From positions 1 to 25,935 of IMG/VR virus record IMGVR_UViG_3300021425_001956: a stretch of DNA of 25,935 nucleotides. The stretch is one strand, 5' to 3'. The notes under the pieces were generated by a model. That model made no database searches. It was not told where the DNA came from and saw nothing but the letters and a program-made list of their open reading frames with translations. The position numbers and the translations under genes were made by a program. This document shows, one piece after another, positions 1-25,935 of the stretch. How positions within the stretch are numbered: the first letter of the stretch is position 1; each line of letters starts with the position of its first letter. The stretch is from a virus.

Positions 1-1
1 T

Positions 2-133
2 GCGGCGCAATCAATACCACAACTCGTATTGATCCTTGCTGATTATCAATATAAGAATGCGTTTGTTGCTGATCACGAACTGAATGTTGTCGCTTGTTTA
101 ACGGAGGTAATGGCTAATGTCGAATTTAGTTAG
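2..133 (+). CDS. 44: Sliding-clamp loader large subunit gp44, C-terminal end only
   Basis: The open frame enters from the left edge and ends with TAG at 131-133, giving about 43 residues. They read as an RFC-type collar helix pair, with ADYQYKNAFVADHELN followed by ACLTEVM, the pattern that closes clamp-loader ATPase subunits. Synteny supports this: T4 transcribes 45-44-62-regA-43, and here gp62 and RegA follow with only a glutaredoxin and a microprotein between. gp44 would be the AAA+ motor that loads the gp45 clamp for gp43. The AAA+ domain lies outside the window, so the call rests on the tail plus gene order. The end overlaps the glutaredoxin start by 17 bases. Confidence 0.7.
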   Translation, partial: AAQSIPQLVLILADYQYKNAFVADHELNVVACLTEVMANVEFS

Positions 134-407
134 ATTGTATACACAAAACAATTGTCCTTATTGCGTTATGATGAAAGATAAACTTGATAGTTGGGGCATG
201 AATTATCAAATCATCAACGTAAGTGAAGACCTTAAAGCCAAAACCTTCTTGAAAGAAAAAGGTCATCGTACAGTTCCACAGCTATATTTTCGAAATACAC
301 ATTTGAATAAAGTCGATACAATCAATTTCACTAAAGAAGTTTTCTGGGGTGAAATGCGTTTAGCGTATGACGAAGAAAACGATTCAGGTGTGGAGATGTT
401 TGGTTGA
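117..407 (+). CDS. Glutaredoxin
   Basis: This 96-residue thioredoxin-fold protein has the CPYC dithiol centre at residues 13-16, after a short beta strand, and the cis-proline motif TVPQLY further on. Both are standard for glutaredoxins. Phage glutaredoxins usually feed electrons to ribonucleotide reductase, as T4 NrdC does. The start is ATG 117, with GGAGG at 103-107 nine bases upstream; an earlier ATG at 110 belongs to the overlapping upstream frame. The C-terminus has an acidic extension (DEENDSG). It sits inside the clamp-loader operon rather than next to nrd genes, so its partner cannot be read from this window. Confidence 0.93.
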   Translation: MSNLVRLYTQNNCPYCVMMKDKLDSWGMNYQIINVSEDLKAKTFLKEKGHRTVPQLYFRNTHLNKVDTINFTKEVFWGEMRLAYDEENDSGVEMFG

Positions 408-571
408 AGCGCGCTTGGACTATTTGGTGTAAGACCATTGGGAGTAAAATAACAGATGATAACCGTGAAAATGATATTGCAGCAATCATCCGTACTATAT
501 GGGTTATTACTCATATGGTCGCTTGCTTTTTTATCATCGCTCATAATGGCATAAAGATTGGCTGGTTCTAA
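404..571 (+). CDS. Small single-span membrane protein, 55 aa
   Basis: The frame opens with TTG at 404-406, overlapping the glutaredoxin stop, with GGAG at 392-395 eight bases upstream. It ends in TAA 569-571, which shares its last base with the ATG of gp62. The protein has a basic N-terminus (MKRAWTIWCK), a polar acidic stretch, and one hydrophobic helix around residues 27-48 containing TIWVITHMVACFFIIA. Tight coupling at both ends and full coding use of the gap argue that it is real. It recalls small membrane proteins seen near clamp-loader genes in marine T4-like phages. Function is not known. Confidence 0.72.
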   Translation: MKRAWTIWCKTIGSKITDDNRENDIAAIIRTIWVITHMVACFFIIAHNGIKIGWF

Positions 572-948
572 TGAATCCCTTTGAGTATGTGAATGCGATT
601 AACGTAACTAAAGAAGACATCATGATTGATGATATTGCTGAAAAAGCATACAATCCATTTATCGTGAATCGTTCGATGTCTTATTTTAATGACACGGTCT
701 TGTATGCAAACGAGATGAATGTCAACCACCATATCGATCATCGTTTACAATTTGACTTTTTTATAAATATAGTCAGAAAGAAAAAACGGTTTTCGAAATT
801 TATGAAACCTGAAACCGTAAGTGACGTGGAAGTTGTCAAAGAATATTATGGCTATAGTAATGAAAAAGCCAAATCAGCCTTGACCCTTCTCACATCAGAA
901 CAGATTAATGAATTGAAAAAGAAGGTTTATAAAGGTGGAAGAAAATAA
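571..948 (+). CDS. 62: Clamp loader small subunit gp62
   Basis: This 125-residue protein carries the typical gp62 pattern: MNPFEYVNAIN at the start, then DDIAEKAYNPFIVNRSMSYF, YANEMNVNHHIDHRLQFDF and EYYGYSNEKAKSAL. gp62 is the non-ATPase subunit that joins four gp44 subunits to load the gp45 sliding clamp onto primer-template junctions. It is shorter than T4 gp62 (187 residues), like many marine T4-like versions. The start is ATG 571, overlapping the previous stop (TAATG). It lies between gp44 and regA as in T4, except for the two inserted small genes upstream. Confidence 0.92.
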   Translation: MNPFEYVNAINVTKEDIMIDDIAEKAYNPFIVNRSMSYFNDTVLYANEMNVNHHIDHRLQFDFFINIVRKKKRFSKFMKPETVSDVEVVKEYYGYSNEKAKSALTLLTSEQINELKKKVYKGGRK

Positions 949-973
949 TATCATAGAGTGGACACCGGCTTCA

Positions 974-1342
974 ATGCTTGAAGTTACACTCAACGAGCCC
1001 GATGATTTTTTAAAGGTTCGTGAAACGCTGACTCGCATTGGTGTTGCATCTCGTAAAGATAAAAAGTTATATCAATCTTGCCATATTTTGCACAAACAGG
1101 GTAGATATTTCATCGTACATTTTAAAGAGCTATTTTTATTAGACGGAAAGAAATCGAACTTAGAAGAAAACGACATCGCACGGCGTAATACTATAGCTCA
1201 ACTCATGAGCGACTGGGGGTTAATCAGTATCGAAGGATCTGTATCTGAACCTCTAGCGCCCATGAGGCAAATCAAAATTATACCATATAGAGAGAAAAAT
1301 GATTGGGAACTTTGTCCGAAATATAATATCGGTTCTAAGTAG
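974..1342 (+). CDS. regA: Translational repressor RegA
   Basis: RegA binds the initiation regions of many early phage mRNAs and represses their translation. From ATG 974 the protein is 122 residues, the length of T4 RegA. The N-terminus (MLEVTLNEPDDFLKVRETLTRIG) and the LYQSCHIL, YFIVHFKE, DWGLI and LCPKYNIG segments match the family. A GTG at 935 would add 13 residues and has AAGG nine bases upstream. Homology favours 974, but the upstream start, which overlaps gp62, cannot be excluded. RegA commonly represses its own message and the clamp-loader genes, which fits this operon. Confidence 0.93.
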   Translation: MLEVTLNEPDDFLKVRETLTRIGVASRKDKKLYQSCHILHKQGRYFIVHFKELFLLDGKKSNLEENDIARRNTIAQLMSDWGLISIEGSVSEPLAPMRQIKIIPYREKNDWELCPKYNIGSK

Positions 1343-1371
1343 AAAGCCACTAATTGGCGATCTATCACAAC

Positions 1372-1492
1372 ACAGAGCACATACTACAAAGTATGAAGAT
1401 CTCTGTATGTAAATAAGAGATTCTATAGTTATATATAGAATTGAGACGCCGAATAGTCGGGTCTCACATTAACCTTGCAAGTCATTGGAGGT
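1372..1492 (+). promoter_or_regulatory. Four-hairpin mRNA leader of hsp20, candidate RNA thermometer
   Basis: The gap between regA and hsp20 folds into four successive stem-loops. They are ACAGAG/CTCTGT (1372-1377 with 1401-1406) enclosing CATAC/GTATG (1380-1384 with 1391-1395); ATTCTATA/TATAGAAT (1420-1427 with 1434-1441); TGAGAC-CCGA/TCGG-GTCTCA (1442-1466, one bulged G); and ACCTT (1472-1476) paired with the Shine-Dalgarno strand GGAGGT region (1488-1492). The last hairpin would hide part of the hsp20 ribosome-binding site GGAGG at 1487-1491. Tandem hairpins with a weak final one over the site resemble ROSE-type thermometers of alphaproteobacterial small heat-shock genes. No U-tract follows, so these are not intrinsic terminators. 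The role is inferred. Confidence 0.45.
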
Positions 1493-1496
1493 ACAT

Positions 1497-1973
1497 ATGA
1501 CTGGATTTACTTACCCACGCAGTGGGTTCATCGGTTTTGACCACATCTTCGACCAGCTTGAGAACATTCACAAGCATGCGAAGGATACCTATCCACCACA
1601 CAACGTAGTCAAAGAAGAGGAAATGAAATTCACTCTTGAAATGGCTGTGGCTGGATTCAAAGAAGAACATATTGACATTGAAGTAAACGACGGCGTCCTT
1701 ACTATTAAGGGTGATCGTCCTGCGCGGAGAGATCAAAACAAATATGTTCATAAAGGCATCAGTGCTCGAAACTGGAAAAAGTCATTTAGACTGTCTGAAT
1801 ATACAGAAGTAATCGGAGCAGATCTGCAGGATGGAATCTTGACTGTCGAACTAGAAGTCGTCCTTCCTAAAGAGAAGCAGCCTCGTAAAATCTTAATTGG
1901 TCAAAACGAGGAAAACGAAAATGACAACAATAGCACTAAACAAGGGCTTTTCAATCGTTCAAGCAATCGTTGA
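1497..1973 (+). CDS. hsp20: Hsp20-family small heat-shock protein
   Basis: The 158-residue protein has an alpha-crystallin domain at about residues 38-125: EMKFTLEMAVAGFKEEHIDIEVNDGVLTI, the GD loop, then the conserved SFRLSEYTEV and GILTVELEVVLPKE. An I-x-I tail (KILI, 131-134) and a polar N/S/D-rich end follow. Such proteins act as ATP-independent holdases, and T4-like marine phages often carry one, perhaps for capsid assembly or host stress. The start is ATG 1497 with GGAGG five bases upstream; the in-frame TTG at 1485 lies over that site and is unlikely. The gene has its own long structured leader, unlike its neighbours. Confidence 0.93.
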   Translation: MTGFTYPRSGFIGFDHIFDQLENIHKHAKDTYPPHNVVKEEEMKFTLEMAVAGFKEEHIDIEVNDGVLTIKGDRPARRDQNKYVHKGISARNWKKSFRLSEYTEVIGADLQDGILTVELEVVLPKEKQPRKILIGQNEENENDNNSTKQGLFNRSSNR

Positions 1974-2133
1974 TTCTTTTTCAGGAATCAATAAGGCAGT
2001 AATTATGGCACGTGGTGCTGAAGCTAATTACCAAATTGCCGAACAGTTACGACACGAGTATCCGGATATGAGTGTACCTGCAATTGCAGCTATGCTTAAT
2101 GATCGTTTACGCAAGGAGGTTTATGGTGATTAA
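1921..2133 (+). CDS. Conserved phage protein of unknown function, 70 aa
   Basis: The frame starts at ATG 1921, inside the 3' end of hsp20 in another frame, with GAGG about nine bases upstream. The 70 residues look helical: an Ala/Ile-rich first half (IVQAIVDSFSGINKAVIMARGAEANYQIAEQL) and a charged second half ending in LNDRLRKEVYGD. No signal peptide, metal site or known domain is visible. The 53-base overlap with hsp20 and the 11-base overlap with the next gene suggest translational coupling. Function unknown. Confidence 0.65.
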   Translation: MTTIALNKGFSIVQAIVDSFSGINKAVIMARGAEANYQIAEQLRHEYPDMSVPAIAAMLNDRLRKEVYGD

Positions 2134-2257
2134 ATTTATCAAAAATCTCTTTACAGCTAAAGATCCAGTTCATGAGTATCTTGCCAAGTCTACAGATCTT
2201 GTAGATCTTGAAAGACGTCAGAAAGAACTCATGTTTAAAGGAAAGTATTGGATCTAA
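2123..2257 (+). CDS. DUF3563-like small protein, 44 aa
   Basis: ATG 2123 follows a strong AAGGAGG (2113-2119) within the end of the preceding gene. The 44-residue product reads FIKNLFTAKDPVHEYLAKST then DLVDLERRQKEL. This resembles DUF3563 proteins, short bacterial and phage proteins with a D-P-x-x-x-Y-L and D-L-x-x-x-D-L-E-R-R pattern. Their role is not known. The stop codon TAA shares a base with the ATG of the next microgene. Confidence 0.65.
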   Translation: MVIKFIKNLFTAKDPVHEYLAKSTDLVDLERRQKELMFKGKYWI

Positions 2258-2319
2258 TGTGGCCTTATACTTACGAAGAAGCTAAGTGGTTTATGACAAA
2301 GCCCAATAAAACAAAATAA
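2257..2319 (+). CDS. 20-residue microprotein
   Basis: ATG 2257 overlaps the previous stop (TAATG), and the frame encodes MWPYTYEEAKWFMTKPNKTK before TAA 2317-2319. A terminator begins three bases later. The aromatic MWPYTYEE opening recalls very short proteins annotated in some T4-like phages next to DUF3563 genes. Support is the coupling and the terminator position; at this length chance cannot be excluded. Confidence 0.45.
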   Translation: MWPYTYEEAKWFMTKPNKTK

Positions 2320-2321
2320 AG

Positions 2322-2348
2322 AAAGGGAGCGCTTAAGCGCTCCTTTTT
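2322..2348 (+). terminator. Intrinsic (Rho-independent) terminator
   Basis: A perfect 7-bp stem GGAGCGC (2326-2332) with GCGCTCC (2337-2343) and loop TTAA is preceded by A-rich sequence and followed by five T. It is the clearest intrinsic terminator in the window and should end the clamp loader-regA-hsp20 operon. The flanking A and T runs make it partly bidirectional. Confidence 0.9.
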
Positions 2349-2365
2349 ATCTTAGAGGAGAAAAA

Positions 2366-2590
2366 ATGTCTGAAGAAGGAATACATATTCAATCGCCTGA
2401 TCCTGCCGAGAGAGACTGGGAATATGATGGTGATGGAACACGCATATATAAAATAGAAGCTGGATATATGGGTAAGACCCCATATCGAGATGAATATGAG
2501 CAGTGGAAAAAAAGATTTGGTCATGATTGGGAACCAGAAAAACCGAAGTATAAGGGCGTTGAAGAACCCTACTACGTAGATCTACCATAG
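2366..2590 (+). CDS. Acidic phage protein of unknown function, 74 aa
   Basis: ATG 2366 has GAGGAG just upstream (2355-2360) and opens a new run of genes after the terminator. The product is rich in Glu, Asp, Tyr and Trp and contains DWEYDGDGTRIYKIEAGYMGKTPYRDEYEQWKKRFG. No transmembrane segment or Cys motif is present. It lies before the Cys-rich miniprotein and lysozyme. Domain not recognised. Confidence 0.65.
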   Translation: MSEEGIHIQSPDPAERDWEYDGDGTRIYKIEAGYMGKTPYRDEYEQWKKRFGHDWEPEKPKYKGVEEPYYVDLP

Positions 2591-2599
2591 GAGGAACTC

Positions 2600-2704
2600 A
2601 TGAAAGGCGAAGAACGACACTGTGAATGCGGTCATTCTTGTCATTGCTATCAACCAAAGTGCAATGAATGCGATTGCAAAAAATGTAAGTGTGGAGAGAA
2701 ATAA
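2600..2704 (+). CDS. Cys-rich 34-residue miniprotein, metallothionein-like
   Basis: ATG 2600 follows AGGAGG (2589-2594). The product has nine Cys and three His in 34 residues, at C8, C10, C14, C16, C21, C24, C26, C29, C31 and H7, H12, H15, arranged as repeated C-x-C and C-x2-C steps. That density and spacing resemble metallothioneins or a small treble-clef-like metal cluster. Two-metal Zn or Cu binding is plausible but inferred. Its stop TAA shares a base with the lysozyme ATG (TAATG), so it is translationally coupled to the endolysin. Confidence 0.68.
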   Translation: MKGEERHCECGHSCHCYQPKCNECDCKKCKCGEK

Positions 2705-3147
2705 TGGATTTACAAAGATTACGCGAAGATTTAGAAGATGATGAAGGAGTGATGTATGAAATATACCTGGATCATTTGGGTCTGCCTACTTTTGGGATCG
2801 GTCATTTGGTACGAGAAGAAGATCCAGAATATGGATGTGATGTTGGCGAACCTGTATCAGAAGAACGAGTCGCTGAGGTCTTCGAACAAGATGTTAGAAT
2901 CACGATTGAAGATTGTGAAAAACTCTATGCCGACTTCCACGATCTTCCCGACGAAGCCAAACTCATCATTGCCAACATGTGCTTTAACCTTGGATATCCA
3001 AGACTTTCTAAATTTAAGGGAATGAAAGCAGGAGTGGATGCTCGTGATTGGAATCGTGCTGCAGACGAAATGGTCGATTCAAGATGGTACAATCAAGTGC
3101 CAAACAGAGCAGACCGCCTCGTACAAAGAATGAGAGCAATTGCATAA
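2704..3147 (+). CDS. e: T4-type lysozyme (endolysin, GH24)
   Basis: This 147-residue muramidase cleaves the MurNAc-GlcNAc bond of peptidoglycan at lysis. The catalytic triad of T4 lysozyme (E11, D20, T26) is present with identical spacing as E14 (DEG), D23 (YLDH) and T29 (PTFGIGHL). The C-terminal lobe has the usual RLSKFKGM and ADEMVDSRWYNQVPNRADRLVQRM. ATG 2704 overlaps the previous stop and starts just before the first helix; an in-frame start at 2689 would only add five residues inside the upstream gene. No signal peptide is seen, so export would need a holin. Confidence 0.94.
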   Translation: MDLQRLREDLEDDEGVMYEIYLDHLGLPTFGIGHLVREEDPEYGCDVGEPVSEERVAEVFEQDVRITIEDCEKLYADFHDLPDEAKLIIANMCFNLGYPRLSKFKGMKAGVDARDWNRAADEMVDSRWYNQVPNRADRLVQRMRAIA

Positions 3148-3154
3148 AAAACTG

Positions 3155-3183
3155 TGTACAACCTCTTAGAATTGTGTTATAAT
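3155..3183 (+). promoter_or_regulatory. Early-type promoter for gp43
   Basis: TGTACA (3155-3160), 17 bp, TATAAT (3178-3183), with TG at the extended -10 position and an A-run plus ACTG upstream. It lies between lysozyme and polymerase, about 20 bases before the polymerase start. It belongs to the nine-member promoter family in this window. Confidence 0.82.
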
Positions 3184-3203
3184 AGTAATGCATAGGAGGT
3201 TGT

Positions 3204-5660
3204 ATGTCTTTTTATACTAATTTTGACCGGCGCGGTAATTCCGTCCTGTATCGTGGGTACAACCATCAAGGTAAACCCATCATGACAAAGTACAAGCTCG
3301 AACCCGAGCTCTTTGTCCCTACTAAAACTCAAACTGAATGGCGTTCGCTCGATGGCACACCCGTCGCACCCGTTCAGTTTAATCATTTCAACGAAATGAA
3401 AGACTTCATGCAAAAGTATGAAGGCGTCGAAAACTTCAAGTACTACGGTCAAGACCGTGTACTATGGCAGTTTATTCAGAAAAAGTTTCCAAACGATATC
3501 GACTTTATTCCTGGTCTGATTAACGTAGTCAACCTCGATATCGAAGTACATTCAGAAGATGGCTTCCCCGAGCCTGATGAAGCTCTACACCCGATCACAG
3601 CGATTACTCTCAAGTCGAGTAAAGAATCTGTGTATCGTGTATGGGGTTGCGGTGACTACGACAAATCAAAATCGCCGCATACTCATCTTCGCATTCAGTA
3701 TACAAAGTGTGAAGATGAATATGAGTTGATGGAAAGATTCCTAAAATACTGGGCCTCGAGCTTTCCGGAAGTTCTGACCGGCTGGAATATTCGTATGTTT
3801 GATATTCCATACATCGTGAATCGTTGTTCTAAAAGATTGTTCGGCGAAGAGACTACAAGAAAGTTTCTTTCTCCATGGGCTACGATACGAGAAAAGACTG
3901 TACATCTCAAAACAAAGACGATGAAGACTCAGCAGATTTCTGGTATTTCTCAACTCGATTATATGGATTTGTTTCAGAAGTTTGGCTATTCGTATGGTCC
4001 TCAAGAATCGTATGCATTGAATCATATTGCACACGTCGTACTCGGCGAAAAGAAACTCTCGTATGCAGAATACGGTTCTCTTCGTAATCTCTATAAAGAA
4101 AACTTTCAACTCTATATTGACTACAACATCAAAGACGTTGAGCTCATTGATCGTATGGATGAAAAGCTCGATCTCATTGGTCTCGGCTTTACTCTGGCCT
4201 ATAAAGCCGGTGTAAACTTTACAGACATCTTTGGTACTACAGCCATATGGGATTCCATTATCTTTCGCGAACTGGCTAAACGTAAGATCGCAATACCTGG
4301 TCCACCGCCTCGCCAAGAACGTGAAGGCATCAATGTCAAGTTTGCAGGTGGTTATGTAAAAGAACCACAAGTCGGTGCTCATGACTGGGTAGTTTCCTTT
4401 GATTTAAATTCGCTGTATCCGAATATCATTGCTCAATGGAACATGTCACCTGAAACTCTGACAATGAATGGTACGAACATGTCGAAAGCTGCCAACGGTG
4501 TCGGCTTTGATAATAGTCGTGAAGGTGTCTTTCCTCTGCTTGTCAAACAGTATTATGCCGAACGTAAAGATGTAAAGAAGCAGATGATCGAATGGCAGAA
4601 AGAACAGCAGAAAGGTTCTACAAAAGAGATTGAAAAACAGATTGCTTCTCTTAATAACAAACAGATGGCAGTCAAGATCTTGATGAACTCTCTGTTCGGC
4701 GCTATCGGCAATAAGTGGTATCGTTATTTCGATCTTCGAGTTGCAGAAGGTATCACTTTGACTGGTCAGCATGTGATTAAGACATGTGAGAAAGCCATTA
4801 ACGAAGAGATGAATAAACTTCTCGAGACAAACGAAGATTATGTGATCGCAATCGATACAGATTCAGTCTATGTAAACTTCGAAGCGTTTGTCAAGAAGTT
4901 CAATCCAAAAGATCCTGTGAAATTCCTAGACGAATCGTGTAATAAACATTTTGCAAAGATACTCGAAAAGACTCTTGCAGATCTCTGTACAGAAATGAAT
5001 TGTTTCGAAAACCGTATGGTCATGGAACGTGAAGTCATTGCAGATCGTGGTATATGGACAGCAAAGAAGCGGTATATTCTCAATGTACATAACTCAGAAG
5101 GAGTACAGTACGATGAACCTAAGCTTAAAATTATGGGCATCGAGGCCATTAAGTCGTCGACCCCTGAAGTTTGTCGAACTAAGTTTAAGGAAATATTCAA
5201 GCTTATCATTCAGGCGTCTGAAGCGGATGTACAGAACTTCATACAGAAATTCAAACAAGATTTCAAATCGCTCCCACCCGAAGAAGTGGCTTTTCCACGG
5301 GGAGTCACGAAAATTACAGACTGGTCAGATCGGAAAACTGTCTACAAGAAAGGTACACCTATTCACGTGCGGGGTTCCCTCTTATATAACAAAGAAGCTA
5401 AGGCTCGAGGATTGACGGATAGGTACGAGCTTATCGGAAATGGTGATAAGATCAAATTTGCCTACCTCAAACTTCCCAATCATATCAAAGAAAATGTCAT
5501 CTCATTTCCTATGCACCTACCAACCGAGATGCAACTTCATCGATATATAGATTACGATAAGCAGTTTGATAAAACGTTCCTCGAGCCTTTGCGTTTTATC
5601 CTCGACGCGGTCGGGTGGTCTGCTGAAGAACGTGCAACACTCGAAGACTTTTTTGTATGA
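3204..5660 (+). CDS. 43: Family B DNA polymerase gp43
   Basis: The 818-residue replicative polymerase has 3'-5' exonuclease motifs LDIEVH (D112, E114), GWNIRMFD (D200) and YNIKD (D311). Its polymerase motifs are [13 protein letters not shown] (D400); [11 protein letters not shown] (491-500); and C, DTDSV (D551, D553). T4 gp43 has its first exonuclease acids at the same positions, 112 and 114. The C-terminus LEDFF resembles a clamp-binding tail. It is about 80 residues shorter than T4 gp43. The start is ATG 3204 after TAGGAGG, with a dedicated early promoter. It shows no intein, split or frameshift. Confidence 0.98.
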
Positions 5661-5666
5661 GTACTG

Positions 5667-5695
5667 TTTACATTTGCACGAAAACATGTTATAAT
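5667..5695 (+). promoter_or_regulatory. Early-type promoter
   Basis: TTTACA (5667-5672), 17 bp, TATAAT (5690-5695), with TG at 5687-5688. It sits directly after the polymerase stop, and AAGGAG and the start of the MazG-like gene follow within 21 bases. Confidence 0.85.
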
Positions 5696-5715
5696 ATATG
5701 TGAAGGAGATTTATC

Positions 5716-6129
5716 ATGAATCAATGGCACCATGACATCAATGAAATGCATGCTAAGTATGGCGTGCATGATTGGATGGAAAAGAACAAAGACAATCCGG
5801 AACTCATGCAAAAGTTTCTCGACTTTCGTATTAAGTTCCTTGAAGAAGAATTAAATGAAACAAAGGCAGCAGCCACATACGATCGCAACGCACCCGAAGT
5901 TGTTGACGGTCTGATCGATCTTTGTGTGATTGCAATCGGTACTCTCGATGCTTTCGGTGTTGACGCTCAGAAAGCATGGGAAGCTGTACACACAGCGAAT
6001 ATGGCCAAAGAAGTTGGTGTAAAAGAAAGCAGACCAAATCCACTTGGTCTACCAGATTTGATTAAGCCTGAAGGTTGGGTAGGACCGAAACATCATGACA
6101 ACACCGGTAATCTCGGGGACGCTGTTTAA
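5716..6129 (+). CDS. MazG/HisE-like nucleoside triphosphate pyrophosphohydrolase
   Basis: The 137-residue all-alpha protein has the metal-binding EEExxE signature (residues 43-48, FLEEELNET) and a second acidic helix with E61, D64 and D68 (APEVVDGLIDLCV). It ends with the usual AWEAVHTANMAKE motif. Family members hydrolyse (d)NTPs to NMP and pyrophosphate. In a phage that may modify cytosine, it could play the dCTPase part filled by gp56 in T4; that is inference. ATG 5716 follows GAAGGAG and its own promoter. The last 35 bases overlap the next gene. Confidence 0.82.
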   Translation: MNQWHHDINEMHAKYGVHDWMEKNKDNPELMQKFLDFRIKFLEEELNETKAAATYDRNAPEVVDGLIDLCVIAIGTLDAFGVDAQKAWEAVHTANMAKEVGVKESRPNPLGLPDLIKPEGWVGPKHHDNTGNLGDAV

Positions 6130-7036
6130 AAGCATCTTCGATAATAAAACAAATAAGAGTTTCTCGCAGGCAAACTGGAATGCTTTTGTGCGAGTGCTTT
6201 ATGATTTATCAACAGTCAAACGTGCAAGCAAACGCGATGCAATGTTGATGTCTCCAGCTATCTATGAAAAAGGTACCACTCGTGCAAATAAGAATGTCAT
6301 TGAGTGGGCTGGCTGGTGTGCAGTTGATGTTGATGATTATGAATTTGAAGGAGATCTAAATGATGAATTGGCTAGTCGCTTTGGTCATTATCAATTCGTT
6401 TGTTATTCTACCGCTAGTAGCACTCAGAGTCTACCAAAGTTTCGTCTTGTCTTCCCACTTACAAAACCTGTTAGAAACGAAGACATCAAAGGATTCTGGC
6501 ATGCCTTACAAACAGAACTCGGGGATCTTGGAGATAAACAAACTAAGGACTTGTCTCGAATGTATTACATCCCTGCAGAATACGATAAAGCTGACAACTT
6601 TATATTCCATAACTCTAACGGTTCTTATATTGATCCTAGTGAGTTAATGTTCAAGCATCCTTATGCAGAAAAAACAACACTCAACAACTTCTTCGACAGA
6701 CTCCCAGACGAAATCCAAAAGCAAATCGTCGAACATAGAAAACAAAAACTTGATAAGACTGATGTTCAATGGTCGTCCTATCGCGATTGTCCCTTCTTTC
6801 CAAGACAACTCGAAAACGAATATAGAATGATTGCCAATACAGGTTGGTATCACAAGATGTATCAGATTATGGTTGCACTTGCAGGTAATGCGGTACGCAA
6901 TCGATATCCAATTACATCAGCAGAAGTTGCTCAACTCTGTAGAGAACTCGATATGGATACCGGTAATTGGTATGCTAATCGTCCACTCGATAAAGAAGCA
7001 GATCGTGCTATTGAATATATTTACAAAAATATTTGA
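6095..7036 (+). CDS. Primase-polymerase-like (AEP superfamily) protein
   Basis: The 313-residue protein has a core that resembles archaeo-eukaryotic primases of the PrimPol/RepB type: a DxD acid cluster at 78-81 (WCAVDVDD), then YSTASSTQSLPKFRLVFPL with a conserved K/R strand (115-121), then GDKQTKDLSRMYYIP with an acid near 147-152. The C-terminal region (about 225-313) is helical and looks like a PriCT domain: YQIMVALAGNAVRNRYPITSAEVAQL followed by ADRAIEYI. It would make primers or fill gaps. T4 instead uses the DnaG-like gp61, which is not in this window. ATG 6095 overlaps the MazG-like gene by 35 bases. Confidence 0.58.
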   Translation: MTTPVISGTLFKSIFDNKTNKSFSQANWNAFVRVLYDLSTVKRASKRDAMLMSPAIYEKGTTRANKNVIEWAGWCAVDVDDYEFEGDLNDELASRFGHYQFVCYSTASSTQSLPKFRLVFPLTKPVRNEDIKGFWHALQTELGDLGDKQTKDLSRMYYIPAEYDKADNFIFHNSNGSYIDPSELMFKHPYAEKTTLNNFFDRLPDEIQKQIVEHRKQKLDKTDVQWSSYRDCPFFPRQLENEYRMIANTGWYHKMYQIMVALAGNAVRNRYPITSAEVAQLCRELDMDTGNWYANRPLDKEADRAIEYIYKNI

Positions 7037-7054
7037 AAAAAGTGAAAAAAACTG

Positions 7055-7083
7055 TGTACAATGCTTCAGAAGTATGATATAAT
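7055..7083 (+). promoter_or_regulatory. Early-type promoter
   Basis: TGTACA (7055-7060), 17 bp, TATAAT (7078-7083), extended -10 TGA, with a run of A just upstream. It lies in the 67-base gap after the primase-like gene and should start the nucleotide-metabolism block. Confidence 0.85.
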
Positions 7084-7115
7084 AATAAAGAGAGTACAAT
7101 TTAATGGAGCTAAAA

Positions 7116-7391
7116 ATGCAGAATATCAAGAATCTTATCGGTGATACATTTCGTGACTATCAGGCAAACGCTGTAGCTGATCCGGATATGGCTAAAATGT
7201 ATGCCGACGATCATTCAACTTTTCAAACTATCGCTCGTTACTTAGAAACTGGCGAACAAGAAGATCTTAATCGTGCATCTGCAATTATCGATCGTATGGA
7301 TACATCTCCTCGTGAAGATATTATCGTGGCATGCGGCATGGATTTCGGTCCAGAATGGGTAAGTAAAAATCTTGGTTGGGATATTGCATAA
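7116..7391 (+). CDS. Phage protein of unknown function, 91 aa
   Basis: ATG 7116 has GGAG (7106-7109) six bases upstream; the ATG at 7104 lies just ahead of that site and is less likely. The product is acidic and helical (DPDMAKMYADDHSTFQTIARYLETG, then EDLNRASAIIDRMDTSPREDI) and ends in GPEWVSKNLGWDIA. No known motif is recognised. The stop overlaps the next ATG (TAATG). Confidence 0.65.
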   Translation: MQNIKNLIGDTFRDYQANAVADPDMAKMYADDHSTFQTIARYLETGEQEDLNRASAIIDRMDTSPREDIIVACGMDFGPEWVSKNLGWDIA

Positions 7392-7543
7392 TGACTGAAG
7401 CGCTTAAAAAATATTTCGAAAATGGTGGCACAATTACAAAGTGTCGACCTTCTAACAAACGTCCAGAGCCACGCAGATATTCTGGTTCTACAGCAAATCG
7501 TGGTCGCAAAGCTGAAACATTAGGTGATAGGAGATATTTCTAA
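7391..7543 (+). CDS. Basic phage protein of unknown function, 50 aa
   Basis: ATG 7391 overlaps the previous stop and the frame ends in TAA 7541-7543, overlapping the next ATG. The first 13 residues are helical (MTEALKKYFENGG). The rest is very basic and poor in hydrophobic residues (CRPSNKRPEPRRY, TANRGRKAETLGDRRYF), which suggests a nucleic-acid-binding tail. GATAGGAG, the ribosome-binding site of the next gene, lies inside its end. Function unknown. Confidence 0.6.
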   Translation: MTEALKKYFENGGTITKCRPSNKRPEPRRYSGSTANRGRKAETLGDRRYF

Positions 7544-7914
7544 TGAAATATTCTTTAAAGGTGCTGCAACGCGCAGCTGAAATTCAAACAAAGAAAAGTT
7601 CGGATTATCAAAATCCGAACTCACGTATTAAACAAGCAGATTACTATGTTCGTGGTTGTTCTACGATCCTCGATACAATCCATGCGAAAGTTCTTCGTAT
7701 GCAATCTGTTTGTGAAGCAATGGAAGCTGATCCAAACTATGGTCAAAACTTCGAATCACTCGAAGACTCTTGTCTTGATCTGATTAACTATGCTTCCTTC
7801 TTTGCCTCATACATGAATGGTGAGATGGAAGGTCAAGACCCAAGTCGTGACATGTTCAATAGACCTGCAAAGGAAACAACAAATGAAAATCGGGATAACA
7901 GCGTCGACGTTTGA
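7543..7914 (+). CDS. Nmad1/DUF1599-like protein
   Basis: This 123-residue protein resembles the nucleotide-modification-associated domain 1 family (DUF1599). It shows KKSSDYQNPNSRIKQADYY, a Leu/Lys-rich helix (TIHAKVLRMQSVCEAM) and the acidic SLEDSCLDLINYASF motif, close to the family's E-x3-D-L-I-N-Y-A signature. Nmad domains were defined by their association with modified-base genes in phages; their chemistry is not settled. It lies just upstream of a cytidylyltransferase and a TS-fold gene, which fits that theme. The end overlaps the next gene by 32 bases. Confidence 0.6.
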   Translation: MKYSLKVLQRAAEIQTKKSSDYQNPNSRIKQADYYVRGCSTILDTIHAKVLRMQSVCEAMEADPNYGQNFESLEDSCLDLINYASFFASYMNGEMEGQDPSRDMFNRPAKETTNENRDNSVDV

Positions 7915-8329
7915 TCTGTTACACGCAGGTCACATCGAAATGTTGCGTGAAGCGAAAGCTCAATGCGACTATTTAATTTGTGCTCTACAAATCGATCCAA
8001 GTATTGATAGGCCAGAAAAAAATCAACCCGTACAGACGATCGTAGAGCGTTACACTCAACTTGATGCCGTAAAGTTTGTAGATGAAATTATACCGTACTT
8101 ACATGAAACAGATCTCGAAGATATCCTCCAAATGCGTGCAATCACTGTACGAATACTGGGTGAGGAATACCGCGATCGCGATTTTACTGGTCGTGATATT
8201 TGTAAACAGCGAGATATTGATCTCTATTTTAACAAACGCGACCACCGTTTCTCCTCTAGCGGCTTGAGACAGCGCGTACACGGTTTAGAAATAAAAAAGG
8301 AGGTAATGGGTGATGCTCACAGTAAATGA
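7883..8329 (+). CDS. Cytidylyltransferase-family nucleotidyltransferase (TagD-like)
   Basis: The 148-residue protein has the nucleotidyltransferase HxGH motif at H14-A-G-H17 within ITASTFDLLHAGH. The downstream signature, ISSTxxR in relatives, appears as FSSSGLRQR. Length and pattern match glycerol-3-phosphate or ethanolamine-phosphate cytidylyltransferases, which activate a phosphorylated alcohol as a CDP derivative. The true substrate cannot be told. The start is ATG 7883 inside the end of the Nmad1-like gene; the longer upstream frame is not needed. The end overlaps the next gene. Confidence 0.85.
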   Translation: MKIGITASTFDLLHAGHIEMLREAKAQCDYLICALQIDPSIDRPEKNQPVQTIVERYTQLDAVKFVDEIIPYLHETDLEDILQMRAITVRILGEEYRDRDFTGRDICKQRDIDLYFNKRDHRFSSSGLRQRVHGLEIKKEVMGDAHSK

Positions 8330-8981
8330 TATCCGAAAATATTTTATTCAGGAGTTACAAGATGAAAATTTCACGGTGGATCGCACAGACTCAAAGACCA
8401 TCGAACTTATCGGTGCAAGTTTCATCGCTGATGAGGAAGCAATCTTTGGTGAGCCGAATATTCCTTATATTGATGCTGAGCTCGATTGGTATCTTAACTG
8501 TTCAACTAACATCAACGATATCGGATATAAAGACGAGCCTCCAAAGGCTTGGACATATGCAGCAAATAAATACGGAGAAATTAACAGTAATTATGGAAAA
8601 CTCATCTTCGATGATAAATACTACAGACAGTACGACAACGTCCTCAACGAACTAGCGGACAATCCTTTTAGTCGTCGTGCTACAATGGTTTATACACGAC
8701 CTTCGATATGGACAGAGTTCAATGAGAATGGTAAAAACGATTTTATTTGTACTAATGCTGTTACTTATTACATACGCGATGACCAAGTCCACGCTGTATG
8801 CCAAATGCGATCAAACGACGTCGTGTTTGGATACAAGAATGATTATGCTTGGCAGCGTTATGTAATGGATCTCGTTGCAACCGATCTGTCTGGTGGCAAT
8901 AAAAACTACACTGCTGGTAATCTATATTGGCAAGTGCAAAACCTCCACGTTTACGAAAGGCATTTTGATCTTGTCAAATAA
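8313..8981 (+). CDS. Thymidylate synthase-fold enzyme, probable dCMP hydroxymethylase
   Basis: From ATG 8313 (222 aa) the protein aligns without gaps to E. coli ThyA around the active site: catalytic C146 (FICTNA), R166-S-x-D169, G173 and, further on, H-x-Y (LHVYERH, H212). The residue at 177 is Asp where thymidylate synthases have Asn. Asn to Asp here is the known switch from dUMP to dCMP recognition in T4 dCMP hydroxymethylase (gp42). A ThyX elsewhere in the window already covers dTMP synthesis. The protein is shorter than ThyA (264 aa). AAGGAGG is at 8297-8303; GTG 8310 is an alternative start. The product would be 5-hydroxymethyl-dCMP. Confidence 0.75.
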   Translation: MLTVNDIRKYFIQELQDENFTVDRTDSKTIELIGASFIADEEAIFGEPNIPYIDAELDWYLNCSTNINDIGYKDEPPKAWTYAANKYGEINSNYGKLIFDDKYYRQYDNVLNELADNPFSRRATMVYTRPSIWTEFNENGKNDFICTNAVTYYIRDDQVHAVCQMRSNDVVFGYKNDYAWQRYVMDLVATDLSGGNKNYTAGNLYWQVQNLHVYERHFDLVK

Positions 8982-9444
8982 ATGGGATCTACGTTTCCTT
9001 GAATTAGCAAGAGGCATAGCTGAATGGTCAAAAGATCCTTCACGTAAAATCGGTGCGATTGCAGTCGATGACCGGTCTGTTGTGGCTCAAGGTTATAACG
9101 GTTTCCCACGTGGCATTGAAGACTATGCCGAGCGATACGAAGATCGCGATCTCAAATACAAGTTAGTCGTTCATGCAGAAATGAACGTCATATATAATGC
9201 TACGTACAATGGAGTATCTCTTGATGGTGCAACGTTGTACGTATGGGGTTTGCCAGTTTGTGGTGACTGCGCCAAGGGTGTGATACAAACTGGAATTAAA
9301 AGAGTGGTGATGCCCAAACAGGATATCCCAGAACATTGGGCAGAATCATGGAACTTAACAAAACAAATGTTCGAAGAGACGAACGTAAGATGGGAGTTTA
9401 TCGATGTCAGCAACACAGGAATGGATCAAAGAACAATTTGCTAG
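8971..9444 (+). CDS. cd: Deoxycytidylate deaminase
   Basis: The zinc-dependent deaminase fold is clear: H68-A-E70 (VVHAEMNVI) supplies one ligand and the proton shuttle, and C97/C100 (LPVCGDC) supply the other ligands. GYNGFPRG is the usual substrate loop. It converts dCMP to dUMP, feeding dTMP synthesis by ThyX. The frame runs back into the upstream gene, and no ATG precedes the domain. TTG 8971 (MSNKWDLRF) with GAAAGG ten bases upstream is the best start; TTG 8965 is also possible. It overlaps the TS-like gene by 11 bases, so the two enzymes that compete for dCMP are coupled. Confidence 0.9.
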   Translation: MSNKWDLRFLELARGIAEWSKDPSRKIGAIAVDDRSVVAQGYNGFPRGIEDYAERYEDRDLKYKLVVHAEMNVIYNATYNGVSLDGATLYVWGLPVCGDCAKGVIQTGIKRVVMPKQDIPEHWAESWNLTKQMFEETNVRWEFIDVSNTGMDQRTIC

Positions 9445-9556
9445 AGATTCAAAACCGGTGATCACCGAGTATTCATTGCAAAAAGAGGTAAATGAATTAA
9501 GGGAAGACGTAAAGAAACTTCAAGAAGACATATCATGGTTAATGCGACAAGGGTAA
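9404..9556 (+). CDS. Short coiled-coil protein, 50 aa
   Basis: ATG 9404 lies within the deaminase end in another frame, with GGGAG (9392-9396) seven bases upstream. The product has an N-terminal WIKEQFARDSKP stretch and a C-terminal heptad helix (SLQKEVNELREDVKKLQEDI) typical of a small dimeric coiled coil. It overlaps both neighbours. The coiled-coil character and ribosome-binding site support it; function unknown. Confidence 0.6.
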   Translation: MSATQEWIKEQFARDSKPVITEYSLQKEVNELREDVKKLQEDISWLMRQG

Positions 9557-9918
9557 TTGTAATAGGTCATAGTCCAGGCAATTCCAAAATAAAATTTAAA
9601 TCGAAATCACCCACCTTAAGAAGACTCGATATGTGGCTGGGTGAATGTGATGTGAACTTATATAGCTTTGTGAATCTCTGTGCATCCAGTGTCAGTTCTC
9701 TGAAATCAGCACAAATTGATGAAACATTAATTCAAGAATGTATTCAAGGCTATACAAAGATTATAGCATTAGGTAACGAAGTATCACATTATTTCACAAA
9801 AAGAGGTGTGGAGCACTTTCCGGCTCCACACCCTTCTCCACTTAATAGGAAGTTTAACGATAAAACCTTTGAACCGGCAGTAATTAAAGGTTTACAATCG
9901 TATCTAAATAGTGTATAA
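9535..9918 (+). CDS. Uracil-DNA glycosylase superfamily protein
   Basis: The 127-residue protein has a UDG-fold pattern: strand plus GHSPG at 11-15 (RVIVIGHSPGNS), LYSFVNLCAS, TKIIALGNEVSHYF, and the H-P-S-P-L-N-R motif at 99-105 matching the HPSPLS motif of UDGs. It is shorter than UNG and lacks the canonical GQDPYH water-activating loop. It may be a specialised glycosylase or a base- or nucleotide-binding relative. It sits beside the putative cytosine-modification genes. The start is ATG 9535 inside the previous small gene. A 10-bp inverted repeat lies in its coding sequence. Confidence 0.65.
   Translation: MVNATRVIVIGHSPGNSKIKFKSKSPTLRRLDMWLGECDVNLYSFVNLCASSVSSLKSAQIDETLIQECIQGYTKIIALGNEVSHYFTKRGVEHFPAPHPSPLNRKFNDKTFEPAVIKGLQSYLNSV
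9805..9832 (+). repeat. Perfect 10-bp inverted repeat inside the UDG-like gene
   Basis: GGTGTGGAGC (9805-9814) and GCTCCACACC (9823-9832) are exact complements around an eight-base loop. The arms are much more GC-rich than the surroundings. There is no T-run after it, so it is not a standard terminator. It spans the codons leading into the HPSP motif. Confidence 0.6.
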
Positions 9919-9919
9919 T
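9891..9919 (+). promoter_or_regulatory. Early-type promoter for the sugar block
   Basis: TTTACA (9891-9896), 17 bp, TATAAT (9914-9919). It lies in the last codons of the UDG-like gene; the next gene begins 23 bases later. This is the only member of the family without TG one base before the -10. Confidence 0.72.
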
Positions 9920-9941
9920 ATTATGAAACACGGAGTATATC

Positions 9942-10958
9942 ATGAAGATCTTGATCACCGGCATGAACAAGCAACAGTGCACCGAAAACTTTTACAAGGG
10001 TTCACAGCTTAAAATTATTCCTTCACATATTTCTCTGATCGCATGCCTCAGAGATATGGGACATACCGTCGAACAGCGTATCGTCACCATCGGTGAAGAC
10101 CTTTCCTCATACGACAAAATTATTTGTTACATCCACAATCCATCAGGTTTTGCAGGCTTTGTGTATAATGCTTTATGGCTAATCAATGAAGTACCTGACT
10201 GTGTACTTGCATTTGATGACTGGCAGACTGACAGCATTTACAAAGGTCTTACCGCACTTGAAGATACTGAAAAACTTTTCCGTAAATATGTTCTCGATGG
10301 TCATAAGCATATACCTGATAACATTCGAGATTATGAAAAGCAATTGTTGCAAGGTATCTCAATTGTAAAACAGAAAAAGAATAAGATGTTGATCAGCGCA
10401 TTTGCTGGCGGTAATCTTACAAGACTGCTGGATTATCCTGAAGAACTTATGTTCTCTTTTAATCCAAACCCATATCATATCAACTTACAATCCAACTTCA
10501 ATCCACTCTTTGAAGAGAAAGCTCGTGTATTTAACTTTGCCGGGTTAATGCAAGATAAAACAAAGAAGTGGGTTAAAGACCAGAGCATCGGTGAATGGGA
10601 ACTCAAGAAATACGGTTCTCGAAAAGATGGTCAAGATCGTGTAACCGAACCAGAGATGGTCAACATATATGGACAGCAATGGGGTATCCTCATGCCAGGA
10701 TATTTCCATGCTGGCTCTGGCTGGTGGCGAGCAAGACCGCTTCAAGTTGCAGATGCCGGCTCGATTCTGATCGGCGATTGGAAAGAGATGGTGATCTACT
10801 ACGATGACGACGAACTCGCTTCTCTCAAAGGTCAGTGGATTACGTTGATGAGTGATAAACAGCTCGAAGAAGTAGCACACGCCCAAAAAGAAGCCATATA
10901 TAAAACACACCCGCTGGACAAAGGTGTACAGCAGGATGAGTTAAGGAGAATCCTATGA
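9942..10958 (+). CDS. Glycosyltransferase-like protein (GT-B-like)
   Basis: The 338-residue protein begins like a Rossmann-type domain (MKILITGMNKQQ, then SLIACLRDMGHTVEQR and YDKIICYIHNPSG). The second half contains AGSGWWRARPLQVADAGSILIGDWKEMV, the position where GT-B enzymes bind the sugar nucleotide (R-x-x-E/Q-x-x-x-x-G). Membership in a named GT family cannot be shown by eye. The mutase and epimerase that follow overlap head to tail, which suggests it uses the sugar they make. Target could be modified DNA, virion or cell surface. ATG 9942 has CGGAG upstream. Confidence 0.5.
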   Translation: MKILITGMNKQQCTENFYKGSQLKIIPSHISLIACLRDMGHTVEQRIVTIGEDLSSYDKIICYIHNPSGFAGFVYNALWLINEVPDCVLAFDDWQTDSIYKGLTALEDTEKLFRKYVLDGHKHIPDNIRDYEKQLLQGISIVKQKKNKMLISAFAGGNLTRLLDYPEELMFSFNPNPYHINLQSNFNPLFEEKARVFNFAGLMQDKTKKWVKDQSIGEWELKKYGSRKDGQDRVTEPEMVNIYGQQWGILMPGYFHAGSGWWRARPLQVADAGSILIGDWKEMVIYYDDDELASLKGQWITLMSDKQLEEVAHAQKEAIYKTHPLDKGVQQDELRRIL

Positions 10959-11965
10959 AGATATTAGTTGTAGGTGCGGGCTTTGCAGGTGCTACGGTTG
11001 CTCGCATTCTTGCAGAAGAAGGTCATGAGATTACGGTAATCGATAAACGTGATCACGTGGCTGGTAATGCGTATGACTATACAAACGAGTATGGCATTCG
11101 TGTACACAAATATGGTCCTCATCTCTTTCATACAAATAACAAGAAGGTCTTTGATTTTCTTGGTCGATTTACTGAATGGGTACCGTATCGTCATAAAGCA
11201 AAAGCTCAGCTTGAAGATGGTCGATATGTACCGTTTCCCGCAAATCGAATTACGAAAGAGATTGTAGGCGAAGAAAACATTCTCGACATTTTCTTCAGAC
11301 CGTATACAAGAAAGATGTGGGGTAAAGAACTTGAAGAGCTTGATCCGAGTATTATTAAGCGTGTACCTGTTAAAGATAATGACAATGAAGATTATTTTCC
11401 AAAAGATAATTACCAAGCGTTACCACTCTTTGGCTATACAGACTTGGTTACACGTATGCTCGACCATGAGAATATCGACGTAAGATTGAATGTGTCTTTC
11501 GATAAGGTATGGCTTAATTACTCGGATCATTGTTTCAACTCGATGCCAATCGACGAGTACTTTGATTTCAATCATGGTGAATTACCGTATCGTTCAATTA
11601 AATTCCACAATACAGATCTTCCGATGTCGAAGGTTCTTCCGACTACGACTGTAAACTTTACACATGATGGTCCATATACAAGAGTTACAGAATGGAAGAA
11701 CATGCCATGTCATGGTTACAATTCAAACTTTACGACATTGACATACGAAGAACCCTGTGATTATCGAGACAACGATATGGAAAGATACTATCCAGTCAAA
11801 GATGTCGACGGTGAGAATCGTGAGAGATACGAGAAATATAAAGAAATGATCAGTCCAAATATGACCTTCATCGGTCGTTGTGGTCAGTATGTTTATGTTG
11901 ACATGCATCAGGCGGTGAACTCAAGCATACAAGTTGCAGAGAAATTTATAAAGGAAAACACATGA
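10955..11965 (+). CDS. glf: UDP-galactopyranose mutase
   Basis: This FAD enzyme interconverts UDP-galactopyranose and UDP-galactofuranose; relatives also act on UDP-arabinopyranose. The 336-residue protein has the dinucleotide-binding GAGFAGA at 7-13, the family motif DHVAGNAYDY with HKYGPHLFHTNN, the FFRPYTRKMWGKELEELDPSIIKRVP segment, and the C-terminal FIGRCGQYVYVDMHQAV that closes the FAD site. Length is near the bacterial norm (about 370-390), slightly short. It overlaps both neighbours by four bases (ATGA), so all three are translated as one unit. Confidence 0.95.
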   Translation: MKILVVGAGFAGATVARILAEEGHEITVIDKRDHVAGNAYDYTNEYGIRVHKYGPHLFHTNNKKVFDFLGRFTEWVPYRHKAKAQLEDGRYVPFPANRITKEIVGEENILDIFFRPYTRKMWGKELEELDPSIIKRVPVKDNDNEDYFPKDNYQALPLFGYTDLVTRMLDHENIDVRLNVSFDKVWLNYSDHCFNSMPIDEYFDFNHGELPYRSIKFHNTDLPMSKVLPTTTVNFTHDGPYTRVTEWKNMPCHGYNSNFTTLTYEEPCDYRDNDMERYYPVKDVDGENRERYEKYKEMISPNMTFIGRCGQYVYVDMHQAVNSSIQVAEKFIKENT

Positions 11966-12720
11966 AAATTTCATTAACAGGTGCCAGTGGATTTATTGGC
12001 AATCATCTTCTGACAAAGCTGTGGGATGATGGACACGAAGTCATGAAGTGGGATCGTAAGAGCGGTCGGGATATCAAAGACTGGGAACTCGAAGGCTGTG
12101 ACTTTGTAGTTCATCTTGCTGCCGATGCAGATGTACGTCGTTCGATCCTTGAACCAGATCTGTACTGGGATAATAACGTCGAGACTACCAAACGTATTCA
12201 AGAAATTTGTAGAGTCAATCAAGTCCCGCTGGTCTATGCATCTTCTTCTTGTATTCATGCATGGCATAAATCGCCGTATGGTATCAGTAAGCGTGTCAAC
12301 GAGATCACAGCTTATACTACACCGTTTGGCGTCAATAATCAGGTCGGTCTTCGCTTTACGACAGTCTACGGTGATGGTGCTCGTGATACCATGTTTATGG
12401 GTAAGTTAATGAGAGGCGAAGTCAAGTACGCAACAAATCACGTTCGTGACTTTATTCATGTCGATGATGTTGTAAAAGCCATCATGATCTTTATAAATAC
12501 AGGTACCAAAGGTAAACTTCCAGCGTATGACGTTGGTACTGGAACTGGCCATATTGTATCTAAGCTCGCACAAATCAAATATCCGAATATCGAAATCCGA
12601 GAGGGTGACGACTGCGAAGCACAGGATAATACAGCAGACAATTCTGATCTAAGAGCACTCGGTTGGGAACCGACAATAAATGCTCGTGGCTATGTACAAA
12701 ACAATGGAAATGTGATATAA
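11962..12720 (+). CDS. NAD-dependent sugar epimerase/dehydratase (extended SDR)
   Basis: The 252-residue protein has the NAD motif GASGFIG at 7-13, LAADADVR, the serine strand YASSSC (92-97) and catalytic Y106-x3-K110 (SPYGISK). RDFIHVDD, typical of extended SDRs such as GalE and RmlB, follows. It likely acts on a nucleotide sugar, for example making the UDP-hexose or UDP-pentose used by the mutase upstream. It is shorter than GalE (about 340). The last codons hold the promoter for uvsX. Confidence 0.9.
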   Translation: MKISLTGASGFIGNHLLTKLWDDGHEVMKWDRKSGRDIKDWELEGCDFVVHLAADADVRRSILEPDLYWDNNVETTKRIQEICRVNQVPLVYASSSCIHAWHKSPYGISKRVNEITAYTTPFGVNNQVGLRFTTVYGDGARDTMFMGKLMRGEVKYATNHVRDFIHVDDVVKAIMIFINTGTKGKLPAYDVGTGTGHIVSKLAQIKYPNIEIREGDDCEAQDNTADNSDLRALGWEPTINARGYVQNNGNVI

Positions 12721-12721
12721 T
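12693..12721 (+). promoter_or_regulatory. Early-type promoter for uvsX
   Basis: TGTACA (12693-12698), 17 bp, TATAAT (12716-12721), extended -10 TGA. The -35 lies in the 3' end of the epimerase gene, and uvsX starts about 20 bases after the -10. Confidence 0.82.
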
Positions 12722-12741
12722 TATCCAGAAGGAGATAATGC

Positions 12742-13788
12742 ATGTCGATTATGGATAAACTCAAGAAGAACAGTAAAGTCAAAGAAACTTCTGTTCTATC
12801 TGAATCAAAATTCTTTACAGAGAAAGATATGGTTGCAACAGATGTTCCAATGATGAACGTTGCTCTGTCTGGCTCTATGGATGGCGGTCTTGCGCCCGGT
12901 CTGACGGTACTTGCGGGCCCATCAAAACACTTTAAGACCTCGTTTGGTCTGATTATGGCAGCAGCTTATTTGAGAAAATACAAAGACGCTGTGCTTCTCT
13001 TCTACGATTCAGAGTTTGGTTCACCCCAAGCTTATTTCGAACAGTATGATATCGATACATCGCGTGTCCTTCATACACCGATTACGAACGTAGAAGAACT
13101 CAAGTTTGATCTGATCGGTCAACTTGAACAACTCGATCGTAAAGACAAAGTCGTCGTTATGATTGATTCTGTTGGTAACCTAGCATCTAAAAAAGAATTG
13201 GAAGATGCTATCAACGAGAAGTCGGTTGCAGATATGTCACGTGCGAAAGCACTTAAAGGTCTGTTCCGTATGACAACTCCGTATCTGAACATGAAAGATA
13301 TTCCACTGATTGCAGTCAATCATACTTACATGGAAATCGGTCTGTTCCCGAAAGCTGTAGTATCTGGTGGTACAGGTATTTACTATTCGGCAGATAATAT
13401 CTGGATTCTTGGTCGTCGTCAGAACAAACAAGGCACTGAAGTGACTGGCTATGATTTTGTAATTAATGTGGAGAAATCGCGTTATGTTAAAGAAAAATCT
13501 AAAATCCCTATTAGCGTCTCTTGGAGCGGTGGTGTCGAGCGGTATTCTGGTCTACTCGACGTGGCTCTCGCAGGGAACTTTGTTGCAAAGCCTAGCAATG
13601 GTTGGTATTCTCGTGTCGATACTAGCACTGGAGAGTTCCTCGGAACCAAAGTCCGAGAAAAAGAAACCCTAAGTGAAGAGTTCTGGAAGCCAATCTTTGA
13701 CGAGACAAACTTCGCAGAATATATAAAAGAAAGCTTCTCAATCGGTGGCAATCGTTCGAACGAACTGGATATCGAAAATGAAGCATGA
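12742..13788 (+). CDS. uvsX: RecA-like recombinase UvsX
   Basis: The 348-residue strand-exchange ATPase has Walker A as GPSKHFKTS (59-67), Walker B as VVVMIDSVGNL (D142), and the DNA-binding loop region MSRAKALKGLFRMTTPYLN. The GGTGIYYSADNIWILGRRQ segment is typical of T4-type UvsX. It coats single-stranded DNA for recombination-dependent replication and repair. ATG 12742 follows AAGGAG (12729-12734) and its own promoter. As in T4, it lies just before the gp41 helicase gene. Confidence 0.97.
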   Translation: MSIMDKLKKNSKVKETSVLSESKFFTEKDMVATDVPMMNVALSGSMDGGLAPGLTVLAGPSKHFKTSFGLIMAAAYLRKYKDAVLLFYDSEFGSPQAYFEQYDIDTSRVLHTPITNVEELKFDLIGQLEQLDRKDKVVVMIDSVGNLASKKELEDAINEKSVADMSRAKALKGLFRMTTPYLNMKDIPLIAVNHTYMEIGLFPKAVVSGGTGIYYSADNIWILGRRQNKQGTEVTGYDFVINVEKSRYVKEKSKIPISVSWSGGVERYSGLLDVALAGNFVAKPSNGWYSRVDTSTGEFLGTKVREKETLSEEFWKPIFDETNFAEYIKESFSIGGNRSNELDIENEA

Positions 13789-14116
13789 GGAAAATGTCAC
13801 CTTTGAATTTGTTCCAGACGGCGATGACGCCTGGGCAATTCGAATCCTCAAAGGTGTATATAACGAAACAGTTATCAAATTTGGTGCCATCCGTTTTAAT
13901 GAAGAAGCGGAAGGTACCATGTCCTTTGACTTTTCAATTATTGAATCGCCAGACGGAGACTTGACAGTCGAAGATACAGACCTACAAGATTTCGCTGGCG
14001 ATGTCTTACAAGAGATTATACGTGACGCTATCGAAAAAGATAACGGCACTATTGGATTTAGGGAAATGAATGAAAGCGAATCTCGAACAAACAATCCTTC
14101 GGAATATTCTGACTGA
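13778..14116 (+). CDS. Phage protein of unknown function between uvsX and gp41, 112 aa
   Basis: ATG 13778 lies in the last codons of uvsX in another frame. The product is acidic, with a predicted beta-rich first half (VTFEFVPDGDDAWAIRILKG, TVIKFGAIRFNEEAEGTMSFDFSII) and a helical second half (DLQDFAGDVLQEIIRDAIEKD). T4 has gene 40 at this position, but no similarity is evident. It overlaps gp41 by 47 bases. Function unknown. Confidence 0.68.
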   Translation: MKHEENVTFEFVPDGDDAWAIRILKGVYNETVIKFGAIRFNEEAEGTMSFDFSIIESPDGDLTVEDTDLQDFAGDVLQEIIRDAIEKDNGTIGFREMNESESRTNNPSEYSD

Positions 14117-15446
14117 CGAAGACTATATGCGGAAGGTTCTTCCGTTTGTCAAGCCAGATTATTTCGAAGGCATTTATCGTATACTGTTTAACGAAGCAGG
14201 AAAATTCGTTGGTAAATACAACAAGCTTCCGACTGCTGAATCGTTTAAGATTGAACTCGATCAATCTGATCGTCTTAGTGGTGAGAACTATACAGTTGCT
14301 GTCGATATCATTCCACAATTATTTTCGAAAGAAGATATTGATGATCAATGGCTACTCGATACAACCGAAAAGTGGTGTCAAGATCGTGCGATCTATAACG
14401 CTGTTATGGAATCAATCTCGATCATTGACGGTAAACATGAAACTCTTACAAAGGGTGCATTGCCGGATCTTTTATCAAAAGCTCTCGGTGTTGCATTCGA
14501 TACAAACGTAGGCCATGACTATGTCGACAACGCAGATCAAAGATGGGATTTCTACAACAAAGAGGAGAGCCGAATTCCTTTCGATCTTGAACTCTTCAAT
14601 TCCATCACGAAAGGCGGTATTCCTAATAAGACTCTCAACATTGCTCTTGCTGGGACCGGCGTTGGTAAGTCTCTATTTATGTGTCACGTTGCTTCTTCCG
14701 CTCTGGTCGATGGTCGTAACGTGTTGTACATTACCATGGAAATGGCTGAAGAAAAGATAGCGGAGAGAATAGATGCGAATCTTCTCAACATTCCAATCGA
14801 TCAATTGGAAAACACTCCAAAAACAATTTTCACTGACAAGGTTAAAAACCTTTCTACAAAGACCAATGGTAAACTCATTATTAAAGAGTATCCTACTGGT
14901 AGCGCTCATGCTGGCCACTTTCGAGCTCTTCTTAATGAACTAAAACTCAAACGTCAATTCGAACCAGATATTATCTTCATCGACTATCTCAATATCTGTG
15001 CCTCTTCTCGTATGAAAGGTATGGGTGGTTCGATCAACTCTTATAACTATATCAAAGCAATTGCGGAGGAATTACGTGGTCTTGCTGTCGAATTTGATGT
15101 ACCTGTTTTCTCTGCGACTCAAACTACTCGTAGTGGATACTCGAATTCAGATGTTGGCCTTGAAGATACATCTGAATCGTTCGGTCTTCCTGCCACTGCT
15201 GATCTTATGTTTGCACTTATCTCGACCGAAGAGTTGGAGCAAATGGGTCAGCTCATGGTTAAGCAACTGAAGAACCGTTATAATGATCCTACTCATCATA
15301 AGCGTTTTATAATTGGTATAGATAGAAGTAAGATGAGACTCTTTGATGCCGAAGAGAATCAACAAACACTCACAGACGATACTCCAGTATTTGATAAGAC
15401 TGGTACTGGCGAAGGTATCGCTAAATTTGCGGATTTTAAGTTCTAA
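14070..15446 (+). CDS. 41: Replicative DNA helicase gp41 (DnaB-like)
   Basis: The 458-residue 5'-3' helicase has an N-terminal helical domain (about 1-150) and a RecA-like C-terminal domain. The latter shows Walker A GTGVGKS (195-201), the MEMAEEKIAERI helix, Walker B IIFIDYLNI (D305), and ATQTTRSGYSNSDVGLEDTSESFGL carrying the sensor and DNA-loop residues. It unwinds the fork and stimulates the primase. The start is ATG 14070 in the end of the preceding gene. The partner primase may be the AEP-like protein at 6095-7036 or a gp61 outside the window. Confidence 0.97.
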   Translation: MKANLEQTILRNILTDEDYMRKVLPFVKPDYFEGIYRILFNEAGKFVGKYNKLPTAESFKIELDQSDRLSGENYTVAVDIIPQLFSKEDIDDQWLLDTTEKWCQDRAIYNAVMESISIIDGKHETLTKGALPDLLSKALGVAFDTNVGHDYVDNADQRWDFYNKEESRIPFDLELFNSITKGGIPNKTLNIALAGTGVGKSLFMCHVASSALVDGRNVLYITMEMAEEKIAERIDANLLNIPIDQLENTPKTIFTDKVKNLSTKTNGKLIIKEYPTGSAHAGHFRALLNELKLKRQFEPDIIFIDYLNICASSRMKGMGGSINSYNYIKAIAEELRGLAVEFDVPVFSATQTTRSGYSNSDVGLEDTSESFGLPATADLMFALISTEELEQMGQLMVKQLKNRYNDPTHHKRFIIGIDRSKMRLFDAEENQQTLTDDTPVFDKTGTGEGIAKFADFKF

Positions 15447-15586
15447 TGGATAGATTATTAAGAAGACTTGGATTGAAAGATAATTATGGTTACTGTGATA
15501 CCAGTATCGTAGGCTTTATCGTGTTATGGTCTGCATTTGGATATGGTGCATATCTTACAATTTTAGCATTGATTGATAAGTTCTAA
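15446..15586 (+). CDS. Small single-span membrane protein, 46 aa
   Basis: ATG 15446 overlaps the gp41 stop (TAATG), and the TAA at 15584-15586 overlaps the next ATG. A basic N-terminus (MDRLLRRLGLKDN) is followed by one hydrophobic helix (SIVGFIVLWSAFGYGAYLTILALI), so the N-terminus is probably inside. Coupling at both ends supports translation. Function unknown. Confidence 0.65.
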   Translation: MDRLLRRLGLKDNYGYCDTSIVGFIVLWSAFGYGAYLTILALIDKF

Positions 15587-15792
15587 TGCTGGTAGGATCT
15601 TTTGTCACAGACTCGAATGGTATTGAGCATTTTATTGAAAATAAAAGTGCGGGCTATTATCTATTACAAGATGCTCAGATTATGATCAATGAATTGAAAC
15701 ATACAGACGTACAAGAAAAATGGAAAAGACAAATAGATGAACGTAAGACTGATCAGTTACTCACAGACTCCGGAGGATCTCTATGTCGGTGA
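15586..15792 (+). CDS. Phage protein of unknown function, 68 aa
   Basis: ATG 15586 shares a base with the previous stop. The first 30 residues look like a small beta domain (MLVGSFVTDSNGIEHFIENKSAGYYLLQD). A charged helix follows (AQIMINELKHTDVQEKWKRQIDERKTDQ). It overlaps the thyX start by 56 bases, and its C-terminal GGSLCR region is encoded over that overlap. No known family recognised. Confidence 0.6.
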   Translation: MLVGSFVTDSNGIEHFIENKSAGYYLLQDAQIMINELKHTDVQEKWKRQIDERKTDQLLTDSGGSLCR

Positions 15793-16405
15793 AGATATAC
15801 AAGAACTCATTGCGTATTGCGCCCGTGTCTCGAACCCCTCGAACCAAGATAACACCGAAACGTCCGAAAGATTGCTATCATACCTTGCAAAACACGCGCA
15901 TTGGTCGCCTTTCGAAATGGTGTCTGCTTGCCTAGAGATTGAAACTACAAGAGATATTGCAAGACAGATTCTTCGTCATCGTTCTTTCTCTTTTCAAGAG
16001 TTTAGTCAGAGATATGCGAATCCACTTGAAGATCTAAAACTAACACCTACGACTGAAATCAGAGCACAAGATCCAAAGAATCGTCAAAACTCGGTAGAGC
16101 GCGAAGATGTTGATATTCAAATGGATTGGGTCAAAGCACAGTGTGAAGTAATTAATGCTGCAAAGAAAGCATATCAGTTTGCAATCGATAATGGTATCGC
16201 AAAAGAGATTGCACGTAAAGTATTACCAGAAGGCTTGACTGAATCACGATTGTATATGAATGGTACAATTCGTTCTTGGATTCATTTCATTGAGTTACGG
16301 TCTGGTAACGGTACACAAAAAGAATGCCAAGAGGTTGCACTCGCATGTGCTAAAGCAATTACAGAAATCTTTCCATTAGCGGATAAGTTCATTGCCAAGT
16401 CATAA
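15737..16405 (+). CDS. thyX: FAD-dependent thymidylate synthase ThyX
   Basis: ThyX methylates dUMP to dTMP using methylenetetrahydrofolate, NADPH and FAD. The 222-residue protein has the diagnostic RHRX7S motif as R80-H81-R82...S90 (RHRSFSFQEFS), followed by QRYANP. The N-terminal ARVSNP and the C-terminal RSWIHFIELRSGNGTQKECQEVA are also typical. ATG 15737 lies inside the upstream gene. Because dTMP is made here, the TS-fold gene at 8313-8981 is free for another reaction. Confidence 0.96.
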   Translation: MNVRLISYSQTPEDLYVGEDIQELIAYCARVSNPSNQDNTETSERLLSYLAKHAHWSPFEMVSACLEIETTRDIARQILRHRSFSFQEFSQRYANPLEDLKLTPTTEIRAQDPKNRQNSVEREDVDIQMDWVKAQCEVINAAKKAYQFAIDNGIAKEIARKVLPEGLTESRLYMNGTIRSWIHFIELRSGNGTQKECQEVALACAKAITEIFPLADKFIAKS

Positions 16406-16409
16406 AGAA

Positions 16410-16571
16410 ATGCATAAGATGTTCTGGATTGTGAAAGGCTATCTCACAACCGACGAGATAGCCGAGCAATGCTATGATGGTTACGTAAGACGAACTTGGC
16501 ATAATGAAGAGTCGTATATCTACGAAGAAGGCTTCGAAGAAGCATACGAAAAAAAATTTAAAAAAAAGTAA
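16410..16571 (+). CDS. Small charged protein of unknown function, 53 aa
   Basis: ATG 16410 follows the thyX stop by four bases; ATG 16419 (MFWIVKGYLT) is an alternative start. The product has IVKGYLTTDEIAEQCYDGYVRRTW, then an acidic aromatic stretch (NEESYIYEEGFEEAYEKK) and a lysine-rich end. The end is encoded by the A-run just ahead of the next promoter. The ribosome-binding site is weak (AAAG). Function unknown. Confidence 0.5.
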   Translation: MHKMFWIVKGYLTTDEIAEQCYDGYVRRTWHNEESYIYEEGFEEAYEKKFKKK

Positions 16572-16579
16572 AAAAACTG

Positions 16580-16608
16580 TTTACATTGTCTGAAAAGTAT
16601 GATATAAT
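16580..16608 (+). promoter_or_regulatory. Early-type promoter
   Basis: TTTACA (16580-16585), 17 bp, TATAAT (16603-16608), extended -10 TGA, with an A-tract upstream and ATATAAGAGAG after it. Nearly the whole 45-base block recurs at 24908-24936. Confidence 0.88.
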
Positions 16609-16641
16609 ATATAAGAGAGATCTTATTGAGGAGTTTATATT

Positions 16642-16869
16642 ATGATTTCAAATTCAAAGTTTCGTTCAATCGTAAAGTCAATGCCTGTTGAAAAGCAGTG
16701 GGAAACTATCGATCGTGAACTTCGTATTCTTCCAGAGTTTCTTATGGAAGAAGCTGCTCGTGTTCCTGTGTTACCTAACACAGACAAGGTAATCAAGAAG
16801 CTTGAGTCTCGTTTAAAGTGCGCTCGCTTGATGAAGTCATCACTTATGGCAAATGGACGTGTAGTATAA
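16642..16869 (+). CDS. Phage protein of unknown function, 75 aa
   Basis: ATG 16642 follows GAGGAG with about nine bases between. The helical, basic product contains KFRSIVKSMPVEKQWETIDREL, LPEFLMEEAARVPVLPNTDKVIKKL and ESRLKCARLMKSSL. It is the first gene behind a strong early-type promoter, which suggests early expression, possibly a host-takeover protein. Its stop overlaps the next ATG (TAATG). Confidence 0.65.
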   Translation: MISNSKFRSIVKSMPVEKQWETIDRELRILPEFLMEEAARVPVLPNTDKVIKKLESRLKCARLMKSSLMANGRVV

Positions 16870-17408
16870 TGAAGTTCTTAACAGTTGCTCTGTGCGCCGC
16901 CGGCCTTTCGTTCCTTTCTGCTGGTGTAGCGCACGGAGCATCCACCGCGCAGGCCGGTGTATTTCATTCAGAAACATCAGAACAAAAGTGCCTTGCCGAT
17001 AATATCTATTGGGAAGCACGTAACCAGTCAGCAAAGGGGATGATCGGTGTCGCTCTTGTCACACGTAATCGTGTTATTGATAATAGGTTTCCTCATTCAT
17101 ATTGTGAGGTTGTGCAGCAAGGACCTACGCGTCCATCTTGGAAAGATATCGACATTGACATCCCTATTCGGCATCGGTGTCAATTCAGTTGGTATTGCGA
17201 TGGCAAGTCTGACGATATTCCTTATTACGATCTGGACGTTTACCAGTTTGCTCGGTCCGTTGCTTTCAAAATTTATCATGGCCATCTTACCGATTTTACT
17301 GAAGGTGCTACTCATTACCACGCCAATTATGTAACACCAGAATGGGCTGACACAAAAACAATGACTGTGATCGTTGACGATCATATCTTTTATAGATGGG
17401 AAAAATAA
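16869..17408 (+). CDS. Secreted cell-wall hydrolase, SleB/Hydrolase_2 family
   Basis: The 179-residue protein begins with a clear signal peptide: MKFLT, a hydrophobic core ALCAAGLSFLSAGVAHGA and likely cleavage near residues 23-29. The catalytic domain has E49 in NIYWEARNQSAKGMIGVALVTRNRV, then the family's CEVV, CQFSWYCDG and ATHYHANYVTPEW. SleB-type enzymes are lytic transglycosylases or amidases acting on peptidoglycan. Unlike the leaderless lysozyme at 2704, this one can reach the periplasm by Sec. ATG 16869 overlaps the previous stop. Confidence 0.88.
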   Translation: MKFLTVALCAAGLSFLSAGVAHGASTAQAGVFHSETSEQKCLADNIYWEARNQSAKGMIGVALVTRNRVIDNRFPHSYCEVVQQGPTRPSWKDIDIDIPIRHRCQFSWYCDGKSDDIPYYDLDVYQFARSVAFKIYHGHLTDFTEGATHYHANYVTPEWADTKTMTVIVDDHIFYRWEK

Positions 17409-17839
17409 TGACGGAAGATCATTTGAAAACTACAGACGAAGGAACGTCTTTTACAATCAACCTTGATGACATACCACACCAGGATTTTAGTTGGTCAATT
17501 GATATTGGTCGACCTCAATACAAATTTAATGAAGGTCAACTCATTGAAGAGTTTAAGAACTATATCAACTCGACATATGACGGTCACTACTCAAAAGAAA
17601 ACTTTCAGGCGACAGAGTTTATTATCGATGGTGGACACGGTGAAGGCTTCTGTATCGGTAACGTATTGAAGTATGCACAGCGTTATGGTAAGAAGGGCAC
17701 AAGACAAGACGCAAGGAAAGACCTTATGAAGGTCCTTCACTATGCGCTTATCCAATTATATGTACACGATTTAACTTACAGTAAAGATGAGGAAGAAGAG
17801 AGAGCCAGCCATGATGCTGACGACAGTGACGGCGATTAA
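17408..17839 (+). CDS. DUF3310-like phage protein
   Basis: ATG 17408 overlaps the upstream stop (TAATG). The first 75 residues are not recognised. The central part (about 78-125) reads GEGFCIGNVLKYAQRYGKKGTRQDARKDLMKVLHYAL, close to the DUF3310 pattern (F-x-x-GNVLKY-x-x-R, K-x-G, D-L-x-K-x-x-x-Y). The C-terminus is strongly acidic (DEEEERASHDADDSDGD) and is encoded over a 69-base tail-to-tail overlap with the minus-strand gene. Function unknown. Confidence 0.72.
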   Translation: MTEDHLKTTDEGTSFTINLDDIPHQDFSWSIDIGRPQYKFNEGQLIEEFKNYINSTYDGHYSKENFQATEFIIDGGHGEGFCIGNVLKYAQRYGKKGTRQDARKDLMKVLHYALIQLYVHDLTYSKDEEEERASHDADDSDGD

Positions 17840-18250
17840 AGCTTGAGTCATCGTATCATTAAACTCTCTTTGCTTTTTAATTTTTTCACGCTTAATCTCT
17901 TCTAAGCGTTCGCGTTCCTCTCTCATTCTCTTAGCGCGAAGATCTACAATTGATTGCCAAGTTCCAGGCCCAAACCGCAGGTCAATGAGATTCCTCATCT
18001 CTTGCATTTTCTCTTGGGCCAGCTTGGCGTCAATTACTTCTTGAGCTACATTCTTAATACCAAATTGTTCTCCCATACTGACACCCGCTTTTCTCGCACG
18101 TGCCTTCTGTACCTGTTCTTCGCCTACGAACAAGTTCTCAATTTGGTCAGTTATATCGCGGATATCGTTGACTGTCTCGATATTGCTCTTGATAAAGTCA
18201 ACACTTTGCTTCACTAGTGCAATACCAGTGAGGACTTCTGCGACTACCAT
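17771..18250 (-). CDS. Minus-strand phage protein with C-terminal membrane anchor, 159 aa
   Basis: ATG is at 18250-18248 on the minus strand, with AGGA upstream. The protein has an amphipathic N-terminal half (LTGIALVKQSVDFIKSNI, ENLFVGEEQVQKARARKAG), then RFGPGTWQSIVDLRAKRM and a long charged helix (REERERLEEIKREKIKKQREF). A C-terminal hydrophobic helix follows (ALIAVTVVSIMAGSLFFLIF). Similar proteins with LRFGxGTW-like motifs occur in marine T4-like phages. A TATAAATA box at 18316-18323 faces it, suggesting late expression and perhaps a virion role. Function unknown. Confidence 0.72.
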   Translation of the reverse strand: MVVAEVLTGIALVKQSVDFIKSNIETVNDIRDITDQIENLFVGEEQVQKARARKAGVSMGEQFGIKNVAQEVIDAKLAQEKMQEMRNLIDLRFGPGTWQSIVDLRAKRMREERERLEEIKREKIKKQREFNDTMTQALIAVTVVSIMAGSLFFLIFTVS

Positions 18251-18315
18251 TTCGATCTATCCTGATTTCTGGTTAGATGTATGTCGCTTTAGATAATGAA
18301 CCTCACTTTCATTTA

Positions 18316-18323
18316 TATTTATA
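18316..18323 (-). promoter_or_regulatory. T4-type late promoter for the minus-strand gene
   Basis: The minus strand reads TATAAATA here, the T4 late promoter box recognised by gp55-loaded polymerase. It lies about 66 bases before the start of the 159-residue gene and directly abuts the -35 of the divergent early-type promoter at 18324. The octamer is AT-rich and some chance hits are expected in this window. Confidence 0.5.
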
Positions 18324-18352
18324 TTTACAAAGTCGACCATCTGTGATATAAT
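18324..18352 (+). promoter_or_regulatory. Early-type promoter of the tmRNA
   Basis: TTTACA (18324-18329), 17 bp, TATAAT (18347-18352), extended -10 TGA. Transcription would start near 18358-18361, just where the tmRNA acceptor piece begins. A plus-strand TATAAATA at 18352-18359 overlaps it and could add late expression. Confidence 0.85.
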
Positions 18353-18360
18353 ATAAATAG

Positions 18361-18416
18361 TTTTGAAGATGCTGAAGGTATACTGGACCCGGGGGCGGTA
18401 CCCGGCGCCTCCACCA
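18361..18416 (+). ncRNA. ssrA: tmRNA acceptor piece
   Basis: This half supplies the 3' strand of helix P2, the T-arm and the acceptor end. The T-stem is CCGGG (18389-18393) with CCCGG (18401-18405) around a seven-base loop GGCGGTA. CGCCTCC then ACCA closes it at 18416, so the CCA is encoded. The GGGGGCGGTACCCGG segment is what I recall as common in alphaproteobacterial tmRNA acceptor pieces. Confidence 0.9.
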
Positions 18417-18444
18417 AATCTCATGCCACAACGTGGTATTTTGT

Positions 18445-18575
18445 GGGGGCGAAATAGGATCGACAGGTATTGAGTCTTCAAAGTAGTAACTGCAAACGAT
18501 AACTTTGCACCTTTGGCTGCCGCAGCGTAGTCATTGGGCCCGCCGAGAGCCTCGAAACAGAATCTCGGCAACTTT
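18445..18575 (+). ncRNA. ssrA: tmRNA coding piece with degradation tag
   Basis: It begins GGGGGCGAAATAGGATCGACAG, close to the conserved tmRNA 5' end with its GGAT-CGAC D-loop sequence. The tag reads ANDNFAPLAAA then TAG. Only eight bases separate helix P2 from the resume codon, so the usual pseudoknot PK1 is missing. The linker between pieces (18417-18444) holds a 7-bp hairpin, ATGCCAC/GTGGTAT, likely removed during maturation. The 3' end is estimated. Confidence 0.88.
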
Positions 18576-18585
18576 AAGGATTATT

Positions 18586-19101
18586 ATGTTTCTATTTTGG
18601 TCTTACATTTCATATCTAATTTTAGCAACAATAGGTGCCACCTATGGTTTACATAGATATTGGGCTCATCGAAAAGGTGAGCGTAAGATTTGGTTCGAGT
18701 GGTTGTCTTTGGCATGTGCTCTACTAATCGGCGTCTATAAGCCAATCTCTTGGGTCGGTATTCACAGACTGCATCATAAGTATAGTGATACACCTCGAGA
18801 TCCTCATTCACCAATATATCAAGGATTTTGGAATGTATTTCTGTCAAGATGGAAAGGTCATATTCCCTATCATCTTGTAAAGGATTGTGTAAGAAATGAG
18901 CGTCTGAAGTTTTTTCAGAGATACGGTAAATATTTAATATGGCCAGTTATTCTTTTCTCACCACTTACAATTCTTTTTGGATATATTGGAATCGGTATAC
19001 TTAACACGGCAGGTCATTCGAATGGTCCATCAAATCATTGGTGGATAAATCTCTTTGCACCTTTCGAAGGAAATCACAAAGATCATCATGAAGGTTTATG
19101 A
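18586..19101 (+). CDS. Short fatty-acid desaturase-like membrane protein
   Basis: The 171-residue protein has the three histidine boxes of acyl desaturases: HRYWAH (box 1), HRLHH (GIHRLHHKYSDTPRDPHSP, box 2) and HKDHH (GNHKDHHEG, box 3), plus hydrophobic spans between them. These enzymes put a double bond in fatty acyl chains with a di-iron centre. It is much shorter than typical delta-9 desaturases (about 250-300) and ends right after box 3, so it may be minimal or degenerate. The frame extends upstream through the tmRNA, but ATG 18586 with AAGGA just before is the sensible start. Confidence 0.85.
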   Translation: MFLFWSYISYLILATIGATYGLHRYWAHRKGERKIWFEWLSLACALLIGVYKPISWVGIHRLHHKYSDTPRDPHSPIYQGFWNVFLSRWKGHIPYHLVKDCVRNERLKFFQRYGKYLIWPVILFSPLTILFGYIGIGILNTAGHSNGPSNHWWINLFAPFEGNHKDHHEGL

Positions 19102-20125
19102 TTTAAAAGACTGTCCTCAAATGATTACTGATCTCTTCTATGAAGAGATCGAAACAATTCAGAGGTCTGACCTTTTACTAAAACAAAATTATACGCTTGA
19201 AAGATTAAAGCTCGATGACATGTTGTCTTTCAATATACTTATTGATGATGACATCGATATCGTTTGCTTCGGTGGGCTGCAAAAGATAAGTGAAGAGGTT
19301 GCGAGAGTTTCATCGCGACATTATGTTTCTCAAAAATATGTAAAGACTTGGAAGCAAGATCGATTTAGACCAAACTGGCAGTATCTAGTGCCAAAACAAA
19401 TTCAACATGCATATGACTTAGGATACAAAGGTTTATTTTGGTCTGCTCACATCTATAAGAAAAAGTCTCTATTCGATCTTACGTGTAAGAATGCAGAAGA
19501 GTTTACTGACATAAAATTTACACCTTTACCCGGTTTGTACAATATATATGGCGTAGGACAGAGAGTTTGTCAGATCGGTGACTATGATTGCGGATTTGCA
19601 AATGAAAACGTTTTTCTTACTGATATTGAATTTGACAAATATAAAGATGAAATGTATGACATACTGAAAAACTATCCTAAAGCAAACGAAGGATGGGATG
19701 ATTCGAATCCATGGAAAGGTGAATGGATAGATGCTGATAGTGAAATCATTCACACTGTAAATCTCAATGAAGTATTACCCGAACATCCATTGATTCATCA
19801 TTTGTATGACTATTTTGAGGATATACATAAAGTCATGGTATGTAATGTGCTCAAAGGTCCGATACCAGAACATCACGATCAAAGTGAACATGCATTAAAA
19901 GACAACATGCATATTAAAATTAAACTTGACGGAGACTGGTCGAAGTTTTATGTAAGAGATCTGAAATACAATTGGAAAAAATATTTTCCTAACGATAAGA
20001 ATGTGGCTATATTTGATAATCAGAAAAATATACATGCTGTAGAATCCGGACAAATGTTGCTTATTGTTCCTTACGGTAAATTGAAAAGAGAAATATATGA
20101 ACGAGTTGATACAGAAAGTCGCTGA
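19088..20125 (+). CDS. Fusion: acyltransferase-like N-terminus and 2OG-Fe(II) oxygenase-like C-terminus
   Basis: The 345-residue protein has two parts. Residues 50-165 look GNAT-like: DDDIDIVCFGGLQ, then EEVARVSSRHYVSQKY with a helix and LGYKGLFWSAHIYKKKSLFDL. Residues 175-335 look like an aspartyl/asparaginyl hydroxylase-type cupin, with H262-x-D264 (EHHDQSEH), a second His at 316 (KNIHAVESGQ) and IKIKLDGDWSKFYV between. A Fe(II)/2OG oxygenase activity is plausible. Substrate unknown. ATG 19088 lies within the desaturase end (14-base overlap); the 3' end overlaps the next gene by 29 bases. Confidence 0.55.
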   Translation: MKVYDLKDCPQMITDLFYEEIETIQRSDLLLKQNYTLERLKLDDMLSFNILIDDDIDIVCFGGLQKISEEVARVSSRHYVSQKYVKTWKQDRFRPNWQYLVPKQIQHAYDLGYKGLFWSAHIYKKKSLFDLTCKNAEEFTDIKFTPLPGLYNIYGVGQRVCQIGDYDCGFANENVFLTDIEFDKYKDEMYDILKNYPKANEGWDDSNPWKGEWIDADSEIIHTVNLNEVLPEHPLIHHLYDYFEDIHKVMVCNVLKGPIPEHHDQSEHALKDNMHIKIKLDGDWSKFYVRDLKYNWKKYFPNDKNVAIFDNQKNIHAVESGQMLLIVPYGKLKREIYERVDTESR

Positions 20126-20921
20126 AGAAGGAATTGTAGTACTTAAAAATCAGCATATGTCTGACGAAGAGTTCTACCAGAAAAATCTAACGTGGGGTAA
20201 ACATCAAGCGTCTGGCATCCACGCATGTCATGAAGATTATCCTATCATATTTCGTGTCACAAATAAAAAGTTGCCTAACGGCAAACAAGGTCTGTTTAGT
20301 CGTGGCTTCTTAGATTGGCACTGTAATAATATGTTCTGCGTTGATCCAGAAGAAGTTGTATGTTTATGGGGTAAGAAGGTCATCAAAGATGCTCCTACTA
20401 TTTGGGCACATTGTACAAATATGTACCGAGACCTACCAGAAACTCTGAAAAAAGAATTGGATGATGTTTGGGTTACAATGTCCAATATCCATAACATCAA
20501 GGATGGTGGGCGGATCTATACCGGTGCAGGTGATCTCGATATGGAAGATGTAATCAAACTTGATAAGTGGAACTTCCGTACACGTGAGGGATTAGAAGCT
20601 GGGTTATTTGATCCGAACTTTAGTGCCAAACAACTGAAGTCGGGTCGGTATCTAATAAAGGTGAAAAAGAAGCTTGTGAGGATTCACCCAGTGACCGGAG
20701 AGAAAGTTCTATACTTCCCGTTTGGTCATATGTCAGATTTTCCACGTAAGGATGAGTTAATCGAGCGACTGATGCAACCACAATATATCTACACCCATGA
20801 ATGGGAAGAGGGTGACATCGTGTTTTCGGATCAGCTTATGACAATTCATAAACGTGATGCGACACTTGATACTGAAGAGAAAAGAGAATTGTACAGAACA
20901 ACATTCTACTACGATGTATAA
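20097..20921 (+). CDS. TauD/TfdA-like 2OG oxygenase homologue with altered metal motif
   Basis: The 274-residue protein follows the TauD layout: LDWHCNNMF (first metal motif, residues 73-80), IHPVTGEKVLYFPFGHMSDF (196-215), WEEGDIVFSDQLMTIHKRD (236-254, distal His 251) and RTTFY (R267, expected to bind 2-oxoglutarate). The first motif reads H75-x-N77 where the family has H-x-D, so the carboxylate ligand is replaced by Asn. Activity may be lost or changed. ATG 20097 overlaps the previous gene. The end overlaps the FkbM gene. Confidence 0.75.
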   Translation: MNELIQKVAEEGIVVLKNQHMSDEEFYQKNLTWGKHQASGIHACHEDYPIIFRVTNKKLPNGKQGLFSRGFLDWHCNNMFCVDPEEVVCLWGKKVIKDAPTIWAHCTNMYRDLPETLKKELDDVWVTMSNIHNIKDGGRIYTGAGDLDMEDVIKLDKWNFRTREGLEAGLFDPNFSAKQLKSGRYLIKVKKKLVRIHPVTGEKVLYFPFGHMSDFPRKDELIERLMQPQYIYTHEWEEGDIVFSDQLMTIHKRDATLDTEEKRELYRTTFYYDV

Positions 20922-21510
20922 TTTATTTAGATCAAAAAGTAAAAAACAAAGAGCTGCACACTTAAGATATTTTTTGGTGCACATGCTTTACAAATATCAA
21001 TTTCAGTTTGATACTTATGTTGATGTTGGTGCATGTAATAGTGTAGAGCTGAATCAATACTGCGATCTCTTTGACAATGTTGTAGGATTTGAACCGAATC
21101 CTTATGCGTCAATTAAATCTCGAGATAATCTAACTCTTTATAAAAATGCATTGTCTAATAGAGAGGAAGTCAGACTGTTTCATATCGATAAAACTACTCC
21201 ACATTTTTCGACAATGAATTGGGAAAAAATGAGAGAATATGTGCCGCGTGGTCATGAGTGGGAAGATATTGAAATTACTACAAAGAAACTCGATGACTTT
21301 GATCTTACACCAAATTGCATTAAGATTGATACTGAAGGTGAAGATGATGCTGTAGTTCAAGGAGCTCTTGAAACAATTCAAAGTTACAAGCCGATATTGT
21401 ACCTCGAGTTTATGAGTGACGAGACAAAACAGATTCTTATAGATATAGGATATAGCGTTGAATATTCAGAATGGATAGACAACTTCTTAATTCACAAGGA
21501 TTACCTATGA
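20914..21510 (+). CDS. FkbM-family methyltransferase
   Basis: The 198-residue SAM-dependent methyltransferase has YVDVGACNS (motif I, 35-43), VVGFEPNPYA with E60, a middle NALSNREEVRLFHI and CIKIDTEGEDDAVVQGA, the usual FkbM motif K-I-D-x-E-G. FkbM enzymes O-methylate sugars and natural products. A basic N-terminal helix (LFRSKSKKQRAAHLRYFL) precedes the domain. ATG 20914 overlaps the TauD-like stop; the end overlaps the next start (ATGA). It could methylate a sugar or hydroxyl made by its neighbours; that is inference. Confidence 0.88.
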   Translation: MYNLFRSKSKKQRAAHLRYFLVHMLYKYQFQFDTYVDVGACNSVELNQYCDLFDNVVGFEPNPYASIKSRDNLTLYKNALSNREEVRLFHIDKTTPHFSTMNWEKMREYVPRGHEWEDIEITTKKLDDFDLTPNCIKIDTEGEDDAVVQGALETIQSYKPILYLEFMSDETKQILIDIGYSVEYSEWIDNFLIHKDYL

Positions 21511-22130
21511 TTGATATGGTCAAAATTATCGACGACATCCCGTCATTTCAAGATGCGTGTCAGGAGTGTATGAAATACGGTGATGTTGATCTAGAATTAG
21601 ATTTGAAAAAGGTAACACACGAAGAGGTCGCTACTGTGCCATTACAGACTTGGCATCAGGATGGATCTCATGTAAGATATTTTCCAAAGTACAGCGCACT
21701 ATGGTGTGAAACGGCAAAGGAAGATGCACCAATTACACAGATCATATCAACAAGATTACCGGCAGTTATTGCAGAAAAATACATTGATGAAGAAGTTGTA
21801 ATGGATTTTAAAAAGACAATTGATGAAGGTTCATTCTTTAAATTTAAGAAAGAATCTCATGCTCGTCTTTATGCTATGAAAGCAAATAAAACGCCTATGC
21901 CTTTGATCGAAAAAGATGAGAGAGGTTACTACACAAGATGGTGTCCATTCATCAAAGATCCGGATAACAAATATGAACATCTTGGAATGATTATTCTTGC
22001 TCGAGATATTACAAACATTCAGTGGAAACCGAATCGACTTGTCATCATGGAGAATAAAGCAACATTACACAGACGTAAGCCTGGAACATATGATGGAGAC
22101 AGAGTACTGTGGAGAGCTTATATAAGGTAA
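21507..22130 (+). CDS. TauD/TfdA-like 2OG-Fe(II) oxygenase
   Basis: The 207-residue protein has an intact metal triad: H50-Q-D52 (TWHQDGSHVRYFPKY) and H188 (RLVIMENKATLHRRKPG), with R199 or R203 (DRVLWRAYIR) for 2-oxoglutarate. ITQIISTRLP and WKPNRLVIMEN match the core strands of TauD-like enzymes. Such enzymes hydroxylate small molecules or side chains; substrate unknown. It is shorter than TauD (283). ATG 21507 overlaps the FkbM stop (ATGA) and the stop overlaps the next ATG. Confidence 0.8.
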   Translation: MIDMVKIIDDIPSFQDACQECMKYGDVDLELDLKKVTHEEVATVPLQTWHQDGSHVRYFPKYSALWCETAKEDAPITQIISTRLPAVIAEKYIDEEVVMDFKKTIDEGSFFKFKKESHARLYAMKANKTPMPLIEKDERGYYTRWCPFIKDPDNKYEHLGMIILARDITNIQWKPNRLVIMENKATLHRRKPGTYDGDRVLWRAYIR

Positions 22131-22690
22131 TGGTCATGGGGGCAAGTAACGCCGACAATGACAATAAAACCTGGGTTGATTATCTTTCTTGCGATGGCTA
22201 TGTAGTACACAATGCAGCAGTGCGTGGCACGTCATGCGACGTACTCATCGATCAGTGGGAAAGTAACAAATGGTTCGAGCCGAATCTTGTTTTGCTAGAC
22301 ACTCCACCCCTGTTTCGCTTTCATCTTTTTGATATTGCAATAGGCGGTATCGGTCGAGATGTTCTCTATACAGACTGGTTAAAAGAATCCAAACTATATG
22401 CATGGTATAAAAAACAGTGGCCGTATAGAACTCGTGAGTCGTTTGACGTCGTTGTAAATTCACTTAATGATGCTTTAAATGACACACATAACAAAAGAGG
22501 TATGGAAACATTACATCGCAGACAGAGACAGCATGTCGATCATTTGAAACTTTTAGCGCATGTAATTGAATTGCCACAACCAAATGGTGATCTTGACGAA
22601 TTACACTATACGGAAGAAAGACATCAAGAAATAGCAGATATAGCAGAGACCATTATCAATGAACAAATACTTCACTCATCTCGCTCTTGA
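22130..22690 (+). CDS. SGNH/GDSL-like hydrolase
   Basis: The 186-residue protein starts with an SGNH block I, MVMGASNADN (Ser6), and ends its core with a block V, DELHYTEERHQE (D156, H159), the catalytic Asp-His pair. A strand, FEPNLVLLDTPP, lies between. Such enzymes are esterases or acetyl hydrolases, often acting on sugar O-acetyl groups. ATG 22130 overlaps the previous stop (TAATG); GTG 22109 would add seven residues and is an alternative start. The 3' end overlaps the next gene by 32 bases. Confidence 0.7.
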   Translation: MVMGASNADNDNKTWVDYLSCDGYVVHNAAVRGTSCDVLIDQWESNKWFEPNLVLLDTPPLFRFHLFDIAIGGIGRDVLYTDWLKESKLYAWYKKQWPYRTRESFDVVVNSLNDALNDTHNKRGMETLHRRQRQHVDHLKLLAHVIELPQPNGDLDELHYTEERHQEIADIAETIINEQILHSSRS

Positions 22691-23654
22691 TTACGATTCA
22701 GAATCTCTGATAGAAGAATCAAAGACTGCGACGTATAAGCCATTTGAAAGTGGCTATGATAATGGAACGTTCTTTGCACATGCACCAACATGGTTACAAG
22801 GTCGTGTTACTCAATTTGATGATTTTCCTGAAATTAAAAGACTTACTGATTTCATTGCTCATAAAATTAACTCGAAAGATGTACGACCTCGTTTCTATAA
22901 ACAAGAAGCGAACACTGCTGTTCCCATGCATAGAGACCAAAATACAAAATGTTGCGTTAACATCGTATTGTCAGAAGATGCCGCACCAATAGTTTGGGAA
23001 GACATAGGACCAATATCGTATGACTGTGCTCTTTTAAATATCACAGAAAGCCATGAAGTACCAGCTCATCCTCATGAAAGACTTCTTTTAAAGTTTTCGA
23101 TATTTGACGTGACATATGAAGAAGCAGTTAAAAGATGGACAACGCCTATTATAAAAATTGGAGAGGTAGATCTAGACCTATTGCTTTTAGAATCTGATAC
23201 AGTGGAATATGACGGGCAAATATGCCTTCAAGGGGTTAAAGGCAATCTTGATCCTTATTTAGGAATAGGTCAAGCTGGTGGATATAATAGTTGGGAAAGA
23301 CAACAAAAACATAGTTATAAATCTGAGGAATTCAACATACCTATATTCGACTTGAAAAATATAAATGAAGCACTTACAAAGTTTGGTATGGTTCACACGC
23401 GCCTAATGACTGTAAAACCGAAGTCGTGTTATTCTTACCATGTTGACTCTAGAAAAAGACTACATATTCCACTCGAAACAAATGAACACTGTTGGTTTAT
23501 TATTGATAAAGAGATGCATCATTTGCCAGCTGATGGCTCCGTTTATTTGGTTGACACAATGCTACCGCATACGTTTATAAATTGTGGTTCAGAACCTAGA
23601 ACACATATAGTGTCTCAGTCGATAATCAATCCAAATTTATTTAATCTATCATAA
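22659..23654 (+). CDS. Tandem-domain 2OG-Fe(II) oxygenase-like protein
   Basis: The 331-residue protein contains two cupin-type oxygenase-like units. Unit 1 has H91-R-D93 (VPMHRDQNTKCCVNI), H132 (ESHEV) and R141 (ERLLLKF). Unit 2 has H261-V-D263 (YSYHVDSRKRLHIPL), H304 (LPHTFINCG) and R314. Unit 2 resembles Asp/Asn beta-hydroxylase domains, and unit 1 matches the minus-strand protein at 23615-24106. The whole would be a duplicated or fused oxygenase. ATG 22659 is in the SGNH gene end. It runs tail to tail into the minus-strand gene with a 40-base overlap. Confidence 0.68.
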   Translation: MNKYFTHLALDYDSESLIEESKTATYKPFESGYDNGTFFAHAPTWLQGRVTQFDDFPEIKRLTDFIAHKINSKDVRPRFYKQEANTAVPMHRDQNTKCCVNIVLSEDAAPIVWEDIGPISYDCALLNITESHEVPAHPHERLLLKFSIFDVTYEEAVKRWTTPIIKIGEVDLDLLLLESDTVEYDGQICLQGVKGNLDPYLGIGQAGGYNSWERQQKHSYKSEEFNIPIFDLKNINEALTKFGMVHTRLMTVKPKSCYSYHVDSRKRLHIPLETNEHCWFIIDKEMHHLPADGSVYLVDTMLPHTFINCGSEPRTHIVSQSIINPNLFNLS

Positions 23655-24106
23655 ACTTCTTCCCAAGGATGTCTTAAACAAAATTTAAGAATCAATCTAT
23701 GGTTTGGATCCTTTTCAACTCCATGCATCTTTTGTCCTACTTGGATGAATGCACATTCATACGGATAGGGTTTATGCTCTATGTGAATCACGGGAATTGT
23801 GTCAAGTAAGTTAATGTTAATTGACACCATATTGTCTTCGTCTTTATGGTGTTGTAACAAAGTATTCGGAAATTGATAAGAGAATCTAGGGAAGTTATTC
23901 ATACCATAAATATTCAGGTCCATCTCAACTTCTTTTGTAAGTTCCTTTAAAGGACTATCATCTTTTATCATAAGCTGATACCAAAATAATTCTTGTCTTC
24001 TAGGCACAGACCAATGCCATTGGCCTCGTTGAATATTCTCGTAGAATATACCTCGCCATTTTTCTTTATTAATTTCGTAATCAAGGTGAATTAAATTTTT
24101 TTTCAT
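23615..24106 (-). CDS. 2OG-Fe(II) oxygenase-like protein, minus strand
   Basis: The 163-residue protein has H87-K-D89 (LLQHHKDEDNMVSINI), H128 (QKMHGVEKDPN) and R137 (HRLILKF). The H-x-V-x4-P-x2-R-L-x-L-K-F block is shared with unit 1 of the gene at 22659, so the two are paralogues facing each other. The start is at 24106-24104; no good Shine-Dalgarno is seen, only A-rich sequence. A TATAAATA box on the minus strand at 24152-24159 lies about 46 bases upstream, suggesting late expression. Substrate unknown. Confidence 0.72.
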   Translation of the reverse strand: MKKNLIHLDYEINKEKWRGIFYENIQRGQWHWSVPRRQELFWYQLMIKDDSPLKELTKEVEMDLNIYGMNNFPRFSYQFPNTLLQHHKDEDNMVSININLLDTIPVIHIEHKPYPYECAFIQVGQKMHGVEKDPNHRLILKFCLRHPWEEVYDRLNKFGLIID

Positions 24107-24123
24107 TTTAGTGCATTTTTTTG

Positions 24124-24152
24124 TTTACATTGTGGTGAAAGTATGATATAAT
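24124..24152 (+). promoter_or_regulatory. Early-type promoter
   Basis: TTTACA (24124-24129), 17 bp, TATAAT (24147-24152), extended -10 TGA, T-run upstream. It drives the gene at 24182 and shares its last -10 base with the opposing late-type box. Confidence 0.87.
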
Positions 24153-24159
24153 ATTTATA
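24152..24159 (-). promoter_or_regulatory. T4-type late promoter for the minus-strand oxygenase gene
   Basis: The minus strand reads TATAAATA, with transcription directed left toward the gene starting at 24106. It overlaps the plus-strand early -10 box by one base. The same arrangement occurs at 18316-18329. Confidence 0.5.
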
Positions 24160-24181
24160 AGAGTAATTTAAGGAGCTAATT

Positions 24182-24526
24182 ATGAAATATATCGTATCAC
24201 AGATCAAAAAATCAGTCAAGCAAGATCAGCGCGCTTTCGATGCAATGGTTCTCGGTGATGTTGATCCAGTATTCTTCCTGTCTTCATACGAAGAAGTTTG
24301 TGAGATCGAAGCAGCCGACCTCGACGAAGTATTTCAAATTGGCAACATCGGTCCTGATGAAAAGATCAGACGTTTCGATTTTCAGCCAATGCGTTCAATC
24401 TCTGTCGGTGATGTGATCATGACAGAAACATATGAATGCTACGTAGTAAAACCTCTTGGCTTCGAGCGTCTTGCTATGTCATCGCCTAACGGCAGACAGT
24501 GGACTGCAGATGGGGTTGTAGCATAA
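24182..24526 (+). CDS. Phage protein of unknown function, 114 aa
   Basis: ATG 24182 follows AAGGAG and a strong early-type promoter. The product has a helical start (MKYIVSQIKKSVKQDQRAFDAMVLGD) and an acidic middle (EVCEIEAADLDEVFQIGNIGPDEKI). A likely beta-barrel end follows (SISVGDVIMTETYECYVVKPLGFERL), close to a pattern seen in small phage early proteins. No catalytic motif is visible. The stop overlaps the next ATG (TAATG). Confidence 0.7.
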   Translation: MKYIVSQIKKSVKQDQRAFDAMVLGDVDPVFFLSSYEEVCEIEAADLDEVFQIGNIGPDEKIRRFDFQPMRSISVGDVIMTETYECYVVKPLGFERLAMSSPNGRQWTADGVVA

Positions 24527-24714
24527 TGAGATCTCATCCTTCTGAAATCATCAACACCAAAAATCACTGGGCCATCGGAATTAGATGGCCTGTGGCTGGT
24601 TCGAAAGGCAGCATCTACGAAGTCGAAATGACAGACTACGGTTTCGCTTGTGATTGTATTGCCTTCACAAAATGTAAACACATTAAAGAAGTGGAAAAGA
24701 AATTTGCAGGTTGA
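24526..24714 (+). CDS. SWIM-type zinc-finger miniprotein
   Basis: ATG 24526 overlaps the previous stop. The 62-residue product has strands (HWAIGIRWPVAGSKGSIYEVEMTDYG) followed by C-x-C-x6-C-x-H (FACDCIAFTKCKHI) and a C-terminal helix. That is the SWIM zinc-finger pattern CxCxnCxH, which binds DNA or proteins. It is a stand-alone finger with no larger domain. Early expression is likely from the promoter at 24124. Confidence 0.75.
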   Translation: MRSHPSEIINTKNHWAIGIRWPVAGSKGSIYEVEMTDYGFACDCIAFTKCKHIKEVEKKFAG

Positions 24715-24898
24715 TCCAGATAGAGCACGTAAACCGGTCACACACCTTCCTCCAGAAACAGAGTACCATGTTGATGGCAACACAAAATATGGTTACGTCA
24801 ATGGTACTCTGTATCTTTGGACCGAATTGTTCGGTGAGTGGACACCGTACTCAAAGTATGATGCTGAAAGACACTGGAAAAAAATTACAAAAAAGTGA
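24704..24898 (+). CDS. Phage protein of unknown function, 64 aa
   Basis: No ATG opens this frame near its start; TTG 24704, inside the SWIM gene end, is the best choice (MQVDPDRARKP). The product is rich in aromatic residues: ETEYHVDGNTKYGYVNG, TLYLWTELFGEWTPYSKYDAERHWKKI. It overlaps the SWIM gene by 11 bases and ends ahead of the next promoter. The coding assignment is plausible from density and composition; function unknown. Confidence 0.52.
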   Translation: MQVDPDRARKPVTHLPPETEYHVDGNTKYGYVNGTLYLWTELFGEWTPYSKYDAERHWKKITKK

Positions 24899-24907
24899 AT
24901 TTTTTTG

Positions 24908-24936
24908 TTTACATTGTCTGAAAAGTATGATATAAT
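24908..24936 (+). promoter_or_regulatory. Early-type promoter
   Basis: TTTACA (24908-24913), 17 bp, TATAAT (24931-24936), extended -10 TGA, T-run upstream. The spacer TTGTCTGAAAAGTATGA is identical to that at 16586-16602. Confidence 0.88.
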
Positions 24937-24964
24937 AATAAGAGAAATATTGACGGAGTATATT

Positions 24965-25060
24965 ATGAAAACATCATTTGAAGTTATTGGCGGCATTGTA
25001 TTGACTGCCGTATTTTCCACCCTTCTTGCATATTCACTACTTATGGGAGCACCACTATAA
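24965..25060 (+). CDS. Membrane microprotein, 31 aa
   Basis: ATG 24965 follows ACGGAG behind the promoter at 24908. The 31-residue product is almost all one hydrophobic helix (FEVIGGIVLTAVFSTLLAYSLLMGA). Its stop overlaps the ATG of the DUF932 gene (TAATG), so it may serve as a leader or be a true small membrane protein. Confidence 0.6.
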   Translation: MKTSFEVIGGIVLTAVFSTLLAYSLLMGAPL

Positions 25061-25935
25061 TGGCACATTTAGTTGAAACAATGGCATACGCAGGTGAAGT
25101 TCCATGGCACGGTCTTGGAGTTCCTGTTTCAAACGATCTGACACCAGCTCAGATGATGCAAAAAGCTGGCCTTGATTGGAAAGTTCAGGAAGTCGATAAC
25201 TTTATCGAGTTCAACGGTCAGAAGAAGTTTACTGGCCAAAAGTCACTTGTACGTGAAACTGACGGTCGTATTCTGACCACAGTCGGTGAGAACTGGAATC
25301 CAGTTCAAAACTCAGAAGCATTTGAGTTCTTCTCAGAGTATGTACTTGCAGGTGATATGGAAATGCACACTGCTGGTTCTCTGAAAGATGGTCAGATGAC
25401 ATGGGCATTGGCAAAAGTCAAGGACTCTTTCGAATTGTTCAAAGGTGACAAGGTCGATTCATACTTGCTTTTCTCAAACCCACATCAATACGGTAAGTCA
25501 ATCGATATTCGTTTCACACCAATTCGTGTGGTATGTAACAACACATTGACATTCTCTCTTGAACAGCAGGCTGAAAAGTCTGTCAAGGTCGGTCACCGTG
25601 TTGCTTTCGATGCGTCAGAAGTCAAGCGTGCTCTTGGTATCGCGACTTCAAAATTGAATACATACAAGGAAATGGCGCAGTTCCTTGGTTCAAAGCGTTA
25701 CACTCAAGACAATGTCATTGAGTTCTTCAACACTGTATTCCCACGTACAGCTGATAAGCGTGTACAAGGTAAAGCGTTGGCGATCGATACGCTGTCTCGT
25801 AATGCTAAGTTCTGTTACGATGCACTTGAAGTTCAGCCTGGTGCTGAGTACGCCGAAGGTTCATGGTGGCAGGCATTCAATGCAGTTACCTATGTAACTG
25901 ATCACGTACAAGGTCGTAACAGCGATAATCGTCTG
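25060..25935 (+). CDS. DUF932 (phage/plasmid-like) protein, N-terminal part
   Basis: The frame stays open for 292 codons to the right edge. The start MAHLVETMAYAGEVPWHGLGVPV is the hallmark of DUF932/TIGR03299 proteins, with WHGLG and later GENWNPVQNSEAFEFF, FSNPHQYGKSIDIRFTPIRVVCNNTL and LSRNAKFCYDA. These proteins are common in phages and plasmids; their function is not established. ATG 25060 overlaps the upstream microprotein stop. The gene is under an early-type promoter. Confidence 0.88.
   Translation, partial: MAHLVETMAYAGEVPWHGLGVPVSNDLTPAQMMQKAGLDWKVQEVDNFIEFNGQKKFTGQKSLVRETDGRILTTVGENWNPVQNSEAFEFFSEYVLAGDMEMHTAGSLKDGQMTWALAKVKDSFELFKGDKVDSYLLFSNPHQYGKSIDIRFTPIRVVCNNTLTFSLEQQAEKSVKVGHRVAFDASEVKRALGIATSKLNTYKEMAQFLGSKRYTQDNVIEFFNTVFPRTADKRVQGKALAIDTLSRNAKFCYDALEVQPGAEYAEGSWWQAFNAVTYVTDHVQGRNSDNRL

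Follow-up and report, generated by a model that had tools for sequence, protein, structure and literature searches.

Genes between the polymerase and uvsX

The DNA analysed here, referred to as the window, is the whole 25.9 kb (25,935 nt) stretch of the IMG/VR viral record IMGVR_UViG_3300021425_001956. Its DNA polymerase is most closely related to that of the Kyanoviridae phage C48C1 (52.7% identity), followed by those of Synechococcus T4-like phages, and the window comes from a marine T4-like phage. An earlier, sequence-only reading had placed eight open reading frames in 7543-12720, and all eight were found, at or near the positions and in the order proposed (Table 1). The last three, which encode a candidate glycosyltransferase (GT), a UDP-galactopyranose mutase (UGM) and an SDR-family epimerase, overlap head to tail as had been described, by 4 bases each (the GT gene ends at 10958 and the UGM gene starts at 10955; the UGM gene ends at 11965 and the SDR gene starts at 11962).

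Table 1. Features of the polymerase-uvsX region of the window
Feature	Position	Strand	Evidence and remarks
DNA polymerase (gp43)	3204-5660	+	52.7% to C48C1 DNA polymerase; upstream border of locus
MazG-like nucleotide pyrophosphohydrolase	5716-6129	+	PF01503, E 7e-9; PHROG 671, E 6e-21
Nmad1/DUF1599-like protein	7543-7914	+	PF07659, E 0.01, under cut-off
HldE/TagD-like nucleotidylyltransferase	7883-8329	+	PF01467, E 5e-11; TIGR02199, E 3.5e-18, under cut-off
dCMP hydroxymethylase (T4 gp42 type)	8313-8981	+	52% identical to T4 gp42; PDB 1b49, E 3.6e-71
dCMP deaminase	8971-9444	+	PF00383, E 2e-17; PHROG 174, E 5e-42
Short UDG-superfamily-like protein	9535-9918	+	PF03167, E 6e-4, under cut-off
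Predicted DNA 5-hydroxymethylpyrimidine glycosyltransferase (PHROG 14998)	9942-10958	+	b-gt slot, neighbour statistics, AGT replacement
UDP-galactopyranose mutase (UGM)	10955-11965	+	PF03275, E 1.5e-54; PDB 3hdq, E 1e-73
Short SDR nucleotide-sugar epimerase, GalE-like	11962-12720	+	PF01370, E 1.5e-27
UvsX recombinase	12742-13788	+	homologous to T4 uvsX beside b-gt; downstream border of locus

In the window, the polymerase gene is followed, with other genes between, by the dCMP hydroxymethylase, dCMP deaminase, UDG-like, GT, UGM, SDR and uvsX genes. The T4 order for comparison is 43 - imm genes - 42 - b-gt - segA - uvsX, and the GT candidate occupies the position of b-gt. Since dozens of IMG/VR contigs share this arrangement, it is not due to chance. 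The identities of the dCMP hydroxymethylase, dCMP deaminase, UGM and SDR-family sugar-nucleotide epimerase can be considered secure from sequence alone, and their linkage is equally clear.

A T4-type dCMP hydroxymethylase

The product of 8313-8981 had been called dCMP hydroxymethylase-like, and it is indeed of the T4 gp42 type. It matches T4 gp42 over its full length (E 3.6e-71), while the best match to a thymidylate synthase in PDB is at approximately 4e-10. The alignment retains the catalytic Cys, in a FICTN motif, and the equivalent of Asp179, in a YKNDYAW motif; in T4 gp42-type enzymes we take the catalytic residue to be Cys148 and Asp179 to be the position that is Asn in thymidylate synthases. 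Identity to the 5-hodCMP synthases of RB69 and CHI14 is only 25-28%, whereas those two enzymes are approximately 80% identical to one another. The window also includes a thyX gene (15737-16405), which makes a second thymidylate synthase unnecessary and the hydroxymethylase dispensable for dTMP. A thymidylate synthase was ruled out for 8313-8981 by the gp42 match, the Asp and ThyX, and an RB69-type 5-hodCMP synthase by the level of identity. Given the gp42 match, the retained Cys and Asp, the distance from 5-hodCMP synthases and the presence of ThyX, the modified base is most likely 5-hydroxymethylcytosine (hmC).

The predicted dCMP deaminase was also recovered, with translation probably starting at a TTG near 8971. 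A MazG-like protein expected at 5716 is present at that position and could remove dCTP. The cytidylyltransferase assignment of 7883-8329 holds at the level of the fold, which is clear; nucleotidylyltransferases of this type are also found in Tet/JBP-type cassettes. For the proposed Nmad1-like and UDG-fold proteins the reading frames are present, and the family matches are weak and sub-threshold. The Nmad1-like gene accompanies the cassette, lying within 3.5 kb of the GT gene in 37 of 41 IMG/VR loci and overlapping it in one (L066).

The mutase and epimerase

The UGM assignment was confirmed. The protein contains the GLF domain and an N-terminal FAD-binding domain (185 bits against a Pfam cut-off of 26), and its score against the TIGR00031 equivalog model is just below the cut-off (292.7 versus 303.75 bits). 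Equivalents of Tyr179, Trp184, Arg198, Tyr209, Arg305, Tyr335 and Tyr370, which we take to be active-site residues in the numbering of DrUGM, are all identical, and the sole change among the active-site positions checked is Asp in place of Asn372. The SDR epimerase was likewise correctly named as to family. It includes a YGISK (YxxxK) motif, and its best NCBIfam match is to TIGR01179 galE (E 1e-18), with a score of 66.9 against a cut-off of 262.

The 9942-10958 product and its relatives

The sole family match of the 9942-10958 product is PHROG 14998 (E 2e-39), which has no assigned function. There were no matches to PF11440, PF09198 or a profile of T4 DNA alpha-glucosyltransferase (AGT), and an hhalign comparison of its family with the AGT-like family returned a probability of 1-3%. 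When the GT family was used as a profile query, neither PDB nor Pfam gave more than noise, and similarity to a solved or named glycosyltransferase was not detected. Membership of the AGT or BGT families was ruled out by these comparisons. A search for AGT and BGT in 13 GT-bearing records found neither, with T4, positive for both, as the control. The earlier description of this product as glycosyltransferase-like gained nothing from named families, PHROG 14998 aside, and it is the genomic context that supports it.

Relatives of the GT are encoded at 63 IMG/VR loci, which are not phylogenetically independent. Where there was enough upstream sequence, a hydroxymethylase gene was within 3 kb of the GT gene in 38 of 42 loci, the other four being L027, L028, L056 and L067. 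In L056, a gene for a Mom-like protein overlaps the UGM gene, in place of the hydroxymethylase. The UGM gene directly adjoins the GT gene in 43 of 61 loci. Seventeen of the remaining 18 belong to one clade, the 173 kb member of which encodes a UGM elsewhere (34% identical), and the L105 contig also includes a UGM gene apart from the GT gene. Every GT-bearing IMG/VR record of >100 kb that was searched contains a UGM gene.

When the version of the GT found in C48C1 was used as the anchor, 19 further loci were identified. In all 17 of these that include the upstream flank, the hydroxymethylase is replaced by a Tet/JBP oxygenase and a hydroxymethylase is found in none. These loci also include an epimerase, and a UGM wherever the downstream flank exists. 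The Tet/JBP-partnered GTs form a separate sister clade in the GT tree (support 1.0), and the order Tet/JBP - transferase - UGM - SDR - UvsX - gp41 - ThyX in L213 places the exchange inside the same slot. Thus, two unrelated enzymes that make 5-hydroxymethylpyrimidines partner the same GT-UGM pair. A clear UDP-glucose 4-epimerase homolog (E 1.5e-41) overlaps the GT in L027, and homologs of this type are found in most of the Tet/JBP-type loci.

GT relatives without a UGM were found in Gordonia phage Mareelih and in Gualtarvirus phages. In the latter, a distant member of the family (PHROG 14998, E 2e-24; 24% identity) lies inside an RB69-type arabinose cassette that encodes a 5-hodCMP synthase 81% identical to that of RB69, and the RB69 ORF003c transferase is absent from these phages. 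A scan of genome contigs was uninformative, returning four GT loci, all in metagenome-assembled bins, with one contig containing the gene twice.

Exchange with alpha-glucosyltransferase homologs

A survey anchored on the hydroxymethylase yielded 80 loci, 79 of which were used for counts of GT and AGT homologs. The commonest alternative to the GT after the hydroxymethylase is an AGT homolog, followed by genes for an epimerase, a UDP-glucose dehydrogenase and a C5-methyltransferase-like protein. The example in L124 matches PF11440 (E 7e-36), and the profile of the AGT-homolog family matches AGT crystal structures at E 8e-83. In L105, L106 and L120, a GT of the type in the window stands exactly where L124 has the AGT homolog, and, as in L124, the UDG-like gene lies on one side of it and the epimerase-dehydrogenase-methyltransferase set on the other; the flanking genes of L105 and L124 are 53-79% identical. 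The GT was found in 13 of the 79 loci, the AGT homolog in 26 and both in none (hypergeometric P 0.003, with relatedness ignored). In L142, an SDR gene whose product is 59% identical to the window SDR follows the AGT homolog, and there is no UGM. L108 encodes a homolog of TAGT/beta-glucosyl-HMC-alpha-glucosyltransferase, and L155 a member of the same cluster.

The exchange of GT for AGT homologs is the best evidence that this family would glycosylate hmC in DNA. From the b-gt slot, this exchange and the linkage to hydroxylation enzymes, we infer that the 9942-10958 product is a DNA glycosyltransferase, with activity and acceptor assigned from genomics. The sequence-only reading had proposed a cytosine hypermodification cassette, and this is supported by the presence of a true T4-type hydroxymethylase together with a GT in the b-gt slot that is exchangeable with AGT homologs.

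A proposed route to galactofuranosyl-hmC

With a probability of roughly 0.62, we interpret the region, which corresponds in position to T4 43 - 42 - b-gt - uvsX, as a locus for cytosine hypermodification in two stages, with galactofuranosyl-hmC as the predicted product. In the first stage, before replication, dCMP, possibly released from dCTP by the MazG-like enzyme, would be converted to 5-hydroxymethyl-dCMP, while the deaminase would channel dCMP into dUMP for use by ThyX. Incorporation of hmC by the phage polymerase would follow. In the second stage, in DNA, host UDP-glucose would be converted to UDP-galactopyranose by the SDR enzyme, with help from the host GalE, and UGM would convert this to UDP-galactofuranose. 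The 9942-10958 enzyme would transfer galactofuranose to the hydroxyl of hmC, and the product would be expected to block type II and type IV nucleases. The glycosyltransferase activity, the acceptor, the galactofuranose donor and the counter-defence role are predictions from the genomic context.

The path from UDP-glucose via UDP-galactopyranose to UDP-galactofuranose appears to be the simplest donor route, given the UGM linkage and the bona fide GalE homologs in relatives, though the SDR of L142, which follows an AGT homolog where there is no UGM, and the Gualtarvirus members, which belong to an arabinose setting without UGM, call for caution. The sequence-only reading had suggested either galactofuranose or arabinofuranose. 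The furanose part stands, as the GT is locked to UGM, and of the two sugars galactofuranose is favoured. Among the open reading frames in 7543-12720 there are no genes for an arabinose-5-phosphate isomerase or an NTP-transferase/kinase, which are present in RB69 and Gualtarvirus. Given the absence of arabinose-pathway genes and the bona fide GalE-type epimerases that accompany the module in related loci, galactofuranose on hmC is the probable decoration, with another sugar next.

If hmC is glycosylated with another sugar, the GT might move galactopyranose or glucose, or UGM might act on a substrate such as UDP-arabinopyranose, giving arabinofuranosyl-hmC. We regard this as rather unlikely, though with some evidence in its favour: the distant PHROG 14998 members lie, without a UGM, in arabinose cassettes that combine the 5-hodCMP synthase with an arabinose-5-phosphate isomerase-like SIS protein, and the SDR in the window is not a certain GalE. 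However, those members are distant, the window includes no arabinose-pathway gene, and clear UDP-glucose 4-epimerase homologs accompany the GT-UGM pair in relatives.

The presence of a UGM is no sure sign of DNA modification, because relatives of the window enzyme (62-67% identity) also occur, without this GT, in other marine phage clusters that resemble surface-glycan clusters, with methyltransferase-like and glycosyltransferase-like reading frames (read by eye). Sugar genes of pelagimyophages have been interpreted as LPS-modifying (PMC7029224). The UGM, GT and SDR could by analogy build a galactofuranose glycan on the host surface or virion, for superinfection exclusion or receptor change, and be chance neighbours of the hydroxymethylase. 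This is improbable at the window locus, as it would account neither for the tight association with two unrelated enzymes of base hydroxylation, nor for the b-gt position, nor for the exchange with AGT homologs. Least probable of all is that hmC is bare or capped by a transferase encoded elsewhere and the 9942-10958 product is no transferase, since, although the genome is known over 26 kb only and the GT class is a genomic assignment, the GT is kept beside the hydroxylase at long range and is mutually exclusive with AGT homologs.

Comparison with known systems

The galactofuranosyl-hmC locus proposed here shares with the T4 glucosyl-hmC system (gp42, a-gt, b-gt) a homologous dCMP hydroxymethylase and the order polymerase - 42 - transferase - uvsX. 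However, the T4 transferases use host UDP-glucose, whereas the window GT is from an unrelated family and comes with its own mutase and epimerase. In RB69, NP and CHI14, which make arabinosyl-hydroxycytosine, the stretch from the polymerase to uvsX likewise includes a sugar-nucleotide module, adjacent to the gene for an enzyme of the thymidylate synthase fold (PMC6024577), and the Gualtarvirus version contains the distant relative of the window GT. The RB69/CHI14 enzyme is a hydroxymethylase homolog that makes 5-hydroxy-dCMP, and in RB69 arabinose is attached directly to 5-hydroxycytosine (PMC13390438). The window differs in that its enzyme is of the hydroxymethylase type, and arabinose genes are absent. 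Systems that combine Tet/JBP with a glycosyltransferase (base J, TAGT systems) are paralleled by C48C1 and the sister loci, in which a Tet/JBP oxygenase is the partner of a window-type GT and UGM. In contrast, the window would hydroxylate at the nucleotide level, has no adjoining Tet/JBP gene, and its GT is not a TAGT (PF20691). Bacterial UGM/galactofuranosyltransferase pathways use the same mutase family, with the active-site residues conserved. The known ones make cell-surface glycans, whereas the mutase gene in the window overlaps a transferase gene beside hmC genes.

More tentatively, PHROG 14998 could be a hitherto undescribed DNA furanosyltransferase family, capping 5-hydroxy(methyl)pyrimidines, with GalE, transferase and UGM forming a plug-in module that joins three unrelated or divergent hydroxylation routes: dCMP hydroxymethylase, Tet/JBP oxygenase and, for the distant members with arabinose, 5-hodCMP synthase. 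C48C1-like phages without a C5 methyltransferase might then produce a phage equivalent of base J, galactofuranosyl-hydroxymethyluracil. Arabinose derived from arabinose-5-phosphate is plausibly a furanose too and, speculatively, the family may consist of furanosyltransferases in general.

Glycosylated hmC and arabinosylated 5-hydroxycytosine are already known. We found no literature report of galactofuranose on phage DNA or of a UGM linked to phage DNA or hmC, in a search that covered the literature on 5-hydroxycytosine glycosylation incompletely. If our interpretation is correct, a furanose would be placed on phage DNA via a pathway and a transferase family that are new to DNA modification, and functions would be provided for PHROG 14998, which lacks one, and for phage UGM genes previously read as host cell-wall enzymes. 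Predictions can be tested in the cultured phages Aeromonas phiAS4 and Erwinia FBB1, both of which encode a hydroxymethylase, a GT and a UGM but no AGT or BGT, and the enzyme might be of use as a reagent to label hmC with a sugar other than glucose. A sugar coat on its DNA should protect the phage against host defences that cut DNA, and, in marine T4-like phages, the region between the dCMP hydroxymethylase and uvsX genes would be a place where hmC decorations can be exchanged.

Gene sets in the hydroxymethylase slot

Among the 79 hydroxymethylase loci, 24 were assigned, on the homologue of T4 alpha-glucosyltransferase (AGT) alone, to the set seen in L124, a candidate for uronic-acid decoration of 5-hydroxymethylcytosine. 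The four genes of the c5-c9-c7-c6 set in L111 had no Pfam matches, but one of them matched PHROG 7093 'threonine dehydratase', a hint that the decoration may be PLP-dependent and not a sugar. Genes c5 or c6 were found in 21/79.

Gene sets by locus
Locus	Position	Genes	Place
L124	7726-11926	AGT homologue, then epimerase, UDP-glucose dehydrogenase, C5-methyltransferase-like	slot after hydroxymethylase
L111	7289-11399	c5-c9-c7-c6	same slot
L082 (Providencia phage PSTRCR_121)	6372-12791	distant PHROG 14998 member	RB69-type arabinose cassette
L002 (phage C48C1)	10586-13035	Tet/JBP oxygenase - (nucleotidyltransferase) - GalE-like - GT - UGM	
Window	18505-23654	fatty-acid desaturase, two TauD-like oxygenases, FkbM methyltransferase, Asp/Asn beta-hydroxylase-like	cluster

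The window cluster showed no relation to the modification cassette. The window's HldE/TagD-like nucleotidyltransferase (7883-8329) is of a kind that accompanies hydroxymethylase cassettes as well as Tet/JBP ones, and either type of transferase, and is therefore not UGM-specific.

Other loci with the glycosyltransferase family

RB69 ORF003c is absent from the PSTRCR_121 arabinose cassette, where the PHROG 14998 member is possibly an additional arabinosyltransferase. In another GT-UGM locus (L056:8032-9666), the UGM end is overlapped by a Mom-family domain protein (PF25680, E 5e-8). The C48C1 gene order recurs in L208-L226. As C48C1 lacks a PF00145 methyltransferase, the target of its cassette may be thymine, giving hmU in a base-J-like modification.

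Follow-up and report, generated by a model that had tools for sequence, protein, structure and literature searches.

A candidate cassette for furanosyl decoration of hydroxymethylcytosine beside a gp42-type gene in marine T4-like phages

Among the closest known systems is that of phage T4, in which the gene for the dCMP hydroxymethylase gp42 (PDB 1B49, 6L18) adjoins the gene for the DNA beta-glucosyltransferase (BGT). Sugars other than glucose are handled by the arabinosyl-cytosine island of phage RB69 (PMC6024577), in which the sugar genes lie between the genes for the DNA polymerase and UvsX and beside a thymidylate synthase (TS) homolog, and the DNA of RB69 and Thanatos carries pentosylated cytosines (PMC6024577, PMC12838424). 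The 5-carbamoyloxymethyl-cytosine system likewise combines a TS homolog with a transferase that acts on 5-hydroxymethylcytosine (hmC), although a carbamoyl group rather than a sugar is transferred (PMC8670742). The Aeromonas phages 44RR, 31, and 25 encode gp42 and no known glucosyltransferase, and the decoration of their hmC was left open (Petrov et al. 2010; PMC2993671). Phage UDP-galactopyranose mutases have been read as cell-wall genes in published work (PMC10611076, PMC6630229). Our literature search recovered no paper that combines hydroxymethylcytosine, UDP-galactopyranose mutase, and phage, and decoration of hmC with a sugar furanose is not described in the literature searched, although an earlier mention outside this literature is possible.

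The window analyzed here is an entire IMG/VR record of 25.9 kb and represents a genome fragment. It contains an island in which, all on the plus strand, a small conserved gene (positions 7543 to 7914) is followed by genes for an RfaE-like nucleotidylyltransferase, a gp42-type enzyme, a dCMP deaminase, a uracil-DNA-glycosylase-like protein, a glycosyltransferase, a mutase, an SDR epimerase, and UvsX. The RB69 island resembles this layout in that a TS homolog has genes for a non-glucose sugar as neighbors in the interval from the DNA polymerase to UvsX, but the RB69 TS homolog is only about 27% identical and the sugar genes encode an isomerase and an NTP-transferase rather than a mutase. Our most far-reaching reading, to which we assign a probability of roughly one half, is that the galactofuranosyl-hmC of this phage is the product of a previously unrecognized DNA glycosyltransferase family, encoded by one of several cassettes that have been swapped beside a constant gp42 gene in marine T4-like phages. 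The cassette is probably a variant of the known hmC glycosylation system with a furanose as the sugar, whereas the gp42-type enzyme itself merely adds an ordinary member to the known gp42 family. The initial annotation of this DNA had ended with hydroxymethylation, and the neighboring genes predict, 1 step beyond it, that the hydroxymethyl group would be further glycosylated.

The open reading frame for the gp42-type protein at positions 8313 to 8981 on the plus strand codes for 222 amino acids from the ATG at 8313, contains no internal stop, and ends with a stop codon at 8981. A GTG in the same frame at 8310 provides an alternative start, while the Shine-Dalgarno-like GGAGG located 9 nucleotides 5' of the ATG suits the ATG start. 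In a phmmer search against PDB chains, residues 2 to 221 matched the T4 deoxycytidylate hydroxymethylase (1B49) with 242.7 bits (E = 3.6e-71), which excludes a chance match, whereas the best true thymidylate synthases obtained only about 26 bits. The protein was about 52% identical to T4 gp42 over its full length, so that the alignment to the crystal structure is settled, and among the matches listed from the phage collection the T4-type proteins were 43% to 53% identical to it and the RB69-type proteins about 25% to 27%. It belongs to PF00303, but its score of 42.8 bits against the NCBIfam thymidylate synthase model, with a cut-off of 327, places it outside the ThyA family.

Numbered from the ATG at 8313, the protein has C146, R166, S167, D169, G173, N176, and D177, with the motifs CTN, RSND, and GYKND beginning at residues 146, 166, and 173. 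A MAFFT alignment agreed with the initial annotation that C146, R166, S167, D169, and G173 fall at the same numbers in Escherichia coli K-12 ThyA and that D177 takes the place of ThyA N177. The accompanying statement that this correspondence has no gaps holds for the stretch from R166 to D177, but not for the whole protein, in which N-terminal and loop indels cancel. The T4 gp42 motif is MRSNDVVFGFRNDYAWQKY, as compared with MRSNDVVFGYKNDYAWQRY in the window; C146 is aligned to T4 C148, and D177 corresponds to T4 D179. Asp was found at this position in every hydroxymethylase-like row of the alignment, including the T4, RB69, Aeromonas, Erwinia, and actinophage homologs, and in each of the 79 readable IMG/VR marine relatives, all of which read RSNDVV[FY]GYKNDY, whereas Asn was present in the 3 true synthases (E. 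coli ThyA and 2 phage enzymes). The proposed association of Asp-177 with the use of dCMP was supported, with one refinement: the residue is conserved in T4 and in the marine relatives, but RB69-type enzymes also have it, so that by itself it does not prove hmC. Since both types share Asp-177, it is the overall similarity that decides between hmC and pentosylated cytosine. The RB69-type homologs lack D169 and G173, and RB69 p048 was 27% identical over residues 51 to 222; the window protein, with neither Asn at 169 nor loss of Gly173, falls outside the RB69 type.

On these sequence grounds, the product of the gene at 8313 to 8981 is, with high confidence, a dCMP hydroxymethylase. It differs from T4 gp42 in having a shorter C-terminus and in working beside a ThyX. 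The suggestion that the gene probably makes 5-hydroxymethyl-dCMP gains strong support from the full-length homology to T4 gp42, the catalytic and selectivity residues, and the presence of ThyX, and the phage DNA is very likely, as judged from its genes, to contain hmC.

The flavin-dependent thymidylate synthase ThyX (15737 to 16405, plus strand) scored 153.5 bits against TIGR02170, above the cut-off of 87.9, and the earlier assumption that it covers dTMP proved sound; a dTMP role of the gp42-type gene is thus unnecessary. The dCMP deaminase gene (8971 to 9444, plus strand; PF00383, E = 3e-18; phrog_174, E = 3e-44), for which a TTG start was assigned by inference, overlaps the stop codon of the gp42-type gene, and together with ThyX this bears out the proposed division of labor between ThyX and the gp42-type enzyme. 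T4-type dNMP kinase (gp1) and dCTPase (gp56), which belong to the T4 gp42 system, were not found in the long marine relatives of the window, which is itself a fragment. Possible stand-ins for these T4-type pathway enzymes are a MazG-like NTP pyrophosphatase (5716 to 6129, plus strand; PF01503, E = 7.3e-9; phrog_671) and the small, all-helical companion of the gp42-type protein encoded at 7543 to 7914 on the plus strand. The latter had a sub-threshold match to DUF1599, "Nucleotide modification associated domain 1" (E = 0.0095), and its predicted structure showed weak matches to dCTPases with Z scores of about 5.5, all fold matches being below 6, which tentatively suggests a dCTPase. A homolog is located beside gp42 also in the cultured Serratia phage Muldoon.

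The RfaE/glycerol-3-phosphate-cytidylyltransferase-like gene (7883 to 8329, plus strand; PF01467, E = 7.7e-11; phrog_7878) was considered as a heptose gene, but this was rejected, as the NCBIfam score of 70.5 was far below the cut-off of 181.5. The small uracil-DNA-glycosylase-like protein (9535 to 9918, plus strand) matched PF03167 with E = 5.7e-4, which is below the Pfam cut-off, and is kept in the island of many relatives. It was also noted that positions 20097 to 23654 of the window contain a run of oxygenase-like genes, for 2 TauD proteins and 1 Asp/Arg hydroxylase, which is interrupted by a gene for an FkbM methyltransferase.

The glycosyltransferase gene (9942 to 10958, plus strand), a candidate for an hmC-DNA glycosyltransferase, belongs to phrog_14998 (E = 1.6e-39), a PHROG of unknown function, and its product matched no Pfam or NCBIfam family. 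A search of its profile against PDB chains by sequence gave nothing meaningful, and neither BGT nor any sequence homology to the BGT family was recovered. The AlphaFold2 model, which was built from 31 natural sequences and had a mean pLDDT of 88.3 and a pTM of 0.86, had SenB-type GT-B enzymes as its top Foldseek matches, while the best match in VIA-align was T4 BGT (1nzd, Z = 17.1, 296 aligned residues, rmsd 3.8; 1j39 and 1qkj were matched as well), ahead of SenB (Z = 15.4) and the T4 alpha-glucosyltransferase (Z = 14.1). The predicted structure thus has a GT-B fold close to that of T4 BGT. A shared fold is no proof of a DNA acceptor, but the genomic context points the same way. The 2 transferases resemble each other in fold and in their vicinity to gp42, and differ in that the window protein has no detectable sequence similarity to T4 BGT and is paired with a mutase, for which reason its donor is probably not UDP-glucose.

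The gene for the UDP-galactopyranose mutase (GLF; 10955 to 11965, plus strand) overlaps the transferase gene by 4 nucleotides, and a second overlap of 4 nucleotides joins it to the SDR gene. Its product scored 185.3 bits against PF03275 (E = 1.5e-54; cut-off 26.3), which makes it a member of the GLF family, and 292.7 bits against TIGR00031, just under the cut-off of 303.75. It matched solved UGM structures with E = 1e-73 and is a clear homolog of the bacterial enzymes (3HDQ, 1WAM), with the FAD-binding and active-site motifs aligned and conserved, but it is about 40 residues shorter than these and is encoded in a phage replication region. The SDR protein (11962 to 12720, plus strand; PF01370, E = 1.5e-27) is a GalE/MoeE5-like nucleotide-sugar epimerase (MoeE5 6kv9, E = 4.8e-18) with a YxxxK motif at residues 106 to 110. 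The right border of the cassette slot is formed by the gene for the UvsX recombinase (12742 to 13788, plus strand), which is 76.6% identical to UvsX of phage C48C1.

In the proposed pathway, the gp42-type enzyme would convert dCMP and methylene-tetrahydrofolate into 5-hydroxymethyl-dCMP, as T4 gp42 does, and this product would be phosphorylated by a kinase and then replace cytosine in the phage DNA. The SDR protein would convert UDP-glucose into UDP-galactose, the mutase would turn UDP-galactose into UDP-galactofuranose, and the GT-B transferase would move the furanose onto the hydroxymethyl group of the DNA base. The sequence itself shows the identity and key residues of gp42, the ThyX, the family of the mutase, the layout of the operon, and the linkage of transferase and mutase to enzymes of hydroxymethyl bases. 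We infer the enzyme activities, DNA as the acceptor, and galactofuranose rather than arabinofuranose or another sugar. Glycosylation of hmC by the window transferase appears likely, glycosylation with a furanose has slightly better than even odds, and the furanose would probably be galactofuranose.

Using the transferase alone as the query, we collected 63 loci. A gp42 gene was located within 2.5 kb upstream of the transferase gene in 39 of the 43 loci with enough upstream sequence, and the mutase gene directly downstream of it in 41 of 60. Among 48 gp42 contigs, the mutase was present in 5 of the 8 with the transferase and in none of the 40 without it (Fisher test, P = 3e-5, ignoring kinship). 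Two contigs of 174 kb (G016) and 123 kb (G002) contained the transferase without an adjacent mutase, with the mutase elsewhere on the contig, and the mutase was absent from 3 long contigs with other cassettes (G001, G003, and G004). The transferase-mutase pair was also identified in unrelated gp42 phages, namely in Aeromonas phages (among them 25, phiAS4, and Aes508), Erwinia phage FBB1, and actinophage DSL-LC01, and the carriers checked (phiAS4, AS-gz, FBB1, and DSL-LC01) had a TS homolog with Asp-177.

Phage C48C1 carries the transferase-mutase pair, and no TS homolog or gp42 was found in it. A Tet_JBP oxygenase gene (L082, 10586 to 12004; PF12851, E = 3e-17), which none of the other genomes in a tested set of 20 contained, was instead located directly upstream of the transferase gene and overlapped it. 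As no C5-methyltransferase was found by PF00145, and the annotated DNA methyltransferase is of the adenine type, the substrate in this phage might be thymine rather than 5mC.

The main alternative, which is rather unlikely, is that the gp42-type enzyme makes hmC while the 3 sugar genes (transferase, mutase, epimerase) are metabolic genes of their own that alter the host surface, for example the LPS O-chain, to block superinfection. Roles at the cell surface have been suggested for mutases and glycosyltransferases of phages (PMC10611076, PMC6630229, PMC7029224), and both gp42 and TET were missing from the contig covered in 4 transferase loci (L146, L147, L175, and L186). However, the genes form an operon between gp42 and UvsX that can be exchanged for cassettes of the T4 DNA alpha-glucosyltransferase type, the transferase fold is closest to T4 BGT, the mutase is absent from gp42 contigs without this transferase, and C48C1, which lacks the TS homolog, has the Tet_JBP gene in the upstream position. 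It was also noted that transferase, mutase, and RfaE-like genes stood in a row in L145, L146, L147, and L150, with no gp42 on the contig, and that this row was also located behind ThyX and SDR genes in L146 and L147.

That the transferase glycosylates hmC with a sugar other than a furanose, the SDR protein making another nucleotide sugar and the mutase serving an unrelated purpose, is improbable. Relatives of the transferase were found with UDP-glucose dehydrogenase (L007, L008, and L022) and, in phages of Providencia and Morganella, within an arabinose island like that of RB69 that lacks a mutase; no mutase accompanied the distant relatives from Providencia, Morganella, Gordonia, and a siphovirus, so that a single donor cannot be assumed for the entire transferase family. 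The 4-nucleotide overlap between the transferase and mutase genes in the window, and the adjacency of the pair in most loci of close transferase relatives and in 3 further phage groups, nevertheless argue for a furanose, and the contig of L007 contains a mutase elsewhere. Membership in PF00303, the frequent naming of relatives as thymidylate synthase, and the Asp-177 of RB69-type homologs would favor a thymidylate synthase, a dUMP hydroxymethylase, or an RB69-type enzyme that uses another substrate or gives 5-hydroxycytosine. This reading of the gp42-type enzyme is very improbable, given its far higher identity to T4 gp42 than to the RB69 type, the Asp at 177, the presence of ThyX, and the absence of D169 and G173 from RB69-type proteins.

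The pairing of transferase and mutase offers a named answer to the question raised by Petrov et al. (2010; PMC2993671), since phage 25, which is cultured, carries this transferase next to the mutase (H80, H115); no transferase match came from 44RR or 31. If galactofuranosyl-hmC is indeed made, phage UDP-galactopyranose mutases annotated as cell-wall genes would have to be re-read as DNA-modification genes, and the furanosyl base would either protect phage DNA from restriction and CRISPR systems in a new way or offer these systems a new target.

We surveyed the slot from gp42 and dCMP deaminase to UvsX in 80 IMG/VR marine gp42 loci. Different cassettes were identified: the transferase-mutase-SDR set of the window; a homolog of the T4 DNA alpha-glucosyltransferase (PF11440) with SDR, UDP-glucose dehydrogenase, and a C5-methyltransferase-like protein; a PLP-fold protein with up to 3 proteins of no assigned function; and NTP-transferase sets. 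The cassette type requires at least 20 changes on the gp42 tree of 73 rows, in which the contig-end row L017 is probably mislabeled. A close cousin, L004, with a gp42 that is 81% identical to that of the window, has a different cassette. Constancy of gp42 next to changing decoration genes would follow if every cassette worked on what gp42 makes, and the swapped cassettes would then represent a catalog of further base modifications in ocean viruses.

Several features of the other cassettes were also observed. The cassette with the PLP-fold protein (phrog_7093) was located in the slot, without a sugar transferase, in 22 of the 80 loci (genes of this cassette are at L074, 3681 to 4856; L015, 12446 to 13432; L070, 3685 to 4626; L041, 6705 to 7760), and its 391-amino-acid protein was matched by none of 50,697 phage records; the cassette possibly represents a different, non-sugar hypermodification of hmC. 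The common combination of the PF11440 homolog, UDP-glucose dehydrogenase, and SDR (L055, 8816 to 10060; L014, 12726 to 13574) would fit the attachment of a uronic acid or a pentose to hmC. A PF00145 C5-cytosine-methyltransferase-like protein (L029, 5947 to 7143; L198; L199) forms the end of many alpha-glucosyltransferase cassettes, which is surprising where hmC is predicted to take the place of cytosine in the genome. Finally, a protein of 432 amino acids in the slot of 2 loci (L048, 3913 to 5211, and L004), the sole match of which was a PHROG of unknown function, reads like a myo-inositol-1-phosphate synthase.

Follow-up and report, generated by a model that had tools for sequence, protein, structure and literature searches.

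A reduced, mosaic two-piece tmRNA with phage promoters in a T4-like phage contig

The window, which is the whole stretch of DNA analysed here (25,935 bp, a complete IMG/VR record and a genome fragment), probably encodes a functional two-piece phage tmRNA of alphaproteobacterial type that the phage has reduced and rebuilt. Its anatomy, covariation, promoters, lack of the pseudoknot PK1 and mosaic origin are all read from the sequence. The most likely role is ribosome rescue with host SmpB, in which the peptide ANDNFAPLAAAA would be added. While the type itself is widespread in viruses, this pared-down version assembled from two viral lineages seems to be new; the absence of PK1, the phage promoters on the tmRNA and the recombinant origin go beyond the published cases found.

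Results and Discussion

Identity of the phage

The window contig encodes a gp43 polymerase (phrog_262, E 7e-293), UvsX and a gp41-type helicase, and comes from a marine T4-like virus. The closest annotated polymerase, with 52.7% identity, is that of the Kyanoviridae phage C48C1, whose genome was searched for a permuted tmRNA and yielded none. In the record of viral locus L023 (G005, 52505-55082) gp43 lies in two pieces with an in-frame TAG, for which an intron, a split gene or a sequencing error are possible.

A sequence-only reading of the window had taken the tmRNA to point to the host. The host is likely to be an alphaproteobacterium, but the tmRNA is not proof of this because an alpha-type tmRNA is also found in phage Melnitz, which infects a gammaproteobacterium (PMC9004378).

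Identification and anatomy of the tmRNA gene

Rfam models were searched with cmscan at gathering thresholds, which are 50 bits for RF01849 and 47 bits for RF04321. The alpha_tmRNA model (RF01849), proposed earlier as a check, matched 18320-18573 (+) with 106.2 bits (E 2.3e-28). The tmRNA_permuted model (RF04321) matched 18365-18530 (+) with 85.3 bits (E 2.6e-15). ARAGORN did not detect a tmRNA gene in the window, and BLAST of the window tmRNA against isolate phages returned fragment matches only. The Rfam matches and the covariation described below, in a T4-like contig, bear out the proposal of a phage-encoded, permuted two-piece tmRNA. The order is that of the alpha type, with the CCA/acceptor half followed by the spacer and then the coding half:

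18365-18416, + strand: acceptor-side piece, 52 nt, with encoded CCA at 18414-18416 (RF01849/RF04321 alignment and alignment of relatives)
18389-18405, + strand: T arm, 5 bp, loop GGCGGUA (two-sided changes in 3/5 pairs; 100% paired in 14 sequences)
18406-18412, + strand: acceptor helix 3' strand CGCCUCC, of which U pairs with G3 (Rfam alignment, structure test)
18417-18444, + strand: spacer (IVS), 28 nt, predicted to be removed on maturation, with a 5-bp hairpin GCCAC-AAC-GUGGU at 18425-18437 (read from the sequence)
18445-18575, + strand: coding piece, ~131 nt; the 5' end is a predicted RNase P site and the 3' end is approximate
18445-18451, + strand: acceptor helix 5' strand GGGGGCG (Rfam alignment, structure test)
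18464-18479, + strand: P2 3' strands, with partners 18383-18385, 18377-18380 and 18365-18369 (structure test)
18492-18530, + strand: tag reading frame GCA...UAG, encoding ANDNFAPLAAAA; resume codon GCA at 18492-18494, stop UAG at 18528-18530
18536-18569, + strand: 3' H-type pseudoknot, 18536-18539/18549-18552 plus 18542-18548/18563-18569 (two-sided changes in 1/4 and 6/7 pairs; 100% paired)

The 7-bp acceptor helix with G3-U70 was recovered as first read (GGGGGCG/CGCCUCC). P2, which had been described as a single 9-bp helix, consists instead of three short segments of 5+4+3 pairs, and the gene start moves from 18361 to 18365. The processed ends suggested earlier near 18416 and 18445 are consistent with the alignment. 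The predicted mature size is ~182 nt, at which the tmRNA would be smaller than every bacterial version examined here.

The in-frame tag starting with alanine was also confirmed, with GCA as resume codon. As in the alpha type, a resume codon is followed by a short tag with a hydrophobic/Ala-Ala degron end. All of the readable phage tags (74/74) end in AA and nearly all start with ANDN, like host tags. The final Ala-Ala is encoded by 14 different codon pairs across phage tags, and selection therefore acts on the peptide too. The host-like ends favour the host's normal degradation route, so the suggestion that a phage-chosen tag retargets host proteolysis was rejected. Two unusually long tags were also observed in viral loci, the basic 31-aa tag ANDNVAQPKFMKKRNTFARKVGFTKGMALAA on a PK1-less backbone (L022, L061, L072, L104) and the 29-aa tag ANDNALSNVTFVDFSAPVTAVNEDFALAA (L015, L024, L029, L054).

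Covariation among phage relatives

Fourteen distinct PK1-less phage relatives were aligned and one named structure of 35 pairs was scored. Paired cells made up 97.5% of the total, a percentage that is biased because the structure was read from the window; two-sided changes are free of that bias. Such changes were found in 12 pairs versus 6.1 in shuffles. Covariation was 0.272 versus 0.084 in shuffles, 0/500 of which reached the observed value, and sliding the partner strands abolished the signal. The compensatory changes in relatives that the sequence-only reading had proposed to look for are thus present as two-sided changes in the acceptor, T, P2 and 3' pseudoknot helices. In the acceptor helix, which joins both pieces, C-G is replaced by G-C in 4/14 sequences. 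The two-piece binding energy (-7.4 versus -5.1 for shuffled acceptor pieces, sd 3.0) was not significant and was therefore excluded as evidence; the comparative data carry the claim.

Absence of PK1

The predicted tmRNA lacks PK1, which to our knowledge is near-universal among tmRNAs and which is a usual, though non-defining, trait of the alpha type. In its place is a short linker:

18480-18491, + strand: 12-nt linker with a conserved UA at -5/-4 before the resume codon (spacing comparison)

P2 extends to 18479 and the resume codon begins at 18492, so there is no space for a pseudoknot. Between the conserved GATCGAC of the tRNA-like domain (TLD) and the resume codon the window has a spacing of 27 nt, versus 60-67 nt in 120 host tmRNAs, which were collected with a long-gap pattern, so that a short-gap pattern is the fair test. 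The short-spacer pattern was found in 31 viral contigs and in 0/84,980 prokaryote species genomes, where the long-gap version, used as a positive control, gave at least 120 matches. A looser pattern gave 0 short and 77 long matches in 385 alphaproteobacterial genomes. Nine isolate phages with two-piece tmRNAs, which in most of these genomes lack an annotation, also retain a longer linker. Among the matches listed, tight spacing of 23-29 nt was found in ~36 of 323 viral sequences; these are separate from viral spacings of 35-44 nt, which may hold hairpins. Inheritance of the PK1-less form from small-genome hosts was considered and rejected, as the readable small-genome alphaproteobacterial tmRNAs in the sample retain the long PK1-bearing linker.

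The requirement for PK1 is debated on the basis of engineered E. coli mutants. A mutant in which single-stranded RNA takes the place of PK1 still tags efficiently in vivo, so the loss of PK1 need not inactivate a tmRNA (PMC4236655). It could nevertheless lower function in the native setting. The tmRNA of Oenococcus lacks one PK1 helix, and the shortest tag-bearing tmRNA in a 2005 survey was 250 nt (PMC1168896).

A reduced tmRNA might instead act as a decoy, tying up SmpB or ribosomes so that host trans-translation is inhibited. This has been proposed for mycobacteriophage DS6A, whose TLD-only tmRNA is the precedent for inhibition by a phage (PMC4131195; PMC11915505). The reduced structure and the missing PK1 suit a decoy. 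Unlike DS6A, however, the window tmRNA has a complete tag frame, a resume signal and a stop codon, and an Ala-Ala end kept through synonymous codons across phages would be superfluous for a decoy. We consider this reading unlikely.

Phage promoters upstream of the tmRNA

Two putative promoters precede the gene:

18324-18352, + strand: early sigma70-type promoter TTTACA-N17-TATAAT with an extended -10 (TGA before TATAAT; 11/12 consensus matches with TG)
18352-18359, + strand: T4-type late box TATAAATA, which overlaps the early -10; late start predicted at 18365

TTTACA-N16-18-TATAAT occurs in 6 exact copies in the window versus 0.04 expected. The six promoters of this type (TTTACA-N17-TATAAT) are at window positions 5667, 9891, 16580, 18324, 24124 and 24908, and those at 16580 and 24908 are identical in all 29 bases. 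A similar -35/-10 lies upstream of 17/22 short-spacer phage tmRNAs, 4/53 long-spacer phage tmRNAs and 0/121 host tmRNAs. With the usual T4 late-promoter geometry, late transcripts would begin at 18365, exactly where the acceptor piece starts. The late box was found at a narrow upstream distance in 61/79 distinct phage tmRNAs versus 1/121 host tmRNAs, and it lies exactly 5 nt before GAAGATG in 11/13 readable short-spacer loci.

These promoters bear on the possibility that the gene is a host relic left by imprecise excision of an ssrA-integrated prophage and functionless in the phage. tmRNA genes are common integration sites, and such an origin was suggested for Melnitz (PMC9004378). It could account for the ultimate origin of the gene, but not for its present state: late promoters stand at fixed spacing in 61 of the 79 distinct phage tmRNAs, evolution has been compensatory, the left neighbour is conserved, and the PK1-less class is phage-specific, not having been found in the host genomes searched. 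A functionless relic is therefore hardly credible.

Mosaic origin and neighbouring genes

Judged by its alignments, the window tmRNA is a recombinant with halves from two phage lineages. The joint and the flanking genes are as follows:

17771-18250, - strand: divergent upstream gene, 159 aa, the conserved left neighbour (found before the tmRNA in 14 loci, which all belong to the short-spacer class)
18485-18491, + strand: inferred recombination joint at the tag start (alignments with viral loci L009 and L127)
18586-19101, + strand: fatty acid desaturase family gene, downstream in the same direction (PF00487, E 4.4e-10; a homologue follows the tmRNA of L009)

On the left, window 17714-18580 aligns with L127 (74.5% over 875 columns). 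On the right, window 18485 to 19599, through the desaturase, aligns with L009 (75.4% over 1126 columns), whose own left half carries a long linker. The tag, 3' pseudoknot and downstream desaturase gene resemble one lineage and the left half another. The contigs are metagenomic, but the sequence shared at the joint is rather short to have caused a misassembly; the window-type junction was also found in an independent contig (L055). A further mosaic, L010, follows L069 and L097 almost exactly as far as GCAAACGATAAC and L112 almost exactly from there on.

Phage tmRNAs are commonly mosaic, whereas none of 114 host tmRNAs is. The 5' half was defined as the sequence up to the resume codon and the 3' half as the tag onward. 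Identities of the two halves correlate at 0.29 in 85 phage tmRNAs and at 0.68 in the 114 host tmRNAs. Pairs with like 5' and unlike 3' halves numbered 43/110 in phages versus 0/254 in hosts, and pairs with like 3' and unlike 5' halves 14/83 versus 0/159. In 272 phage sequences without spacers the corresponding numbers were 86/383 and 138/441.

The ten closest viral relatives of the 159-aa upstream gene all adjoin a tmRNA. Behind this conserved neighbour the downstream genes vary, and include a desaturase, an AprB-like gene, a Rieske oxygenase and an AMP-ligase-like gene. The idea that a downstream family always moves with the tag proved only partly true, since most pairs with like 3' and unlike 5' halves have unrelated downstream DNA. 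In the T4-like phage locus L017 a sulfur-oxidation gene directly follows the tmRNA (274-750, -); it encodes AprB, the APS reductase beta subunit (PF12139, E 1.7e-25). In the window an accessory-gene run extends beyond the desaturase (20097-20921 and neighbours at 19055-23654), with a TauD-type dioxygenase (PF02668) and several other proteins.

T4 mobile regulatory cassettes and PeSLs are short regulatory sequences where T4-like phages swap neighbouring genes, whereas the window joint is a structured, tag-coding RNA gene. Both are cited in PMC4503421. By analogy with the cassettes, the tmRNA might now be chiefly a recombination handle and leader for downstream gene swaps, with tagging secondary. 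Mosaic joints located either at the tag or at the 3' end are in keeping with this, as are the different downstream genes behind a constant left neighbour. L009 and L016 share the 5' half and have near-identical 3' halves, yet their next genes are unrelated. However, a handle can also be a working tmRNA, conserved sequence by itself may be enough to bring about recombination, and the conserved degradation tag and covarying tRNA-like helices show that tmRNA function itself is under selection. A gene that is mainly a handle is, in our judgement, very unlikely.

Spacer ORFs in relatives

Long-spacer kin of the window tmRNA encode microproteins under purifying selection in the discarded spacer, while the 28-nt window spacer is without one. 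The window spacer ORF MPQRGILWGRNRIDRY (16 codons) was dismissed as a chance ORF, too short to claim. The closest kin with the same tag type (L304, L307, L308 and L311) have spacers of 109-112 nt with ORFs. An ATG ORF covering at least 75% of the spacer was found in 78/245 spacers of at least 55 nt, versus 21.6 expected from shuffles. For the coding frame of the CINNYS family (19 sequences) dN/dS is 0.23, compared to 1.72 and 1.63 for its two alternative frames; the coding frames of smaller families have values of 0.21-0.45. One spacer ORF matches Pfam DUF6356 above the cut-off and another PHROG 16066. Many end in ...MMGAK, the last codons and stop being GGGGCGAAAUAG of the tRNA-like domain. 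Host spacers were at most 52 nt (145 cases, most of them selected with a 38-nt limit). Loci with spacer ORFs include L304, L305, L307, L311, L338, L482-L664 and Melnitz (L258, about 1282-1424).

Distribution and comparison with known systems

A two-piece tmRNA had been thought unusual in a T4-like lytic genome. It is in fact common, being found in hundreds of viral contigs and published for Melnitz and Mosig (PMC9004378). Pattern scans over four spacer-length ranges matched at least 118, at least 120, at least 120 and at least 66 viral contigs, and 323 distinct viral tmRNA sequences among the matches listed were analysed. Homologues of gp23 or gp43 were found in 12/41 tested tmRNA records, the remainder being mostly short fragments, and phage origin is secure for many of these records. 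Buchholz et al. (2022) reported that Melnitz has a two-piece ssrA and put the number of two-piece tmRNAs in isolate phages at 53 (PMC9004378), and a 2025 database of 97,179 tmRNA sequences holds 79 unique phage tmRNAs (PMC11915505). Given the published cases of Melnitz and Mosig and the ~320 distinct viral sequences found here, the existence of a two-piece tmRNA is not new in itself. Unannotated two-piece tmRNAs were also seen in the published phages Mesorhizobium Cp1R7A-A1, RcXuper, RpoS-V10, EliS-L02, MD18, RcSimone-Hastad and RcRudolph (L263-L265, L267-L270); in RcRudolph a hypothetical protein is annotated across the tmRNA.

Methylophilales phage Melnitz and Pelagibacter phage Mosig are likewise marine and T4-like with an alpha-type permuted gene (PMC9004378), and Melnitz has the TATAAATA box at the same place as the window. 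Both have a longer stretch between TLD and resume codon that forms a hairpin or pseudoknot, which the window lacks, and the Melnitz spacer is ~140 nt with an ORF, compared to 28 nt in the window. The paper on these phages also reports a glutamine riboswitch (PMC9004378); in this the window differs, as Rfam cmscan gave no riboswitch match in it.

The alphaproteobacterial two-piece tmRNA (Caulobacter type; RF01849, RF04321) has the same gene order, with the CCA-acceptor piece first, and shares with the window the G3-U70 helix, T arm, P2, an ANDN...AA tag and a 3' pseudoknot with AACAGAA. The window tmRNA differs in its lack of PK1, predicted mature size, phage promoters and mosaic structure. It also has A-U or U-A, where the Caulobacter type has mostly C-G, next to the tRNA-like domain; this P2 pair is A-U or U-A in 76/78 phage tmRNAs and mostly C-G in hosts. 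Mycobacteriophages Bxz1, Wildcat and DS6A and Bacillus phage G show that lytic or large phages also carry other tmRNAs (PMC4131195). Bxz1, Wildcat and phage G have one-piece standard forms and the TLD-only form of DS6A is tag-less; none is permuted and two-piece.

Proposed function

Lytic T4-like infection breaks host nucleic acids, and stalled ribosomes are expected. From the features above we infer processing, charging, tagging and a benefit to the phage. The tmRNA would be transcribed early from the host-type promoter and late from the T4-type promoter, the late transcript having the acceptor piece at its very 5' end. The 28-nt spacer would then be cut out by host RNase P and 3' processing, leaving two RNAs of ~52 and ~131 nt that stay together through the acceptor helix and P2. 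G3-U70 would allow charging by host alanyl-tRNA synthetase, and host SmpB would deliver the tmRNA to ribosomes that have stalled on broken mRNA. Such a ribosome would resume at GCA, append ANDNFAPLAAAA and be released, and the tagged fragment would pass to host proteases. No phage-encoded smpB was found in 11 phage records, so host SmpB would be needed; smpB is present in both host genomes searched. During its evolution this tmRNA has lost PK1, with the 12-nt linker remaining, and has acquired the tag and everything downstream from another phage lineage.

More broadly, we lean slightly towards the view that the phage two-piece tmRNA is a modular platform. Its promoter and tRNA-like half would be bound to the lineage, its tag half and an accessory gene would be swapped at the resume codon, and its spacer would be a cargo slot that encodes a microprotein in many phages. 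The microprotein would be translated from the precursor ahead of processing, and the window would be a PK1-less member with an empty slot. As relatives have protein-coding ORFs in the discarded spacer, a single precursor could serve as an mRNA and also give rise to a two-piece tmRNA. The removal of PK1 in phages provides natural test molecules of ~180 nt. Recombination at the resume codon means that phages exchange the degradation tag, sometimes with the next gene, and this exchange offers a new view of how accessory genes are remodelled in lytic marine phages.

Follow-up and report, generated by a model that had tools for sequence, protein, structure and literature searches.

Why should a marine virus keep some ten enzyme parts together in one compact gene block? 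The block in question combines a fatty-acid desaturase and an acyltransferase with as many as six iron-dependent oxygenases, to which a methyltransferase and a hydrolase are added; it lies in a 25,935-nt stretch of viral DNA (IMG/VR record IMGVR_UViG_3300021425_001956, the whole of which is hereafter the window). Dozens of other marine viruses, among them some cultured on Pelagibacter, an abundant bacterium of the ocean, carry related blocks in which parts are rearranged or exchanged, and the block therefore has the look of a genuine, if undeciphered, viral decoration pathway. A preliminary description had placed six H-x-D/N...H units in five genes at 19088–24106 (one in a fusion protein, two in TauD-like proteins, two in a tandem protein and one on the minus strand), and all of these reading frames and motifs were recovered at those coordinates, with the motif residues of all six units conserved in family alignments. 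That description began one gene too late, as the block starts at a desaturase gene (18586–19101) directly 3′ of a phage-encoded permuted tmRNA; its proposal of a small biosynthetic or modification pathway holds as the best reading, because the placement of the units by fold and the comparison of gene order both came out in its favour. From the desaturase through the tandem gene, each plus-strand gene shares 4 to 32 bases with the next, in agreement with the reported end-to-start arrangement (taking ATG 20914 as the start of fkbM and ATG 21507 as that of tauD2). The block follows the replication genes and sits between the gp41/ThyX/CWH and DUF932 genes, with the thymidylate synthase gene ThyX nearby. 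This position is outside the pelagimyophage host recognition cluster, which is the VrlC–gp14 interval with tail fibres (PMC7029224). No glycosyltransferase, ligase or carrier protein was found inside the window block.

The desaturase is a small plus-strand protein of 171 amino acids that matches PF00487 (4e-10, 40.2 bits against a cut-off of 29.7) and carries three His boxes (HRYWAH, HRLHH and NHKDHH), all kept in the 11 homologues examined. These two features place it among the acyl-lipid/acyl-CoA desaturases; hydropathy reveals three hydrophobic stretches, and an RBS-like TAAGGA precedes its ATG at 18586. The next gene, fus (19088–20125, plus strand), joins a GNAT domain (approximately 19088–19576) to a C-terminal 2OG-like unit (approximately 19577–20125). 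Pfam returned no match for the GNAT domain, which was recognized by its fold (AF2 pLDDT of 92.8; VIA Z of 11.1; Z of 10–11 to many GNATs). An ornithine-lipid pathway (OlsB/OlsC-like), considered as a comparison, would be marked by an OlsB-type acyltransferase together with a lipid substrate. An FkbM methyltransferase and an SGNH hydrolase had been reported among the oxygenase units. The former, at 20914–21510 on the plus strand, is borne out as a SAM methyltransferase by PF05050 (2e-11, 44.7 bits against a cut-off of 22.7) and TIGR01444 (39.4 against 37.7); its frame can be extended to GTG 20854, and a start at ATG 20914 gives an 8-nt overlap with the tauD1 stop. The latter (22109–22690, plus strand, GTG start) is a probable SGNH/GDSL-like hydrolase or transferase, with a GASN block and D163-x-x-H166; these motifs (Ser block I and Asp-x-x-His block V) are invariant in A10, and one of four members gave a weak GDSL match (PF13472, 0.0097).

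Four of the six oxygenase units are well supported as 2OG enzymes with a full triad, namely TauD2, both halves of the tandem protein and the minus-strand protein. TauD2 (21507–22130, plus strand) is a short TauD-like oxygenase (PF02668, 7e-9; 36.4 bits against a cut-off of 27) whose frame opens at 21471 and whose ATG at 21507 overlaps the fkbM stop as ATGA; numbered from 21471 to 22130, its triad is H62-x-D64...H200, and H62, D64, H200, R211 and R215 are invariant in 8 homologues. The tandem protein (22659–23654, plus strand) was assigned by profiles and by homology to the minus-strand protein. Its N half (tanN; H91-x-D93...H132..R141) is homologous to the minus-strand protein (hhalign probability of 98.3), and its C half (tanC; H261-x-D263...H304..R314) belongs to the Asp/Arg-hydroxylase family (PF05118, 3e-8; 33.9 bits against a cut-off of 22.6) and by sequence profile matches the β-hydroxylase Cpz10 (7v4f, 1.6e-26) and Pro cis-4-hydroxylase (4p7w). 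PF05118 did not match the minus-strand protein or fus and reached 0.022 with tanN in one homologue only; by hhalign, tanC matched tanN weakly and the minus-strand protein not significantly. The minus-strand gene (23615–24106), convergent with the operon, encodes a single-domain 2OG oxygenase (H87-x-D89...H128..R137; H87, D89 and H128 invariant in 16 homologues). Pfam did not match this protein, and its AF2 model (pLDDT of 91.3) adopts the DSBH fold, with Z of about 12–13 to many 2OG enzymes over 130–155 residues. Its fold neighbours include ALKBH6 (VIA Z of 12.9), Cpz10 and Pro-3-hydroxylase (12.8), AspH (12.0), PHD2 and an EF-Tu prolyl hydroxylase.

The remaining two units qualify the original count. 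TauD1 (20097–20921, plus strand) is a TauD/TfdA-family member by profile (PF02668, 7e-26, 92.1 bits), and its motif is H75-x-N77...H251, with Asn in place of the metal-binding Asp and aligned to the Asp of ScoE; this H-x-N is kept in all seven homologues examined, including that of phage Mosig. Its nearest solved relatives are ScoE (1.3e-11) and CarC; none of the ScoA–D partners was seen. Isonitrile synthesis was rejected as the function of TauD1, because it scores 47.6 bits with NF049937 against an equivalog cut-off of 400 and its triad differs from the H-x-D of ScoE. The C-terminal part of fus is a candidate 2OG unit, unconfirmed as a fold, on the strength of a conserved motif (H262-x-D264...H316); PDB profiles, Pfam and hhalign against three families gave no match to a 2OG domain. 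Profile, fold or homology evidence places at least five of the six units in the 2OG/cupin fold.

Each arm has a late-promoter-like motif near its start. The permuted tmRNA (18320–18573, plus strand) is of the two-piece alphaproteobacterial type (RF01849, 106 bits, E of 4e-28; RF04321, 85 bits) and is possibly the first transcript of the plus-strand operon; it also lies beside the desaturase in eight relatives (L003, L005, L040, L023, L024, L027, L033 and L034). At the tmRNA, ahead of the operon, is a T4-type late-promoter-like TATAAATA (18352–18359, plus strand), with equivalents at the same relative position in L003, L005, L012, L040 and L023. A second TATAAATA (24152–24159, minus strand) lies around 50 nt upstream of the minus-strand gene and has an equivalent in L040. 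The window contains five copies against 1.6 expected.

The clustering is not due to chance. When we searched with the desaturase alone, 46 of 50 non-redundant lineages had at least one of these 2OG families no more than 6 kb away, 40 had two or more, and 28 had the GNAT. The desaturase is the most constant partner in the cluster. By comparison, 6.9% of control windows held one 2OG family, and none held two or more or a GNAT; the controls are a small set of overlapping windows taken from the genomes of four T4-like phages, and members of the cluster had served to train the profiles. Conservation of gene order, the other check on the pathway proposal, was found in L003/L004, L005/L010 and L040 and in part in L015, L025 and L036/L037. 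All eight genes stand in the same order in L003/L004, L005 and L040 (at least three other phage species; protein identity of 67–98%), with dN/dS of 0.02–0.13 where computable. More distant relatives keep a core of desaturase, GNAT, a TauD-like enzyme and two small 2OG enzymes, and the rest is permuted, fused or swapped. A minimal core (desaturase, GNAT, TauD2, tanN and minus) occurs as overlapping genes on one strand in L036/L037; L065 and L067–L069 share it, with its gene order unchanged. Domain fusions vary: tanN is joined to tanC in the window and to the minus-type domain in L015, where the tandem halves sit in separate genes. Relatives add radical SAM, carbamoyltransferase (1e-68; L033 and Mosig only, absent from the eight window genes), nitroreductase and methyltransferase genes.

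Given these data, we favour, with a probability of about 0.5, a late-expressed, modular phage decoration pathway that acts on an acylated envelope or virion-associated compound. A late transcript would carry the tmRNA, desaturase, GNAT–2OG fusion, TauD1, FkbM, TauD2, SGNH and tandem 2OG genes, alongside the convergent 2OG gene. We infer that the enzymes act on one compound, and likewise the target and the sequence of reactions. In the likeliest scheme, the desaturase would desaturate an acyl chain, the GNAT domain would acylate an amino group, the 2OG enzymes would hydroxylate several carbons, and FkbM and SGNH would add or remove methyl or acyl groups. The probable target is an acylated compound in the envelope of the infected cell (glycolipid, aminolipid or surface glycan) or one borne by the virion, and the outcome would be altered recognition of the surface by phages. 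In support of this pathway, the nearest solved relatives of two units (ScoE and Cpz10) tailor small acyl or nucleoside compounds, late-type promoter motifs precede both arms, and related versions lie in the pelagiphage host-recognition region. Against it, the window block is outside that cluster and holds no glycosyltransferase, ligase or carrier protein, and the minus-strand gene lacks visible partners in L032. The latter setting, together with L029/L030, in which the gene stands beside tanN-like genes amid replication genes, indicates that not every unit needs the block in order to work.

The kinship of TauD1 to ScoE, an oxygenase of isonitrile lipopeptide synthesis, and of tanC to Cpz10 of caprazamycin synthesis could point to a free or secreted small molecule. 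An isonitrile-like lipid and an N-acyl amino acid bearing hydroxyl groups are examples, and during infection such a product would act as a metallophore, a signal or an antibiotic. The carbamoyltransferase and radical SAM genes of relatives also fit, as does the secondary metabolite that Iyer et al. proposed for the S-SSM6a cluster (PMC7824862). We consider this reading unlikely: none of the versions examined showed anything that could form a scaffold (ligase, NRPS or PKS, carrier protein or precursor peptide), TauD1 lacks the ScoE Asp and falls far below the equivalog cut-off, and a slow secreted product would gain a lytic phage little. It is also improbable that the small 2OG enzymes hydroxylate tail fibres or host proteins, with GNAT, FkbM and SGNH adding or trimming marks and no small-molecule pathway at all. 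PHD2, AspH and the EF-Tu enzyme among the fold neighbours, the tail-fibre genes adjoining the related versions in Mosig and L036, the late-type promoter motifs and the ability of the minus-strand gene to stand alone all suit this reading, but a common fold does not show the substrate, tail genes are not adjacent to the window block, and the most constant partner is a membrane fatty-acid desaturase with no obvious role in protein hydroxylation.

A loose set of independent auxiliary metabolic genes (TauD for sulfonate use, the desaturase for membrane fluidity and the rest unrelated), gathered at a tolerant hypervariable site by the tmRNA, would account for the strongly differing accessory genes of relatives, the recurrence of the tmRNA-adjacent site and the recent exchange evident in tauD1 and minus, which share 92–94% nucleotide identity with L003 against 70–82% for their neighbours. 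We regard this as quite doubtful, because the desaturase–2OG linkage (46 of 50 against 7% of controls), the overlapping coding frames and the lineage-specific domain fusions are not expected from unrelated genes. Hypermodification of DNA or RNA bases with further decoration, suggested by AlkB-family neighbours of the minus-strand fold and the ThyX gene, is highly improbable. There was no Tet/JBP match of note and no partner of the base glucosyltransferase or kinase type, and DNA hypermodification was rejected for want of partner genes; the profiles, moreover, point to TauD and Asp/Arg hydroxylases, and a desaturase has no role there.

How the decoration pathway compares with known systems bears on its novelty. 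The block had been contrasted with the single oxygenases of marine T4-like phages, a contrast that does not hold: pelagimyophage HTVC008M (NC_020484) has four adjacent, overlapping 2OG-Fe(II) oxygenase genes (gp069–gp072, annotated as phytanoyl-CoA dioxygenase and 2OG-Fe(II) types) between its tail/structural block and gp13, and clusters of the S-SSM6a type are published. None of the four HTVC008M genes was detected by the window-family profiles and, unlike in the window, the annotation of the stretches read lists no desaturase. The clusters predicted for cyanophages, of 8–12 amino-acid/sugar modification genes (Iyer et al. 2021, PMC7824862), were read as capsule decoration or secondary-metabolite systems; they are the only direct precedent for multi-2OG phage clusters that searches of the open-access literature found, and they are comparable to the window block. 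Both combine several 2OG oxygenases with methyltransferases. By published description, the S-SSM6a type has carbamoyltransferases, a halogenase and HAD phosphatases, whereas the window block has a desaturase, GNAT and SGNH instead; none of the S-SSM6a-type core (carbamoyltransferase, halogenase and HemK-like methylase) is among the eight window genes, and the carbamoyltransferase is shared with L033 and Mosig. Cpz10, nearest to tanC, is a caprazamycin β-hydroxylase from actinobacterial nucleoside-antibiotic synthesis (7v4f/7v4m; PMC9814697). We suggest only tentatively that the block represents a class of mobile viral biosynthetic module not described before, in which a small desaturase, a GNAT and a changing 2OG set (one member with an unusual H-x-N metal site) would work late in infection. 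Their product would be a new N-acylated and hydroxylated lipid or glycolipid, specific to the lineage, with which phages compete with one another on the surfaces of abundant marine bacteria. The portions of PMC7029224 and PMC7892664 consulted contain no description of a desaturase–2OG module. Few unexplained genes are as common in marine T4-like phages as those for 2OG oxygenases. Linking several of their families, across dozens of lineages, to a single desaturase and a single acyltransferase replaces a host of separate puzzles with one pathway that can be tested.

A DNA comparison of the window with isolated phages gave no match, and tblastn against them found none for the minus, TauD2, fus or SGNH proteins or their L036/L037 homologues. 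When the minus family was used to look for a cellular origin, it turned up two contigs only, both MAG-binned and carrying further phage-type cluster genes; as the scan was pattern based, the absence of cellular homologues is weak evidence. Related genes do exist in a cultured phage. Mosig EXVC030M (MT647606, 54.7–71.3 kb) has two arms of overlapping genes that encode a desaturase, a TauD with H-x-N, Asp/Arg hydroxylases and a GNAT, and between these arms lie late-type promoter motifs. This version is divergent and around 16 kb long, lies by tail fibres in the host recognition cluster, where the L036 and L037 blocks also lie, and includes GT8, aminotransferase, FMN reductase, peroxiredoxin, nitroreductase, MoaA-like radical SAM and carbamoyltransferase genes; its GNAT and hydroxylase are in separate genes, unlike in fus, and no minus or tanN homologue was detected in the region. 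With Mosig and Pelagibacter ubique HTCC1062 as a cultured pair, the product could be named by lipidomics and virion mass spectrometry. The L036/L037 flanks match Mosig at 58–75%, and the L037 block abuts gp13/14/15, that is, the host recognition cluster (PMC7029224).

As the preliminary description held, five genes contribute six H-x-D/N...H units of the kind found in 2OG oxygenases: fus (19088-20125), tauD1 (20097-20921), tauD2 (21507-22130) and a tandem gene (22659-23654; N half tanN, C half tanC) on the plus strand, and a single-domain gene on the opposite strand (23615-24106), here called minus. An FkbM methyltransferase (20914-21510, +) and an SGNH-like protein (22109-22690, +) lie among them. 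One gene upstream of the interval originally described is a fatty-acid desaturase of 171 residues with three His boxes (18586-19101), and from there through the tandem gene neighbours share 4-32 bases, in line with the proposed overlaps. Profile, fold or homology supports the 2OG assignment for every unit but the one at the C terminus of Fus, which stays a candidate. TauD1 and TauD2 passed the PF02668 cut-off and TanC that of PF05118. A search for a family match to the minus protein returned none; its AlphaFold2 model (pLDDT 91.3, built from 16 sequences) matched ALKBH6 (Z 12.9), the caprazamycin hydroxylase Cpz10 (12.8), proline 3-hydroxylase (12.8) and AspH (12.0) over 130-155 residues. TanN is homologous to the minus protein (hhalign 98.3%; BLAST identity 29-33%). 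The metal ligands are invariant in 16 homologues of minus, 13 of tanN, 9 of tanC and 8 of tauD2. The C-terminal part of Fus, which none of the profile methods tried could place, is recognized by its motif, H-x-D...H, kept in 5/5 homologues; its N-terminal part has a GNAT fold (model pLDDT 92.8; Z 11.1).

To avoid circularity, we searched the collection with the desaturase alone. Among 50 lineages, made non-redundant at 90% protein identity, at least one cluster 2OG family lay within 6 kb of the desaturase in 46, at least two in 40 and a GNAT in 28. As a control we took 349 overlapping 12-kb windows of HTVC008M, S-SM2, C48C1 and Mosig outside its cluster, of which 6.9% held one 2OG family and none held two or a GNAT. 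Although this control set is small and cluster members served to train the profiles, the contrast is large and the result strong. A search with tanN recovered 29 lineages, many on contigs that end early, with at least two 2OG units in 24, a GNAT in 20 and the desaturase in 15. A cluster of several 2OG enzymes with carbamoyltransferases and a halogenase has been proposed for S-SSM6a-like cyanophages to decorate capsules or make a secondary metabolite (Iyer et al., PMC7824862). The present family is set apart by its constant desaturase-GNAT-2OG core; we found no description of it in the open literature searched.

Gene order is identical to that of the window in the related contigs L003/L004 (a near-identical phage from two samples), L005/L010 and L040. 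Against L003, dN/dS is 0.02-0.13 for cluster genes with computable dS. Because tauD1 and minus are far closer to L003 (92-94% nucleotide identity) than the other cluster genes (71-82%; immediate neighbours 70-82%), recent exchange of single genes between phages is suggested. Elsewhere the block is rearranged. In L015, which lacks FkbM, fus, tauD1, tauD2, SGNH, tanN, minus and tanC follow one another. Its domains are permuted (3061-4041 and 4038-4526, compared with 22659-24106 of the window): tanN, joined to tanC in the window, is joined there to the minus homologue, and the strand of minus differs. In L025/L026, minus points towards a retained set of desaturase, fus, SGNH, tauD1, tauD2 and tanN, and the block of L036/L037 consists of just five genes, which overlap (desaturase, GNAT, TauD2, tanN, minus). 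Swapped-in genes encode radical-SAM proteins (L024, L034), methyltransferases (L023), and a carbamoyltransferase (1e-68) and a nitroreductase-like protein (L033). L040 (NZKY01000164.1), with the full cluster, and L041 (JABJFP010000323.1), with four consecutive 2OG-like genes, are filed in Opitutia and Euryarchaeota MAGs, respectively, and both look like phage contigs. L033 (3568-3616) and L027 (8459-8507), from phages with related clusters, carry a glutamine riboswitch (RF01739).

A related cluster in a cultured phage makes testing possible, alongside the strong linkage. Mosig (MT647606), which infects Pelagibacter ubique HTCC1062, has a two-arm cluster at 54.7-71.3 kb. One arm encodes two Asp/Arg hydroxylases, GNAT, methylase, TauD, peroxiredoxin, FMN reductase, aminotransferase and desaturase; the other encodes nitroreductases, MoaA-like radical-SAM proteins, aminotransferase, carbamoyltransferase and methyltransferase. 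The L033 carbamoyltransferase is 56% identical to that of Mosig, and the L033 nitroreductase-like gene owes its assignment to a Mosig gene annotated as such, with which it shares 36% identity. On either side of the L036/L037 core, the genes run in the same order as in Mosig (58-75% identity), and L037 adjoins gp13, gp14 and gp15. These related blocks sit in the hypervariable host recognition cluster of pelagimyophages (PMC7029224). HTVC008M (NC_020484) has four neighbouring 2OG genes near gp13 in this cluster, of families other than those of the window; between its terminase genes (63198-65157; L167/L168), a 2OG oxygenase gene overlaps a tryptophan-halogenase (PrnA) gene.

The window, 25,935 bases long, belongs to a T4-like phage with genes for family B polymerase, UvsX, DnaB-like helicase, ThyX, a cell-wall hydrolase and DUF932; its closest isolate by polymerase is phage C48C1 (Kyanoviridae; 52.7% identity). 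The block lies behind the replication genes, outside the host recognition cluster. At 9942-12720, within the replication region, a gene for a 338-residue protein precedes two O-antigen-type sugar genes, one for an NAD-dependent epimerase and one for UDP-galactopyranose mutase (PF03275, 1e-54). A permuted two-piece tmRNA of alphaproteobacterial type (18320-18573, +), not detected by ARAGORN in the window, directly precedes the desaturase, as in L003, L005, L040, L023, L024, L027, L033 and L034; Mosig has an annotated tmRNA at another place. Two-piece tmRNAs of phages are already known (PMC9004378). Closely upstream of its tmRNA, L003 has a gene (4683-5696, +), not seen in the window, whose product, judging by its sequence, bears a signal peptide and may be an ABC-transporter binding protein of the BMP family.

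The motif TATAAATA, the core of the T4 late promoter, is present in five copies in the window, where 1.6 would be expected. One copy precedes the tmRNA and operon and is retained in L003, L005, L012, L040 and L023, another lies about 50 bases ahead of minus, and a third heads an opposite-strand gene at 18323. Late expression of the block is therefore likely. In Mosig, a palindromic stretch between the arms has copies in both directions; single copies there mean little because the DNA is AT-rich.

The analysis shows to which families the enzymes belong and that they are conserved and linked; we infer that they share a substrate, in what order they would act and on what target. They would decorate an acylated compound stepwise: the membrane desaturase may desaturate it, the GNAT N-acylate or N-acetylate it, the 2OG units hydroxylate it repeatedly, FkbM methylate it, and SGNH remove or transfer an acyl group. 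A target in the envelope or associated with the virion seems more likely than a free metabolite, because related versions sit beside genes for tail fibres and glycosyltransferases, promoters of the late type are present and the mutase and epimerase genes lie 6-8 kb upstream. Two observations speak against a pathway: the block contains no scaffold-forming enzyme, and minus also occurs outside it: in L032 it has no visible partners, and in L029/L030 it lies amid replication genes together with tanN-like genes.

TauD1 reads H-x-N in 7/7 homologues examined, including that of Mosig, and its Asn aligns with the Asp of ScoE; such sustained conservation argues against simple decay of the site. W-H-x-N, with Asn for the metal-binding Asp, recurs in TauD-family oxygenases of divergent phages (the window, L015, L025, L023, L040 and Mosig), and WHTN is also found in another phage 2OG-like protein (L030, 11600-12397).
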